From NCBI GenBank assembly GCA_032622095.1, contig CP136062.1, positions 154,374,875 through 154,438,874 on the forward strand: 64,000 bases of DNA, written 5' to 3'. The notes beneath the pieces are model-generated. The model was not told the origin of the DNA. It did not search any database and was given only the letters and a program-made list of their open reading frames with translations. A program made the position numbers and the translations under genes. This DNA comes from Siphonodentalium dalli (Eukaryota; Mollusca; Scaphopoda; Gadilida; Siphonodentaliidae). Numbering within the stretch: position 1 is the stretch's first letter; the number at the start of each line of letters is the position of its first letter. This document shows, piece after piece, positions 1 through 64,000 of the stretch.

Positions 1-189
1 CTAGCGAAACTTGTAAATAATAGTCGGGTTGTGGGAACAAGAAGTCATAATGCATAATTGACTTCAATCAAATTAAGATCTTACCGCGCAGGAAATCTCT
101 GCCTGCGTTGGTCGCTTATTTGGTTATATATCAGAGATTGTGTTTTTCCTCTTCGCTACACGTTTCGTATGCCACACGTTGGACACAAA

Positions 190-2468
190 ACTTCTAAACG
201 GTTTGACAGTTTACGTGTTGGCGAAATGATCGCGTGTGTCAGCAACTGGCTGGAACAAATGTGTAAGAAAACTCCCACGTTCAAGTTCTGGCACATGATC
301 GCTCACTATAAGATTCTGATTCTCATATTTGTTAGAGCCCATCGGGAGAGAAACTTCCCATTGTATGTTACTGTATTAGAGGCACTCGTACCATTGTTCT
401 TTGCGTTACCATGTGAACTATTATCGGTGGCTGCCTGTACACATCAGAGACATGAAGGCGCTACCACAAGAGATCAAAGATGAGTTTGAAACTCGGAATC
501 ACTGGACAATCGCAAAGTCGTCACACAGATACTCTGCGATCCCAATAGACCAAGCGCATGAGCAGGAGAATAAAGTGGTGAAAGCATCCGGTGGTGCAGT
601 AGGACTCACTGAGAATCCAGTTGCTTTCAGACGCTGGATGACCGCTGGACCCGAGCTTGCCAGACTTCTGAGACAGTACGAGAACGGATATCTTCATGAC
701 GATGATCCGGAAAACCCCGCTAACTTCGAACACCATGAACAGGGACTTGCAGCACAGAAAACCTTCCAGCGACAGGTTGATAGCCTATCTAACACAACAC
801 GCCAGATGGGAAATCCCTTCCTGGCTGACTTCCCAGAGTTGGTAACTCTTGATAGTCGTAACTGCGCGAATGAGGCGCTTGTGAATACAATCCGTACACT
901 GGAAGACACACAAAATTATCAAGAGTATGTGAATACTGTGCTCGTGGATCGGAGTCACTCCATACATGATACGATCTAAAATAATTCACTACCCCTGTTC
1001 TCAACAAAGCTCAAAGTCAGAACGAAGGGTTGCAAGAAAGTAAAGGTGCTTGAGAACAATGTTGCACTATTCGGCCAGTTATACATCTCTTTACAAAATA
1101 GAGATGGTGACATCAGTGATTCTTTGCACACGAAGTTCAGTCGTATCCTCTATCCATGTCTGAGTTTGGAAAGCTTAATCTGTCTGGTACCAAATGTCAT
1201 CTGTTACAATGTATCGAGGAACCAAACCAGACAGAGGCACCTGTATTATATGACTGCAAAGTTCTGGACGGTGCGGTGACAGTACATGCATTGCCTGTAA
1301 CAAATGTCTCAACATTCCAGTAATATGCTGACAATGTGTTTATACCCCACCTGGAACGTCAGCTGCGTGACACAACGCGAGTTGATGTTGTGTGGGACGA
1401 ATACCGGCCAGATAGCCCGAAGGAGGGAACCAGGGAGAAACGAGGCAAAGGTGTGCGTAGGAAAGTATCAGGTGACACCAAGCTGCCGGGCAACTGGAAT
1501 GACTTCATCCGTGATCCAATCAACAAGAAGGAACTCTTTGAATTCCTGTCGTCAAAAGTTGCGGATTGCAGCATCCCTCCTGAGTGTTCGGTATATATCA
1601 CAGCTGGAGAGCATGTTACATGTGTTGGAACGCAGATCGAAATGTCCAGCTGCAATCAGTAAGAAGCAGACACTAGGATTGTGGTTCACGTGAAGCATGC
1701 TTTGGAGAATGGAGCAAAATCCACCCAGGTGCGAACTGTGGACACAGACGTCGTCGTTGTTCTTATCGGTGTGTTTCATGACCTATCTCAGATAAATGCT
1801 GATCTTGATCTCTGGGTAGCATTTGGAACTGGAAAGAACTACACTCATTACAGCATCAACGCCACTTGTGCCCATCTTGGTGAACAGAAATCATGTTCCT
1901 GCCCGTTTTCCACTCCTTGCCAGGATGTGATACTACATCAGCGTTTGGAGGGAAAGGGAAGAAATCGTTCTGGCAGGCATGGAATGTTTATGAGGAAGTT
2001 ACTGATGCCTTTGTTTATCTTGCCGCACATCCGTTTGAGCATCTTGACTTACATTCTGAATCATTTCAAAGAATCGAGAGACTAGTTGTCGTAGTTTATG
2101 ACAAAACAAGTAACGCCATGAATGTTAACAGTGTCCGGATGGAGCTGTTCAGCCAGAAAAGGCAAGCTGTTGACAAGATACCACCTACTCAGAATGCACT
2201 ACTCCAGCACACTAGGATGGCAGTATACCAGGCTGGCATCTGGACAACATGCATGTTATCTCAACAAACTAATCCTTGTCCAACCGACTATGCGTGGGTG
2301 AAAGTTGGGAACTCATGGGAACCTGTCTGGTCTACCATTCCAGAGGCGTCTAATGCGTGCAGAGAATTCGTGAAATGTGGCTGCAAAAGGGCTTGTACAG
2401 TCTGCAAATGCAGCAAGGCAAATCTGCCTTGCACATCTCTTTGTCGGTGCACATGTTCATCCAAATAG
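190..2468 (+). pseudogene. Decayed copy of a multicopy invertebrate gene (PIN/FEN-like motifs, Cys-rich CXC-like tail)
   Basis: A single ancestral reading frame can be followed across the interval but is broken repeatedly. The frame changes near 405, near 1120 and near 1890, and in-frame TAA stops sit at 977-979, 1321-1323 and 1660-1662. Recognisable blocks in order are HIRDMKALPQEIK (about 440-480), IDQAHEQENKVVK and GGAVGLTENPVAFRRWM (545-640), REKRGKGVRRK (about 1434-1466), VRTVDTDVVVVLIG (about 1730), FHSLPGCDTTSAFGGKGKK (about 1905-1960), and a Cys-rich end, CGCKRACTVCKCSKANLPC (2380-2435), resembling tesmin/TSO1-type CXC domains. I remember near-identical blocks in many unannotated cnidarian, mollusc and fish proteins, which suggests a high-copy, probably mobile family. 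The acidic TDVVV and GCDT motifs fit a PIN/FEN-like nuclease fold, but function is inference. The Cys-rich end is intact, so loss of function comes from the upstream breaks. Confidence 0.7.
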
Positions 2469-3299
2469 GATACATCGATTGTGAACTGTCTGGTAGAGAT
2501 ACATTGTATTGAAACACTGTAGATAGAATTCCTAAATACTACCAGTATGTACTTAAGAGTGACAACATGTGTATTTTCTGTTATATTGGCCGCCATCTTG
2601 GAAATGGGTGACCCGCGCAACATGCCATGACCAGCATCTGTTTTAGTGACCCCGGAAACACCCGAATTGACACCTCATTTGTTCATTTCCGATTTTTACA
2701 GCCAAATATATGACATTTCCTTTTTTTCTGGCGGCCATCTTGGATTTTGGCCGCCATCTTGGAAAATCGGAACCGATCAAGTGGGTTCCACGGATAAAAT
2801 CAATAGGTAGGTCGAAAAGAAACTCCATGCCAAATTTGGTACTTTTGTCCGACCGGTAACGTTAAATTTGCTAAGCCACCTGACTAGGTGTAACTATGAT
2901 CACATGGTCAGTGTAAAATGGAGCAGGGAATTCCAGAGTATAGGAAGAATGTCCACGCATAGCTGTCAACAAACGAATGTTTAATATCAAGAAAGTTGTA
3001 TTGTGTACAAACATGTCGAGCATGAATCTATACAAAATAGATGGTGGTTTATAAGCCGAAAAACAGTCCATCGCTAAAAACATATTCACTGTGTTCCAAA
3101 GTATACATGTAACGTTACTGTACAGTCTAATACAACATATGATATATGAATAAAAGAACAATCGGTGCACACATGATATGAACACAGTTTACGAAACTTA
3201 GGTGTGCTTCAAATTTAACACAGGTAAGATCGGTTACAATAATTTTTGGTCAATTAGTGATAACAGTATATGAGTCACACACTTTTACTTTAAACATAT
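2469..3299. other. Intergenic; short GCCATCTTGG motif cluster at 2588-2765
   Basis: No supportable gene. GCCGCCATCTTGG-type motifs occur three times: near 2590, at about 2731-2745 and at about 2749-2763. The rest is unstructured AT-rich sequence up to the LINE 3' end. The open frame on the minus strand at 2871-3185 has no recognisable composition or motif. Confidence 0.5.
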
Positions 3300-3536
3300 T
3301 TTATTTGTTATCGAATAATACAAAAGGGATTGGGGACAAGTTACAAAACTTACTTTGCCCCTCTCCCTGTTTACAATAATATTATTCATACAAAATGTTG
3401 AAGGAGAGATTCAAAATCATATATAGGTTAAACATATTAACATTTACAAATGAGTGGGTTCGGGGTTTGGGGTGGGAGGTGCCAAAACCGATTTGTGACT
3501 AATTTTCTTTGTGTGGCTGTTCTGAAATGCGTTTGA

Positions 3537-5857
3537 TTATCCGACTTCGAATCGTTTAGTCGCTGTTATATATCGATGGACTATTTTGAAGAAAATTTTG
3601 TTTCTTCTATTTGAGATATCGGGAATTCCGAGAAGTAAATCATTGATATGTGTAATTTTCAGTCCTTCTTGGTATAATTTTTGACACATTTCCATTCGTT
3701 CGGTGTGAAATAGGGGACACGCCCAGAGGTAGTGGTAAGTATCTTCGCATGGATTTCCACAATGGCATTGGGGGCTGTCAGAGATATAATTTTGGAACAT
3801 ATCGGAACGTAGGCTGCTGCATTTGTTACGCAATTTGGCATGGGCGACATTAAGCGTTCTACGACCTGTATAGAAGTATGATGGTGGTTTTACTGTAGGA
3901 TCTATTAATTCGAGATAAAATTTGAAGTCTGCGATAGATTCGGCATCTGTTATTTCTGTGGGTATGTCATTCCACGATTTTAAAGTAGCGGGGAAGAATG
4001 ATTTTTTTAAATGCTCGGTGTTACAGAAGTAAGAATAAAATTTTCCCGGTTTTCTCAAGTTATATCCAGAGACTTCAGATGATCTAGGTGTTAGAAGATT
4101 TTGTAGGTATTCGGGGGCATCGTCATTTACTATTTTATACATTGCTTGTAGTTTATGGATCTCTCTTCTCTTGCTCAGTGTTGGCCAGCCAACTTCATTT
4201 AGGAGGTTTATATTGGACACTGATCGCGTGAGGCCACTAACTGTTGGGGCGGCATCGCAATGTAATCGGTCGAGCTTCTCGGTTAGGTATTTGGGAGCAC
4301 AATCCCAGACTACATCGGAGTAATCAAATAGTGGTAGGATAAAAGTTTTATAAATGCTTTCAAGCGATCTTCGGTCAAGCTGATACTTAAATCTTCGGAG
4401 CTGTGCTAAGCGTGAGGCTATTCTGTTTTTTATACCATTTAGGTGATTATTCCATTTTAAGTTAGCTTGGAGTTCCAGACCGAGGTGTTTATGTGTTTCA
4501 ACAAATGAGATTGGATCCTGTTTAAAGGTTAAGTCGGGGGCTTCTCCAGAAGTCCCCGTTAGTGCATAGGACATACTAATTGTTTTAGAAGGATTAAAGT
4601 TTACTAACCAGTTTTCAGACCATTGTGCTATGATTTGGAGGTCACTATTCATGACGCGGCCTAATTCATTTAGGTCATAGTGACTATTTGTTAGACATGT
4701 GTCGTCGGCGTACATTCTCGTAAAAGAAAGTATGTTGTCTGGTAAATCGTTGATATAGACAAGGAAGAGGAAGGGTCCTAAGATTTATCCCTGTGGTACA
4801 CCAGCTGGGATGATTTCGTATTCAGAAAAGGTGTTATTTACTAAGACTCTTTGTTGCCGTTTATGAAGGTAGTCCTCTATCCATCTCAATGTTCTCCCGC
4901 GAACTCCATAATTATATAGCTTATATAACAGTCCCCTGTGCCAAACTCTCTCGAAGGCTTTGGAAATATCACAGAAAACAGAGCATGTATATAGTCCTTT
5001 GTCGAGAGATTGACATAGGTGATTGTAGAGTCTATCAGTTGGTAAGATGTGCCGTGGCCGGTTATGAAACCCGATTGGTTGGAATAAAGTAATTTATTGT
5101 CGTCAAAGAACGGACTTATTTGTTTTAGTACAAGTTTTTCAAACGCTTTCCCAAGACAAGGAAGCAGGGAGATAGGTCGATAGTTTTTTGTGTCGGCTGG
5201 GTCATCTTTTTTGAAAATTGGAACAACGTTAGCCTTTTTCCAGGTAGATGGAAACTTTGCGTTGTTGAAGGATTTATTGAAAATTATTGACAGAGGATAT
5301 GCTATTGATTCAGCTGTTGAATTTAACATTTTCGCACTTATTCCATCATGTCCATGGGCTTTATTCAGTTTGAGCGATGTTAATACAGAAATTATCTCAT
5401 CCTGCGTAAATTCCAATTCCGTTAGTTCTTTTTCACAACGCGATTTGAATGGTGGTAATTTATGGGATGAATCGTTAATCGAAGAATTGGAAATGAAACT
5501 TTTATTCAGCAGGTTGGCTTTGTCCAGATCATCTGTTACGCAGAGTTTTCCGTTTATATCAATCGTGTTGCTCGCGTTGGGGAAAGAGCTTGGAGTAGAT
5601 AGGGGTGGGATACAATTTGTTTTCTTTTTACATAGCAAGAAGTTTATTAATTGCCAAAAATCGCGGGGGGATGATGAGTTTTTAACCCGATTTTCCAGTT
5701 TCTCTTCAAATTTTGCTTTTGCGAACTTTTTCATGTTATTAATTTTGTTTCTGGTATTCTTATACTGTTGCCACGTATCAGGGCGATTGTTTTTTAGCGC
5801 TTTGTTTCGTAATTTTTCTCTTTTGCGGATTTCTTTTCTAATGTCGGAATTAAAAGA
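3537..5857 (-). pseudogene. LINE reverse transcriptase, downstream duplicated copy (copy A)
   Basis: This is a second, nearly identical RT and C-terminal segment. It begins at the FNSDIRKEIRKREK linker, fused after KIVHRYIS of copy B, and ends with the natural C-terminus ITATKRFEVG and a stop at 3537. It shares the one-base frameshift near 5030 with copy B and has its own nonsense change at 4785-4787 (TAA where copy B has TCA, inside the PQGS motif). From 4715 to 3537 the frame is open for 392 codons. Because both copies share one lesion and differ in others, the frameshift predates the duplication. Confidence 0.87.
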
Positions 5858-8406
5858 TATATATCGATGGACTATTTTGAAGAAAATTTTGTTTCTTCTA
5901 TTTGAGATATCGGGAATTCCGAGAAGTAAATCATTGATATGTGTAATTTTCAGTCCTTCTTGGTATAATTTTTGACACATTTCCATTCGTTCGGTGTGAA
6001 ATAGGGGACACGCCCAGAGGTAGTGGTAAGTATCTTCGCATGGATTTCCACAATGGCATTGGGGGCTGTCAGAGATATAATTTTGGAACATATCGGAACG
6101 TAGGCTGCTGCATTTGTTACGCAATTTGGCATGGGCGACATTAAGCGTTCTACGACCTGTATAGAAGTATGATGGTGGTTTTACTGTAGGATCTATTAAT
6201 TCGAGATAAAATTTGAAGTCTGCGATAGATTCGGCATCTGTTATTTATGTGGGTATGTCATTCCACGATTTTAAAGTAGCGGGGAAGAATGATTTTTTTA
6301 AATGCTCGGTGTTACAGAAGTAAGAATAAAATTGTCCCGGTTTTCTCAAGTTATATCCAGAGACTTCAGATGATCTAGGTGTTAGAAGATTTTGTAGGTA
6401 TTCGGGGGCATCGTCATTTACTATTTTATACATTGCTTGTAGTTTATGGATCTCTCTTCTCTTGCTCAGTGTTGGCCAGCCAACTTCATTTAGGAGGTTT
6501 ATATTGGACACTGATCGCGTGAGGCCACTAACTGTTGGGGCGGCATCGCAATGTAATCGGTCGAGCTTCTCGGTTAGGTATTTGGGGGCACAATCCCAGA
6601 CTACATCGGAGTAATCAAATAGTGGTAGGATAAAAGTTTTATAAATGCTTTCAAGCGATCTTCGGTCAAGCTGATACTTAAATCTTCGGAGCTGTGCTAA
6701 GCGTGAGGCTATTCTGTTTTTTATACCATTTAGGTGATTATTCCATTTTAAGTTAGCTTGGAGTTCCAGACCGAGGTGTTTATGTGTTTCAACAAATGAG
6801 ATTGGATCCTGTTTAAAGGTTAAGTCGGGGGCTTCTCCAGAAGTCCCCGTTAGTGCATAGGACATACTAATTGTTTTAGAAGGATTAAAGTTTACTAACC
6901 AGTTTTCAGACCATTGTGCTATGATTTGGAGGTCACTATTCATGACGCGGCCTAATTCATTTAGGTCATAGTGACTATTTGTTAGACATGTGTCGTCGGC
7001 GTACATTCTCGTAAAAGAAAGTATGTTGTCTGGTAAATCGTTGATATAGACAAGGAAAAGGAAGGGTCCTAAGATTGATCCCTGTGGTACACCAGCTGGG
7101 ATGATCTCGTATTCAGAAAAGGTGTTATTTACTAAGACTCTTTATTGCCGTTTATGAAGGTAGTCCTCTATCCATCTCAATGTTCTCCCGCGAACTCCAT
7201 AATTATATAGCTTATATAACAGTCCCCTGTGCCAAACTCTCTCGAAGGCTTTGGAAATATCACAGAAAACAGAGCATGTATATAGTCCTTTGTCGAGAGA
7301 TTGACATAGGTGATTGTAGAGTCTATCAGTTGGTAAGATGTGCCGTGGCCGGTTATGAAACCCGATTGGTTGGAATAAAGTAATTTATTGTCGTCAAAGA
7401 ACGGACTTATTTGTTTTAGTACAAGTTTTTCAAACGCTTTCCCAAGACAAGGAAGCAGGGAGATAGGTCGATAGTTTTTTGTGTCGGCTGGGTCATCTTT
7501 TTTGAAAATTGGAACAACGTTAGCCTTTTTCCAGGTAGATGGAAACTTTGCGTTGTTGAAGGATTTATTGAAAATTATTGACAGAGGATATGCTATTGAT
7601 TCAGCTGTTGAATTTAACATTTTCGCACTTATTCCATCATGTCCATGGGCTTTATTCAGTTTGAGCGATGTTAATACAGAAATTATCTCATCCTGCGTAA
7701 ATTCCAATTCCGTTAGTTCTTTTTCACAACGCGATTTGAATGGTGGTAATTTATGGGATGAATCGTTAATCGAAGAATTGGAAATGAAACTTTTATTCAG
7801 CAGGTTGGCTTTGTCCAGATCATCTGTTACGTAGAGTTTTCCGTTTATATCAATCGTGTTGCTCGTGTTGGGGAAAGAGCTTGGAGTAGATAGGGGTGGG
7901 ATACAATTTGTTTTCTTTTTACATAGCAAGAAGTTTATTAATTGCCAAAAATCGCGGGGGGATGATGAGTTTTTAACCCGATTTTCCAGTTTCTCTTCAA
8001 ATTTTGCTTTTGCGAACTTTTTCATGTTATTAATTTTGTTTCTGGTATTCTTATACTGTTGCCACGTATCAGGGCGAATGTTTTTTAGCGCTTTGTTTCG
8101 TAATTTTTCTCTTTTGCGCATTTCTTTTCTAATGTCGGAATTAAACCAAATTTTGTCTTTTGGGCGTATTGTCACTTTTGACTGTGGGATTGTTTGATTC
8201 ATGATGGAGAGAAATGTCTCCTGAAAATTGTTAACTATAGTATCTATGTCTGGTGCAGATAGGAAATCATCCCAGTTTGTGTTACTAAGCAGGCTATTTG
8301 CTCTTTCAAAATTTGCTCTAGTATAATTCCAAACCGTTCTCTGGAAAGAGGTGGTGGGGGAGTAATCGTATTCTAATGTTACATAAACACCACGGTGGTC
8401 TGAGAC
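5858..8406 (-). pseudogene. LINE reverse transcriptase, upstream copy (copy B)
   Basis: This continues the endonuclease frame. The linker has KIWFNSDIRKEMRKREK, then RT motifs KANVVPIFKKDD, NYRPISLLP, the palm motif YADD (MYADDTCLTNS, just below 7006), and the LGLELQANLKW block. The C-terminal part has CHCGNPCEDTYHYLWACP, a Cys/His arrangement common in CR1/Jockey-type proteins. Lesions are a one-base loss of frame near 7320, TAA at 7142-7144 where copy A has CAA, and TAA at 6245-6247 where copy A has GAA. At its 3' end (about 5860) the frame passes directly into copy A with no stop. Confidence 0.87.
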
Positions 8407-9216
8407 TCATGGGTTAATGACGTCGGTGTCAAGAACGCGGAAGGTATTGCTGATTACAATTGGATCAAGAAGTGTGCTCGATGTATTTGTGATCCTAGTA
8501 GGGGCTGTTATCACATTTTTAATACTATAAAAACCTATAATTTCTTTAAGTTTGGAAGAGCTATCTAGAAGGTTAGAATTAAAGTCACCTCTAATGATAA
8601 CATTTCCGGTTATTTCTAGAGCATCTGCTATTGAGTTATCAAGGTACTCCCAATAGTTTGGATCACAGTATTGTTCTGATCTATAGGACATTCCTAAGAG
8701 AATGTGAGTTTTCTTCGAGAAAATATCAAACCATAATATCGAGGAATCGAATTCTAAATCGTGTCTTCGTCTATGGACTATGTGATTTGCAAACATTACG
8801 CATATTCCCCCTCCTTTGGAATCGCGATCCTTGCGGACAGGTGGGTAGTAGCCAGGAATAATTAATTTATCGGATGAATATGAAGGGTCAAGATGGGTCT
8901 CACTAAAACACAGGATGTCATACTCGTCAATGATATCAACTATCTTTTCGAGCTTATTGCGAATACTTCGGATATTGTAATGAAATATATAGATTGAATG
9001 ACTATTTACAGGTAAGGTATTAGGGCCTGGGTTCTTTTCAATGTCGCCGGATAACATAAGGATTAGACAGATCAGAATCAAACATATCTTCAGATTGAAT
9101 ATTCGGAAGTTGCATTTTAAGGGTCCAACATTTTTTGCCGCCTGACATTTTTTAGTTTTCTTCCTCAAGTCGAAGACTCCAATCGCTGCCCTATACTGCT
9201 GTGTCGAACAAGTCAT
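8407..9216 (-). pseudogene. LINE ORF, N-terminal part: 2A-like leader and APE endonuclease
   Basis: The frame of 269 codons starts at 9216. Residues about 37-56 are hydrophobic (NLKICLILICLILML core) and lead straight into GDIEKNPGP at residues 57-65. The endonuclease follows with FHYNIRSIRNK, the catalytic-type SETHL, GGGICVMF, and GDFN inside VIIRGDFNSNL. The frame is cut by TGA at 8407-8409. The same frame then continues with SDHRGVYV, the usual His-containing last motif of APE endonucleases, showing that the stop is a point lesion within the domain. The protein would nick target DNA to prime reverse transcription. Confidence 0.87.
9022..9048 (-). other. 2A-like ribosome-skipping motif in the LINE ORF
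   Basis: The codons read GDIEKNPGP, matching the D-x-E-x-N-P-G-P consensus at which the Gly-Pro bond is not formed during translation. It directly follows a hydrophobic stretch, so a failed skip would leave a signal-like leader attached to the endonuclease. 2A-like sequences at the N-terminus of CR1-type LINEs are known from sea urchins and other invertebrates. Activity here is untested. Confidence 0.85.
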
Positions 9217-9220
9217 AACA

Positions 9221-11030
9221 GTGTTTTAGTCTGTGATTCGATGTGAGTATATATATAGGGGAGCGATTGAGTCCTGGTCCTGTGGAAGATCCGTCGTATA
9301 TATAGAGCTGATTTGGTGTTGGCACCTGATACCCGCAGGTTACATTGCTATGTGGGGGGGGGGGGAATAGTTCGGTGTAAATGTGGTCGGTTGATGGAAC
9401 CCCTGGAATGTACAAAACATGCAAACAACATGATACGATATGTGCATAGATGAAAACATGAAAATGACAGTAACAAAAATGAGGAAATGGTGATATGAAA
9501 TAATGATGGTTTGGTGATGGGGTTCCATCGTGGGTCGGCTGGCGCGGTTTTTGGTTCGAGACGGCGGGGGGGGGGGTGCTTCAAGTTATTTACGATGTTC
9601 AGCAGGACAAGCATGCAGCGATTTTTGAGGGGAGAGAGAGGGAGAGAGCTGTCGTTATTTAGGTCCTTGGTTCGTTGTGGGAAACTAATAGGTTGGTACC
9701 CAGACGCTGTACCAACTGTGGGAGTGTAGCCTTCTACTAGCATCGCTGAAAATCTCAAAGAAATCGAGTCACACACTACCCGGGTAAACTTGAAACCACT
9801 CGTCATTGTAGTAATACGATATTTATATTCCCGAAGAGATTATGTTTGCAATAAATATGATACATTGAAAGTGGTTGATATAATGACAATCGAGTAAAGG
9901 TCTACACAAGTGGACATGAACCTGAAAGTGTGTCGAAATCATAGGATTATGACAAAGCGTTGACTATTGTGATATCGGTTCGCCGTGTGAGGACTAAGAT
10001 GTATGACGCACGTTTTGACAAAATGTCCTGGTATTTCAAAATGGATTTTCTCACAATTTGTCAGGAATTGCTATGTGAAATTTGGTACAAGCGATTACTG
10101 TGACACAATATTTAAGAACCATCGACCCGCTGGAAATTACAACTTCATTTACTTACTTTAATGGCATAACAAATATTTTTATTTCTCTGTTTTTCGATTA
10201 AGCACTTCTGTCAAAAAATTTGTTTAAGCTGACCACCATATCTCTTAACACTGTGGCCTAATTCCAGGTTGATTGCCCCCTGCTTGAGTTATCATTGGGG
10301 TGGAATATGTGTGACTGGTTTATTTAATAAATACTTGAATTATTAATTTCCTCTGTAATAGTTTATTAGATTTTAAAACAGAAATGAACTTGAAAGTGTC
10401 GTTAAATAATTGGAATATTGTTTTGATACAATATTAAAATTCAGAGAAAATAGCTTGACCTTGACCTCCGTTTTACTTTCGCTTACAAAATTTACTGCCA
10501 TTCGCAGACACGTCTTGTTTCTGGAATTCGTTTGATGAATAAAGTTGAAAAATTGGGCACAAACACTTCGGATGGAATAAAAAAGGATTGGATTGCTTCA
10601 GTACAACAATATACTGTAAACTAAGAGTGTTCATTGCGTGGTAGCATATTCCAGTTGTAAAGCGCCGACTGAAATAATTTAAAGAAAATTGTCTGCTAAG
10701 AAATCGGTTTGGTAGCAGAATGAAAATTAGTTTTAAACAAAATGTACGATGTACCGTGTTATGCATGCCATAATCTTTTTGTTTTTTTGTCCGACTATTG
10801 GATGTATAGTCTAAACAGAAAACCCGAATTTCAAAGACGTAAATCATTTGGTTTGACTGGCTTTGCAGTAACCGATAAATCATTCAGACGGATCTGTTTT
10901 AATGATATGTGTACCTCTAAAGATATTTAACAACAGATTTGTATATTATCAATACGTATTTTAACTACTATATGTGGTTAACCAATATGTTGCTTTCCTC
11001 GTGGCATGGCTTGGAGTCACGGCCATTGTG
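9221..11030. other. Intergenic or LINE 5' flank, AT-rich
   Basis: This holds two short poly-G tracts (near 9354-9364 and 9566-9577) and no coding sequence I can support. The 152-codon minus-strand frame at 9348-9806 spans both G-tracts as poly-Pro and shows no domain. It could belong to the LINE 5' region but no second copy is available for comparison. Confidence 0.4.
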
Positions 11031-11456
11031 GAGCTCCGTGGTCCAGTGGTCGGCGTGTAGGACTTGTATTCGCTGTAAACACACCGATATGGGTTCGCAA
11101 CGCGCCGCCGGTCATTGAGTCTCCACACAGCAGTGGCTTGGCCGCTTTGAGCGGCGTGCAATTGTCGGAATGCTCGCTGTTTCAAAACTCGCGCCAAGTT
11201 GTGACCCTTGAGCAAGGTCGCTCGTACTGCATTGACTTCGCATCACTCATGCGTTAAACGTCATACTGATGAGTATCAGAGAATGTTCTGATCAAACTAG
11301 AACAGCGCCTGCAATGGCTGCAGCCGGTTCATTGGTTGGCTTGTACAAATGACTGGGGTAATATTGTACCAAGCGTGTTAGAGCAAGTAATTGGTTAATC
11401 GCTATATAAAATTGGTCATTAGGCTATTTATTATTATTACATTATTATTTTTATTT
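11031..11456 (+). mobile_element. tRNA-derived SINE
   Basis: The head carries RNA polymerase III box A (TGGTCCAGTGGTC, from 11039) and box B (GGTTCGCAAC, from 11092) at a tRNA-like spacing. A central part with CCTTGAGCAAGGT (about 11206) resembles conserved internal segments of metazoan SINEs. The tail has a GCTATATAAAA motif (about 11401) and ends in a TTA-rich tract. Orientation is plus. No target-site duplication was identified with confidence. Confidence 0.72.
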
Positions 11457-12288
11457 TGACAGCCATTTGATGTCCGCAATTGTATAATTTTCTGTCCGTG
11501 TCATTCTATTCACTTCCATACCTCAATATCACACAAACTGGCATAACTGCGTAATTACTATGCCAGAATATATCATACAATGACCTATTTCGAGAACTGG
11601 TGTCCATGTTGGACGCCATCTTGGATAACACAGTTTCCACAAAGCGGATTTTAGCGGATTTCAGATATGTTATACTAAGAATTCTCCTGCGTCTTTTGAC
11701 ACCAAAATCTCTTCTTTACCAATTTATTCCGGGTTAACCCATCATTTCGCCTACCACGACCATACTATATATAGGTGATTCATAGCTTTTTACGAAGTGT
11801 AGGCTTCAGTTATTTGTTTATAAACATCGCAAACCTTCGTGTAAATCGTATGGCGATTGTATTGATTCTTACGGGCGCTAATTGTGTGAATGTAGAGGTT
11901 TTTTTATTCTAATAAGTTAAACAGGCGATCGTATGTTGTTTCTTGGACTTATATATATATATTATTTGAACATTTCCCACCAACGAAAATAAATCCTTCG
12001 GCACTTGTGTTATACTTTTGCCTGTCTGTCGTTAATTTATATATCCTATGCATCCACCCAAATAATAGGAAATCCATTCAGCAACAAAATTATGTTAATG
12101 TTAAAATTACGCAGTCACTGATAAGAATAGACGCTCAAACTGAATTATGGGTCATTTCTTAGTCTGAAGGCAGCCAAAACATTTTGTAACCCAATTTGAA
12201 AGTAGAGCTAGATCGCATTCAACATTTGTTTCGAAATAATGCCTTTATATATATGTACATATATATATCTGAAGTTTAATATCGTCCC
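11457..12288. other. Intergenic; probable 3' UTR of the minus-strand gene at its right end
   Basis: No gene is visible. A minus-strand AATAAA (complement of TTTATT near 11902) lies about 385 bases beyond the stop codon at 12289 and could serve as the polyadenylation signal. A GCCATCTTGG motif occurs near 11615. Confidence 0.4.
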
Positions 12289-12551
12289 TTATCCCCTTCT
12301 CATAGTGAATAACAGTAGCATGCAGCCAACGAGGACGGTGATCTGTGGCACGAGGAATTCACTCCCGCCATTGTTGCCGGAGTTTCCGCCATTGTTTCCC
12401 CCGCCATTGTTGGCGACAGTGGTGGCAGCACCCGGAACAGTAGTGGCAGCACCCGGAACAGTAGTGGCAGCACCCGGAACAGTAGTGGCAGCACCCGGGA
12501 CTGTAGTGGCAGCAGCGGGACTAGTGGCGGCGGGTGTCGTGCTGAGGCACA
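12289..12551 (-). CDS. Terminal exon: (VPGAATT)n repeat protein with C-terminal membrane or GPI anchor
   Basis: On the minus strand a pyrimidine-rich AACTTCTTTTACAG acceptor ends at 12552, and the exon opens after it at phase 1. It encodes a Thr/Ala/Pro stalk with four to five VPGAATT heptads, a Gly/Asn spacer (NNGGGNNGGNSGNNGG), and a hydrophobic tail, FLVPQITVLVGCMLLLF, ending in TMRRG and a stop at 12289. This layout suits an O-glycosylated surface protein attached by a GPI signal or a single transmembrane segment. The phase matches the exon at 16443-16558, so both probably belong to one gene. Protein function is not recognised. The T2-like MITE at 14629-15270 lies in the intervening intron. 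Confidence 0.6.
12415..12510. repeat. 21-bp minisatellite within the coding exon
   Basis: The unit GTAGTGGCAGCACCCGGAACA occurs about four times in tandem and stays in frame, producing the VPGAATT heptads on the minus strand. Copy number is likely polymorphic. Confidence 0.8.
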
Positions 12552-14628
12552 CTGTAAAAGAAGTTAATATATGGTTATAATATGACTACATTGTCATGTT
12601 TGTTATATATTACGAAATAAAATTGAATTGAATTGAATTGACTATATCGGTAACATAATATATTTACGGTTGCTATACGCAATACAACACGAACAAGCAT
12701 TCTCTGCTTGTAAAATCCATCTCCCCATTGTTTTACAACCAAAATATTATGGTCAATTATACATGGTAGGCTCAATTAAAACCAACAAATGATTATTACC
12801 ATGACCACCATGCATAATGTGTAGTTTATTAAAGAACATTTTTTGAAATGCCGCTTCAGTTATCAGAATCGATTAATTGCTAACTACAGTCAACTATAGT
12901 ATAAAATTGCCCAAAACGTGTTATTTATCAACATTTTGTTGAGCGAAATCGGGCCGGATTGTCAAATATCTAACACCCAAAGCCACTGGATTTTAGAGTT
13001 ATCCATCTTCATCCGCAATTTGGTCCCTCAACCAGTTCCAAACAGCATAAACTGATCTAGAAGATATGAGTGAAAAAACGTCATATTTTCAACTTCCGGT
13101 GGCCATTTTGGCGGCCATCTTTGATGGGTAGTTTCAATTTTGCCCTATAAAAGTATCCTTATGTCTTAACTTCACGAAAATATATACATTTGTATAAAAT
13201 TTACTAGATTTTCCCGCTATAATTTGCATCAAACTGACTTGGGGCCTAGTCTGAAAAACGGCGGCCATGATGGACGCAATCTTGTCTGGAGTCTACACGG
13301 CCACTTTTTTTCTTGTTAGCATTGCTTAAAAGTTGAAGAACATAATAAGGAACAAAATGAGTGGGGTAAAGTTTAGTCAAGGGTAAGTTAAGGGGGTGCA
13401 ATGGTACCCCTATTAGCCCCCGGACCAGGGGGGTCCGAAAAAAGTGACATGACAGTAGGCTGAAAAAACTTTTTTCCGGTACCCACCACCCCCTATTTGA
13501 AGGAAAACATTTTTTTTTTCAATTTCATGCGGGATAGCCACCCCCTTTTTACCTCCAAATCTGTAGTCTCACACCATTTAAGCTTGATGGTCAGTATTAC
13601 AGTTACCCTATTTCAGTTTCTGGTTCTTTTAAGTCATTCCAACTTTTGTAATAACACGAAACAGGAAGTGATCTAAAAAAAAAAAACCAAGAAAAACCCA
13701 AAATAAAACGCAGAATACATGTGCTGATCAGTAAATTATTGATTGTTTCGTCCCCAAATATTGTCCGAGGTAGCTCATTATACATGTAAACAAGTACAAA
13801 AGCATTAGTGTACCTTCTTTTCATCACAGCAAGTGTAATTTTAGATGTGTCCCATAGTATCACATGAATTTATGTCATTTATGATTTTTGAAAAAATATT
13901 AGGGCAACCCCACCTGGCAATTAACTCTCCCACAATACAGGTATTCAGCTTAAATCCACCATGTATCACAAAACTAATTTTCATTTCCATGAGCTGAGTT
14001 CTTCGGCTAGGTACTGTGCCAAGGCCAAACCCAGGTCAAGCATTCAGACACATACATGTACGTGTAAATAGAAACTTGAAAATAAGACGGCCATATGCAG
14101 TCTGCAGAATAAGCTCCAAGGAGGGTGAGTTTAGTGATGCTACCCAGCATAGTGGGCTAAAGCATTACCAAACTCACCATATGTTACCCTCATTCTGTAG
14201 TTAGTTCTCCATGGTTGGTCGAGACCAAATAGAATGAGGTCGACAAAGGTTGAATTTGTTGATGCTATGTCGGGTAGTATCGCCAAAATCGCCCTCTGCA
14301 GACCTCGATCATATTGCTGATGACCAGCACATCATTTTTAGACTTGCATATATATTAAGTTATATTATATTTTCTCTCGCTTCTTTTCACTCGTCTGTTC
14401 TGATTCTGTTTATTCCACTTAGCAGCGTTCTCCACATCTACACATTCAAGTTCTATGTATGCTCGCCAAATCTGTTATATGGGTCCCACCATCAAGATTG
14501 TTATCTCAGTGATATGCATTGTTGCAATCTACAATCCCATACCCGAGTTCAGATACAATTTTGACTTGGTCATCAGGTCGCGTTAATATTAATGCTATAA
14601 ATGAATAGCTTTTTTCATTTTATTTACA
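12552..14628. other. Intronic/intergenic sequence with dispersed-repeat fragments
   Basis: At 12620-12640 there is a short (AATTG)n tract of the kind seen at LINE/SINE 3' ends. At 12843-13030 sequence is shared with 32790-33000. Motifs of the GGCGGCCATCTT type occur at 13080-13120 and 13260-13285. Nothing else coding was found; open frames here are short and featureless. Confidence 0.45.
12843..13030 (+). repeat. Dispersed repeat, copy 1 (partner at 32790-33000)
   Basis: Both places share, in order, TTATCAGAATCGAT, GTCAACTATAGTATA, TTATCAA.ATTTTGTT and TTTAGAGTTATCCATCTTCA, followed by TCCGCAATTT. Divergence between the blocks shows the copies are old. Same orientation; family unknown. Confidence 0.65.
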
Positions 14629-15270
14629 TTAAAGGGGTACTGTACCCCAATTTCAATAAATTCCCGGTGACAATAGCGATCTAATATGAATATTATATTA
14701 TAAAATAACTAATTTGAGTCGACGATGTCTACTGAAAACGTTCCGGTTAACAGGCTATCGTAAAAGTAAAATTGAATTATTTAATATAAATTCATTTACG
14801 GCTGGAGTCATAAAATGGAGAATTATGCCATTACGAGTTACCGTTCTTGAAATCGCATATGTTGCGTGTCTTTTATCGACGGCCGTTCGCGAACATTATT
14901 GAGTTGCAAACAAAACATGTTACCTGCAAAAGAAAGCCCGTTATAACCGATTCGAAAAAAATGAGAAAGAAACAAGAGTCATAAAGCGTCAAGTATTTTA
15001 TAGGGAGCGAGATTGTTCGATGGGAGAGATTGAATGCATCAATCGAAGCTGTGAGCAATGAACTTCCGGCGACCTGCGTCTTCTCCGGTGAAGGTCAAAA
15101 ACATGGCGCGTAGTTTGAAATCGTAATATTTTTGTTTCCAAGATCAATATTTTCTTCGCTAAATTAGGTTTATACGAAACTCATATAACACGAACACAAT
15201 CTAACTTGAAAGTTATTTCAATGGGAGTAAATAAAAAAATCGCCTATCTTTGTGTACAGTACCCCTTTAA
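14629..15270. mobile_element. T2/Kolobok-like MITE
   Basis: The left end reads TTAA-AGGGGTACTGTACCCC and the right end is the inverted TGTACAGTACCCCT-TTAA. This gives a perfect 13-bp terminal inverted repeat (AGGGGTACTGTAC) flanked by TTAA target duplications at 14629-14632 and 15267-15270. TTAAAGGRR termini with TTAA duplications define the T2 MITEs assigned to the Kolobok superfamily. The 634-bp interior shows no transposase, so it is non-autonomous. Confidence 0.82.
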
Positions 15271-16096
15271 AGTTTATTCATGTGCTACATAACAGTCCAT
15301 TTTCATCTGGAAACAGTAGCATTGGTACATGGCAATGTGATCGGATGTAAAAGGCGGATACCTGAGAGTTGGTTCGTAATCTGGATTTCTGAGAAGCATC
15401 ATGCCTATATCCACACTAACTACCCCCCCCCCCCATAAGCACTGCCCTAAGTGTCATACACACCTTAACAATGATGCTGAACACTTTGAGGCAATTATAT
15501 TGCAGAAATGTTGTAAGAGGAAAAAAATGTGACCACTTGGGAAAAAAGTGACTTTTTTTCGCGGCTGAGCCACCCACCCATCCCGGTCTACTGTATGGGA
15601 AAAAAGTGAATGACAAAAATCGGAGTCATTGTGTTCCCGCCATAAAATCTTCAACAGTGGTCCAGCCATTGTTGATATCTAAACATTGAAAGCAATTAAT
15701 GCGGTCATAATAGTTACACACTGCAACTATCAATCCAGCGAATTTGATATGATTGATAGAACAAACCACTATTATCATGATAATGTCGTTATTTGTTTAA
15801 AATACGTATCAATTGACATATACGCACCCGTTCCCTCATTAAAATCAACATATTTCGACCATTTTAGGGGATCTCCGCGAATTCGGGGAACCCCGCAAAT
15901 AGATCCGCAAACAGGGACCTACTGCGAATTGTCACAACAGGCTATCTATCAGTTGGTTGAACACTATTTCCTTTTTTACGAAAGTAAATTAACAAGTAAA
16001 TATCGAATGACGATACATATATTTGTAAACAAGCATCAATAATGTTATTGGGACGAAAAGCCTCATGGGAAAAAAACTGTATACTAGTGTACTCTA
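15271..16096. other. Non-coding; poly-C tract and short repeats of GGGAAAAAAGTGA
   Basis: A run of about 12 C lies near 15423. Two copies of GGGAAAAAAGTGA (about 15539 and 15597) lie close together. No gene was supported. Confidence 0.35.
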
Positions 16097-16370
16097 TTCT
16101 ACAAACTTCGCCGAAAATCTGAAGCTAAACGAACCTACCACTCCATAGAAAATATCGCCTGAACTACTGTCAATTGTAAATATTTACTACTCGATTCGGG
16201 ATGCATCTATCTGCGATAAGCTAATGAAAATGATTCTACAAAGTTCGCCGAAAATCTGAAGCTAAACGAACCTACCACTCCATAGAAAATATCGCCTGAA
16301 CTACTGTCAATTGTAAATATTTACTACTCGATTCGGGATGCATCTATCTGCGATAAGCTAATGAAAATGA
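16097..16370 (+). repeat. Exact two-copy tandem duplication, 137-bp period
   Basis: Copy 1 is 16097-16233 and copy 2 is 16234-16370. Only one difference was noticed (ACAAACTTC versus ACAAAGTTC). It lies beside the exon at 16443-16558 and must be very recent. Confidence 0.93.
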
Positions 16371-16442
16371 TTTCCCCATCGAGAGTCACTGCAATGAATT
16401 AATTCTCCACTCAGCCACCGGGGACTTCTCACTTGTCCATAC

Positions 16443-16558
16443 CTGAGATCGCAGTCCGAAAAGTTTGAATGTCATCCCACTCCGCAGTATCAACGTTCTG
16501 TTGGCACCCAGTGCTGGTGAATGCAGCCTCCTTGCATGTTAATGTTTGCACATTCATA
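16443..16558 (-). CDS. Internal coding exon of the minus-strand surface-protein gene
   Basis: On the minus strand a strong acceptor (CTTCTTTCCACAG) ends at 16559 and a consensus donor (TCTCAG followed by GTATGG) starts at 16442. The 116-bp exon is open in one frame only, encoding VQTLTCKEAAFTSTGC, QQNVDTAEWDDIQTF and RTAIS, with two cysteines. It ends at phase 1, matching the phase-1 start of the exon at 12551, and it starts at phase 2, so at least one earlier exon must exist upstream (higher coordinates). That exon was not identified. The joined segment would place a third Cys just after RTAIS. No family was recognised. Confidence 0.6.
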
Positions 16559-17231
16559 CTGTGGAAAGAAGTACAGCAAAGAAAATATAAAAGAAACTCA
16601 GGCCCTTCAGAGTAGGGTATTTATACGGAAAATATAGAACTAATATAGGATTCACCGCCTGTCGAAGCCACAACTATTCCACAATGAGACATTTACACCA
16701 ATACCAGCAATCAATTTGTTATATATATACATGTAATTTCTTATGTTCCTATTATGTCACATGCGATTTAAACGAGTGAAATAAACACATTGAAATTGAA
16801 ATTGGGTACAATCGTATATATGTAATGCAAATATAGGCAACACATGTACATGTATAATATATTAACTTCTCATATTGACTGGAAATAATTCTCCCATAAC
16901 AATATTTCGCAGGCTCCTCGCTCAACCATCGTTAATTTAGAACGGTATTTTCGGCTGGCAATTAGCCACATATTTCTTGAAAATGGTGTATCTCTTATAG
17001 ATTCGGGGGTGTTACTAAGAAATTAATTTGTCATGAATTATTCCATGTGAATCGGAACAGTTTATGTTTTTATTTTTAGAGCATTACTACGATTGGAAAG
17101 TAATCCTTTAAGACACTTTTATGTGGAATATTAAGACACCAGATGTTTCTCATGTATTTGTTTTTGGGAACAGAAGAACTAAGTTTGTAAGACCATCTTA
17201 AGTCCCAACTATTTATATATCTTTATTGCCT
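16559..17231. other. Intergenic or upstream intron; no feature seen
   Basis: AT-rich sequence with a short AAATTGAAATTG tract near 16790. The phrase CCATCTTAAGTCCCAACTAT near 17193 resembles one near 61490 and may be a small repeat fragment. Confidence 0.3.
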
Positions 17232-17505
17232 CCAATTGTGGAAATTGATTGCTGTGCAATATTTGCAAGAAATACATAATAATGCATACTACGTAAGTAC
17301 TGATATACCATATATCCAATTGTGGAAATTGATTGCTGTGCAATATTTGCAAGAAATATATAATAATGCATACTACGTAAGTACTGATATACCATATATC
17401 CAATTGTGGAAATTGATTGCTGTGCAATATTTGCAAGAAATATATAATAATGCACACTACGTAAGTACTGATATACCATATATCTCACAACCGTGTGAGC
17501 GCAAA
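17232..17505 (+). repeat. 84-bp minisatellite (3 copies) ending in a hairpin; Pearl/Helentron-like element
   Basis: Units start with CCAATTGTGGAAATTGATTG at 17232, 17316 and 17400, an exact 84-bp period. The array is followed at once by CTCACAACCGTGTGAG (6-bp stem, 4-nt loop) and GCGCAA. A second site, 18049-18178, has one unit with the same hairpin. A tandem-repeat core with a 3' hairpin recalls the Pearl and Helentron-associated elements of molluscs, but termini were not proven. Confidence 0.6.
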
Positions 17506-18048
17506 ATAATCAAGTGGATATAGAATATCGAGTTATGTAAGATCTAGAGAAAAAAAGGTGTATTGACCTTGTTGTAATTAGTAAATCAACCATATTATCT
17601 GCGTTTTACATGCGAATTCATTCTAACCGTTGCATAAAACCGATTAGGACTATTCTAGAAATTTATATATGACAATATATATGACACTCACGGACAACCA
17701 CGCACAATGAAAGTAAGACAGACAGACAACGAACATGCTCCCAACGACTGGTGACAAAGACCTGGAATTAGATATAATCGTTTGTTTATGGAGGGTAAAA
17801 ACGGTCATAATTCTAGCTTAATATTCAAATTCTTAATTTAATCTTTTAACCTCAATTCACTACTTGCACACGGATCTGCGCGTTGCGATGGCACTGTGTA
17901 CAGCAGCTCACTGGCGGGAAACAGCTTTCACCTTTCACAATCGCTCCCGGTTATTTCACTCGAGTGCATGGGTGGTATTAGACTAGACGCTGGCTCTATG
18001 AGGCTACGTTGTTACACTATGCACATTGCACGCCGTCATGATCCGGCA

Positions 18049-18178
18049 CAAGTAAGCACTGATATACCATATATCCAATTGTGGAAATTGATTGCTGTGC
18101 AATATTTGCAAGAAATATATAATAATGCATACTACGTAAGTACTGATATACCATATATCTCACAACCGTGTGAGCGCA
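18049..18178 (+). repeat. Second copy of the 84-bp unit element with hairpin end
   Basis: This reads AGTAAGCACTGATATACCAT, then one full 84-bp unit, then the same CTCACAACCGTGTGAGCGCA end as the array at 17.2-17.5 kb. It sits in otherwise unrelated sequence, so the hairpin travels with the repeat. Confidence 0.65.
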
Positions 18179-18369
18179 ACAGAGCAGAGCGTCGGAGCGT
18201 CATAGAGCGATGCAGTGTCTAGTCCAGGGTGGCATTAACGTCGTGTGACTGTAACGTAACCCAAAGAATTTAATGACTCAAAGAGTATAAAATCAAAGAC
18301 GGATGCCGAGGTTCATGTTTCCGGAATTCGGAAAAGAAACGTTAGCTTATTGAGTTGTCACCACAAATA

Positions 18370-20790
18370 TACATATGCAATTTGGGATGTATCAAATAAA
18401 AGATGTTGCCTATATAATCAAATGCAATAAAAGTATGCACATGAAATAAAAGATATTGCCTATATATATAATCAAATTCAATAAAACGAGCGTCGCACAG
18501 CGACCGCATTTATCCCGTCGGGTCGCTAAAACATGACAGCTAGAGAGACACGTTTGCAGTTGTTTACCAAAACTAAGAATAGAACCAAAACAAGATCACG
18601 TGCCCGATTGGGTCAGTTGCTAAATAAAGATTTGATGGATCATGCGGATCGATACACAAATTCCATTGGTGGGATTAACATGCAGTACTATATGATCATT
18701 CATAAGATTTAATAAGTAAACATCTGCCTGGTAATTTATTCGCAATGTTACCAAAAACTCTCAGCAGCATCAGGGTAATATATAACCAGGGCGCTGATCG
18801 TTCTCAGTAAATCGGGAGAGCGGAACTATATCGCCGGAGGCACGCGATCAAGTCGTGAGAGGGCCAAGGTCTTTTCGCAAGATTCGAAAATTGGGGAAAG
18901 TATGTTTTTGTTTGAAATTAGCCCCCCCCCCCCAAACCTTCCCCTTTTTTGTTTGTTTGTTTGTTTGTTTTGTGATCCTGCGGCATTCGCTTGGCACTGA
19001 CCAGCAGACATCACCAACCAAGGGGTATAGTGTCTCGTTTCAGGTCCGGGTTCCCACGGACTCCGCTTGTTTGCTTGTGGCCATGGCGCATTGTGGGCCA
19101 AAAAGGGAAGACGCGAAGCAAGAAATGGATAAATGGACAGTGAACATCCTACCAATAATTTCACGACTACCTTTTTGATTAATAATTCATTAAATAAAGG
19201 TAGTCAATCAGGCAGACCTGTCTTTGTTGTGTTACGACCCTGCGGGATAAAAGTATGTATACCCAACCCCTCGTGCGGCGTCGTGCCACGAGAATATACA
19301 CATGAAATATTCTAACCGACCGGACAGTGTTGCACCCATATGTGACGATGTGATCAGCCTTGATGACATACACACGAAATAATGAAATATACCATATAGT
19401 GGCCCATGCAATATAAGTACGCACATCCTAACCCCATGTCGCCAAGTCTCTACACGGGACATATTGTGACATGTGAAAACATGCACATGAAATGTTCAAG
19501 CAGACATGGTCCCATGCAATATAAGTGCGTACACGCCAATCACATGTCGCCGAGTCCCTACATGTAACCAGTCGTGAGAACGTGCGCATTAAAATGTTAA
19601 ACAGACCCGACAGTGTCACAATCAGTATTAGAAACAAAGTACATACTTCACCCCAACCACCTGTCGCCGCGTCCCTACATGTGATGACCAGACGTGAAAA
19701 CATGCACATGAAATAAAAGATATTGCCTATATAATCAAATGCAATAAAAGTATGTATACCCAACCCCTTGTACTACGCCGCTGTGACCAGCCATGAGAAC
19801 ATGCACAAGAAATGTTCAAACCGACCGGACAGTGTTGCATGCAATATAAGTATACGTACATTCCAACCCCCAACCCCGTGGCAGCCTCTGTGACGATGTG
19901 ATCAGCATTGATGACATTATACTTATGAAATAATCAAATAGACCAGACAATGTCCCATGCAAGTACGCACACCATTACCCCATGTCGCAACGTCTCTACA
20001 CGGGACATATTGTGACATGTGAAAACATGCACACGAAATGTTCAAACAGATATGGTCTCATGCAATATAAGTGCGTACACGTCAATCCCAAATCGCCGCG
20101 TTCCTACGTGTAACCAGTCGTGAGAACGTGCACATGAAATTGTCAAACAGATCCGGCAGTGTCACAATCAATATCAGAAAAAAAGTACGTACTCCACCCA
20201 ACCACCTGTCGCCGCGTCCCTACATGTGATGACCAGACGTGAAAACATGCACATGAAATTGATATTGATATTGCCCATATAATCAAATGCAATAAAAGTA
20301 TGTATACCCAACCCCTTGTACCACGCCGCTGCAGTGACCAGCCATGAGAACATACACATGAAATGTTCAAACCGACCGGACAGTGTTGCATGCAATATAA
20401 GTATACGTACACCCAACCCCATGTGCCACCCCTCTGTGACGATGTGATCAGCCTTGATGGCATACACACGAAATAATCAAATAGACCAGACAGTGTACCA
20501 TGCAATATAAGTACGCACACCCTAACCCATGTCGCCACGTGTCTACACGTGACATCTTGTGACATGTGAAAATATGCACATGAAATGTTCAAACAGACAT
20601 GGTCCCATACAATATAAGTGCGTACATGGCAATCCCATGTCGCCGCGTCCCTACATCTAACCAGTCGTGAGGACATGCACGTGAAATTTTCAATTAGACC
20701 CGATAGTGTCCCATACAATATAAGTACTTACACACCAACCCCCTTCCACTGCGTCCCTACGTGTGACCCACCGTGAACACACGCACGTGG
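18370..20790 (+). repeat. Complex degenerate tandem array (about 105-110 bp units, ~548-bp higher-order period), split by an inserted element
   Basis: Units contain variants of ACATGCACATGAAATGTTCA, CATGCAATATAAGTRCG, and CCCATGTCGCCGCGTCCCTA, spaced about 105-110 bases. The stretch around ATCAAATGCAATAAAAGTATG recurs at 19739 and 20287 (548 bp apart), and its remnant flanks the inserted element at 18416-18486 and 19247. Minus-strand open frames here (for example 20143-20718) are by-products of the repeat. Confidence 0.75.
18487..19246 (+). mobile_element. Dispersed non-autonomous element, short copy (760 bp)
   Basis: It interrupts the surrounding array and is flanked by ATAAAA on both sides (18481-18486 and 19247-19252), a target duplication. 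It starts CGAGCGTCGCACAGCGACCG and ends GTTACGACCCTGCGGG. A CCCGTCGGGTCG motif near the left pairs imperfectly, inverted, with CGACCCTGCGGG at the right end. It matches 24916-26635 closely, but lacks about 960 bp after its first 25 bases. A (TTTG)n and a poly-C tract lie inside. Confidence 0.72.
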
Positions 20791-21044
20791 TATTGAGTTC
20801 ACATTTTTATAAACCTATTTACTTTACTAAAGGTCAGTAATAATATTAACTATTTTACTTTTAATTAACTATTTGCTTCTTCTCATCGTAAATACGCCAC
20901 TACAAAGTTTGCGTCCATGTACAAAATATCGTATCAATCTTTAATTAATTTCACGTAACAAACTTCAGTTAAAATACTCATTAAGTGGTTACCAAGAACA
21001 AGTATAAAACTAATAACTGCACATTACCTCTTCTCTTTTTAAAG

Positions 21045-21118
<74 letters not shown>

Positions 21119-22080
21119 CTAACATAGTATATACCGCATACTTTAGTAGAACATGTTAATTAATACATCATACATTGTATCAGATTCTAAAAGTAATTCT
21201 TTGTAAAATGATTCACGGACGATCTGATGCATGCATCTTTATTTCTTTTTGCTGATTGTTCTCGGTATACAGTTGTACCATTGGCACAGGCCAATATATA
21301 TTGGGCTGGTTTGATGCGATTCGAAGCTGGTTTACTACGATTTCATATGATAACAAAGAAAAGCATGATAATTTCGGGCTTATTTCGGCCAATTTGGCCG
21401 GTTACTTCATGTGAGTTTTTCATCTGACGTGTGTGTCGGAATAATGATATGGAGGATTTATGTAAATGTTAGCCCAAACTACATTTCCAAGTAACGATGG
21501 TTTTGTTGTTTATTTTGAGGAATAATACCGCGTCAGATGAATTCAGCCCAAATATGTTAACAGTTGTCGTGTAAAACATTCGGCAGTAAGTTAGCGTTAT
21601 TTAGTATTTGTGGATGTCCTTTAACATGGGGAAAATAGACTACTGCGCTTGAACGAGCATGTGAATTGTCGTTTTTAATGTATAGCAACTTTATAATCAA
21701 TAACAGAGACATTCTCTGTCAAATAAGGTCGCTCTATTTACGATACCAATTGGGGAACTTTGTAAATTAAATTACGCGTAAACTTAACCTGCTGCAAATA
21801 GAAAAGGTGTCGGAATCGGCGTACTCGCCCCATGGGCTAACTCGCCCAATCGGCGCGTGCCAACTCGGAATAAAAGGCCAACTCGGAATAAAAGATGCAT
21901 ACGGGGTGTTATATGGTGTTTGGTCCGTTGTTTCTCAATGAATATTATTGAAATTTGGTGTATATGTCCGGGCTGGGACATGGAATACAACAACGTTTGA
22001 ATTGTTTTTAAATTTACAAATTTGTTGATTTTATTCATTTTGTTTTCGTTCTGAAACACACTATAAAGTGTATATAATAT
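20791..22080. other. Non-coding; (AT)n microsatellite at 21049-21117
   Basis: The dinucleotide run is about 34 units long. The remainder shows no gene. At 21855-21892 there is a short duplication of CCAACTCGGAATAAAAG. Confidence 0.5.
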
Positions 22081-22380
22081 AATAACGAACACGAGACATA
22101 CATAATTTATGAACTGTTAACAAAAGATATCAAATTCAATACATGACAAAGATGACTCAGTAGAGTTTATAAAGTGAACATAAAAACATTGAGGTAAGAA
22201 TCTTTTTAAGGAATTCAACTTTATTTAATGATAATAAACACATAAATTAAAATAACAAACATGAGACATACATGATTTATAAACTGTTAACAACAGATAT
22301 CAAACTCAATACATGACAAAGATGACTCAGTGAAGTTTATAAAGTCAACATAAAAATATTAAGGTAAAAATCTTTTTAAG
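22081..22380 (+). repeat. Direct repeat, two ~130-bp copies with a 170-bp offset
   Basis: 22081-22210 matches 22251-22380, for example GACATACATRATTTAT, ACATGACAAAGATGACTCAG and TCTTTTTAAG, with about 10% divergence by eye. A 40-bp unrelated spacer separates them. Confidence 0.8.
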
Positions 22381-23913
22381 CATTACTAAACCGTTTAGCA
22401 CAGTCCACTTCACTCATCCGATCATCACTAAACTTCATATTTATCTTGATATTGATCTATCAGATGAGAGCTATCAAATATTTTTTTAATTTTATAGGAA
22501 AAAATGGTCGCCAGCGGCCATATTGCATTTACGTTATATGTTATCGCGTCATGTCGATATCTAGTATTACTTAGAAATTTCACCTTTCCAGATTCATAAT
22601 TGCTCCATTGACTGTAACAGATGGAATTATTCCCCTCTTCGGATAGAGTGTCACTGAAACTTTATTTTGTCAGACTGTCTGTATAGTCACTGATTATATA
22701 TGGCAATAATCTGTAATAAGATGTAGCACTATTTTATTTTATATTTACATGCAGTGCTGTTTTTATACAACAATTCTAATCCCCCCTAGATCATCATGTG
22801 ATCGACCATACATCGCGCGAGGACCTGGTTGAATTAAGGGGGGTTTTATGGATAACTTCTGTCCTCAAGCTAGATTATACTTATGACATTTAATGGCATG
22901 TTTCTAACGTGGAGGGTTATAGATATACTTGAGACACCACCACTCTTCAATTCACACCAAGTTCTCAGCTGTCATATTCGGATATTATAACCCATAGCCA
23001 TGATATATGGTTTATTTTGTGTATACTAGTAATATTGTTATTTTCAGTACCTTTATATACCAGTACTGTGTATAACAATGCATATAAATTAATCCATGTA
23101 TACATGTATATTGATTCAACAGATTCAGTGGTTTTGTCCATCAGTCTATCAAATTTGCGGGGAAAACATGGCCACAAGCAGTACACCCTGCTAAATTTGG
23201 AATTTGAATCAATTGGCGCACCCTGCAGCTAGCTTTTATTGGAGAACCTTTTCTCATGTGGATATTTTGGGTCACCGCTAGATGTGAGCCATATTTTGTT
23301 CTCAAACTGTCCTTGTGAAGACATCACTGCCAGCGGTGATCTTGAATTTTACTATTTTTATGGCTAAATAATTTGGTTGATCCTACAGACGACACCCCTT
23401 GTCCGATCGTCACCAGATTCCACAAAGATCTTCTGGATAACCAGGGTGAGAGTAATCTAATTTCCCCGAATTTCGTTAAAAAACATTACCACAGGCAGCA
23501 ATTTGGTATCTTACTGTTTGATCCTCTTTTGCATGACTGAATTGTTTAGCAACTGTACAGACATATCCCTCATCTGATAGTCACCAAACTTCATATTGAT
23601 CTTCGGGCTGACAACTAGATGGGAGCTATCGAATGCTTTGAATTTTTTTTGGAAAACATTGTCGCCAGCAGTCATCTTCTATTTTTGTTTATACATACAT
23701 GTATATCTCTTCATTCGGATAGCCAGTATTACGTGGGTACTTCAACTTTCCGCATTCCTGTCATCATTTTAAATATAAAAATTTACCTGATACATGCACT
23801 CTTCAAAATTTGTTTCGTCGTATCTATTTTAACGACCCGTATGATAATATTGATACAGATATATTTGTTAAACATATATTTAGTTTGTAACTAAATCTAG
23901 AAATATATAATAG
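22381..23913. other. Diverged repeats with CCGATCRTCACCAAACTTCA motif; no gene
   Basis: Related phrases occur near 22416, 23400 and 23575, each followed by a GAGAGCTATC or comparable block and a TCGCCAGCRGYCAT block (22508, 23659). This looks like three worn copies of one repeat family. No coding potential was supported. Confidence 0.45.
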
Positions 23914-24790
23914 TAGCTGGTGGACCCGACTTCGTCCGGGGTGTTCCCCTCTGATTTTCGGAGAATTGCGCGATTTAACCTTGAATTGACCATTTTAAAG
24001 GTGAACGTCATGTCGGGTCACGATTTGACCCGTCCAAAACACTCCCCGGACAAAAGTCACGACAAAAGTACCCGTCGAAATCCGCCCGGCTTACCAGATT
24101 TGACCTTGAATTGACAATTTTGAATGTCAAGATCAGGTCAGGGTCATGATTTGACCCACCCGAAACACTCCTGTGACAAAAGTAACAGTAGGTATTAAAT
24201 TTCGTTGAAATACTTCCGTTTTACCAGATTTGACCTTGAATTGATCTCTTTTAATGTCAAAGTCAGGTCGGGATCAAGATTTGACCCGTCCAAAATACTC
24301 CCTGGAAATAATTTCCCCTAGGTATCAAATTTCGTCAAATCTGTCCGGCAGTTTTCCCGGCCATAGCGAACAGACAAACAGACAGACAAATGTCCAAAAT
24401 ATATATTAAACTAGCTGATGTACTCGACTTCGTTCGGGCTATTTAGGAATTTATTTGTGATCGCCTCCATCTGGACAGTACCCAGTATATACAGCGTCTG
24501 GCCAAACTATTGTTCAATTGGTCCAGAAACATGCCTATATCAACACGTTCGAGAACATGGAATTGGACCCGTCCATATTTCTCCCGGGATCGAAGTAGTC
24601 CTACACACAAATTTTTAGTCGGATCGGTCAAGGTCCAGAAACATGCCTATGAGCGAGGTCAAGTTGACACGTTAAATACCAAATCCGAGTCGGATCAGTC
24701 GAGCAGTGTTAGAGTCTATAACACATACAGACATGCATTCATGCATACACACATACATACAGACAGGTGTTCCAAAATGTATAATCGATA
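23914..24790 (+). repeat. Two related repeat elements with TGACCTTGAATTGA sub-repeats and (CAGA)n tails
   Basis: Both start with a TAGCTG...CCGACTTCG/CTCGACTTCG head (23914 and 24412) and end in CAGACAGACA or CATACAGACAG tails followed by TCCAAAATRTATA. The first contains three sub-repeats of about 125-130 bp (starts near 23972, 24097 and 24227), each with TGACCTTGAATTGA and a later GATTTGACCC. Confidence 0.6.
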
Positions 24791-24915
24791 GCTACAACAA
24801 TTCTGTGGTAGATAGTTCACGGCCGACCTGATGCATGCATCTTAGTTTTCTTGTATATATATATCCGTGGTATGACAACCGCATAAAACATCTGCATACA
24901 AATTATAAAAAAAAG

Positions 24916-26635
24916 CGAGCGTCGCACAGCGACCGCATTTGTCTTCCCTCCACGCAATAATAATAACAAACACCAAAACTACTTTTGGAAACCAGCCGCG
25001 AGCGACTCAGCCCCATTTATTGATGACGACTTATTTACAAAGTATGACCTGACCACCTTAAATTGCCTCCCCAGTAACAATGGCATATTCGCGGGCCAGA
25101 AAAAAACCGCCATTTTATGTATATCTTTTTTAATTCATGGCGGAAATCTGTGACCAGGACCTGTGCGAACTCCATCTACGGGGTGAAATGCTGGTCCTCA
25201 TTTCGTTTTGAAAAAAATAAAAAGTAATACAATAATTTAAAATTGTGATGTGACCCTGTCATGACACGTTTATATCTGTTCTTAATTTTTATCAGACAGT
25301 TTGAGAAAACAAAAACATACGCAATGAAAAATCTCTAAGCCGAGTTATGTTTGTTACGCCCGTATTTTACTTTCAAATTGAATATATGTTTTATATATTC
25401 GAAAACCAAACATTCTTCCAATAACTCATGACAGAGACACCCGACGATTTCAAATGTATATATATAATTCTACATGTATTTCACCATAAACACATATTTC
25501 ATTCAAAAATGACATGAATATAAACAACCCAATGTTCCTAAATCGAAACATGTGACGTGATGGGGTTAAATCCATTAATTCGAAGAACCGACTTTTGATT
25601 TATAACATTTTCTCCAACTATATACCATCGTATGAATACATAATTTTTTAATAATAAAATTATTAAGAAAGTTGACAGACCGAGTGTCACGCTAGAAATA
25701 AATTTTCGCTACGAACATGTGACCTTCCAAACCAATTACGATACCTGATTGGCTAACCACCTGTCACGTGTTCGTAAACAACTCACTTGCCCCCAAGTTT
25801 AGATACGCTAATTTCCCGCGCTATGTGTCGTTATTATTAACCCCGTGACCGGCAAGACAAATGTTTTGCACTATTACTCCGAAACGTGGAAAACTATTAA
25901 TCCCGTCGGGTCGCTAAAACATGACAGCTAGAGAGACACGTTTGTAGTTATTTACCAAAACTAAGAATAGAACCAAAACAAGATCACGTGCCCGATTGGG
26001 TCAGTTGCTAATTAAAGATTTGATGGATCATGCGGATCGATACACAAATTCCATTGGTGGGATTAACATGCAGTACTATATGATCATTAATAAGATTTAA
26101 TAAGTAAACATCTGCCTGGTAATTTATTCGCAATGTTACCAAAAACTCTCAGCAGCATCAGGGTAATATATAACCAGGGCGCTGATCGTTCTCAGTAAAT
26201 CGGGAGAGCGGAACTATATCGCCGGAGGCACGTGATCAAGTCGTGAGAGGGTCAAGGTCTTTTCGCAAGATTCGAAAATTGGGGAAAGTATGTTTTTGTT
26301 TGAAATTAACCCCCCCCCCCCCACCCTCCCCCTTTTTTTGTTTGTTTGTTTGTTTGTTTTGTGATCCTGCGGCATTCGCTTGGCACTGACCAGCAGACAT
26401 CACTAACCAGGGGGTCTGGTGTCTCGTTTCAGGTCCGGGTTCCCACGGACTCCGCTTGTTTGCTTGTTGCCATGGCGCATTGTGGGCCAAAAAAGGAAGA
26501 CGCGAAGCAAGAAATGGATAAATGGACAGTGAACATCCTACCAATAATTTCACGACTACTTTTTTGATTAATAATTCATTAAATAAAGGTGGTCAATCAG
26601 GCAGACCTGTCTTTGTTGTGTTACGACCCTGCGGG
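24916..26635 (+). mobile_element. Dispersed non-autonomous element, long copy (about 1.72 kb)
   Basis: It has the same left end (CGAGCGTCGCACAGCGACCG) and right end (GTTACGACCCTGCGGG) as 18487-19246. The left flank is ATAAAAAAAAG and the right flank ATAAAAG, consistent with a target duplication. The segment at 24941-25899 is absent from the short copy. No transposase-like frame was found, so the family is unassigned. Confidence 0.65.
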
Positions 26636-28656
26636 ATAAAAGTTACTCTTAACAAATATTTTTCATTTCCCTTTGAATCTAAAAATGAGCTATGTGTGTC
26701 CTGATGACATCGCCGATTTATTTTGATTATTGCTACACGTAGAGCGGTGGTCGATAATACACGAGTTATGTCGGCTCACATAAAAAAATCGCCGCCTGAC
26801 GATCATTGCTCTCATTGGATTAACTCGACGTGAACGCATGGTCGCAGTCATGCATCGATAACCACTCGACAGTAAGCGCAAAGCTCCCCATTTTGGCGAT
26901 GTACTCGTGGAACTCATACAAGTCTAAGATCCATATGCGAATATAAGGCCAATGGTTATAGACACTAAGATACATGCGCTGATTCGCCCACCCCCACCCC
27001 AGACGCTATCCAGCATCACTGTCACACAATAATGTCAACTCGGACTCGGCTCTTTCTCGATAACCTCTCAATGCCGTACATAAAGATTGCACAAGCCCAC
27101 ATCTTTTTGTTCCGGACTGTAGAAAATTGTCGATAACCAGTCTAAATGAGCGGGAACTTAACTTACTACTTAAGTAGGACTTAATCTTTTTTTGTGAAAC
27201 GCGTTCTTGAAACGGAAAAGTTACATCATAAGATCCACCTTAGATCTTAGATTAAGTCCATCTTAAGATAATATTATGACCTTACTTCATGAAACAGGCC
27301 CCAGAATCTTAAAGATAAGCTAGTCAGACATGTCTGATATCTAATTATCCGCATAGTCAGATAGTATAACGTATAACTTTTTACAAGGTGTTTGTGTTCG
27401 ATATTGTTTTTGGCTGGCTTCAAAGCATTGTGCACGGAGTTATGGATCTACAATGGAGAGTATATATTCTGTACTTTGCAGATAGCATATACTGTCAATT
27501 GGGCTCAAAACAGGAGAAAACACTTACCACCTTTTTGAAAGAAATATGTTTGTTTAATCTTTGTTTATTTATTTAATGGCAATTTCTTAATTTATTTACC
27601 AGCATCGGTATGCTCAAATGACTCCTCATCGTAGCATTTCAATCAGCCTTCAAGTCAAGCTCGAAGGGGTGACTCACATATAATGTTCATCCGTTTCACC
27701 AAACATGATGCCGTACCATGCACACGCTATAAACATATAACCTATAAATATATCTATATTTGCTCCATACATGAATTTCTTTATGAGGATCTCGGCGGCA
27801 TCAACTTATCCAACTCAAGAATATATGGCTACTACTGTATCAAGGTGACTCACCTAGGAGACTAGCGTAGATGCATGCTTCGATTATTGTGATGAAGGAA
27901 GTTACATTTCAGTAACTTCAAGCAGTAATATATTAGCTCATACATTAAGTTTATTTATTATATTGTTCGAAATTTCCATCGAGTCCCTCTTTTTTTTAAA
28001 AGACAACAATTAAGTGGAAAGCTCGCTAGGAGGGGTAATACATCATTTAAATTGGCCAACAGATATATGATTAAAGTTTATATTTAATAGTGAATAATGG
28101 TGCGATAGTCATGGTAGGACTAACTTTGCTTGCTCTGGCACGTCCAAAATACAGCAAATGCGATAGATACTTACCATGTCCTAAAACCACCAGCTAAATA
28201 CAATTGTGAACACGTCAGAACAGCAAAAATTATCTAAAAACCTATTTGAATACGTTGAAATTTATTAGGCGTTTTGCTTTCTTCTTTCAATGGACAACAT
28301 GTTGATACACCTGAGCCTGGAAGCAAGAGTGAGCGCATGGTGATGTGATTCATTGGGACGCACCCACAAGGGGTGAATGTGACGTTCGGCCAGACATATA
28401 CGCGCACGGAACGAAGCTAGATTGACTGCACATCGAAATTGGGGAAGCTGGATCAACCAGAATGTTGACATGTCAGCAATGTGTTGATTTGTTTTATTGT
28501 GGACGAATATATTTTGTCCTGTATATGCTTTGTATGTTAACTCGTTACCCATTGAACTCTCCATAATAAGAAACTGTATGGAGATAATTTGATATTGAAG
28601 TTCAAATTCCAAGCGATTTTATTTAACATTATCTATAAATATATAAAAGAGTCCTA

Positions 28657-28706
<50 letters not shown>

Positions 28707-28828
28707 ACACATAAACCATCACTGGTTCCACGTATGAAGAACAATGTCGATTATCGCTTCAAATTAAGTCGGCACTACAATAATGATGTGTGGGACAAAG
28801 CGGGCACCAAATGCGTAGCCCCAGGGGC
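26636..28828. other. Non-coding; one inverted dispersed repeat and an (AT)n tract
   Basis: 27119-27303 is a reverse-complement copy of 60186-60382. An (AT)n run lies at 28658-28702. Remaining sequence shows no gene; several weak donor-like GTAAGT sites on the minus strand could not be tied to coding exons. Confidence 0.4.
27119..27303 (-). repeat. MITE-like dispersed repeat (partner at 60186-60382)
   Basis: On the minus strand it begins GGGGCCTGTTTCATGAAG and contains AAGGTGGATCTTATGATGT, TTTTCCGTTTC and GAACGCGTTTCA, then AAGTTAAGTTCCCGC. The same order of blocks appears on the plus strand at 60186-60382. Confidence 0.75.
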
Positions 28829-30741
28829 CTATACTATAGAATACATTTGTTGTAATAGCAGGCTTATTTGAGCCGTACAGAAGGTGTCGAGTACTATGGA
28901 CCACTGTAATCTAGCAGCGAAAGCGATTTCTTGTAAATCACAAAAAGACAGCAAATCGAGTACTATTGACCACCGTTCGTTAAACGCACATCTAAAATAT
29001 TTGTCAAGGGAAATTACTCTAATGATATATGCGAATGATATGGCAATGCCTATGTGTGTCAGTTGGTGAGTGATTTAGTTGATGCATAAAGGTACATTAT
29101 GTGTGACTAGTTTCAGATACTTGGGTTATGTTAACCACAATTGCGCACGATGAAAAGTAATTCGTTCGGTATCGTGTGGAATACTTACCATTTTCAGATG
29201 TTTTATGTTACATGTTTATTAACGGTTTGTCGAAAAAGGTCGGCAAGCACACATATCAGTTGCTCTTCAAATGGCCACATCAACTTTATATAGCAATATT
29301 ACCAAGGATGGAACCTGATTTGTCTAGCTAGCTTTGGGCAGGGACAGCGGCTGAAATATTAGAAGTGGGAACATCTAGACCTTAATTGTTATATCCGTTC
29401 CAACCGATATAAACTGCCTGCAAATCTCCGATAACATACACCAACAATTTTATGTCAACTATACTATTAATTTGTTATGTTTATGTATCTGTGTGTATTG
29501 TCTTTGTGTTGGAATAAAGTATGTTTAAACAAAAAAGGTTGAGGTACCATGCAGCTGGAAAAATTCAACCCATGATGGGGTGCGATGGCTGTTCTCGGAC
29601 TTGGTATTTTCGACCTGTGTCAAGGATGGGTGTTCATTTGGAAATTCCAATGTGGACCAACACTCCCTCGTCCAGGGTCTCCGGGGACACGCAACCTCGA
29701 CCTTCCATTTATACCCAATTAAGCGGCTGAATTTAGGTAAACATATGACATTTAGTTTATAACCAACACGCACTACTACATTGGTAAGTTAAGGATCATG
29801 GGACCCCGATTTTTTCTGAGAATTCACTCATGGAACTTTCTGTGCGGCACTATTGGCCAAATTAAATTGTTTAGACCACAAGGTGATTGCAAACTTCTTG
29901 AGCACACAAATGCCATTCGGTTCAAATATGTTACATAATGTCATGGTAAATATTTGGGGTCCACTGATTCTTAACGCAACTTAGCCTGAAATGATCAGTA
30001 ACTGTTTCAACACGAAATGCCACCACCCCCGATTCACCACATATACCCGTGTACCTTCGCACAAAGATCGTTTATACGTTTTGAGCACAAGCCCGACAAC
30101 TGTAACTCTTTAATTCCATTATTAATTAAAATCTAGGCCGCTGACATGGCTATCTCCTTTCAACTCTATTGAACGTAAACCACCTCAATGGGTTAACAAT
30201 TGAGATTCCGTGACTGCATTACAAAGAACATGTACCCAGCTAATCGCACTCACAATTATCCACACGAAAAATTGTCGTGATCACGGCGTGAAAAATCAAT
30301 AATGTAGCCTATGCAGTTGTAATCTAATACTGAATTTTTACAAAAATGGTATTATAGCTGTACTATAGAACCCGCTTAGACCGTACTTTATCATTCCGTA
30401 TTGCGAATTTTTACATATTACAAAGCTGTAGCGTTAGAGTACTATGAAAACATGAACATATGAAACTTCCAGGGCCCCTTTTTCTCCACCAAAAGCAAAG
30501 ATTTTCCGGCCAAGTGAATCCCGGCATATAGATCGTTCGCCAAAAAAGATCATATAAGTCATTACATATCGATGTATTTTGAATATAAAGAGTTTTGGGC
30601 ATATGTTGAGTTTCAATCTACAATGAAAGAAATACACTAATAGAAATACAGTCGAATACTATAGAACACAAAATATGTATTACAAAATCAGTAAATCACA
30701 AATTAACGCTGATATTACAAAAATTGTATTCTATAGTATAG
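28829..30741. mobile_element. Candidate TIR element with TA-type target site
   Basis: CTATACTATAGAATACA at 28829-28845 is exactly inverted at 30725-30741. The similarity continues inward for roughly 45 bases with gaps (TGTAATA.CAG shared). If the terminus is CTATAGAATACA, it is flanked by TA on both sides. Internal copies of TCGARTACTAT.GAMCAC occur near 28887, 28968 and 30652. No transposase was seen. Boundaries are inferred. Confidence 0.45.
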
Positions 30742-32353
30742 AAAAAAAAGAACTTACCCATTAATGTCATATATCATGCAGATTGAAGCGTAGTTCTTAT
30801 ACAAGTTTTTTTTTATGTATTTGCCAATTGAACATATCGAATGTGACTCAAATCCATGGCGATTAAAAGGAAGCGGTCAAACATGATTTTTCACAAATTT
30901 CACGAAATGTTTACACATAAATTAAACCTTTACTGATCCATATTTCTAAGAAAACTGGCGATAATCGTTTCATATTATATCAGGGCAATATTCGAGGAAC
31001 ACATTATAGGTTCATGATTTTCAACCATTGGTGGATTTAATATATTGTTAGCAAATTTCAGAAAAACGTAATTTTACCCGATTTTACGGATAAAAATGCG
31101 CTTAAAATGTTGCCATGCACGCCGAACATATAGCTGTACACGATCTTTTCCAAGTGCGCAATAATTATGATAACAAATCGAAATAAATTGGTTCCAACTT
31201 GTTCTATACCCGACCACGGGGTCATGTCACAGTGTTGGGCCAAAGCCACACTTCTACTAGACTAAAATGGACATCCGTCGCTCTATATTGACTTCGAATT
31301 ATTTACTTACCAAGTACGAAACAAAAGAGAAACAGTTGTTTGAACATGGTTGTATCTTAATATTAAGAACAGTTCTGGAAACTAGAGCATGCACTCAGAA
31401 CCACGCCTGCATTGGCACTCCAGCGATTGGCGTTAATATAGTTGCAATGATTGTGTTAGGAATTATCAGGAACGCCCCCTTTTCTTTGCCTCAGAAAATC
31501 TTAAGGTGGCTCAGAGGTGGGCTTATGTTTGCAATGTTTTTCAATATATATCATCCATAACCTATAGCTGTATCATCATGACACGTGGGTGAAAAGATTA
31601 AGCGACATGATATTATACAACAGGGCACGAACAGAGGTAACAGTTAAAACAATTTAATTGAAAGAAACTATTATTGAATTTTTATCTGCCATCTCCGTTC
31701 CAGCGTTTGCAACTCTATATATTAACTCTGACTAATTTTCAGCTCTGGGGAAATTGAGCTTTCTGTGAAAGTGGAAAACTACAGCATCACATATTCCAAG
31801 TTTCTTTCGACGTAAACCAGCTTGTGAAATCGGAAGCGATAATACGTACGTCGACGTTCGGTTGTCTTATGCGTAAATCATCATCTCCTCTAAAATCACC
31901 AATGCCGATATAAAATGTAATTGTGAACGTAGCCCGGTTTATTCCATAGAAAGCATTATATTTGTTTTTAACTCCTCGTGAGTGTAAACTGAAAGTATAG
32001 TATTATAATGTGAAAAATATATTTTGTTACAATGTTTACATAAAATTATACGAACTCATTTGATCTCGCGAATTGTGAGGTCACAACTAATTTGTGCATA
32101 TTGTGAGCGTAATTTAAACGGACATGGCTCATTCGAACCCTAAAATGTATGTATATATACGTAATCCGAGAAAAGGGGTCTCAAAACATGCATATATGCA
32201 AACTATTCCCGAACTAATTCGTCGATATAGCGCTAAAAAACGCATTTTGCTAGTTATATTTTGCGTAAATTTGATATTGTTTCGCTGTTCCGTTTAAATT
32301 TTTCTAATCAGCCGATCTTCCGAGTGATGCCGGCAACGCTCGTGTGTTGTCGT

Positions 32354-32441
32354 TGCATTCTCGATACCGCCATGTTTGTGACGTAATATTTTTCAAGTGC
32401 ATTCTCGATACCGCCATGTTTGTGACGTAATATTTTTCAAG
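32354..32441 (+). repeat. 44-bp perfect tandem duplication
   Basis: TGCATTCTCGATACCGCCAT and what follows is repeated exactly at 32354 and 32398. Each copy carries a GTGACGTAA motif, which is CRE-like. Confidence 0.92.
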
Positions 32442-32789
32442 TTTCCGCAGCGTCTCTATCATTTTCGGTACGCGATAATGTGTTTCCGTTGGATCTTATT
32501 TGTCCATGCGAGAATAATAACCTCTGTTGACAAGGATGTAACGATAGAACGGTTTTCCAGTTTGATACACAATGTCAACATGAATTTTAGTCATTTACAT
32601 TGATCCTTGGAACACATTGATTTTTCTCAAATATACTCTAATCGCAATTTTGTAGGCAATAATTTTCAGTTGAGTGTGCATGTCGATGAACTGCACTTAG
32701 TTAAATTCCGTAGTTCTTTTTAAAGGTACTCAATCCGATCAGACGGTCCCCATACCATAAAGATACAACAGCAACAACATTTCTTCAAA

Positions 32790-33000
32790 ATACCCTTTAG
32801 TTATCAGAATCGATGTATTGCAACAACATAATGCTAATCACTGTCAACTATAGTATATCAAATTTCCAAAAACTTGTTGTTTATCAATATTTTGTTCAAC
32901 AAAATATGGCCGTATTATCACTAAAGGATCAAACAAATTTACCGTATTACCACTTGACTTTAGAGTTATCCATCTTCATCCGCAATTTTGTCGGAGACCC
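32790..33000 (+). repeat. Dispersed repeat, copy 2 (partner at 12843-13030)
   Basis: It shares TTATCAGAATCGAT, GTCAACTATAGTAT and TTTAGAGTTATCCATCTTCA with the copy near 12.9 kb, in the same order and orientation, with longer spacing between blocks. Confidence 0.65.
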
Positions 33001-33354
33001 TCCGTTTGACCACGTGTTTCTGGGCCACATATTATTACACAACTCGAGAAATAACAAACTTCAACCATCGATATCTGAACACTCTGAGCTTTGGCGGGTG
33101 GGATCCTCGACTCAAGTCTAATATTTTGTTAACCCCCGAAGCCAGAGAAACACTATTTTAGGACCGAAATGAAAATTGGGAAAATAGTTTCTACCTCTAA
33201 TAAAAAGGAACGATATTGAAAACAGTCCATGGGCGTAGCCAGCTAGGGTTCGATGGGTTCGGACGAACCCGCCCTTGAAAACAGATGTGCCCTCGTCGCC
33301 CGACTTCCAGGGTTCGAGGGGTCGTTGGCTCGGGAAATTTCTGGGGTTCGTTAA

Positions 33355-34556
33355 TGCCACCGTTCCATATCCCCGATTTTCCACCCCGAATGTTCCCGAA
33401 TGACTCCCGAATCATAATTTTGCAAAAATCGTGGAGTAATTTCGGGACGAGTCGGGACTGTGAATTTTTACCCCCGAACATGATCGGGGATATCGGTGCT
33501 ATCGGGGTCGATTCTGGACTCCCTCCCGACAGTTTTGAAATGTTCAAAACTATCGGGAACCAAGCCGAATCGCTCCCGATTTGTCAATCATTGGGAGAAA
33601 TTCGGGAGCAATTCGGCACCTATTCGGGAGTAGTCGGCAACATTCGGCTGGATATTCTGGAGTAGTCGGCAGTATTCGGTAGGTTATTCCCGAATTCGCC
33701 ATCAAATTGCGTCCCGAATAACGTCATGACTCCCGAATACCTTCCCGACTATTCCAGAATGCTTTCCCGATCAGTCCAGAACATCTTCCAGAACATCTTC
33801 CCGACTATTCCCGAGTGCCTTCCCGATGACATTCAGAAGTATAAATTCTTATACGTATTGCAGGAATAATCAGTACAGTACAGTTGTTGACAGACATGGT
33901 GAGGATTAAAACCACAAAACGTAAGAATCCTCCTCCGCCGGAGTCTGCCGATGAGGATACGCAAGAGGTGCGCACGGGGGAGGAAGAGGAAGCTTCTCAA
34001 CCCCAAAAATCCCGCAGTATAAACATTCAGTTGACCGCATTATCATCTCTGACACCATTTCTGACATATCTGTATATCGATTTAGCTTGAACGTCAGGTA
34101 TGGAATGGTGGATGTGCTGATGTGTGGCTGCTTTTATACTGAGATCCGGTGTATCTGCAAAATTCGGCATCGATTCGGGACGTTCGGCAGCAATTGAATA
34201 CCAATTCGGTATTTATTCGGCATCAATTCGGTACCAGTTCGGCATTGATTCGGGGTATTCGGCAACAATTCGGTGTACGTCGGTAGTAATCTGGGCAATT
34301 CGGCAGCCACTCGCACGAAATTTCGGTATCAGTTCGGGATAATTCTTGATCATTCGGGAAGAAATTCGGAAGTATTCTGGAATACTCGGCAATGTTCGGA
34401 ACGATTAAATTTTGTCATAATTCGGCATCAGTTCGGCGGCTTTTTGGAATAAAACTCGTCCAGAATTCTCTCGAATGCTGCCGATTTGGTCTGGTCCCGC
34501 ATTGGTGCCGAATACACTAATTCGGGACAGAAAATCGGGAATATGGAACCGGGGCT
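33355..34556. mobile_element. PIF/Harbinger-like element, longer copy
   Basis: Termini are related to AGCCCCGGTTCCATATCCCC; the left one is worn (TGCCACCGTTCCATATCCCC), and the right is the inverted GGAATATGGAACCGGGGCT. TAA flanks both sides (33352-33354 and 34557-34559), fitting the 3-bp duplications of PIF/Harbinger. Both sub-terminal halves are packed with TTCGG/CCGAA motifs. A segment absent from the shorter copy (about 33703-34121) carries an open start, MVRIKTTKRKNPPPPESADE, at 33896. Confidence 0.68.
33896..34090 (+). pseudogene. Short acidic/basic ORF start inside the Harbinger-like element
   Basis: The methionine at 33896 begins a basic-then-acidic peptide (VRIKTTKRK, then SADEDTQEVRTGEEEEA) that closes after 64 codons. 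Splicing before the end is possible (an AATCCCGCAG site follows). It could be the N-terminus of a Harbinger-associated protein, but no DDE or Myb motif is present, so this is inference. Confidence 0.3.
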
Positions 34557-34638
34557 TAAATTAATACATGATCACCGAGTTGCCCGAGCCAACGAACCGT
34601 CGAAACATGCATGGAAGTCAGGCGACGAGGGAACTTAA

Positions 34639-35430
34639 AGCCCCGGTTCCATATCCCCGATTTCCCACCCCGAATGTTCCCGAATGACTCCCGAATCATA
34701 ATTTTGCAAACATCGTGGAGTAAGTTCGGGACGAGTCGGGACAGTGAATTTTTACCCCCGAACATGATCGGGGATATCGGTGCTATCGGGGTCGATTCGG
34801 GACAATTCCGGACTCGCTCCCGACAGTTTTGAAATGTTCAAAACTATCGGGAACCAAGCCGAATCGCTCCCGATTTGTAAATCATCGGTATAAATTCGGG
34901 AGCAATACGGGAGTAGTCGGCAGTATTCGGCAATATTCGGGTGGATATTCTGGAGTAGTCGGCAGTAATCGGTATGTTATTCCCGAATTCGCCATGTGTG
35001 GCTGCTTTTATACTGAGATCCGGTGTATCTGCAAAATTCGGCATCGATTCGGGACGCTCGGCAGCAATTGAATACCAATTCGGTATCTATTCGGCATCAA
35101 TTCGGTACAAGTTCGGCATTGATTCGGGGTATTCGGCAACAATTCGGTGTAAGTCGGTAGTAATCTGGGCAATTTGGCAGCCACTCGCACGAAATTTCGG
35201 TATCAGTTCGGGATAATTCTTGATCATTCGGGATGATATTCGGAAGCATTCTGGAATACTCAGCAATGTTCGGGACGATTAAATTTTGTCATAATTCGGC
35301 ATCAATTCGGCGGCTTTTTGGAATAAAATTCGTCCAGAATTCTCTCGAATGCTGCCGATTTGGTCTGGTCCCGAATTTGTGCCGACTATACTAATTCGGG
35401 ACAGAAAATCGGGAATATGGAACCGGGGCT
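34639..35430. mobile_element. PIF/Harbinger-like element, shorter (internally deleted) copy
   Basis: Clean inverted termini AGCCCCGGTTCCATAT (from 34639) and ATATGGAACCGGGGCT (to 35430) are flanked by TAA at 34636-34638 and 35431-35433. It aligns with the longer copy on both sides, but at GAATTCGCCAT (about 35000) it jumps across 418 bp present in the longer copy. The join lies at a shared AT dinucleotide. Confidence 0.77.
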
Positions 35431-36914
35431 TAAGCAGTCGGCAAAAGCATGATCGGCCTATACTAGATTATTTCACATTAAATTAAGGTCCGTATGTTTC
35501 AGTGAAATCCACATATAGGCAGGGGCGAAAATTAGATTTTAATGTGAATTAAATCAATAGTCCCATGCATGGCATGTCGGCATATGACGTTGCTAGTCTA
35601 AAGTGGACAGCATTATGTTCAGTTTCAACTAAAGTGACGCTATATGAATGTGTGCATGTCAAACTAGTTTTCACAGTCATTGGTAATTGTGAACGAATAG
35701 ACAGTGTATGCAAACACTACATGTATAGGGTACATTTTGGGTGTCAAGTTGTATTCCCGTGTGGTCACGTAGTATATCGATGACGATGTTTAGGCCTACA
35801 CTGCGAGGGTTCGAACACAGTTTCTGGACATGCAGCCCCAACAGAAACAGGGTTTTAGTTGCAGTCCCACTTCTATCAATCAAAACAGGAGCACATTATT
35901 AGTTGGTGTGTGAGACTGTACATGCACAGTAACATTTCGATAGACCCGATAATGCCCCAAGATGGGAACAGCACGTTGGTCCGAGGGTTCGATTACAGGC
36001 CGGGGTACAGCGCGCTAGCCCGAGCCACTCCCATGGTTCAATTTATAGTCAAAGGGTTCAATGGTCCGAGGGTTCGATAGTCCGATGGTTCAAGGTTACG
36101 ATACTCCGAGGGTGCGACAGTCAGAGGGTTTAAAATCCCGAGTGCCCATTAGAGGGATATGGCGCCGGAGATTTGCGGGTCACCCCCCCCCCCCCAACTT
36201 TGTTACAAATTCCAGTTGGCATGCAATAGGTCAGGGTTATAGATTACATGTATATGGAATAAGTCAAATACAGTTTGTTCATGTATATAGTATAGGAAAA
36301 TAAATATGCAGGACATTCCAAGCTTTACATAACATGCTCTACATGCATGTATATATAGATCTAACGATAATGGGATATATGCAATGAGTGATTTACTGTC
36401 GTTCAATTCCATATATTATATAGCCCACTTCAGCCAATAACATAACAATTTTGAGTGCAGTTCTATACAAACTTCATCATATCGCAAAGGGATATCATAC
36501 GCAGATTATATCTGGGGTTGGTTGGGTTTTATCATCGTTCTTTATTATCCTAGTCTATACTACACGCGGTCACGGTCCCATACATGGAGAAAACATTAGT
36601 CCATAAAACTTGATCATGTATGAAGATAAATACTGCCATGTCATATATTCTCACATAATCGGTAGATCAAATCCAAAACATTAAATATTACCTCTCTAAT
36701 ATACGTGCAGATATTACACAAATAATCGTCAAATATGCTCCAGATTCGCGCTCGATGGGTTAATTTTTTCAGACACCCATCATGCACCTGCGGGAAAACG
36801 GACACTCCCTCCCGCACCCTTCACACGCGGCGCGGTCGGAGCTTTTCACCTCGGTCCTGTGCCCCTCAAGTTAATAATCGAACCCGCCTTTTAAAAATGC
36901 TGGCTACGCCCATG

Positions 36915-37278
36915 ACAGTCACTTCCCTGGTGACATACTGGCATCCGTGCATGTGGAGTTTAGGTTGCTTGGATAACTCAAAATTCGTTTATTTTATTTC
37001 ACCATCAGTTTAATTAAAACCACCTGCCTCTGAGTCACAAGACGAAATGTGGGTAAAGGGCAAACATGTAAGACCTCCAGGTCAGGGGTAAATGCTGAAA
37101 AGACAAAATATAGTCACGTCGATAAAAGTTTTGACATAGCAAATAATTGGACTAAGTTGGTTTTTTATTCCATTTTGAAGAGGAATAATAATCATATCCT
37201 CTATAACATATCCAAAATCCGACAAGTCCGCTTAGAGCAAAATGTTCTATTCAAAATGGCATCCATGATGACAATAAT
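36915..37278. other. Non-coding; no feature seen
   Basis: This lies between two mobile elements. The 94-codon plus frame at 37049-37333 runs into the foldback arm and has no domain. Confidence 0.3.
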
Positions 37279-37790
37279 GGCTGCGGACACACGTACCACA
37301 GTAGCGATGGCATATAGTAGGTGTGACAATTAATTATGGTAGAGTTTGGTGACAATTGGTCAACATAATTTATATGCCATAGGGAGTCGTGTCGCGCGCC
37401 GCATATTCGCACAGTGAGTCGACTGACCAATTAACCCATTGAGTTTCACCAAGGTTGATCTCTACTCATTACGTTTAGCCACATTGTATTCTCTACGATA
37501 CATAAAATTGCACGACCGATCGTCCAGAATTGTCTTGTGTGTTAGCATTAAAAATATAACATTGCGTGTTGAGTAACGATCAACAGCGACAAGACATTCG
37601 GTTTGATAAATCATTGAGATGTCGATCTCGACGCTGATAGAGCTTGGAAAAGACTCATTGTGTGCATGTGCGGCGGCGACATGTATCGCTATGGCACAGG
37701 AATATGACGACCAATTGTCACCAAAATTGCACCATAATTAATTGTCACACCTACTATGCCATCGCTACTGTGGTACGTGTGTCCGCAGCC
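37279..37790. mobile_element. Foldback MITE with ~80-bp inverted arms
   Basis: The left arm 37279-37360 (starting GGCTGCGGACACACGTACCA) is inverted at 37711-37790 with few differences, leaving a loop of about 350 bp. AAT occurs directly outside both ends and may be a 3-bp target duplication. No coding capacity. Confidence 0.78.
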
Positions 37791-39736
37791 AATTGGTATG
37801 GAAAAATGCAGATTTTCTGTGATAGGTGGCTTTAGGTGCAGTTAGTATGCTTTATTTATAACTCAATCGTGCTATTATGCACGAAATATAGAGTCATATA
37901 ACATATTTACAGTGTATTTACATAATGTGACATTTGGCCGTCGAATTCGGGGTCCTTTGTTTGTGTAATCATCATCATTATTATCATCATCAACATGATC
38001 ATCATCATCATCATCATCATCATCGTCGTCATCATCATCGCCAAGATAGTAATAAAATGAAATATACACAAACAATGCTTAGTCGTAAACCATATAATTA
38101 TGTAGAATGTCTTTCCCAACATGGCCATAGCACACGTGTTACCCCATAAATTTTGATATTGGAATAGTTAGAAATTAGACATGAAAAATAACACTAAAAA
38201 CAGCGTCTTCACCATCGGTTTCAGTAGTAAAATAGGATTAAATCTGTATTAAATTATTTTTCCTCAAAATGTGTCTACATTGTTTACACGCCGTTCCCAC
38301 GACACAACTTTCAAATTATATGTACAGCAGTGCGGAACACAAAGCTCACATCTTCTACTTTCATATGATATCTATTTTTTCCGTGTGTTAAACAAATATA
38401 GTCAAAACAGTTAATCCATGTAGATAATTAACACAGTTCCAATGCTATAGTATATACGTGCGTGTGTACACACTCTCCCCGCCTGTCTACCTTGTCTACA
38501 GTTGATTTCAACATAAAAACATGCAATGGACGGATCTACGTAAATTGTGAAAAACTATATATGCACATATACTTAGCTAGATCATATCATGAATCTCTAC
38601 CCTGGCTATACGCCCGTAGAGATAATTCTACACCAGTTCAAGTGATGTGAAATTTTTCATGTTCAGATAGGGAAGTTTATAAACATTTTTTTTTAAACCA
38701 GTACAGCTAATATATTCTTAGTTAATATCGTTCCTCAGTAAATAGTGCATGTATTCCACTGTGTACGTAGTTCAAGAAGATCCTAACTCGATGTTGCATG
38801 AAATATGTCACTGTGTTGAGTCGAGTTTGATTGGCATCCTTTACAATCATGAACTTTCTCACGGGTAATCAATTCAATGTTTATTTCGATGTCGACTCAC
38901 AAAAGTCACAGACAAATCATGCAATCTGGAGTGTAACACCCCCTATATTGTGAAATATATTATGAAGGAACAAGTAATAAATAAATATATATAGTCACTG
39001 AGTTGTTTTTTCAATGCTATAAAGTTCTCCGTCAGAACATTAAAACGTTCCCGTTGAATATGATCTCTACGATAGCCAAAGTATAAATTCATGACATGAT
39101 CTAATACTTGGCGACCCAATCCTATATTCTATAAGAAATATATTCAGCATATACTGCAAATCATGCAATTTACTACGATATTGATGTTGGATTTAAATTT
39201 AAATACAAATGCATCTCAACATAATTACTTATTATACATGTATAAGTAATATTATGTTCCTTTTTACCCCCCCCCCCCCCCCCCAAATCGCACCATCGCC
39301 ATGTCTCGGATAAATTCAGGATGACCGTCCTATCATTAAATTCTTGCCAACAAAGACCATTTTTCTCACATGGACACACGTGTACGATCAAATTGAAACC
39401 CCATTATCGCGTACCGGAAGTTGCATCATCCAAAATGGAAGGTTGGAAAAAATGTTCGGGACCCAAACAGTACGATTTTGTTGTAATTTTCATGACCTGA
39501 ATGCGTCTTTATGGGACATATATTGGTCGTAGAAAGGTAGTTTGGGTATTTATCTACCTATTTTGATACCGGGAAAATTTCAAAAACGAATATTATTTTG
39601 TGTATTTTGGAGCGCGAACCTCCATGTGGCTTTAAGGCAACAGTTAGACTAAAATACATCATGCATTATGACCGTAAGATATCACTCTTTCCGATAAATG
39701 CTGCGTTTTGTATTGATTTATTGTATTTGATTCCAA
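37791..39736. other. Non-coding; (ATC)n microsatellite and poly-C tract
   Basis: Interrupted ATC/TCG repeats lie at 37968-38041, giving poly-Asp on the minus strand, which I do not treat as coding. About 18 C lie at 39267-39284. No gene was supported. Confidence 0.45.
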
Positions 39737-40079
39737 TCTACTATATATTTTGAGACTTCCGTATATATATCTGTGTGTATATATATATGTGTGTGGGTAC
39801 TTCATACAATCGAATACGGCTGCGCGGATTGCAATTGAGCTCAAACTTCCTATCTAAGGGTAAAATCCCACGGACACCATCGGCGTCGCATTTTGGACAA
39901 GCTCAGAGCACCGCTTCTCCCTCCCAACCACAAAAAATGGCACCGTGGGGTTTAACACACCAACGCTCCTTATATCTTCCATATTGGGAGATGTATCCGG
40001 TTAACGCTCTTTATATAGTCATCGACGTATTTATCTAAGAGGCGTAACTCTACATTTTGTATTAGTTTTCGCTATCGAG

Positions 40080-40460
40080 AACTACATAGCCGTGATCTCC
40101 CAAGCCGTGAATGCCAACAACAATTACTCTTTTAGGGACGGGTACCATTAGTTAATATAGCCGTGAATGCCAACAACAACGACATAATGCCAACAACAAC
40201 GACTCTTTTAGGGACGGGTACCATTAGTTAATATAGCCGTGTTGGCCACCCAAGCCGTGGATGCCAACAACAACGACAAGCCGTAAATGCCAACAACAAC
40301 GACAAGCCGTGAATGCCAACAACAACGACATTGTTGGCATACCTCTTTTAGGGACGGGTGCCAACAACAACAAGCGGGAACTACATAGCCGTGATCTCCC
40401 AAGCCGTGAATGCCAACAACAATGAATATAGCCGTGAATGCCAACAACAACGACGGGCGG
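40080..40460 (+). repeat. Interspersed 20-30 bp minisatellite AAGCCGTGAATGCCAACAAC
   Basis: The phrase, usually followed by AACGAC, recurs about eight times, mixed with a TCTTTTAGGGACGGGTACCA unit. The same ATGCCAACAACAACGAC phrase appears in downstream Helitron units near 48660, 54416 and 55470. Confidence 0.75.
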
Positions 40461-40900
40461 TGTAGATACGCTTGTCGTGGCCGTAGTATAAGTCATCGAA
40501 TAATAATTATCTCCTACAAACCTAACTAACACTCATTGTATACCGGCATTCGCCAAATATTGATAACATGTACACCATTATATATTGACTAACACCAAAA
40601 TCAAAACATAGGTTAACGGGCTCACGCCCCAGATGGCTCCTTGGGCGCTGATGAATGTCCTCGGGCGGCAATATACGCTTGTCGTGCCGTAGTATAAGCC
40701 GTCGAATAATTATCTCCTCCAAAATCAACTAACACTACTTAATTGACAACACTTCCTTTACAGAAATTGTGTATATATATACAATAATTTTACAAAACCT
40801 ATTAAAAACAACCCAAAAAAATCACAAAAACCAAAAAAATAAATATATTCACTGTGTATATATATACATTCACATATACCATTATACTATACTATACTAT

Positions 40901-40963
40901 GGGGGGTTTGGGATTTCTCCCGGGAAGATTTGAAAGGGGCGGAACCCCTCTCCTACAACCCAC
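40901..40963 (-). terminator. Double-hairpin gene tail (T1, after P1)
   Basis: Minus strand: GAGAGGGG-TTCCG-CCCCTTTC (8-bp stem), then GGGA-GAAA-TCCC. Role as RNA 3'-end structure or terminator is inferred from its position after each gene copy. Confidence 0.5.
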
Positions 40964-41453
40964 TTATGAATTTTAATTTGAAACATGGTATGGTATAACA
41001 TAAGCATGAATCGGTGAGATGAAAATGAAAATGATCTATTTTTAGTTTTGTTGGCTTCTTTTTTCTTCGGTTTGGTATTGCTGTTGTTGATGCTGTGGCT
41101 GTGTCTGAGTCGGAGCTGGATTTTTCTTCTGTTTTTTCCTGCTTTCCCCGTGGAGGAGGGTTTTTAGACAAGTATATATTCTCTTCTTGAATTTTGATGA
41201 TGCCTTGTGCGGGGTCCAGCTCGTCTGGTCCTCTGTATATATGGTGATCCCTCAGCAGGAAGAAATCGCGGTTGGTGATTGGATATTTCATTCCTGCTGC
41301 GTGGTGTTCGAGAATCGCATCTTTGAGGTCATCACGCTCTTGTTCGACCTGATGTGGTGTTGGCGACGCCGGCTTCACCTCGTACTTCGGCGTCGGAGGG
41401 ACGGAGATTGTGCTATCCGCCCCTGGTGGAGAAAGGCTGGGTGGTGTTTCCAT
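40953..41453 (-). CDS. Unrecognised protein, HHAAG/FFLLRD domain (gene copy P1, second part)
   Basis: This follows the P1 first part in the same frame after a single TAG. It has a Pro-rich start (METPPSLSPPG), then a compact domain with HHAAGMKYPITNRDFFLLRD, then a Lys/Ser-rich tail (RRKKKPTK). A second copy of the domain (HHAAGTTYHLTKYEFFLLRD) lies at 44760-45032. I do not recognise the family. The charged, low-complexity ends suggest a nucleic-acid-binding or structural protein, but that is inference. A conserved hairpin tail lies just downstream (40901-40963). Confidence 0.5.
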   Translation of the reverse strand: METPPSLSPPGADSTISVPPTPKYEVKPASPTPHQVEQERDDLKDAILEHHAAGMKYPITNRDFFLLRDHHIYRGPDELDPAQGIIKIQEENIYLSKNPPPRGKQEKTEEKSSSDSDTATASTTAIPNRRKKKPTKLKIDHFHFHLTDSCLCYTIPCFKLKFISGL

Positions 41454-41963
41454 CTAAACGTCGAAACTGGCGGCAGGAACATCGGGGGTGGTATCCGCGT
41501 CCCTGTCTCCGCTTGTCTCTGTGACGACAGCAGGGATCTCCGGCAGATCTACGGAGTCCCTGCTAGCTGGTCTGATGTCACCTGTCTCCATGCAGGCCGG
41601 GTCGTCTGTGCGTCTCTCAGACAACTCCGGCCTACCGGCTGTGACACTGGATGGTTGAACCACACGGGGAGGGGTGACCGGCAGATCAACAGTCACCCCC
41701 TTCTTTTTCTTCCATTTCGCCCGTCTGGCTGCGTCCCTTCTCCTTCGAGCTGGCGTCTTTCTCTTAGGAGGCTCCTCTTTCATGGTACGGCTGGTCTTGG
41801 CGTTCCTGCTCCGGGTAGAAGATCTCTGGATACCAGCATCCTCCGTCCGGAATTCAACACAAAGAACCAAATAGCCCCTGTTAGACTGGAGACTCCAGCT
41901 AACAGTGTCCACTATTTGAGATCTTTGTATTGCAGCTAACGCGGCGTCAGGGATTAGCTCCAT
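41454..41963 (-). CDS. Unrecognised basic protein (gene copy P1, first part)
   Basis: It starts MELIPDAALAAIQ at 41963, with a likely folded N-terminus (VDTVSWSLQ, YLVLCVEFRTE), then a strongly basic segment PPKRKTPARRRRDAARRAKW, then an acidic half with TPDVPAASFDV before TAG. The same start and basic block occur in P2 and P3. P-x-x-RRD-x-x-R-x-x-W segments recall ORF1/gag-like proteins of some invertebrate retroelements, which is weak evidence. The upstream 160 bp (41964-42130), with TCAGATTTTATTTGGC and CGTCGGTACGAGTG on the minus strand, is conserved among the copies. Confidence 0.55.
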   Translation of the reverse strand: MELIPDAALAAIQRSQIVDTVSWSLQSNRGYLVLCVEFRTEDAGIQRSSTRSRNAKTSRTMKEEPPKRKTPARRRRDAARRAKWKKKKGVTVDLPVTPPRVVQPSSVTAGRPELSERRTDDPACMETGDIRPASRDSVDLPEIPAVVTETSGDRDADTTPDVPAASFDV

Positions 41964-42165
41964 TGTCCATCGCTCTAAGCCTAATCCAATACCGTCTCAC
42001 TCGCCGGCATCAGCACGAGGGCGGTTGCTTCCAATAAAGGTTACAGACCGCACAACTCACTCGTACCGACGCTCTGACAAAAAGGAACTAATTAAGCCAA
42101 ATAAAATCTGACTTGTTCGCTCCACCTTCTGCCAGAGTCACATATACCATTTTTTGTTTTACTAT

Positions 42166-42230
42166 GGGGGGGTTTGGGATTTGACCAGGGAGGATTTGAA
42201 AGGGGCGGCACCCCTTTCCTACAACCAACT
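42166..42230 (-). terminator. Double-hairpin gene tail (T2, after P2)
   Basis: Minus strand: GAAAGGGG-TGCCG-CCCCTTTC, a perfect 8-bp stem. The second hairpin is weak here. Confidence 0.5.
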
Positions 42231-42378
42231 GTTGAATTTAATGAGATACATGTTATGGTAATACATAAGCATGAATTGGTGAAGGTGAAAAGGAAATGAT
42301 CTAGACATAATTATTTCTTTTTCTTGGCTTTCTTTTTTTTCTGTGTTGGAGTTCTGTTTGTTGTTGTTGTTGTTGGAG

Positions 42379-43179
42379 TTATGTTTGCTGTTGTTGTTGT
42401 TGGAGCACAGATGCCTGTTCTTCTTCCCGTTGTTGTTGATGGAGCGTAGCATCATTGTCAGAATATATATCTGCCATTGCTCTCTCATGTCTTTGTTGTT
42501 CTTCATGTCTTTGTTGTTTTTCTTCTACCAACCATCTCATGGTGTCTGCGATTAACTCCTCGTTTGAACGGGTGGCGGCTGTGCTGGTGTTGTCGCTAGT
42601 GATGGTAGAGCTGGGGGACACCGAGATGTGTTGGTAATCCGGTGTCCGAGGTGTAAAACTATCCAGTTCCACGTCGAAGCTGGCGGCAGGAACATCTGGG
42701 GTGGTATCCACGTCCCTGTCTCCGCTAGCCTCGACGACGACAGCAGGGACCTCCGGCAGATCCACGGAATCCCTGCTAGCTGGTACTATGTCGTCAGTCT
42801 CCATGCAGGTCGAGTCGTCTGGGCGTCTCTCAGACAACTTCGACCCGCCGGCTATGACTTTGGACGGCTGAGCCAGACGGGGAGGGGCGACTGGCCGATC
42901 TACAGTCACCCCCTTCTGCTTCTTCCATTTAGCCCATCTGGCAGCGTCCCTTCTCTTCTGTGAGGGTGTTTTTCTTTTGGGAGGCCCCTTCTTCATGTTA
43001 CAGCGGGTCTTGGCGTCGTTCCTGTTCGCAGCAGAAGACTTCTGGGTACCAGCTTCTTCTGTCCTGAATTCTACACAGAGAACCAGAGAGCCCCTGTTAG
43101 CTTGTAGTGTCCAACTAACAGCATCAACTAACCGGCTTTTCTGTATAGCGGCCAACGCGGCTTCAGGGATTAGCTCCAT
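42379..43179 (-). CDS. Unrecognised basic protein (gene copy P2), poly-Gln end
   Basis: 266 codons from MELIPEAALAAIQ at 43179. It has the basic block KRKTPSQKRRDAARWAKW, the acidic middle with TPDVPAASFDVELDSFTPRT, a Glu/Gln-rich probable coiled coil (EEKQQRHEEQQRHERAMAD), and a poly-Gln end. A CAA/TTG microsatellite (about 42358-42405) shifts the reading frame: another frame there continues as a Lys-rich tail ending in a stop, as in P3, so the present C-terminus is probably a slippage product. It is tandem with P1 (same strand). Confidence 0.55.
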   Translation of the reverse strand: MELIPEAALAAIQKSRLVDAVSWTLQANRGSLVLCVEFRTEEAGTQKSSAANRNDAKTRCNMKKGPPKRKTPSQKRRDAARWAKWKKQKGVTVDRPVAPPRLAQPSKVIAGGSKLSERRPDDSTCMETDDIVPASRDSVDLPEVPAVVVEASGDRDVDTTPDVPAASFDVELDSFTPRTPDYQHISVSPSSTITSDNTSTAATRSNEELIADTMRWLVEEKQQRHEEQQRHERAMADIYSDNDATLHQQQREEEQASVLQQQQQQT

Positions 43180-43703
43180 AATCCGTCCCGAGCCTAATCC
43201 AAAACCATCTCAGTCTGGCGTCTCCACGAGGGCAGTTACAACCTGGGTCGCGACCGCACAACTCACTCGTGTAGACGCTCTAGCTGACGAGGAACTAATT
43301 AAGCCAAATAAAATCTGACTTGTTCGCTCCACTCGCAGCTTCACCCCACCCCGCTCCATTGTCTATCGTCGTTCATATTTATATCAACCAATAAACTACA
43401 ACAAGAACATGAAGATGATTTCACTTACGCCCGCGCCACGGGAACCCATACAAATTGGGGGGAAAACGCAATCATTTCTATAACAGGCACTACCCGCCAC
43501 CCGTATAATAACAAATTCACTTTCAGAAGCTAGAATCTGCTCTGGCAGCAAGTGGAGCGAACAAGTCAGATTTTATTTGGCTCTATTAGTTCCTTGTATT
43601 GTCAGAGCGTCGGTACGAGTGATTTGAGCGGTCTGTAACCTTAATTGGAAGCAACCGCCCTCGTGCTGATGCCGGCGAGTGAGACGGTTTTGGATTAGGC
43701 TTA

Positions 43704-44584
43704 GTGCGACGGACAATGGAGCTAATCCCTGACGCCGCGTTAGCAGCAATAGAGAGATCTCAAATTGCGGATATTGTTAGCTGGAATCTCCAGTCTAACA
43801 GAGGCTATTTGACTCTCTGTGTTGAATTTCGGACGGAAGATGCTGGAAACCAGAGACCTTCTACCCGGAGCAAGAAAGCCAAGACCAGCCGTATACCATG
43901 AAAGAAGAGCCTCCTAAGAAAAAGACGCCAGCTCGAAGGAGAAGGGACGCAGCCAGACGGGCGAAATGGAAGAAGAAGATGGGGGCGACCGTTGATCGAC
44001 CGGTCACCCCTCCCCGTGTGGCTCAGCCGTCCAAAGTCATAGCCGGCGGGTCGAAGTTGTCTGAGAGACGCCCAGACGACTCGACCTGCATGGACACTGA
44101 CGACATTGAACCAGCTAGCAGGGACTCCGTGGATCTGCCGGAGGTCCCTGCTGTCGTCGTCGAAGCTTGCGGAGACAGGGACGTGGATACCACCCCAGAT
44201 GTTCCTGCCGCCAGCTTCGACGTGGAACTGGATAGCTATACACCTCGGACACCGGATTACCAACACACCCCGGTGTCCTCCAGCTCCACCAGCACCAGCA
44301 CAGCCAACACCCTCTCTCATGAAGAGTATACGGCCCTTGCCCGTTCTGTGGAAAAGACTATCGCTGAGTCAAACAGAGTTATGGAAGAACAACGATTACG
44401 AACCGAACAAACCGAGAAAGAAAATGTCCGATGGATGAAAGAAAATGCTCAGCGACAGAAAGAATTACAACAGGAGCAGACAGAACGGGATAAAAGATAC
44501 GAAGCTGCGATGCAACAATCCCAACAAACACTAGATGAAGCTCAACAACGGAAAACAAAGAAACCAAAGAAGAAAACATCATAA
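43704..44584 (+). pseudogene. Unrecognised basic protein (gene copy P3), split by a 2-bp insertion
   Basis: The start MELIPDAALAAIERS at 43710 matches P1 and P2. The first frame ends at 43901 because two extra bases lie in CGTATACCATG where P1 has CGTACCATG. The second frame opens at 43898 and runs 228 codons through the basic block (KKKTPARRRRDAARRAKW), TPDVPAASFDVELDSYTPRT, a Glu/Gln-rich coiled-coil-like region, and the end KTKKPKKKTS. P3 is inverted relative to P2; the two share a divergent upstream region (43180-43703) containing inverted copies of AGTGGAGCGAACAAGTCAGA. Confidence 0.6.
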
Positions 44585-44673
44585 TATGTCTAGACCATCT
44601 TTTTTTTTTTTTGTATTCATCTCATGCTATGTCGAAGTGTCATAACTTTCCATAGCCCCTATATCACTTCACA

Positions 44674-44740
44674 AGTGGGTTGTAGGAGAGGGGTTCCGCC
44701 CCTTTCAAATCTTCCCTGGGCTCACTCCCAAAACCCCTAA
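44674..44740 (+). terminator. Double-hairpin gene tail (T3, after P3)
   Basis: GAGAGGGG-TTCCG-CCCCTTTC, then GGG-CTCACT-CCC, followed by AATAAA motifs. Confidence 0.5.
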
Positions 44741-44749
44741 TAAATAAAA

Positions 44750-45032
44750 AATAAAGCTAGAATCTACCATCACCGCCCCTCCGACGCTGAGGTATGAGGA
44801 GAGGCCGGCGTCGTCCATCACCAAAGAACGGATGGAAAAAGAACGAGAAATAATCAAAACAACGATTGTAACACACCACGCAGCAGGAACGACTTACCAT
44901 CTTACCAAATACGAATTCTTCCTGCTGCGGGATCGCCAGCTCTACTTACATCGAGACAAAAGTGAGAGAACATCTGGAACAGTAACAGTCAATCCAACAC
45001 AGACATATGGCAAATTCACACTGGCCTATTAG
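44750..45032 (+). pseudogene. Partial HHAAG/FFLLRD-domain gene fragment
   Basis: The frame is open from about 44760 (STITAPPTLRYEERPASS) through HHAAGTTYHLTKYEFFLLRD to a stop at 45032. It is homologous to the P1 second part (STISVPPTPKYEVKPASP and HHAAG...FFLLRD), yet it lies downstream of the P3 tail as a separate unit with its own hairpin tail (45143-45203). Confidence 0.55.
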
Positions 45033-45142
45033 AAGCACCCACGACCACCAGAAAAAAAGAAAATGATCATAAAGAATCTCCAAATTGCTATCTTTTTTTC
45101 ATTTTTTTTCTTATATTATTTCTCTAATAAAAGCAAAATCAT

Positions 45143-45203
45143 GAGGGATTAAGGAAAGGGCCCTTCGGCCCTTTCGACAATCCCGGGGCTAGCTACCCCA
45201 AAC
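45143..45203 (+). terminator. Double-hairpin gene tail (T4)
   Basis: GAAAGGGCC-CTTC-GGCCCTTTC (9-bp stem), then GGGG-CTAGCTA-CCCC, followed by an A-rich tract. Confidence 0.5.
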
Positions 45204-45232
45204 AACCCAATTAAAAAAAAAACCTAGCGATC

Positions 45233-45586
45233 ATGTCATACACATTCCACTCACCTAACAACACCAACCAAGTGGGATCCGGCTTGAAAACCGACCCAGC
45301 ACTAGCTTGGGTGGGGTGCAGGAACTACAGACCCATAAGTGGTCATAGCTCTCAACGAGTTAGGAGCGGCATATACCAAAATATGCTCGTCCCGCTTGCC
45401 GCTCTGACATTTCTTCGGGAGCAGGACGGCTCACGGCTCAAGAACACACTGACATGTACTAAATGTATACATAATTTTAACAAAATAAAGAAATTACCAA
45501 AACAATATATAAAACCAAAAAAATCTATTGAATGTAATCATATATATATCTGTACAAAACCATTCACATATATCGTCAACTATTAA
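45233..45586 (+). CDS. Hypothetical small protein
   Basis: 117 codons from MSYTFHSPNNTNQVGSG, with VGCRNYRPISGHSSQRV, LAALTFLREQDGSRLKN and a CTKCIHN motif, then a low-complexity Lys/Ile end. It follows directly after a hairpin tail and precedes another (46101-46160), the same spacing as the other gene copies, which is the main reason to list it. No family recognised. Confidence 0.3.
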   Translation: MSYTFHSPNNTNQVGSGLKTDPALAWVGCRNYRPISGHSSQRVRSGIYQNMLVPLAALTFLREQDGSRLKNTLTCTKCIHNFNKIKKLPKQYIKPKKSIECNHIYICTKPFTYIVNY

Positions 45587-46100
45587 AGTCTATCTTGTAC
45601 ATTATCAATCAGATTTACTTCATTTATCAAAACCCAAATAATTCTGCACATAAAATTGTCCGAGTCTTCACTTACGCCCGTGCTATGGGATGTAGGGCGG
45701 TCCATACAGTAACAACGAAATAACCAAAACATACTGTCTCTGCGCATTTGGCTATAGCAGAATCGCGGTATGATGGTGCATTGAATCACATTGAATCACA
45801 CGCTCTGCCTTGCGGTTGTTTTTTAAATAACTAACAAACTAACACTATTTTAAATTATAACACGGGCCTCGTTCCTTTTTCAGCGCACCATATGACACGC
45901 TCAGCTTAACCATATATTAAAGGGACCCACCGGGACACCCCTCACACCCTCACACCCCATATTAAAGCTCGTGGGCTCTTCCCCAAATAATCCATCCAAT
46001 TAATTCAATCAAAGAGATAAGATTAATTCAATTGTGTCCGCTTTTGCCGTGTTCAGACATGACTATTTTCTGTGTGCTATATCTCCAACAACAACAAACC

Positions 46101-46160
46101 GTGGGGTGAAGGAGAAGATCACTCGATCTTTTCGACCATCCCGGGCGCTTCGCGCCCATC
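46101..46160 (+). terminator. Double-hairpin gene tail (T5)
   Basis: GAGAAGATC-ACTC-GATCTTTTC, then GGGCGC-TTC-GCGCCC. Stem bases differ from T1-T4, yet pairing is kept. Confidence 0.5.
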
Positions 46161-46607
46161 TACTCACTTTATTATTACAACAACGACATATGTTATTTTC
46201 TCTTTACCGCAACGGCCAAATGCATTTATCTTGATTAAAAAAGGCAGAAAAATGCGTGTTGTCTGATTGTCTGATTGTTATGTCTGTCGTTCCTAGGAAC
46301 GGGGGACATTTTCATCGGAATCTTTTAGGGACGGGTACTGTCTGATTCTTATGTCTTCTTCATCTTAATCGGGTAAAATAAGGTCTAATCGGGTAAAATA
46401 TTGAAAATCCAAAAATTAAATTAAAAAATTAATCAAAAAATTTAATTCAAAAATCCAGTAAATTAAAAATGCACAATTAACTCATGTTATAAAAAATAAA
46501 TTAATATTAACTCATTGAAAAAAAAAATTTAATTCAAATATTAATTTAAAAAATCAAAAATTGTCATGTTTCTGACAAACGCCGCCAGTGGCGGGCTAAC
46601 CTGCTAG

Positions 46608-48102
46608 TCTACTATATATTTTGAGAACTACGTAAATATATGTGTAAATATATGTGTATATATATTTGTCCTCTATAGACTCGAAAACGGCTGGACCGAT
46701 TGGGCTCAAACTTCCCATCTAAGGGTAAAATGCCACGGGAATGGTCGTCGCTGTGTTTTGGAGAAGCTCCCAGCACCCATTCTCCCCAGTCACAAAAACG
46801 GCACTGTGGGGGTTAATCGCGCTGATAGTTAAAGAGCGTTCGTATCCGCAGTGTCGTTGATAAAGAGCGTCTATATACACGACGAGTATAAATACGGTTC
46901 CATTGACCGTCTCGAGACGAAATTTCGTACTTAATTTCGTACTTAGGGGTTCCAAAGAACGGGGGAGATTTGTATCGGGTCAGTTTTTCCGCGCGAGGAG
47001 ACCTTGACCTTCAAACGGGTACCCACAAATGATCTATATGTGCGTGTCCTTTATAGACTCGAACCGATTGAGCTCAAACTTGCTAACTATGGGTACTTTT
47101 GTGCGGGAAGTGTCATGGACGGGTCAAATTGTGACCCATACCTGACCTTGAAAATGATCGATTCAAGGTCAAATCGTATAAAACTGGCGGATTTCGACGA
47201 ATTTTTACACCTAAGTGCAGCACACGTGTCTCGGAAGCTGTTGCAATTGCTTTTTCGAACAAAGCCATGAAACGAACCACACTCTTATGACTAATGTGTA
47301 GGTTTTCTACACAAAATGTGTAGCCCTGCTACACAATCATTATTCAATTTTGATCTTAAACATATTTGTGTAGTATATGTGTAGTTTAATATTCGTACAC
47401 ATATTGTGTAACAATTTTTACACATAAATGGGTAAATTTTTACACATTTATACACAACTGTGTGTATAAAATCAACACATATCCCTTACACATTTTGTGT
47501 AGGTTCTTACACACACAGTTCGTAGACAAGAAATGCAAGTTCAGTACTCCGACCTGTGGGTATAGTATTAAAGATATATGCAGATTTATATGTTAAAACT
47601 TACATGGCGCATAGTGGGATGTAGTATTTTGTTCTGTACTGTGAGTTTTTGCTTTGAATGAACAAACCAGGGTCGAGGCGTGATTGCATAATATTAGTAT
47701 TATTACAACAATCATAACAAGAGTCTAAGCGCAGTAATCGCCATGAAAGTTTTAACAAATAAATCCTCATATACTATTAATACTATACCCACACATTGGA
47801 ATTCCGAACTTACATCCTTGTCTACGATCGCTGTAGATTGTATTCCAAAAAATATACTCAAACAATATGGCCGTCACGTAGCAGACTATGAAACTGAAGG
47901 CATCGCAATGCGCATGCTCGACGTTCTTACACAATTGCGTGAAACAAAATATACACATTATGTGTAGAACGGCACTGGTCAATGTATTTGTATGTAAAAC
48001 TACAAATTGCTATGTGTATTAACCGGGTTTACACATTTGATGTGTAATAGCTTCTACACATTAGTTATAAGAGTGCACGCCAGTGGCGGGCTAACCTGCT
48101 AG
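46608..48102 (+). mobile_element. Helitron unit 1, with a nested TIR element
   Basis: It starts TCTACTATATATTTTGAGAA directly after the CTAG of unit 0 and ends GCCAGTGGCGGGCTAACCTG-CTAG at 48099-48102. It contains the phrase GGACCGATTGGGCTCAAACT typical of the family. Removing the nested element at about 47280-48076 leaves roughly 700 bp. Confidence 0.77.
47280..48076. mobile_element. Nested MITE with 22-bp TIRs, rich in TGTGTA/TACACA
   Basis: The left end CACTCTTATGACTAATGTGTAG is inverted at the right with one mismatch (CACTCTTATAACTAATGTGTAG). The first 250 bases and the right end are dense in ACACA/TGTGT motifs. CA flanks both ends; a 2-bp duplication is possible. A 74-codon frame (47743-47967) inside is unrecognised. 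The CACTC terminus hints at CMC-type elements, unproven. Confidence 0.7.
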
Positions 48103-49240
48103 TCTATCTATACTATATATTTTGAGACTTCGTATATATGTACTTCATAGAATCCAAAACGCGTGTAAAGATTGAGCTCAAACTTCCTATGTAAGTGTCA
48201 AATCTCACCGACACGACCGTGGTCGCGGTTTAGGGAAGCTCAGAGCACCCGTTCTCCAATCTCAAATCACCGCAAAGGCACGGCGGGGGTTAATCAAGTG
48301 ATTATTTAATGAGCGTTTGTTTTTGACGCATCTCTATAAAGAGCGTCTGTTTCCCATTCAACGTTATTCGCATCTGCAGAGTTATACGGGAACGCAAACG
48401 TTATCGCTCGAAATTTATTCCCTGCGAGCACGGATGGCGCGCTTTGTTTTTACAGTATATATACCGAAATCATCCCACATAATCACGAATATAGCATCAG
48501 ATTTCTCCCCAGATATACCGTTATAAAGCTACTGGAATCTGCCAATCTACGGGAAATTCCAGGGAATGCTGATTGAGCTCAAACTTGCTACCTACGGGAA
48601 GTGTCATATATATGAGTGTGTCCTTTATAGACTCTAACCGATTGAGCTCAAACTTGCCCAAGCCGTAAATATCAACAACAACGATATTGCTACCTACGGG
48701 GAGCAACGTTATTAGCATCTGCAGAATTATGCAGAGAGAAAGTGCTTTCCTATTTTTAGAACGCAACACATGTTTACGTCGCGTTGGTGATTGGGGTTCA
48801 CAACGGGGTTAATTGACTGTCCGCTCTTTGCGACGATGAGGTTCACGGCGGGGACTATTGACCAAACACTCACAATTTCGTCTTTTGCATCAGATACCAA
48901 CACCTCGACCGATCGGGACGAAACTTGGTACGTGAGTGTAGTTTGACCAGGTGGTCGTCGCTGTCGTATTGGCGAGCCCGTGCGACGCCCGTGCAGCGCA
49001 TGCGCAGACGAGATATCGGAAACGGGTGGAGCTATCGACTTGAAATTTGGTATGTGAATGTATCTTGCCCCGGATACGAATTTTATCGGGTCGCCGAGCC
49101 GTGCGACGCCAGATTCGCGCATGCGTGAAATTTGGTTTTTGAGTAGCCCGGTCCTGTACGGGGTTACATTGAAAAACTAAAATTAATGGATCGACCAAAG
49201 CCATCGGACGAATGCCGCCAGTGGCGGGCTAACCTGCTAG
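48103..49240 (+). mobile_element. Helitron unit 2
   Basis: It starts TCTATCTATACTATATATTT and ends with hairpin CCGCC-AGT-GGCGG and CTAG (49237-49240). It carries a single good GCGCATGCGCAG site and a second, decayed one (GCGCATGCGTGA). Confidence 0.87.
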
Positions 49241-50568
49241 TCTATCTATACTATATATTTTGAGACTTCGTATATATGTATGTATGTACTTCATAGAATC
49301 CAAAACGCGTGTACATATTGAGCTCAAACTTCCTATGTAAGTGTCAAATCTCACCGACACGACCGTGGTCGCAGTTTAGAGAAGCTCAGAGCACCCGTTC
49401 TCCAATCTCAAATCACCGCAAAGGCACGGCGTAGGTTAATCAAGTGATTATTTAATGAGCGTTTGTTTTTGACGCATCTCTATAAAGAGCGTCTGTTTGC
49501 CATTCAACGTTATTTGCATCTGCAGAGAGATATACGGAACATACATTAAATTTAAAAAACATTTGTTTCTGACCAACCCTGCGAGCACGGATGGCGCGCT
49601 TTGTTTTTACAGTATATAGTTATATACCGAAATCATCCCAGATAATCACGAATATAGCATCAGATTTCTCCCCAGATAATACCGTTATAAAGCTACTGGA
49701 ATCTGCCAATATACGGGAAATTCCAGGGAATGCCGATTGAGCTCAAACTTGCTACCCACGGGAAGTGTCATATATATGAGTGTGTCCTTTATAGACTCGA
49801 ACCGATTGAGCTCAAACTTGCTAAATAAGAAAATAGCACCCAAGCCGTAAATATCAACAACAACGATATTGCTACCTAAGGGGAGCAACGTTATTAGCAT
49901 CTGCAGAATTATGCAGAGAGAAAGTGCTTTCCTATTTTTAGAACGCAACACATGTTTACGTCGCGTTGGTGATTGAGGTTCTCAACGGGGTTAATTGACT
50001 GTCCGCTCTTTGCGACGATGAGGTTCACGGCGGGGACTATTGACCAACACTCACAATTTCGTCTTTTGCATCAGATACCAACACCTCGACCGATCGGGAC
50101 AAAACTTGGTACGTGAGTGTAGTTTGACCAGGTGGTCGACCCTGTCGTATTGGCGAGCCCGTGCGACGCCCGTGCAGCGCATGCGCAGACGAGATATCGG
50201 AAACGGGTGGAGCTATCGACTTGAAATTTGGTATGTGAATGTATCTTGCGCCGGGTACAAATTTTATCGGGTCGCCGAGCCCGTGCGACGCCCGTGCAGC
50301 GCATGCGCAGACGAGATCTAGGAAACGGGTGGAGCTATCGATTTGAAATTTGCTATGTGAATGTATCTTGCACCGGGTACAAATTTTATCGGGTCGCCGA
50401 GCCCGTGCGACGCCAGCTTCGCGCATGCGCAGACCAGATCTCGGAAACGGGTGGAGCTACCGGGTACAATTTTTTCTTATTGAAACGCGTGGAGCTAAAA
50501 ATTAAAAACAAATATATAAAAAAATGTCATGTTTCGGACAAGCCGCCGGTGGCGGGCTAACCTGCTAG
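49241..50568 (+). mobile_element. Helitron unit 3 (full type)
   Basis: 1,328 bp. Head TCTATCTATACTATATATTT; tail CCGCC-GGT-GGCGG...CTAG at 50565-50568. Three 122-bp sub-repeats with GCGCATGCGC at 50177, 50299 and 50421. Confidence 0.88.
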
Positions 50569-51106
50569 TCTCATATATATTTTGAAGACCTCTGTCTGTA
50601 TGTTTGTCTGTCTGTCATTAATACAAATTTACGATTCTCGACCGATCGGAACGAAACTTGGTACGTGTGTGTAGTTTGACCAGGCGGTGAACGTTGTCGT
50701 ATTGGCGAGCCCGTGCGGCGCCCGCTTCGCGCATGCGCAGACGAGATCTCGGAAACGGGTGGAGCTATCGACTTGAAATTTACTATGTGAATGTATCTTG
50801 CCCCGGATACGAATTTTATCGGTGTCGCCGAGCCCGGGCCGTGCGACACCAGCTTCGCGCATGCGCAGACGAGATCTCGGAAACGGGTGGAGCTATCGAC
50901 TTGAAATTTGCTATGTGAATGTATCTTGCCCCGGATACGAATTTTATCGGGTCGCCGAGCCCGTGCGACGCCAGCTTCGCGCATGCGCAGACGAGATCTC
51001 GGAAACGGGTGCTATCGACTTGAAATTTGGTTTTTGAAACGGGTGGAGCTATCGACTTGAAATTTGGTTTTTGAATAGCCCGGACAACGTCGGGCTCATC
51101 GGCTAG
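50569..51106 (+). mobile_element. Helitron unit 4, variant head and tail
   Basis: 538 bp. The head TCTCATATATATTTTGAAGA is followed by a (GTCT)n tract. The tail uses a different hairpin, GCCCG-GACAACGT-CGGGC, then TCATCGG-CTAG at 51103-51106. It has three sub-repeats with GCGCATGCGCAG. A different subfamily sits inside the array. Confidence 0.78.
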
Positions 51107-52424
51107 TACTATATATTTTGAGACTTCGTATATATGTATGTATGTACTTCATAGAATCCAAAACGCGTGTAAAGATTGAGCTCAAACTTCCTATGTCAGT
51201 GTCAAATCCCACCGACACGACCGTGGTCGCAGTTTAGAGAAGCTCAGAGCACCCGTTCTCCAATCTCAAATCACCGCAAAGGCACGGCGTGGGTTAATCA
51301 AGTGATTATTTAATGAGCGTTTGTTTTTGACGCATCTCTATAAAGAGCGTCTGTTTGCCATTCAACGTTATTTGCATCTGCAGAGAGATATACGGAACAT
51401 ACATTAAATTTAAAAAACATTTGTTTCTGACCAACCCTGCGAGCACGGATGGCGCGCTTTGTTTTTACAGTATATAGTTATATACCGAAATCATCCCAGA
51501 TAATCACGAATATAGCATCAGATTTCTCCCCAGATATACCGTTATAAAGCTACTGGAATCTGCCAATCTACGGGAAATTCCAGGGAATGCCGATTGAGCT
51601 CAAACTTGCTACCCACGGGAAGTGTCATATATATGAGTGTGTCCTTTATAGACTCGAACCGATTGAGCTCAAACTTGCTAAATAAGAAAATAGCCCCAAG
51701 CCGTAAATATCAACAACAACGATATTGCTACCTACGGGGAGCAACGTTATTAGCATCTGCAGAATTATGCAGAGAGAAAGTGCTTTCCTATTTTTAGAAC
51801 GCAACACATGTTTACGTTGCGTTGGTGATTGAGGTTCACAACGGGGTTAATTGACTGTCCGCTCTTTGCGACGATGAGGTTCACGGCGGGGACTATTGAC
51901 CAACACTCACAATTTCGTCTTTTGCATCAGATACCAACACCTCGACCGATCTGGACGAAACTTGGTACGTGAGTGTAGTTTGACCAGCTGGTCGTCGCTG
52001 TCGTATTGGCGAGCCCGTGCGACGCCCGTGCAGCGCATGCGCAGACGAGATATCGGAAACGGGTGGAGCTATCGACTTGAAATTTGGTATGTGAATGTAT
52101 CTTGCGCCGGGTACAAATTTTATCGGGTCGCCGAGCCCGTGCGACGCCCGTGCAGCGCATGCGCAGACGAGATCTAGGAAACGAGTGGAGCTATCGACTT
52201 GAAATTTGCTATGTGAATGTATCTTGCACCGGGTACAAATTTTATCGGGTCGCCGAGCCCGTGCGACGCCAGCTTCGCGCATGCGCAGACCAGATCTCGG
52301 AAACGGGTGGAGCTACCGGGTACAAATTGTACTTATTGAAACGCGTGGAGCTAAAAATTAAAAAAATATATATAAAAAAATGTCATGTTTCGGACAAGCC
52401 GCCGGTGGCGGGCTAACCTGCTAG
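51107..52424 (+). mobile_element. Helitron unit 5 (full type)
   Basis: 1,318 bp; head TACTATATATTTTGAGACTT (the leading TC reduced to T), tail CCGCC-GGT-GGCGG...CTAG. It recurs almost unchanged as unit 9. Confidence 0.87.
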
Positions 52425-53743
52425 TACTATATATTTTGAGACTTCGTATATATGTATGTATGTACTTCATAGAATCCAAAACGCGTGTAAAGATTGAGCT
52501 CAAACTTCCTATGTCAGTGTCAAATCCCACCGACACGACCGTGGTCGCAGTTTAGAGAAGCTCAGAGCACCCGTTCTCCAATCTCAAATCACCGCAAAGG
52601 CACGGCGTGGGTTAATCAAGTGATTATTTAATGAGCGTTTGTTTTTGACGCATCTCTATAAAGAGCGTCTGTTTGCCATTCAACGTTATTTGCATCTGCA
52701 GAGAGATATACGGAACATACATTAAATTTAAAAAACATTTGTTTCTGACCAACCCTGCGAGCACGGATGGCGCGCTTTGTTTTTACAGTATATAGTTATA
52801 TACCGAAATCATCCCAGATAATCACGAATATAGCATCAGATTTCTCCCCAGATATACCGTTATAAAGCTACTGGAATCTGCCAATATACGGGAAATTCCA
52901 GGGAATGCCGATTGAGCTCAAACTTGCTACCCACGGGAAGTGTCATATATATGAGTGTGTCCTTTATAGACTCGAACCGATTGAGCTCAAACTTGCTAAA
53001 TAAGAAAATAGCCCCCAAGCCGTAAATATCAACAACAACGATATTGCTACCTACGGGGAGCAACGTTATTAGCATCTGCAGAATTATGCAGAGAGAAAGT
53101 GCTTTCCTATTTTTAGAACGCAACACATGTTTACGTCGCGTTGGTGATTGAGGTTCACAACGGGGTTAATTGACTGTCCGCGCTTTGCGACGATGAGGTT
53201 CACGGCGGGGACTATTGACCAACACTCACAATTTCGTCTTTTGCATCAGATACCAACACCTCGACCGATCGGGACGAAACTTGGTACGTGAGTGTAGTTT
53301 GACCAGTTGGTCGTCGCTGTCGTATTGGCGAGCCCGTGCGACGCCCGTGCAGCGCATGCGCAGACGATATATCGGAAACGGATGGAGCTATCGACTTGAA
53401 ATTTGGTATGTGAATGTATCTTGCGCCGGGTACAAATTTTATCGGGTCGCCGAGCCCGTGCGACGCCAGCTTCGCGCATGCGCAGACGAGATCTAGGAAA
53501 CGGGTGGAGCTATCGACTTGAAATTTGCTATGTGAATGTATCTTGCACCGGGTACAAATTTTATCGGGTCGCCGAGCCCGTGCGACGCCAGCTTCGCGCA
53601 TGCGCAGACCAGATCTCGGAAACGGGTGGAGCTACCGGGTACAAATTTTTCTTATTGAAACGCGTGGAGCTAAAAATTAAAACAAAATATATAAAAAAAT
53701 GTCATGTTTCGGACAAGCCGCCGGTGGCGGGCTAAGCTGCTAG
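52425..53743 (+). mobile_element. Helitron unit 6 (full type)
   Basis: 1,319 bp. It has the private tail variant GCTAAGCTG-CTAG, also found in unit 10, where other units have GCTAACCTG-CTAG. Confidence 0.87.
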
Positions 53744-53768
53744 TCTATACTATATATTTTGAGACTTC

Positions 53769-53805
<37 letters not shown>

Positions 53806-54799
53806 ATAGAATCCAAAACGCGTGTACAGATTGAGATCAAATTTCGTATGTAAGTGTAAAATCCCACCGACACCGCCGTAGTCGCGGTTTAGAGAAGCTC
53901 AGAGCACCCGTTCTCCAATCTCAAATCACCGCAAAGGCACGGCGGGGGTTAATCAAGTGATTATTTAATGAGCGTTTGTTTTTGACGCATCTCTATAAAG
54001 AGCGTCTGTTTCCCATTCAACGTTATTCGCATCTGCAGAGTTATACGGGAACGCAAACGTTATCGCTCGAAATTTATTCCCTGCGAGCACGGATGGCGCG
54101 CTCTGTTTTTACAGTATATAATTATATACCGAAATCATCCCAGATAATCACGAATATAGCATCAGATTTCTCCCCAGATATACCGTTATAAAGCTACTGG
54201 AATCTGCCAATCTACGGGAAATTCCAGGGAATGCCGATTGAGCTCAAACTTGCTACCTACGGGAAGTGTCATATATATGAGTGTGTCCTTTATAGACTCT
54301 AACCGATTGAGCTCAAACTTGCTAAATAAGAAAATAGTCCCCAAGCCGTAAATATCAACAACAACGATATTACTAACTACACGTTTTCGGCAATGTGAAA
54401 GTTTTCGGGGAGCCGTGATGCCAACAACAACGACCCGAAGACAGATTTCCCGACGGGAAGCGTTTGTTTTAAATTCAATGCAATGTTATCGTAGAGAGAT
54501 TTCACGAAACAAAGAATGCGTTGTCTGTCGTTCCTAGGAAGGGGGGATTTCTACGGGTAAATTTTTCCGCCAGAAACAAAAAAATTAATTAAAACAATTT
54601 AATAAAAACAATTTAAAATTAAAAAAAATTAACAATAAAATAACAATTCAGAAACGAAATATATTAAATTTAAAAAACATTAAATTCATATTCAAAAATA
54701 AAAAACAAAAATAAATAAAAACAAAATAATTACAAAAATGTCATGTTTCTGAAACAAAGCCATGGGACGAATGCCGCCAGTGGCGGGCTAACCTGCTAG
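53744..54799 (+). mobile_element. Helitron unit 7 (short type, GT-rich head)
   Basis: The head is followed by a (GT)n tract and the variant AGATTGAGATCAAATTTCGT, both shared with unit 11. The second half lacks the 122-bp sub-repeats and has an AT-rich tail instead. Confidence 0.85.
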
Positions 54800-55915
54800 T
54801 CTATACTATATATTTTGAGACTTCGTATATATGTGTGTGTGTACTTCATAGAATCCAAAACGCGTGTACAGATTGAGCTCAAACTTCCTATGTAAGTGTC
54901 AAATCCCACCGACACGACCGTGGTCGCGGTTTAGAGAAGCTCAGAACACCCGTTCTCCAATCTCAAATCACCGCAAAGGCACGGCGGGGGTTAATCAAGT
55001 GATTATTTAATGAGCGTTTGTTTTTGACGCATCTCTATAAAGAGCGTCTGTTTGCCATTCAACGTTATTTGCATCTGCAGAGAGATATACGGTACATACA
55101 TTAAATTAAAAAAACATTTGTTTCTGACCAACCCTGCGAGCACGGATGGCGCGCTTGTTTTTACAGTATATAGTTATATACCGAAATCATCCCAGATAAT
55201 CACGAATATAGCATCAGATTTCTCCCCAGATATACCGTTATAAAGCTACTGGAATCTGCCAATCTACGGGAAATTCCAGGGAATGCCGATTGAGCTCAAA
55301 CTTGCTACCCACGGGAAGTGTCATATATATGAGTGTGTCCTTTATAGACTCGAACCGATTGAGCTCAAACTTGCTAAATAAGAAAATAGCCCCCAAGCCG
55401 TAAATATCAACAACAACGATATTACTAAATACACGTTTTCGGCAATGTGAGAGTTTTCGGGGAGCCGTGATGCCAACAACAACGACCGAAGCCCTGAATG
55501 CCAACAACAGATTCAATGCAATGTTATCTATTATGCAGAGAGATTTCACGACATTACGACGGGTACGGCAGACTCAAAATATTATGCAGACAGATTTCCC
55601 GACGGGAAGCGTTTGTTTTAAATTCAATGCAATGTTATCGTAGAGAGATTTCACGAAACAAAGAATGCGTTGTCTGTCGTTCCTAGGAAGGGGGGATTTC
55701 TACGGGTAAATTTTTCCGCCAGAAACAAAAAAATTAATTAAAACAATTTACAATTTAATTAAAACAATTTAAAATTAAAAAAAAGTAACAATAAAAAAAC
55801 AATTCAGAAACAAAATATATTAAATTTAAAAAACATTAAATTCATATTCAAAAATGTCATGTTTCTGAAACAAAGCCATGGGACGAATGCCGCCAGTGGC
55901 GGGCTAACCTGCTAG
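54800..55915 (+). mobile_element. Helitron unit 8 (short type)
   Basis: Like unit 7 it lacks the 122-bp sub-repeats and ends in an A/T-rich stretch before CCGCC-AGT-GGCGG...CTAG (55912-55915). It contains two GCCAACAACAACGAC-type phrases. Confidence 0.85.
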
Positions 55916-57235
55916 TACTATATATTTTGAGACTTCGTATATATGTATGTATGTACTTCATAGAATCCAAAACGCGTGTAAAGATTGAGCTCAAACTTCC
56001 TATGTCAGTGTCAAATCTCACCGACACGACCGTGGTCGCAGTTTAGAGAAGCTCAGAGCACCCGTTCTCCAATCTCAAATCACCGCAAAGGCACGGCGTG
56101 GGTTAATCAAGTGATTATTTAATGAGCGTTTGTTTTTGACGCATCTCTATAAAGAGCGTCTGTTTGCCATTCAACGTTATTTGCATCTGCAGAGAGATAT
56201 ACGGAACATACATTAAATTAAAAAAACATTTGTTTCTGACCAACCCTGCGAGCACGGATGGCGCGCTTTGTTTTTACAGTATATAGTTATATACCGAAAT
56301 CATCCCAGATAATCACGAATATAGCATCAGATTTCTCCCCAGATATACCGTTATAAAGCTACTGGAATCTGCCAATCTACGGGAAATTCCAGGGAATGCC
56401 GATTGAGCTTAAACTTGCTACCCACGGGAAGTGTCATATATATGAGTGTGTCCTTTATAGACTCGAACCGATTGAGCTCAAACTTGCTAAATAAGAAAAT
56501 AGCCCCCCAAGCCGTAAATATCAACAACAACGATATTGCTACCTACGGGGAGCAACGTTATTAGCATCTGCAGAATTATGCAGAGAGAAAGTGCTTTACT
56601 ATTTTTAGAACGCAACACATGTTTACGTCGCGTTGGTGATTGAGGTTCACAACGGGGTTAATTGACTGTCCGCTCTTTGCGACGATGAGGTTCACGGCGG
56701 GGACTATTGACCAACACTCACAATTTCGTCTTTTGCATCAGATACCAAAACCTCGACCGATCTGGACGAAACTTGGTACGTGAGTGTAGTTTGACCAGTT
56801 GGTCGTCGCTGTCGTATTGGCGAGCCCGTGCGACGCCCGTGCAGCGCATGCGCAGACGAGATATCGGAAACGGGTGGAGCTATCGACTTGAAGTTTGGTA
56901 TGTGAATGTATCTTGCGCCGGGTACAAATTTTATCGGGTCGCCGAGCCCGTGCGACGCCCGTGCAGCGCATGCGCAGACGAGATCTAGGAAACGGGTGGA
57001 GATATCGACTTGAAATTTGCTATGTGAATGTATCTTGCGCCGGGTACAAATTTTATCGGGTCGCCGAGCCCGTGCGACGCCAGCTTCGCGCATGCGCAGA
57101 CCAGATCTCGGAAACGGGTGGAGCTACCGGGTACAAATTGTACTTATTGAAACGCGTGGAGCTAAAAATTAAAAAAATATATATACAAAAATGTCATGTT
57201 TCGGACAAGCCGCCGGTGGCGGGCTAACCTGCTAG
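55916..57235 (+). mobile_element. Helitron unit 9 (full type, copy of unit 5)
   Basis: 1,320 bp, offset from unit 5 by 4,809 bases. Three GCGCATGCGCAG sites. Confidence 0.87.
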
Positions 57236-58554
57236 TACTATATATTTTGAGACTTCGTATATATGTATGTATGTACTTCATAGAATCCAAAACGCGTGTA
57301 AAGATTGAGCTCAAACTTCCTATGTCAGTGTCAAATCCCACCGACACGACCGTGGTCGCAGTTTAGAGAAGCTCAGAGCACCCGTTCTCCAATCTCAAAT
57401 CACCGCAAAGGCACGGCGTGGGTTAATCAAGTGATTATTTAATGAGCGTTTGTTTTTGACGCATCTCTATAAAGAGCGTCTGTTTGCCATTCAACGTTAT
57501 TTGCATCTGCAGAGAGATATACGGAACATACATTAAATTTAAAAAACATTTGTTTCTGACCAACCCTGCGAGCACGGATGGCGCGCTTTGTTTTTACAGT
57601 ATATAGTTATATACCGAAATCATCCCAGATAATCACGAATATAGCATCAGATTTCTCCCCAGATATACCGTTATAAAGCTACTGGAATCTGCCAATATAC
57701 GGGAAATTCCAGGGAATGCCGATTGAGCTCAAACTTGCTACCCACGGGAAGTGTCATATATATGAGTGTGTCCTTTATAGACTCGAACCGATTGAGCTCA
57801 AACTTGCTAAATAAGAAAATAGCCCCCAAGCCGTAAATATCAACAACAACGATATTGCTACCTACGGGGAGCAACGTTATTAGCATCTGCAGAATTATGC
57901 AGAGAGAAAGTGCTTTCCTATTTTTAGAACGCAACACATGTTTACGTCGCGTTGGTGATTGAGGTTCACAACGGGGTTAATTGACTGTCCGCTCTTTGCG
58001 ACGATGAGGTTCACGGCGGGGACTATTGACCAACACTCACAATTTCGTCTTTTGCATCAGATACCAACACCTCGACCGATCGGGACGAAACTTGGTACGT
58101 GAGTGTAGTTTGACCAGTTGGTCGTCGCTGTCGTATTGGCGAGCCCGTGCGACGCCCGTGCAGCGCATGCGCAGACGAGATATCGGAAACGGATGGAGCT
58201 ATCGACTTGAAATTTGGTATGTGAATGTATCTTGCGCCGGGTACAAATTTAATCGGGTCGCCGAGCCCGTGCGACGCCCGTGCAGCGCATGCGCAGACGA
58301 GATCTAGGAAACGGGTGGAGCTATCGACTTGAAATTTGCTATGTGAATGTATCTTGCACCGGGTACAAATTTTATCGGGTCGCCGAGCCCGTGCGACGCC
58401 AGCTTCGCGCATGCGCAGACCAGATCTCGGAAACGGGTGGAGCTACCGGGTACAAATTTTTCTTATTGAAACGCGTGGAGCTAAAAATTAAAAAAAAATA
58501 TATAAAAAAATGTCATGTTTCGGGCAAGCCGCCGGTGGCGGGCTAAGCTGCTAG
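57236..58554 (+). mobile_element. Helitron unit 10 (full type, copy of unit 6)
   Basis: 1,319 bp, offset from unit 6 by 4,811 bases, with the same GCTAAGCTG tail variant. Confidence 0.87.
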
Positions 58555-59756
58555 TCTATACTATATATTTTGAGACTTCGTATATGTGTGTGTGTGTGTG
58601 TGTGTACTTCATAGAATCCAAAACGCGTGTACAGATTGAGATCAAATTTCGTATGTAAGTGTAAAATCCCACCGACACCGCCGTAGTCGCGGTTTAGGGA
58701 AGCTCAGAGCACCCGTTCTCCAATCTCAAATCACCGCAAAGGCACGGCGGGGGTTAATCAAGTGATTATTTAATGAGCGTTTGTTTTTGACGCATCTCTA
58801 TAAAGAGCGTCTGTTTCCCATTCAACGTTATTCGCATCTGCAGAGTTATACGGGAACGCAAACGTTATCGCTCGAAATTTATTCCCTGCGAGCACGGATG
58901 GCGCGCTCTGTTTTTACAGTATATACCTTTGGTATATACCGAAATCATCCCAGATAATCACGAATATAGCATCAGATTTCTCCCCAGATATACCGTTATA
59001 AAGCTACTGGAATCTGCCAATCTACGGGAAATTCCAGGGAATGCCGATTGAGCTCAAACTTGCTACCTACGGGAAGTGTCATATATATGAGTGTGTCCTT
59101 TATAGACTCGAACCGATTGAGCTCAAACTTGCTAAATAAGAAAATAGCCCCCAAGCCGTAAATATCAACAACAACGATATTGCTACCTACGGGGAGCAAC
59201 GTTATTAGCATCTGCAGAATTATGCAGAGAGAAAGTGCTTTCCTATTTTTAGAACGCAACACATGTTTACGTCGCGTTGTTGATTGAGGTTCACAACGGG
59301 GTTAATTGACTGTCCGCTCTTTGCGACGACGAGGTTCACGGCGGGGACTATTGACCAACACTCACAATTTCGTCTTTTGCATCAGATACCAACACCTCGA
59401 CCGATCGGGACCAAACTTGGTATGTGAGTGTAGTTTGACCAGGTGGTCGTCGCTGTCGTATTGACGAGCCCGTGCGACGCCCGTGCAGCGCATGCGCAGA
59501 CGAGATATCGGAAACGGGTGGAGCTATCGACTTGAAATTTGGTATGTGAATGTATCTTGCGCCGGGTACAAATTTTATCGGGTCGCCGAGCCCGTGCGAC
59601 GCCAGCTTCGCGCATGCGCAGACCAGATCTCGGAAACGGGTGGAGCTACCGGGTACAAATTTTTCTTATTGAAACGCGTGAAGCTAAAAATTAAAAAAAA
59701 ATATTTTAAAAATGTCATGTTTCGGACAAGCCGCCGGTGGCGGGCTAACCTGCTAG
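58555..59756 (+). mobile_element. Helitron unit 11 (last; chimeric)
   Basis: The first half follows unit 7 (GT-rich head, AGATTGAGATCAAATTTCGT). The second half follows the full-type units, with two GCGCATGCGCAG sub-repeats. Its CTAG at 59753-59756 is followed by T and non-array sequence. Confidence 0.85.
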
Positions 59757-62209
59757 TCCTATATATAATAACATATATGATTATGAACATTTAATACAAG
59801 ATTTGACAGTAATGCATATAATGGTATAGATGGATTGATTGGAAAGGGGCCGATTAAACAATAAGCCCAAGGAATTGTGTTAAGTTATCTTATAAGCCAC
59901 CCTTATGTTTCGCGCCGTCTCTCAATTAAATGGAGTCGGACGGGAAGGAATGGAAATATTATAATAATAGTAATGATGATGTCGTACGTGAGAGGTAGAG
60001 GAGAGCGAGAGAGAGGAGATGGATAGAGAGAAAATGATCAAAAGCTATATATTGAGAGCGAGAGAGATGGAGAGAAAAAGATCAAGCGAGATATAAATAA
60101 AGTCGATTAAAGTTGACGAAAAATCCGGCAACTGGATCTGGGCGTAAAGTCAGCTATATGGCGGGGTAACGCAACCGTACTTCCATGTAAACCAGGGCAC
60201 ATTTTCATGAAGCTTAAGGACTTAAGACGATCTTATAAGGGACTTAATCTAAGATGTAAGGTGGATCTTATGATGTCACTTTTCCGTTTCACGAACGCGT
60301 TTCATAAAACAATCTTAAGTCCATCTTAAGTAGAAAGTTAAGTTCCCGCGCTTTTAGGCTGGCTCTCGACAATTTGTTACAGCTATGCGCAGAAAATATT
60401 GGTTCTGTGTATGCTATAATAATGCCTGGGAACATTATTTGGTGATAGACAATAGGGCGTGTCTAGGCTAGCATAATGATGATATTGTAATGAAAGGGGA
60501 GATAATCATAATATAGTGATTGGTGTATAATGCATGTGCGCGCCTTCTAACATATATGTCAGATTCCACGCATACATATATGCATGCTTCAATACCTATT
60601 ATATACTAACAGAACGATTATTTAAGTTATTAAAGGGACATTATAACTCTGGAGGTGAACCTTCACCAATTGCACATGCCACTAATGCCAGGGCATATGT
60701 TAGCTCCTTTTTGGGTTGCTGGTATTATAGGTTCTAATACATTATCCGTCTTTGAAACATTTTAGTAAAGAGCGTTTATAATTAACAACACGTGAATAGA
60801 TGGTTCATAGTGACATATGTTTTATATATATGTTATTTGCGATATTGTTTTATTTCATATTTAATAAAAATGTGGTGTAGATGTAATAAATGTCTGAGAT
60901 TCACGTCGGTGGATCATGATAAAATATACGGGTTTATTGTTTGTTATTATCCTTCCGATATATATACTGAGTACATATTTATCAAACAGATAAGTCACTA
61001 TTATCATAGACGAGAAAAGTTTCGGACCAATTGTCACATGCAACATGATTACTGTTTACAGTACGATTGCGTGATTTGAGTAGCAAATAATGTCAAAGTC
61101 TATGAAAATGTATTCTTTTTGTTACAGCATGTACAGTCGGGTCTTGGCTGTTTACAGTTAGTATAGTGCATGGACACCCGGTCACACCCAGGGGATCGCG
61201 CAACTACTGGTCACGCCCCTGCTATAGCGTGCCAGTTGGTTATTAATTACTACCATTTCCGAAACATCCCTCCGTGTTCGCAAGATGTTATTCAGTTAAA
61301 TTTATTTATTATAACATACACGAACAAGATCCCATCCATATTTCCGACAAAAGGCGGATCATAACTTGGGTCTTATAACGTTAAGATTATGTTAAGACAC
61401 CTCACACAAGACTTAAAGTTAAGACCATATTAAGTTAGGACCTTGTTCGTGAAACGCACCTATGACTGAAGTTTGAACTTATGACCATCATAAGTCCCAA
61501 CTATATATGTCAAAAGTTGCTTTCATGAAACTGGGCCCAGTATTCTAATTCACTCTGCAAACAGGTAAATCCAATTTCCGAGGCGCTGATCGGTCAATTG
61601 CCCAGGTGTAGCTGTCGTAGAATTATATGGTTATATGCCTTGACCACTGGCACTGATGCAATGCAATGCCAATGGCCCGTCCGCAATGTAATACCTGATT
61701 GGCCACGAAACTTACATTTATTAATATAATTTATACATATCCGATTTCATTTGTAGCTGTTTTACGTCGAATGAAGCTTGGGACTGATCGAGATCGCCAT
61801 GGACCTTAGGTTAACCGACAGCATGCAGTATCCATTGGATGCATACTAATGGTTACCACACAACAGCCCAAATAATGTACACTCCCAACAACGTTCCACG
61901 TCGGTATATCGGTCAGATTTAATTAAAATTTATGACATATCAATACAATGCGATTAGAGTTCAAATAACACAATATAATTAGTCTTGCAATCTGCATAAT
62001 TATACTCGTGTATTATGCGTGGTCAATGCCGTTAAACTTTTATATACTGAATACCCATTGATGAGTATTCATGCACCTTAAGAAATGTTCAGATAATAAG
62101 TTCATCCAGCTTGTCTGAACTTTTGCCACCAATAGATATGAACCATTCTGCGCTACTTTAATAGGTGAATGGAAAAAATCAATTTAGTATAGAAAGGGTT
62201 AACAGTCAA
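59757..62209. other. Single-copy-like sequence with MITE-like dispersed repeats
   Basis: 60186-60382 is the plus copy of the repeat at 27119-27303. 61360-61545 is a related inverted unit ending TTCATGAAACTGGGCCC. A purine-rich (GAGA)n region lies near 59990-60080. Short open frames have no recognisable content. Confidence 0.4.
60186..61545. repeat. Pair of opposed CTTAAG-rich repeats, possibly ends of one element
   Basis: The left unit starts CCAGGGCACATTTTCATGAA; the right unit is its approximate inverse, TTTCATGAAACTGGGCCC at 61525-61543. Both contain CACGAAC.CG and CTTAAG/TTAAGAC motifs. Whether they bound one 1.36-kb element or are two separate insertions cannot be told. Confidence 0.4.
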
Positions 62210-62281
62210 CAACTGAATACCGTTCATTATGAAGAACTGAATACCGTGCATTATGAACAACTGAATACCGTGCATTATGAA
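62210..62281 (+). repeat. 24-bp minisatellite, three copies
   Basis: CAACTGAATACCGTGCATTA followed by TGAA is repeated three times in register with two substitutions. Confidence 0.9.
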
Positions 62282-62664
62282 TGCTAGTTGGTGGCCTCTT
62301 ACGTTGTTTCAATAACATATGAAGGTCAGATGTGCATGGGCAGATGGTGGGTGTCCACATGCAGGGTGGATACATTTATATATAATTATTTTCATTTTCA
62401 GGATGATATATACACGTGGTCGTCAATGAATAGACTATATGATATACCCCATCCACCAACCCGTGAACACAACTCAAACCAGATTTCCAAAATTGTCTCT
62501 ATCTCTGCCCCCAGCTATTGGCTGGAAAAAGTTAAACACTTTCAATTTTTTTGTTTACTGTGGAATGTAATCTGTTGTGTCGTAAAAAGTGTGGTTACCA
62601 TTGCTGAAACACACAATCTGCGCCACGTTATATATAAGTGCTCTGGCTTTTCAACCCGTATAAG

Positions 62665-63088
62665 AAAGCACCTCGGTAAACCACGATGAATGTACCATGG
62701 TACTTTGGCCCAAATATCATGGTATTACCAATATTTACCACAGTAAACAGTGGTACATAACAAACAACCCATGGTTTACCGTGGTGAACGCATGAGGTCC
62801 AAGACCTTGCATTGCGGTATACCAAGGATTTTGTTTTGTTATGTGCCACTGTTTACTGTGGTATACCGTGGTATACTAGTGGTATACCACATTAAACAGT
62901 GGTACATAACACAAAATCATTGGTATACCGAGGTCTATGATTTTAGACCTCAGTCGTGCACCACGGTAAACCATGATTTTGTTTGTTATGTACCACTGTT
63001 TACTTTGTAAACATTGGTAATACCGCGGTATTTTGGGCCATTTGATTATACCATGGTAAATTTATCGTGGTTTACCGAGGTGTTTTTT
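62665..63088. mobile_element. Palindrome-rich MITE with 7-bp target duplication
   Basis: GTATAAG flanks both ends (62658-62664 and 63089-63095). Inside, arms starting CACCTCGGTAAACCACGAT are inverted for roughly 90 bases, including CCATGGTA, GGCCCAAA and AGTAAACAGTGGTACATAAC. Further inverted copies of GTACCACTGTTTACTG lie within, giving nested hairpins. A 7- to 8-bp duplication fits P or hAT-like elements; superfamily not settled. Confidence 0.77.
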
Positions 63089-63553
63089 GTATAAGGGAAT
63101 GAATCAACTAGTTTCAAGTAGCTTTGTTTGTGGAAGATATTAGTTTTTGAAAGAAAAAAAAACTGTCATTTTTACCAATGCAGAAATAAGCCATATCTGT
63201 GTTATATTAAAGATGGTCTATCTTTTCCCTGCAAGCTTTATATAGATTCGAGGGTATAACATAATAGATTTTATTTATAACATCTTATGACCTTCGTGAG
63301 AGAGTTTTAGATTAAAAATATGTTGGAAGACCATCTTTAAGTGTTCTGGCTTTTCAATGCACGTCCTCACTTTCTTTTGGGGATAGATAAGGAGAGATCG
63401 AATCGAACACGCTTGATTTACCATTAACAAACTTAGAACTCCTAAAATAACTGGTCGGCGCTACTGGCACCCTTATAAAGGCGTACAAGTATATTTACAC
63501 ACTGTCTGATAGTCTCGATATCCTCCCCCGCCAAAAGGTAGGACATTAAGTGG
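63089..63553. other. Non-coding; no feature seen
   Basis: AAGTGTTCTGGCTTTTCAA at about 63339 resembles AAGTGCTCTGGCTTTTCAA at about 62636, a 19-bp direct repeat bracketing the MITE region. Confidence 0.35.
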
Positions 63554-64000
63554 CTAGTGAGAATTTGTACTCGGAATGTCCGTCATGACATCCGGGAATG
63601 CTGTGGTTTGTACATTCTTCACAAGAATTCTCTTTGCATTTACGAGTTCATCTGCTCGAAGTGGTCCTACTCTACGAGAGTTATCTTTCTTTGCGTTGTC
63701 AGCAAAACGTAGGATCCACGAAGTAACACGACACAGTTTGTCAAGATTTGAGTATCGGTTAACGTCAATTACATTTTCGATGTTTGGCGGAATGTCACTT
63801 TTCAAATATTCATTAGTGGGTGGCGTATCCGCCTCACCTGCAGTGGTAAGGAGATAAATGGCTGGTTCTACAGGTAAGTTGTTCATCCGCCATTCTGGTC
63901 CACAAAGCCACATGTTGCACGATTTAAGCTGTTTTGCTGAGAGGCCGCGTGTTAGCACATCGGCCGGATTGTGCTCAGATGGGCAGTATTTCCAGTTCTC
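63554..64000 (-). pseudogene. BEL/Pao retrotransposon pol fragment (RNase H to integrase linker)
   Basis: The minus-strand frame is open from the window edge to a stop at 63554-63556. Motifs are WKYCPSEHNPADVLTRGL, then WLCGPEW, then CRVTSWILRFADNAK and GPLRADELVNAKR, the characteristic run between RNase H and the integrase zinc-binding domain in BEL/Pao pol. The frame stops where the zinc-binding integrase part should follow, so the element is truncated or broken here. The remaining upstream pol lies beyond the window. Confidence 0.85.

What the first reader, a model, noticed from the sequence alone, without database searches (positions are those of the whole stretch)
46608..59756. Eleven head-to-tail Helitron units in one tandem array
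Each unit starts T(C)TAY..ATATATTTTGAG directly after the previous CTAG, and each ends with a small hairpin plus CTAG. The flanks of the whole run (A before 39737 counting unit 0, T after 59756) fit one A^T insertion. Tandem Helitrons are known where termination fails during rolling-circle copying, but an array of this length and regularity in an animal is worth documenting.
Basis: partly seen in the sequence, partly recalled or inferred. Interest (0 to 1): 0.8.

Follow-up and report, generated by a model that had tools for sequence, protein, structure and literature searches.

The report
Helitrons stacking onto their own ends
The tandem array of rolling-circle transposons is real, but it is one of thousands of such junctions in this genome and looks mainly as if new copies repeatedly inserted into the front end of older copies, rather than one runaway rolling-circle copying event.

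Summary
The array is real: eleven units (46608-59756) after a 6.87-kb unit (39737-46607), each abutting the next at CTAG|T. It is not unique: of 10,907 exact copies of this 3' end in the genome, 4,593 are followed directly by a 5' end.

One rolling-circle read-through explains it poorly. Neighbouring units are mostly unlike (10 of 64 pairs with similarity 0.97 or more), and U4 belongs to another end family.

A footprint points to serial insertion. Many array units start TAC instead of TCTATAC (1,766 directly after CTAG). Of the 21 listed TAC starts preceded by neither CTAG nor TCTA, 20 were read; none is A|TAC at an ordinary flank. In three two-unit loci the missing TCTA lies left of the upstream unit; one has an empty site beside it. 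Ordinary targets are A^T with a TATA-like core downstream (23 of 27; background 3.9%). The element's own 5' end fits that motif.

Best reading: canonical Helitrons whose 5' end doubles as target, with later block duplication. A new variant of known tandem Helitrons. Full-start junctions (CTAG|TCTATAC) remain unexplained.

The parts
39737..46607 (+). U0: 6.87-kb unit, 5' TCTAC, 3' GGCTAACCTGCTAG; carries copies of a high-copy coding repeat
   Evidence: ORFs; repeat family
46608..48102 (+). U1: 1,495 bp, 5' TCTAC
48103..49240 (+). U2: 1,138 bp, 5' TCTATCTATAC (one extra TCTA)
49241..50568 (+). U3: 1,328 bp, 5' TCTATCTATAC (one extra TCTA); about 98% identical to U5, U6, U9, U10
50569..51106 (+). 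U4: 538 bp, other end family (5' TCTCATATATATTTTGAAG, 3' CGGGCTCATCGGCTAG), the end type of an autonomous element seen in another array
51107..52424 (+). U5: 1,318 bp, decapitated start TAC (lacks TCTA)
52425..53743 (+). U6: 1,319 bp, decapitated start TAC; 3' variant GCTAAGCTGCTAG
53744..54799 (+). U7: 1,056 bp, 5' TCTATAC; first about 640 bp 97% identical to U11
54800..55915 (+). U8: 1,116 bp, 5' TCTATAC
55916..57235 (+). U9: 1,320 bp, decapitated start TAC; 98.9% identical to U5
57236..58554 (+). U10: 1,319 bp, decapitated start TAC; 99.2% identical to U6 (99.0% to U5); 3' variant GCTAAGCTGCTAG
58555..59756 (+). U11: 1,202 bp, 5' TCTATAC, 3'-most unit; right flank TCCTATATATAATAAC is a TATA-like target
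51107..59190 (+). Probable block duplication inside the array: U5/U9, U6/U10 and the 5' halves of U7/U11, offset about 4.81 kb
   Evidence: start coordinates and identities; shared GCTAAGCTGCTAG 3' ends of U6 and U10

Best explanation
These are canonical Helitrons (mostly non-autonomous) whose arrays grow chiefly by serial insertion into the 5' terminus of a resident copy. The transposase prefers A^T sites with a TATA-like core starting at about +3 to +8 (shown on 27 targets). The element's own 5' end, TCTA^TACTATATATTTTGAG, is such a site and one of the best-scoring in the unit (shown). A new copy landing there leaves CTAG|TAC on its right and pushes TCTA to its left, so a decapitated neighbour and a displaced prefix are made together (shown in three complete two-unit loci). 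Because the site lies at the resident's 5' end and has a polarity, all units point the same way (inferred). Insertion exactly at the resident's 5' border A^TCTATAC would give the full-start junctions (inferred, not shown). Homologous exchange then duplicates blocks, as with U5-U7 and U9-U11 here (inferred from identities). That the transposase is drawn to its own 5' end beyond the TATA preference is inferred from a rough excess.
For: TAC starts occur directly after CTAG 1,766 times. Of the 100 places listed, 21 are preceded by neither CTAG nor TCTA (my tally against the lists); 20 of these 21 were read and none is A|TAC at an ordinary flank. L123, L124 and L125 read flank-A|TCTA|TCTATAC...CTAG|TAC...CTAG|flank. 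L125 lies in a tandem repeat whose next copy shows the empty site GGGTTA^TGTGTATATAG, so the leading TCTA is element DNA. TATAWA begins at +2..+10 (observed +3..+8) in 23 of 27 distinct non-array targets, against 3.9% of 8,742 A^T sites of this window outside the array. A matrix from those 27 targets puts TCTA^TAC first among A^T sites in U3, U8 and U11; the 5' borders of U4 (A^TCTCAT) and U1 (A^TCTAC) rank first of 74 and second of 276, with modest scores. Up to C1:58.29 Mb, units with an extra TCTA are followed within 1.7 kb by a TAC unit in 8 of 24 cases, TCTATAC units with neither CTAG nor TCTA before them in 0 of 25. Neighbours with similarity 0.97 or more: 10 of 64. About 490 times more TAC junctions than random landing on TATA-type A^T sites would give (rough).
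Against: Full-start junctions CTAG|TCTATAC are commoner than TAC ones (2,179 against 1,766), and the target matrix scores A^TCTATAC poorly (20% of 3,955 background A^T sites do as well), so the motif does not explain them. Neighbours are more alike (medians 0.45-0.47) than units of different arrays (0.28), so local copying is also at work. Prefix book-keeping is not exact everywhere: L127 has two extra TCTA for one TAC unit, L126 a 7-base prefix, L048 five extras for three TAC units, while other stretches, cut at their ends, show fewer extras than TAC units. With seven targets that resemble the 5' end removed, TCTA^TAC falls to rank 4 of 186 (U11), 9 of 210 (U8), 4 of 218 (U3) and 1 of 180 (U2). 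The neighbour test is only 11 of 18 versus 18 of 47 (p = 0.08) against full-start units, and 8 of 13 versus 0 of 3 (p = 0.2) when units without a listed neighbour are left out. Five of the six two-unit loci were picked because an extra-TCTA unit preceded a TAC unit. Only 20 of the genome's 1,807 TAC starts without CTAG or TCTA before them were read.
Confidence: 0.75

Rival explanations
1. Rolling-circle read-through or a circular intermediate makes head-to-tail concatemers that insert in one event at A^T.
For: Full-start junctions CTAG|TCTATAC (2,179) are what a circle joint would give. Some neighbours are near identical (10 of 64 with similarity 0.97 or more, against 1.25% of 800 sampled between-array pairs). 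Two Rep-domain copies with 1,650-aa open frames lie 8.57 kb apart and a CTAG|TCTCAT joint lies between them.
Against: Most neighbours are dissimilar, including across full-start junctions (median 0.45, 3 of 23 at 0.97 or more). Units of different end families alternate with perfect joints. It does not predict TAC starts or displaced TCTA.
Confidence: 0.2
2. Unequal crossing-over or gene conversion alone expanded an initial dimer.
For: U5/U9, U6/U10 and the 5' halves of U7/U11 look like copies at a constant 4.81-kb offset. The array at C1:49.03 Mb shows joints repeated at about 10.59 kb.
Against: Cannot bring in units of other end families, cannot make the first junction, and cannot place the missing TCTA at the outer flank of two-unit loci.
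Confidence: 0.1
3. TAC starts reflect an alternative nick site in the donor (slipped 5' end), not decapitation.
For: TAC is also preceded by A within TCTATAC, so a slipped nick would still fit A^T.
Against: None of 20 TAC starts read that lack CTAG or TCTA before them is A|TAC at an ordinary flank. It leaves the displaced TCTA in L123-L125 unexplained. The 15 copies with ordinary flanks start at A|TCT, but they were selected for TCTATAC.
Confidence: 0.05
4. Assembly artefact (collapsed or falsely repeated units).
For: No reads were available to test.
Against: The same kind of joint occurs 4,593 times genome-wide, units in one array differ from each other, and small two-unit loci show the same joints.
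Confidence: 0.03

Closest known systems
Canonical Helitrons (Helitron1 type)
   Same: 5' TC, 3' CTAG, A^T insertion without target duplication, RepHel protein with PIF1 helicase and no endonuclease domain among its Pfam matches
   Different: Strong TATA-like preference downstream of A^T, and a 5' end that itself fits the target
Tandem Helitron clusters in Myotis and Bombyx, and maize and bat Helitrons lying directly next to each other (as described in PMC4067079, passages seen)
   Same: Head-to-tail or directly adjacent copies
   Different: There the tandem arrays are thought to come from bypass of the termination signal; here units are mixed and junctions carry insertion footprints
FoHeli self-insertion in Fusarium (PMC5148889, passages seen)
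   Same: A copy 2 bp upstream of another copy's 5' end; three copies in tandem in Metarhizium, for which insertion into a 5' end was offered as one of two options
   Different: Single cases in elements that resemble Helitron2; here thousands of junctions, a target motif and displaced-prefix footprints
Tandem Helitrons of plant centromeres (Xiong 2016, not read; seen only as cited in passages of PMC8268682, and PMC5148889)
   Same: Tandem Helitron units
   Different: Described there as truncated units lacking 3' ends, amplified from a circle; here units of the array keep 3' ends
Double insertion of transposons as a substrate of satellites (McGurk and Barbash 2018, title seen in a reference list; content recalled)
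   Same: Repeated insertion at one site gives tandem dimers that exchange can expand
   Different: Here the site is supplied again by the element's own 5' end

Membership tests
Canonical Helitron | 5' TC and 3' CTRR | tested here: met
   TC...CTAG in 8 of 12 units (U0-U4, U7, U8, U11); the other four (U5, U6, U9, U10) end in CTAG but start TA, read here as decapitated
Canonical Helitron | Insertion between A and T without target duplication | tested here: met
   A before 15 of 15 TCTATAC copies with ordinary flanks (two share one target; the other 5 of the 20 fetched are array joints with altered CTAG or other prefixes); T after in 26 of 27 distinct targets; empty site beside L125. Exceptions: G before L009, L016, L099; A after L070
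Canonical Helitron | Hairpin a few bases before the 3' end | tested here: inconclusive
   5-7 bp stems predicted at the 4 ends folded (two of them identical in sequence), but only U4's end folds clearly better than shuffles (11 of 200 as good; the others 43, 61 and 61 of 200)
Canonical Helitron | Autonomous partner with Rep and PIF1-like helicase | tested here: met
   1,614-aa frame with Helitron_like_N and PIF1 inside another array, in a unit with U4-type ends. No autonomous copy with the GGCTAACCTGCTAG end was identified among the few examined, so the link to the main unit type is inferred
Helentron / Helitron2 | C-terminal endonuclease, T^T insertion | tested here: not met
   No endonuclease among the 6 Pfam families of the one RepHel scanned; A^T flanks
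Tandem Helitrons by termination bypass | Neighbouring units are copies of one element | tested here: not met
   As a rule not: 10 of 64 neighbour pairs have similarity 0.97 or more; those ten could still be such cases

The most novel reading that the evidence does not exclude
A self-homing Helitron lineage: the Rep protein uses the same recognition for the donor's 5' nick site and for the target, so resident 5' ends are preferred landing sites, giving unidirectional arrays that grow at their 5' sides and decapitate (perhaps inactivate) residents in turn. TATA-like targeting would also place solo copies just upstream of TATA boxes.
Probability: 0.4. Interest if true: 0.75.

Novelty: new variant of a known kind. 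Interest (0 to 1): 0.6.

Why it matters
How Helitrons choose targets and why they form tandem arrays are open points; in the papers seen, arrays are put down to failed termination or circle replication, with self-insertion raised for single cases. Here an insertion footprint can be read at many junctions in one genome, which makes serial self-insertion and rolling-circle concatemers separable by sequence alone. It also suggests a route from a dispersed transposon to satellite-like arrays.

Tried and rejected
A strict CTAG-plus-start pattern with fixed spacing found nothing in the window because 5' starts vary. The fixed-position target matrix does not account for A^TCTATAC junctions. Exact prefix book-keeping per array was tried and holds only roughly. 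Five of U0's reading frames have no Pfam match at 0.001. Rows dropped: from the target set, array joints and repeats of a target already counted (L005, L015, L018, L060; L124 is the same place as L070); from the neighbour comparison, units outside 350-2,600 bp, so U0 and the autonomous unit; from the neighbour-type test, listed places beyond 97.5 Mb or 58.29 Mb. Literature searches for tandem, self-inserting or TATA-targeting Helitrons (one open-licence library, mostly listings seen) gave only the papers cited; subscription papers are mostly not held, so absence from print is not shown.
Full report
WHAT IS THERE. The finding is right about anatomy. Twelve units, U0 (39737-46607) and U1-U11 (46608-59756), lie head to tail with no base between them; each joint reads CTAG|T and the outer flanks are A and T. 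The start motif and the 3' end are far beyond chance (13 matches against 0.95 expected; 11 against 0). The units are not regular: 538 to 1,495 bp without U0, several 5' starts, and U4 has both ends of another family. Six of the twelve (U3, U4, U5, U6, U9, U10) carry inner tandem repeats of 122-128 bp above the score used.

NOT UNIQUE. The window lies at G000:C2:154374875-154438874 of an unnamed 2.23-Gb assembly in 9 contigs. That genome has 10,907 exact copies of the 18-base 3' end (5,400 + 5,507; reversed control 0), and 4,593 places (2,264 + 2,329; control 0) where it is followed by a 5' end within the allowed gap. This is a lower bound: of 42 further 3' ends fetched because they lacked that exact joint, 19 are joined to a variant unit start (5 of 20, 14 of 22). 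Arrays of many units were read at C1:49.03 Mb, 13.72 Mb and elsewhere. An autonomous unit also sits in an array: a 1,614-aa Rep-helicase frame (Helitron_like_N 9.4e-56, PIF1 5.3e-68) lies in a unit with U4-type ends inside the 13.7-Mb array. Three stretches picked between neighbouring Rep-domain matches hold joints CTAG|TCTATTATATAT (L129, L130) or CTAG|TCTCATATAT (L131).

TARGET SITE. A precedes 15 of 15 TCTATAC copies with ordinary flanks (14 distinct targets); the other 5 of the 20 fetched in that set are array joints with altered CTAG or other prefixes. Exceptions elsewhere, with G before the start, are L009, L016 and L099. After the 3' end, 26 of 27 distinct non-array targets start with T (L070 with A), and TATAWA begins at +2 to +10 (observed +3 to +8) in 23 of 27, against 3.9% of 8,742 A^T sites of this window outside the array. 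Repeats of the same target were counted once (L005, L015, L018 and L060 were dropped), and array joints were left out. The window's own right flank, TCCTATATATAATAAC, fits. One locus (L125) lies in a tandem repeat whose next copy shows the empty site GGGTTA^TGTGTATATAG, so insertion there is precise and without duplication.

THE FOOTPRINT. In the main unit type the usual start is TCTATAC. Whole-genome counts for starts followed by ...GACTTC are: TACTATATATT 7,660, of which 4,087 after TCTA and 1,766 directly after CTAG, leaving 1,807. TCTATAC follows CTAG 2,179 times and a further TCTA 871 times. In the first 100 places listed the three classes are 53, 26 and 21 (my tally against the lists). 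Of the 21 others, 20 were read (L013 and L029-L047): 13 are TC|TAC starts of a sister type; five follow altered array joints (L030, L041 and L046 shortly after CTAG; L037 and its copy L038 read CAGCTA|TAC with element-like DNA upstream); two have T before TAC (L029, L039). None is A|TAC at an ordinary flank. So, on this sample, plain TAC starts belong to arrays. The missing TCTA is found elsewhere: three complete two-unit loci read flank-A|TCTA|TCTATAC...CTAG|TAC...CTAG|flank (L123, L124, L125). Taking out the upstream unit on paper gives back one plain solo element. L126 has a 7-base prefix before its first unit, a TAC second unit and a third unit starting TAA; L127 has two extra TCTA for one TAC unit; L128 has neither extra nor loss. 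Five of these six loci were chosen because an extra-TCTA unit preceded a TAC unit, so the set is not a rate.

NEIGHBOUR TESTS. Up to C1:58.29 Mb, units with extra TCTA are followed within 1.7 kb by a TAC unit in 8 of 24 cases; TCTATAC units with neither exact CTAG nor TCTA before them in 0 of 25 (p = 0.0016); full-start array units in 12 of 50. If units without a listed neighbour are left out, the first two become 8 of 13 against 0 of 3 (p = 0.2). Up to 97.5 Mb, against full-start array units, the figures are 11 of 18 versus 18 of 47 (p = 0.08). Similarity of neighbouring units (identical bases over the longer unit, so length changes count) has median 0.45 across full-start joints (23) and 0.47 across TAC joints (24); 10 of all 64 pairs, from 18 chosen stretches, reach 0.97. 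Units of different arrays have median 0.28, and 1.25% of 800 sampled pairs reach 0.97. Concatemers of one unit are therefore not the rule, but local copying does occur.

SELF-TARGETING. A matrix learned from the 27 non-array targets ranks TCTA^TACTATATATT first among A^T sites of U3, U8 and U11; 0.08% of 3,955 A^T sites in window 1-39,000 score as well. The 5' borders of U4 and U1 rank first of 74 and second of 276, with modest scores (3.6% and 2.0% of background as good); the border A^TCTATAC scores poorly (20%). After removing seven targets that look somewhat like a 5' end, TCTA^TAC ranks 4 of 186 (U11), 9 of 210 (U8), 4 of 218 (U3) and 1 of 180 (U2), with 1.2% of background as good. Landing at random on TATA-type A^T sites would give about 3.6 TAC joints from 10,907 insertions; 1,766 exist. 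This is rough: the background comes from one window and duplicated arrays inflate the count. It suggests attraction to the element's own 5' end beyond the motif. A Rep that handles donor nick and target alike, as recalled for the bacterial relatives IS91 and IS608, would do this; that step is inference.

THIS WINDOW. U5, U6, U9 and U10 are decapitated; U2 and U3 carry one extra TCTA each. U5/U9, U6/U10 and the 5' halves of U7/U11 are offset by about 4.81 kb and 97-99% alike, though U5 is as close to U10 as to U9; this fits a block duplication, and if so two decapitations match two displaced prefixes. U4, of another end family, sits between U3 and U5, which are 98% alike. The likely order is: U11 or its ancestor first at a TATA-like site, later units added on the 5' side, then block duplication. 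The order is inferred.

PRIOR WORK. Tandem Helitrons and Helitrons lying next to each other have been reported, the arrays being ascribed to termination bypass (PMC4067079, passages). Insertion into a 5' end was offered as one option for single cases in fungi (PMC5148889, passages). Oyster papers on Helitron-borne satellites (PMC8268682, passages; PMC11136912, passages) treat mainly repeats inside elements, though the second also mentions tandemised entire elements. In a silkworm paper (PMC3789558) the word tandem does not occur in the main text (passages). The searches made listed no paper that I recognised as describing TATA-like targeting with displaced-prefix footprints; the library holds only open-licence papers.

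VERDICT. A real array, ordinary within its genome, but a clear record of a process that the papers seen raise only for single cases: Helitrons stacking by insertion into their own 5' ends.

Noticed in passing
window 40953-44584: U0 carries related reading frames (two on -, one on + in inverted order) and a further small one on -, none with a Pfam match; one of them (42379-43209) has 140 scored matches in the genome out of 5,215 candidates, so it is a high-copy coding repeat caught or inserted in U0.
   Followed up: partly
window 47280-48070: U1 has an inner stretch rich in TGTGTA/TACACA motifs that I did not see in the other units.
   Followed up: no
G000:C6:36914596-36934946, C1:114628540-114639087, C2:141795020-141804100: Rep-domain matches lie 8.4-11.4 kb apart in one direction (open frames 1605, 866 and 571 aa; 986 and 1697 aa; twice 1650 aa), with CTAG|T joints in the stretches read between them.
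   Followed up: partly
L055:3161-8005: The RepHel frame begins with a run of short peptide repeats (STPRs, Pfam 3e-14), which as far as I recall is unusual before a Rep domain.
   Followed up: no
L009: A copy inserted into an array of 23-bp repeats (TATTATATAAACGCTCATTGTAG), apparently at G^T.
   Followed up: partly
non-array 3' flanks, e.g. L008, L014, L009: Some targets look like promoter TATA boxes (TATATAAAAGG, AATATAAAAGG, TATATAAACG); a link to promoters was not tested.
   Followed up: no
G000:C1:49026300-49055500 (L021-L023): Joints of a multi-unit block recur about 10.59 kb apart within a long array, and unit lengths of 1301, 1118 and 1301 bp recur.
   Followed up: no
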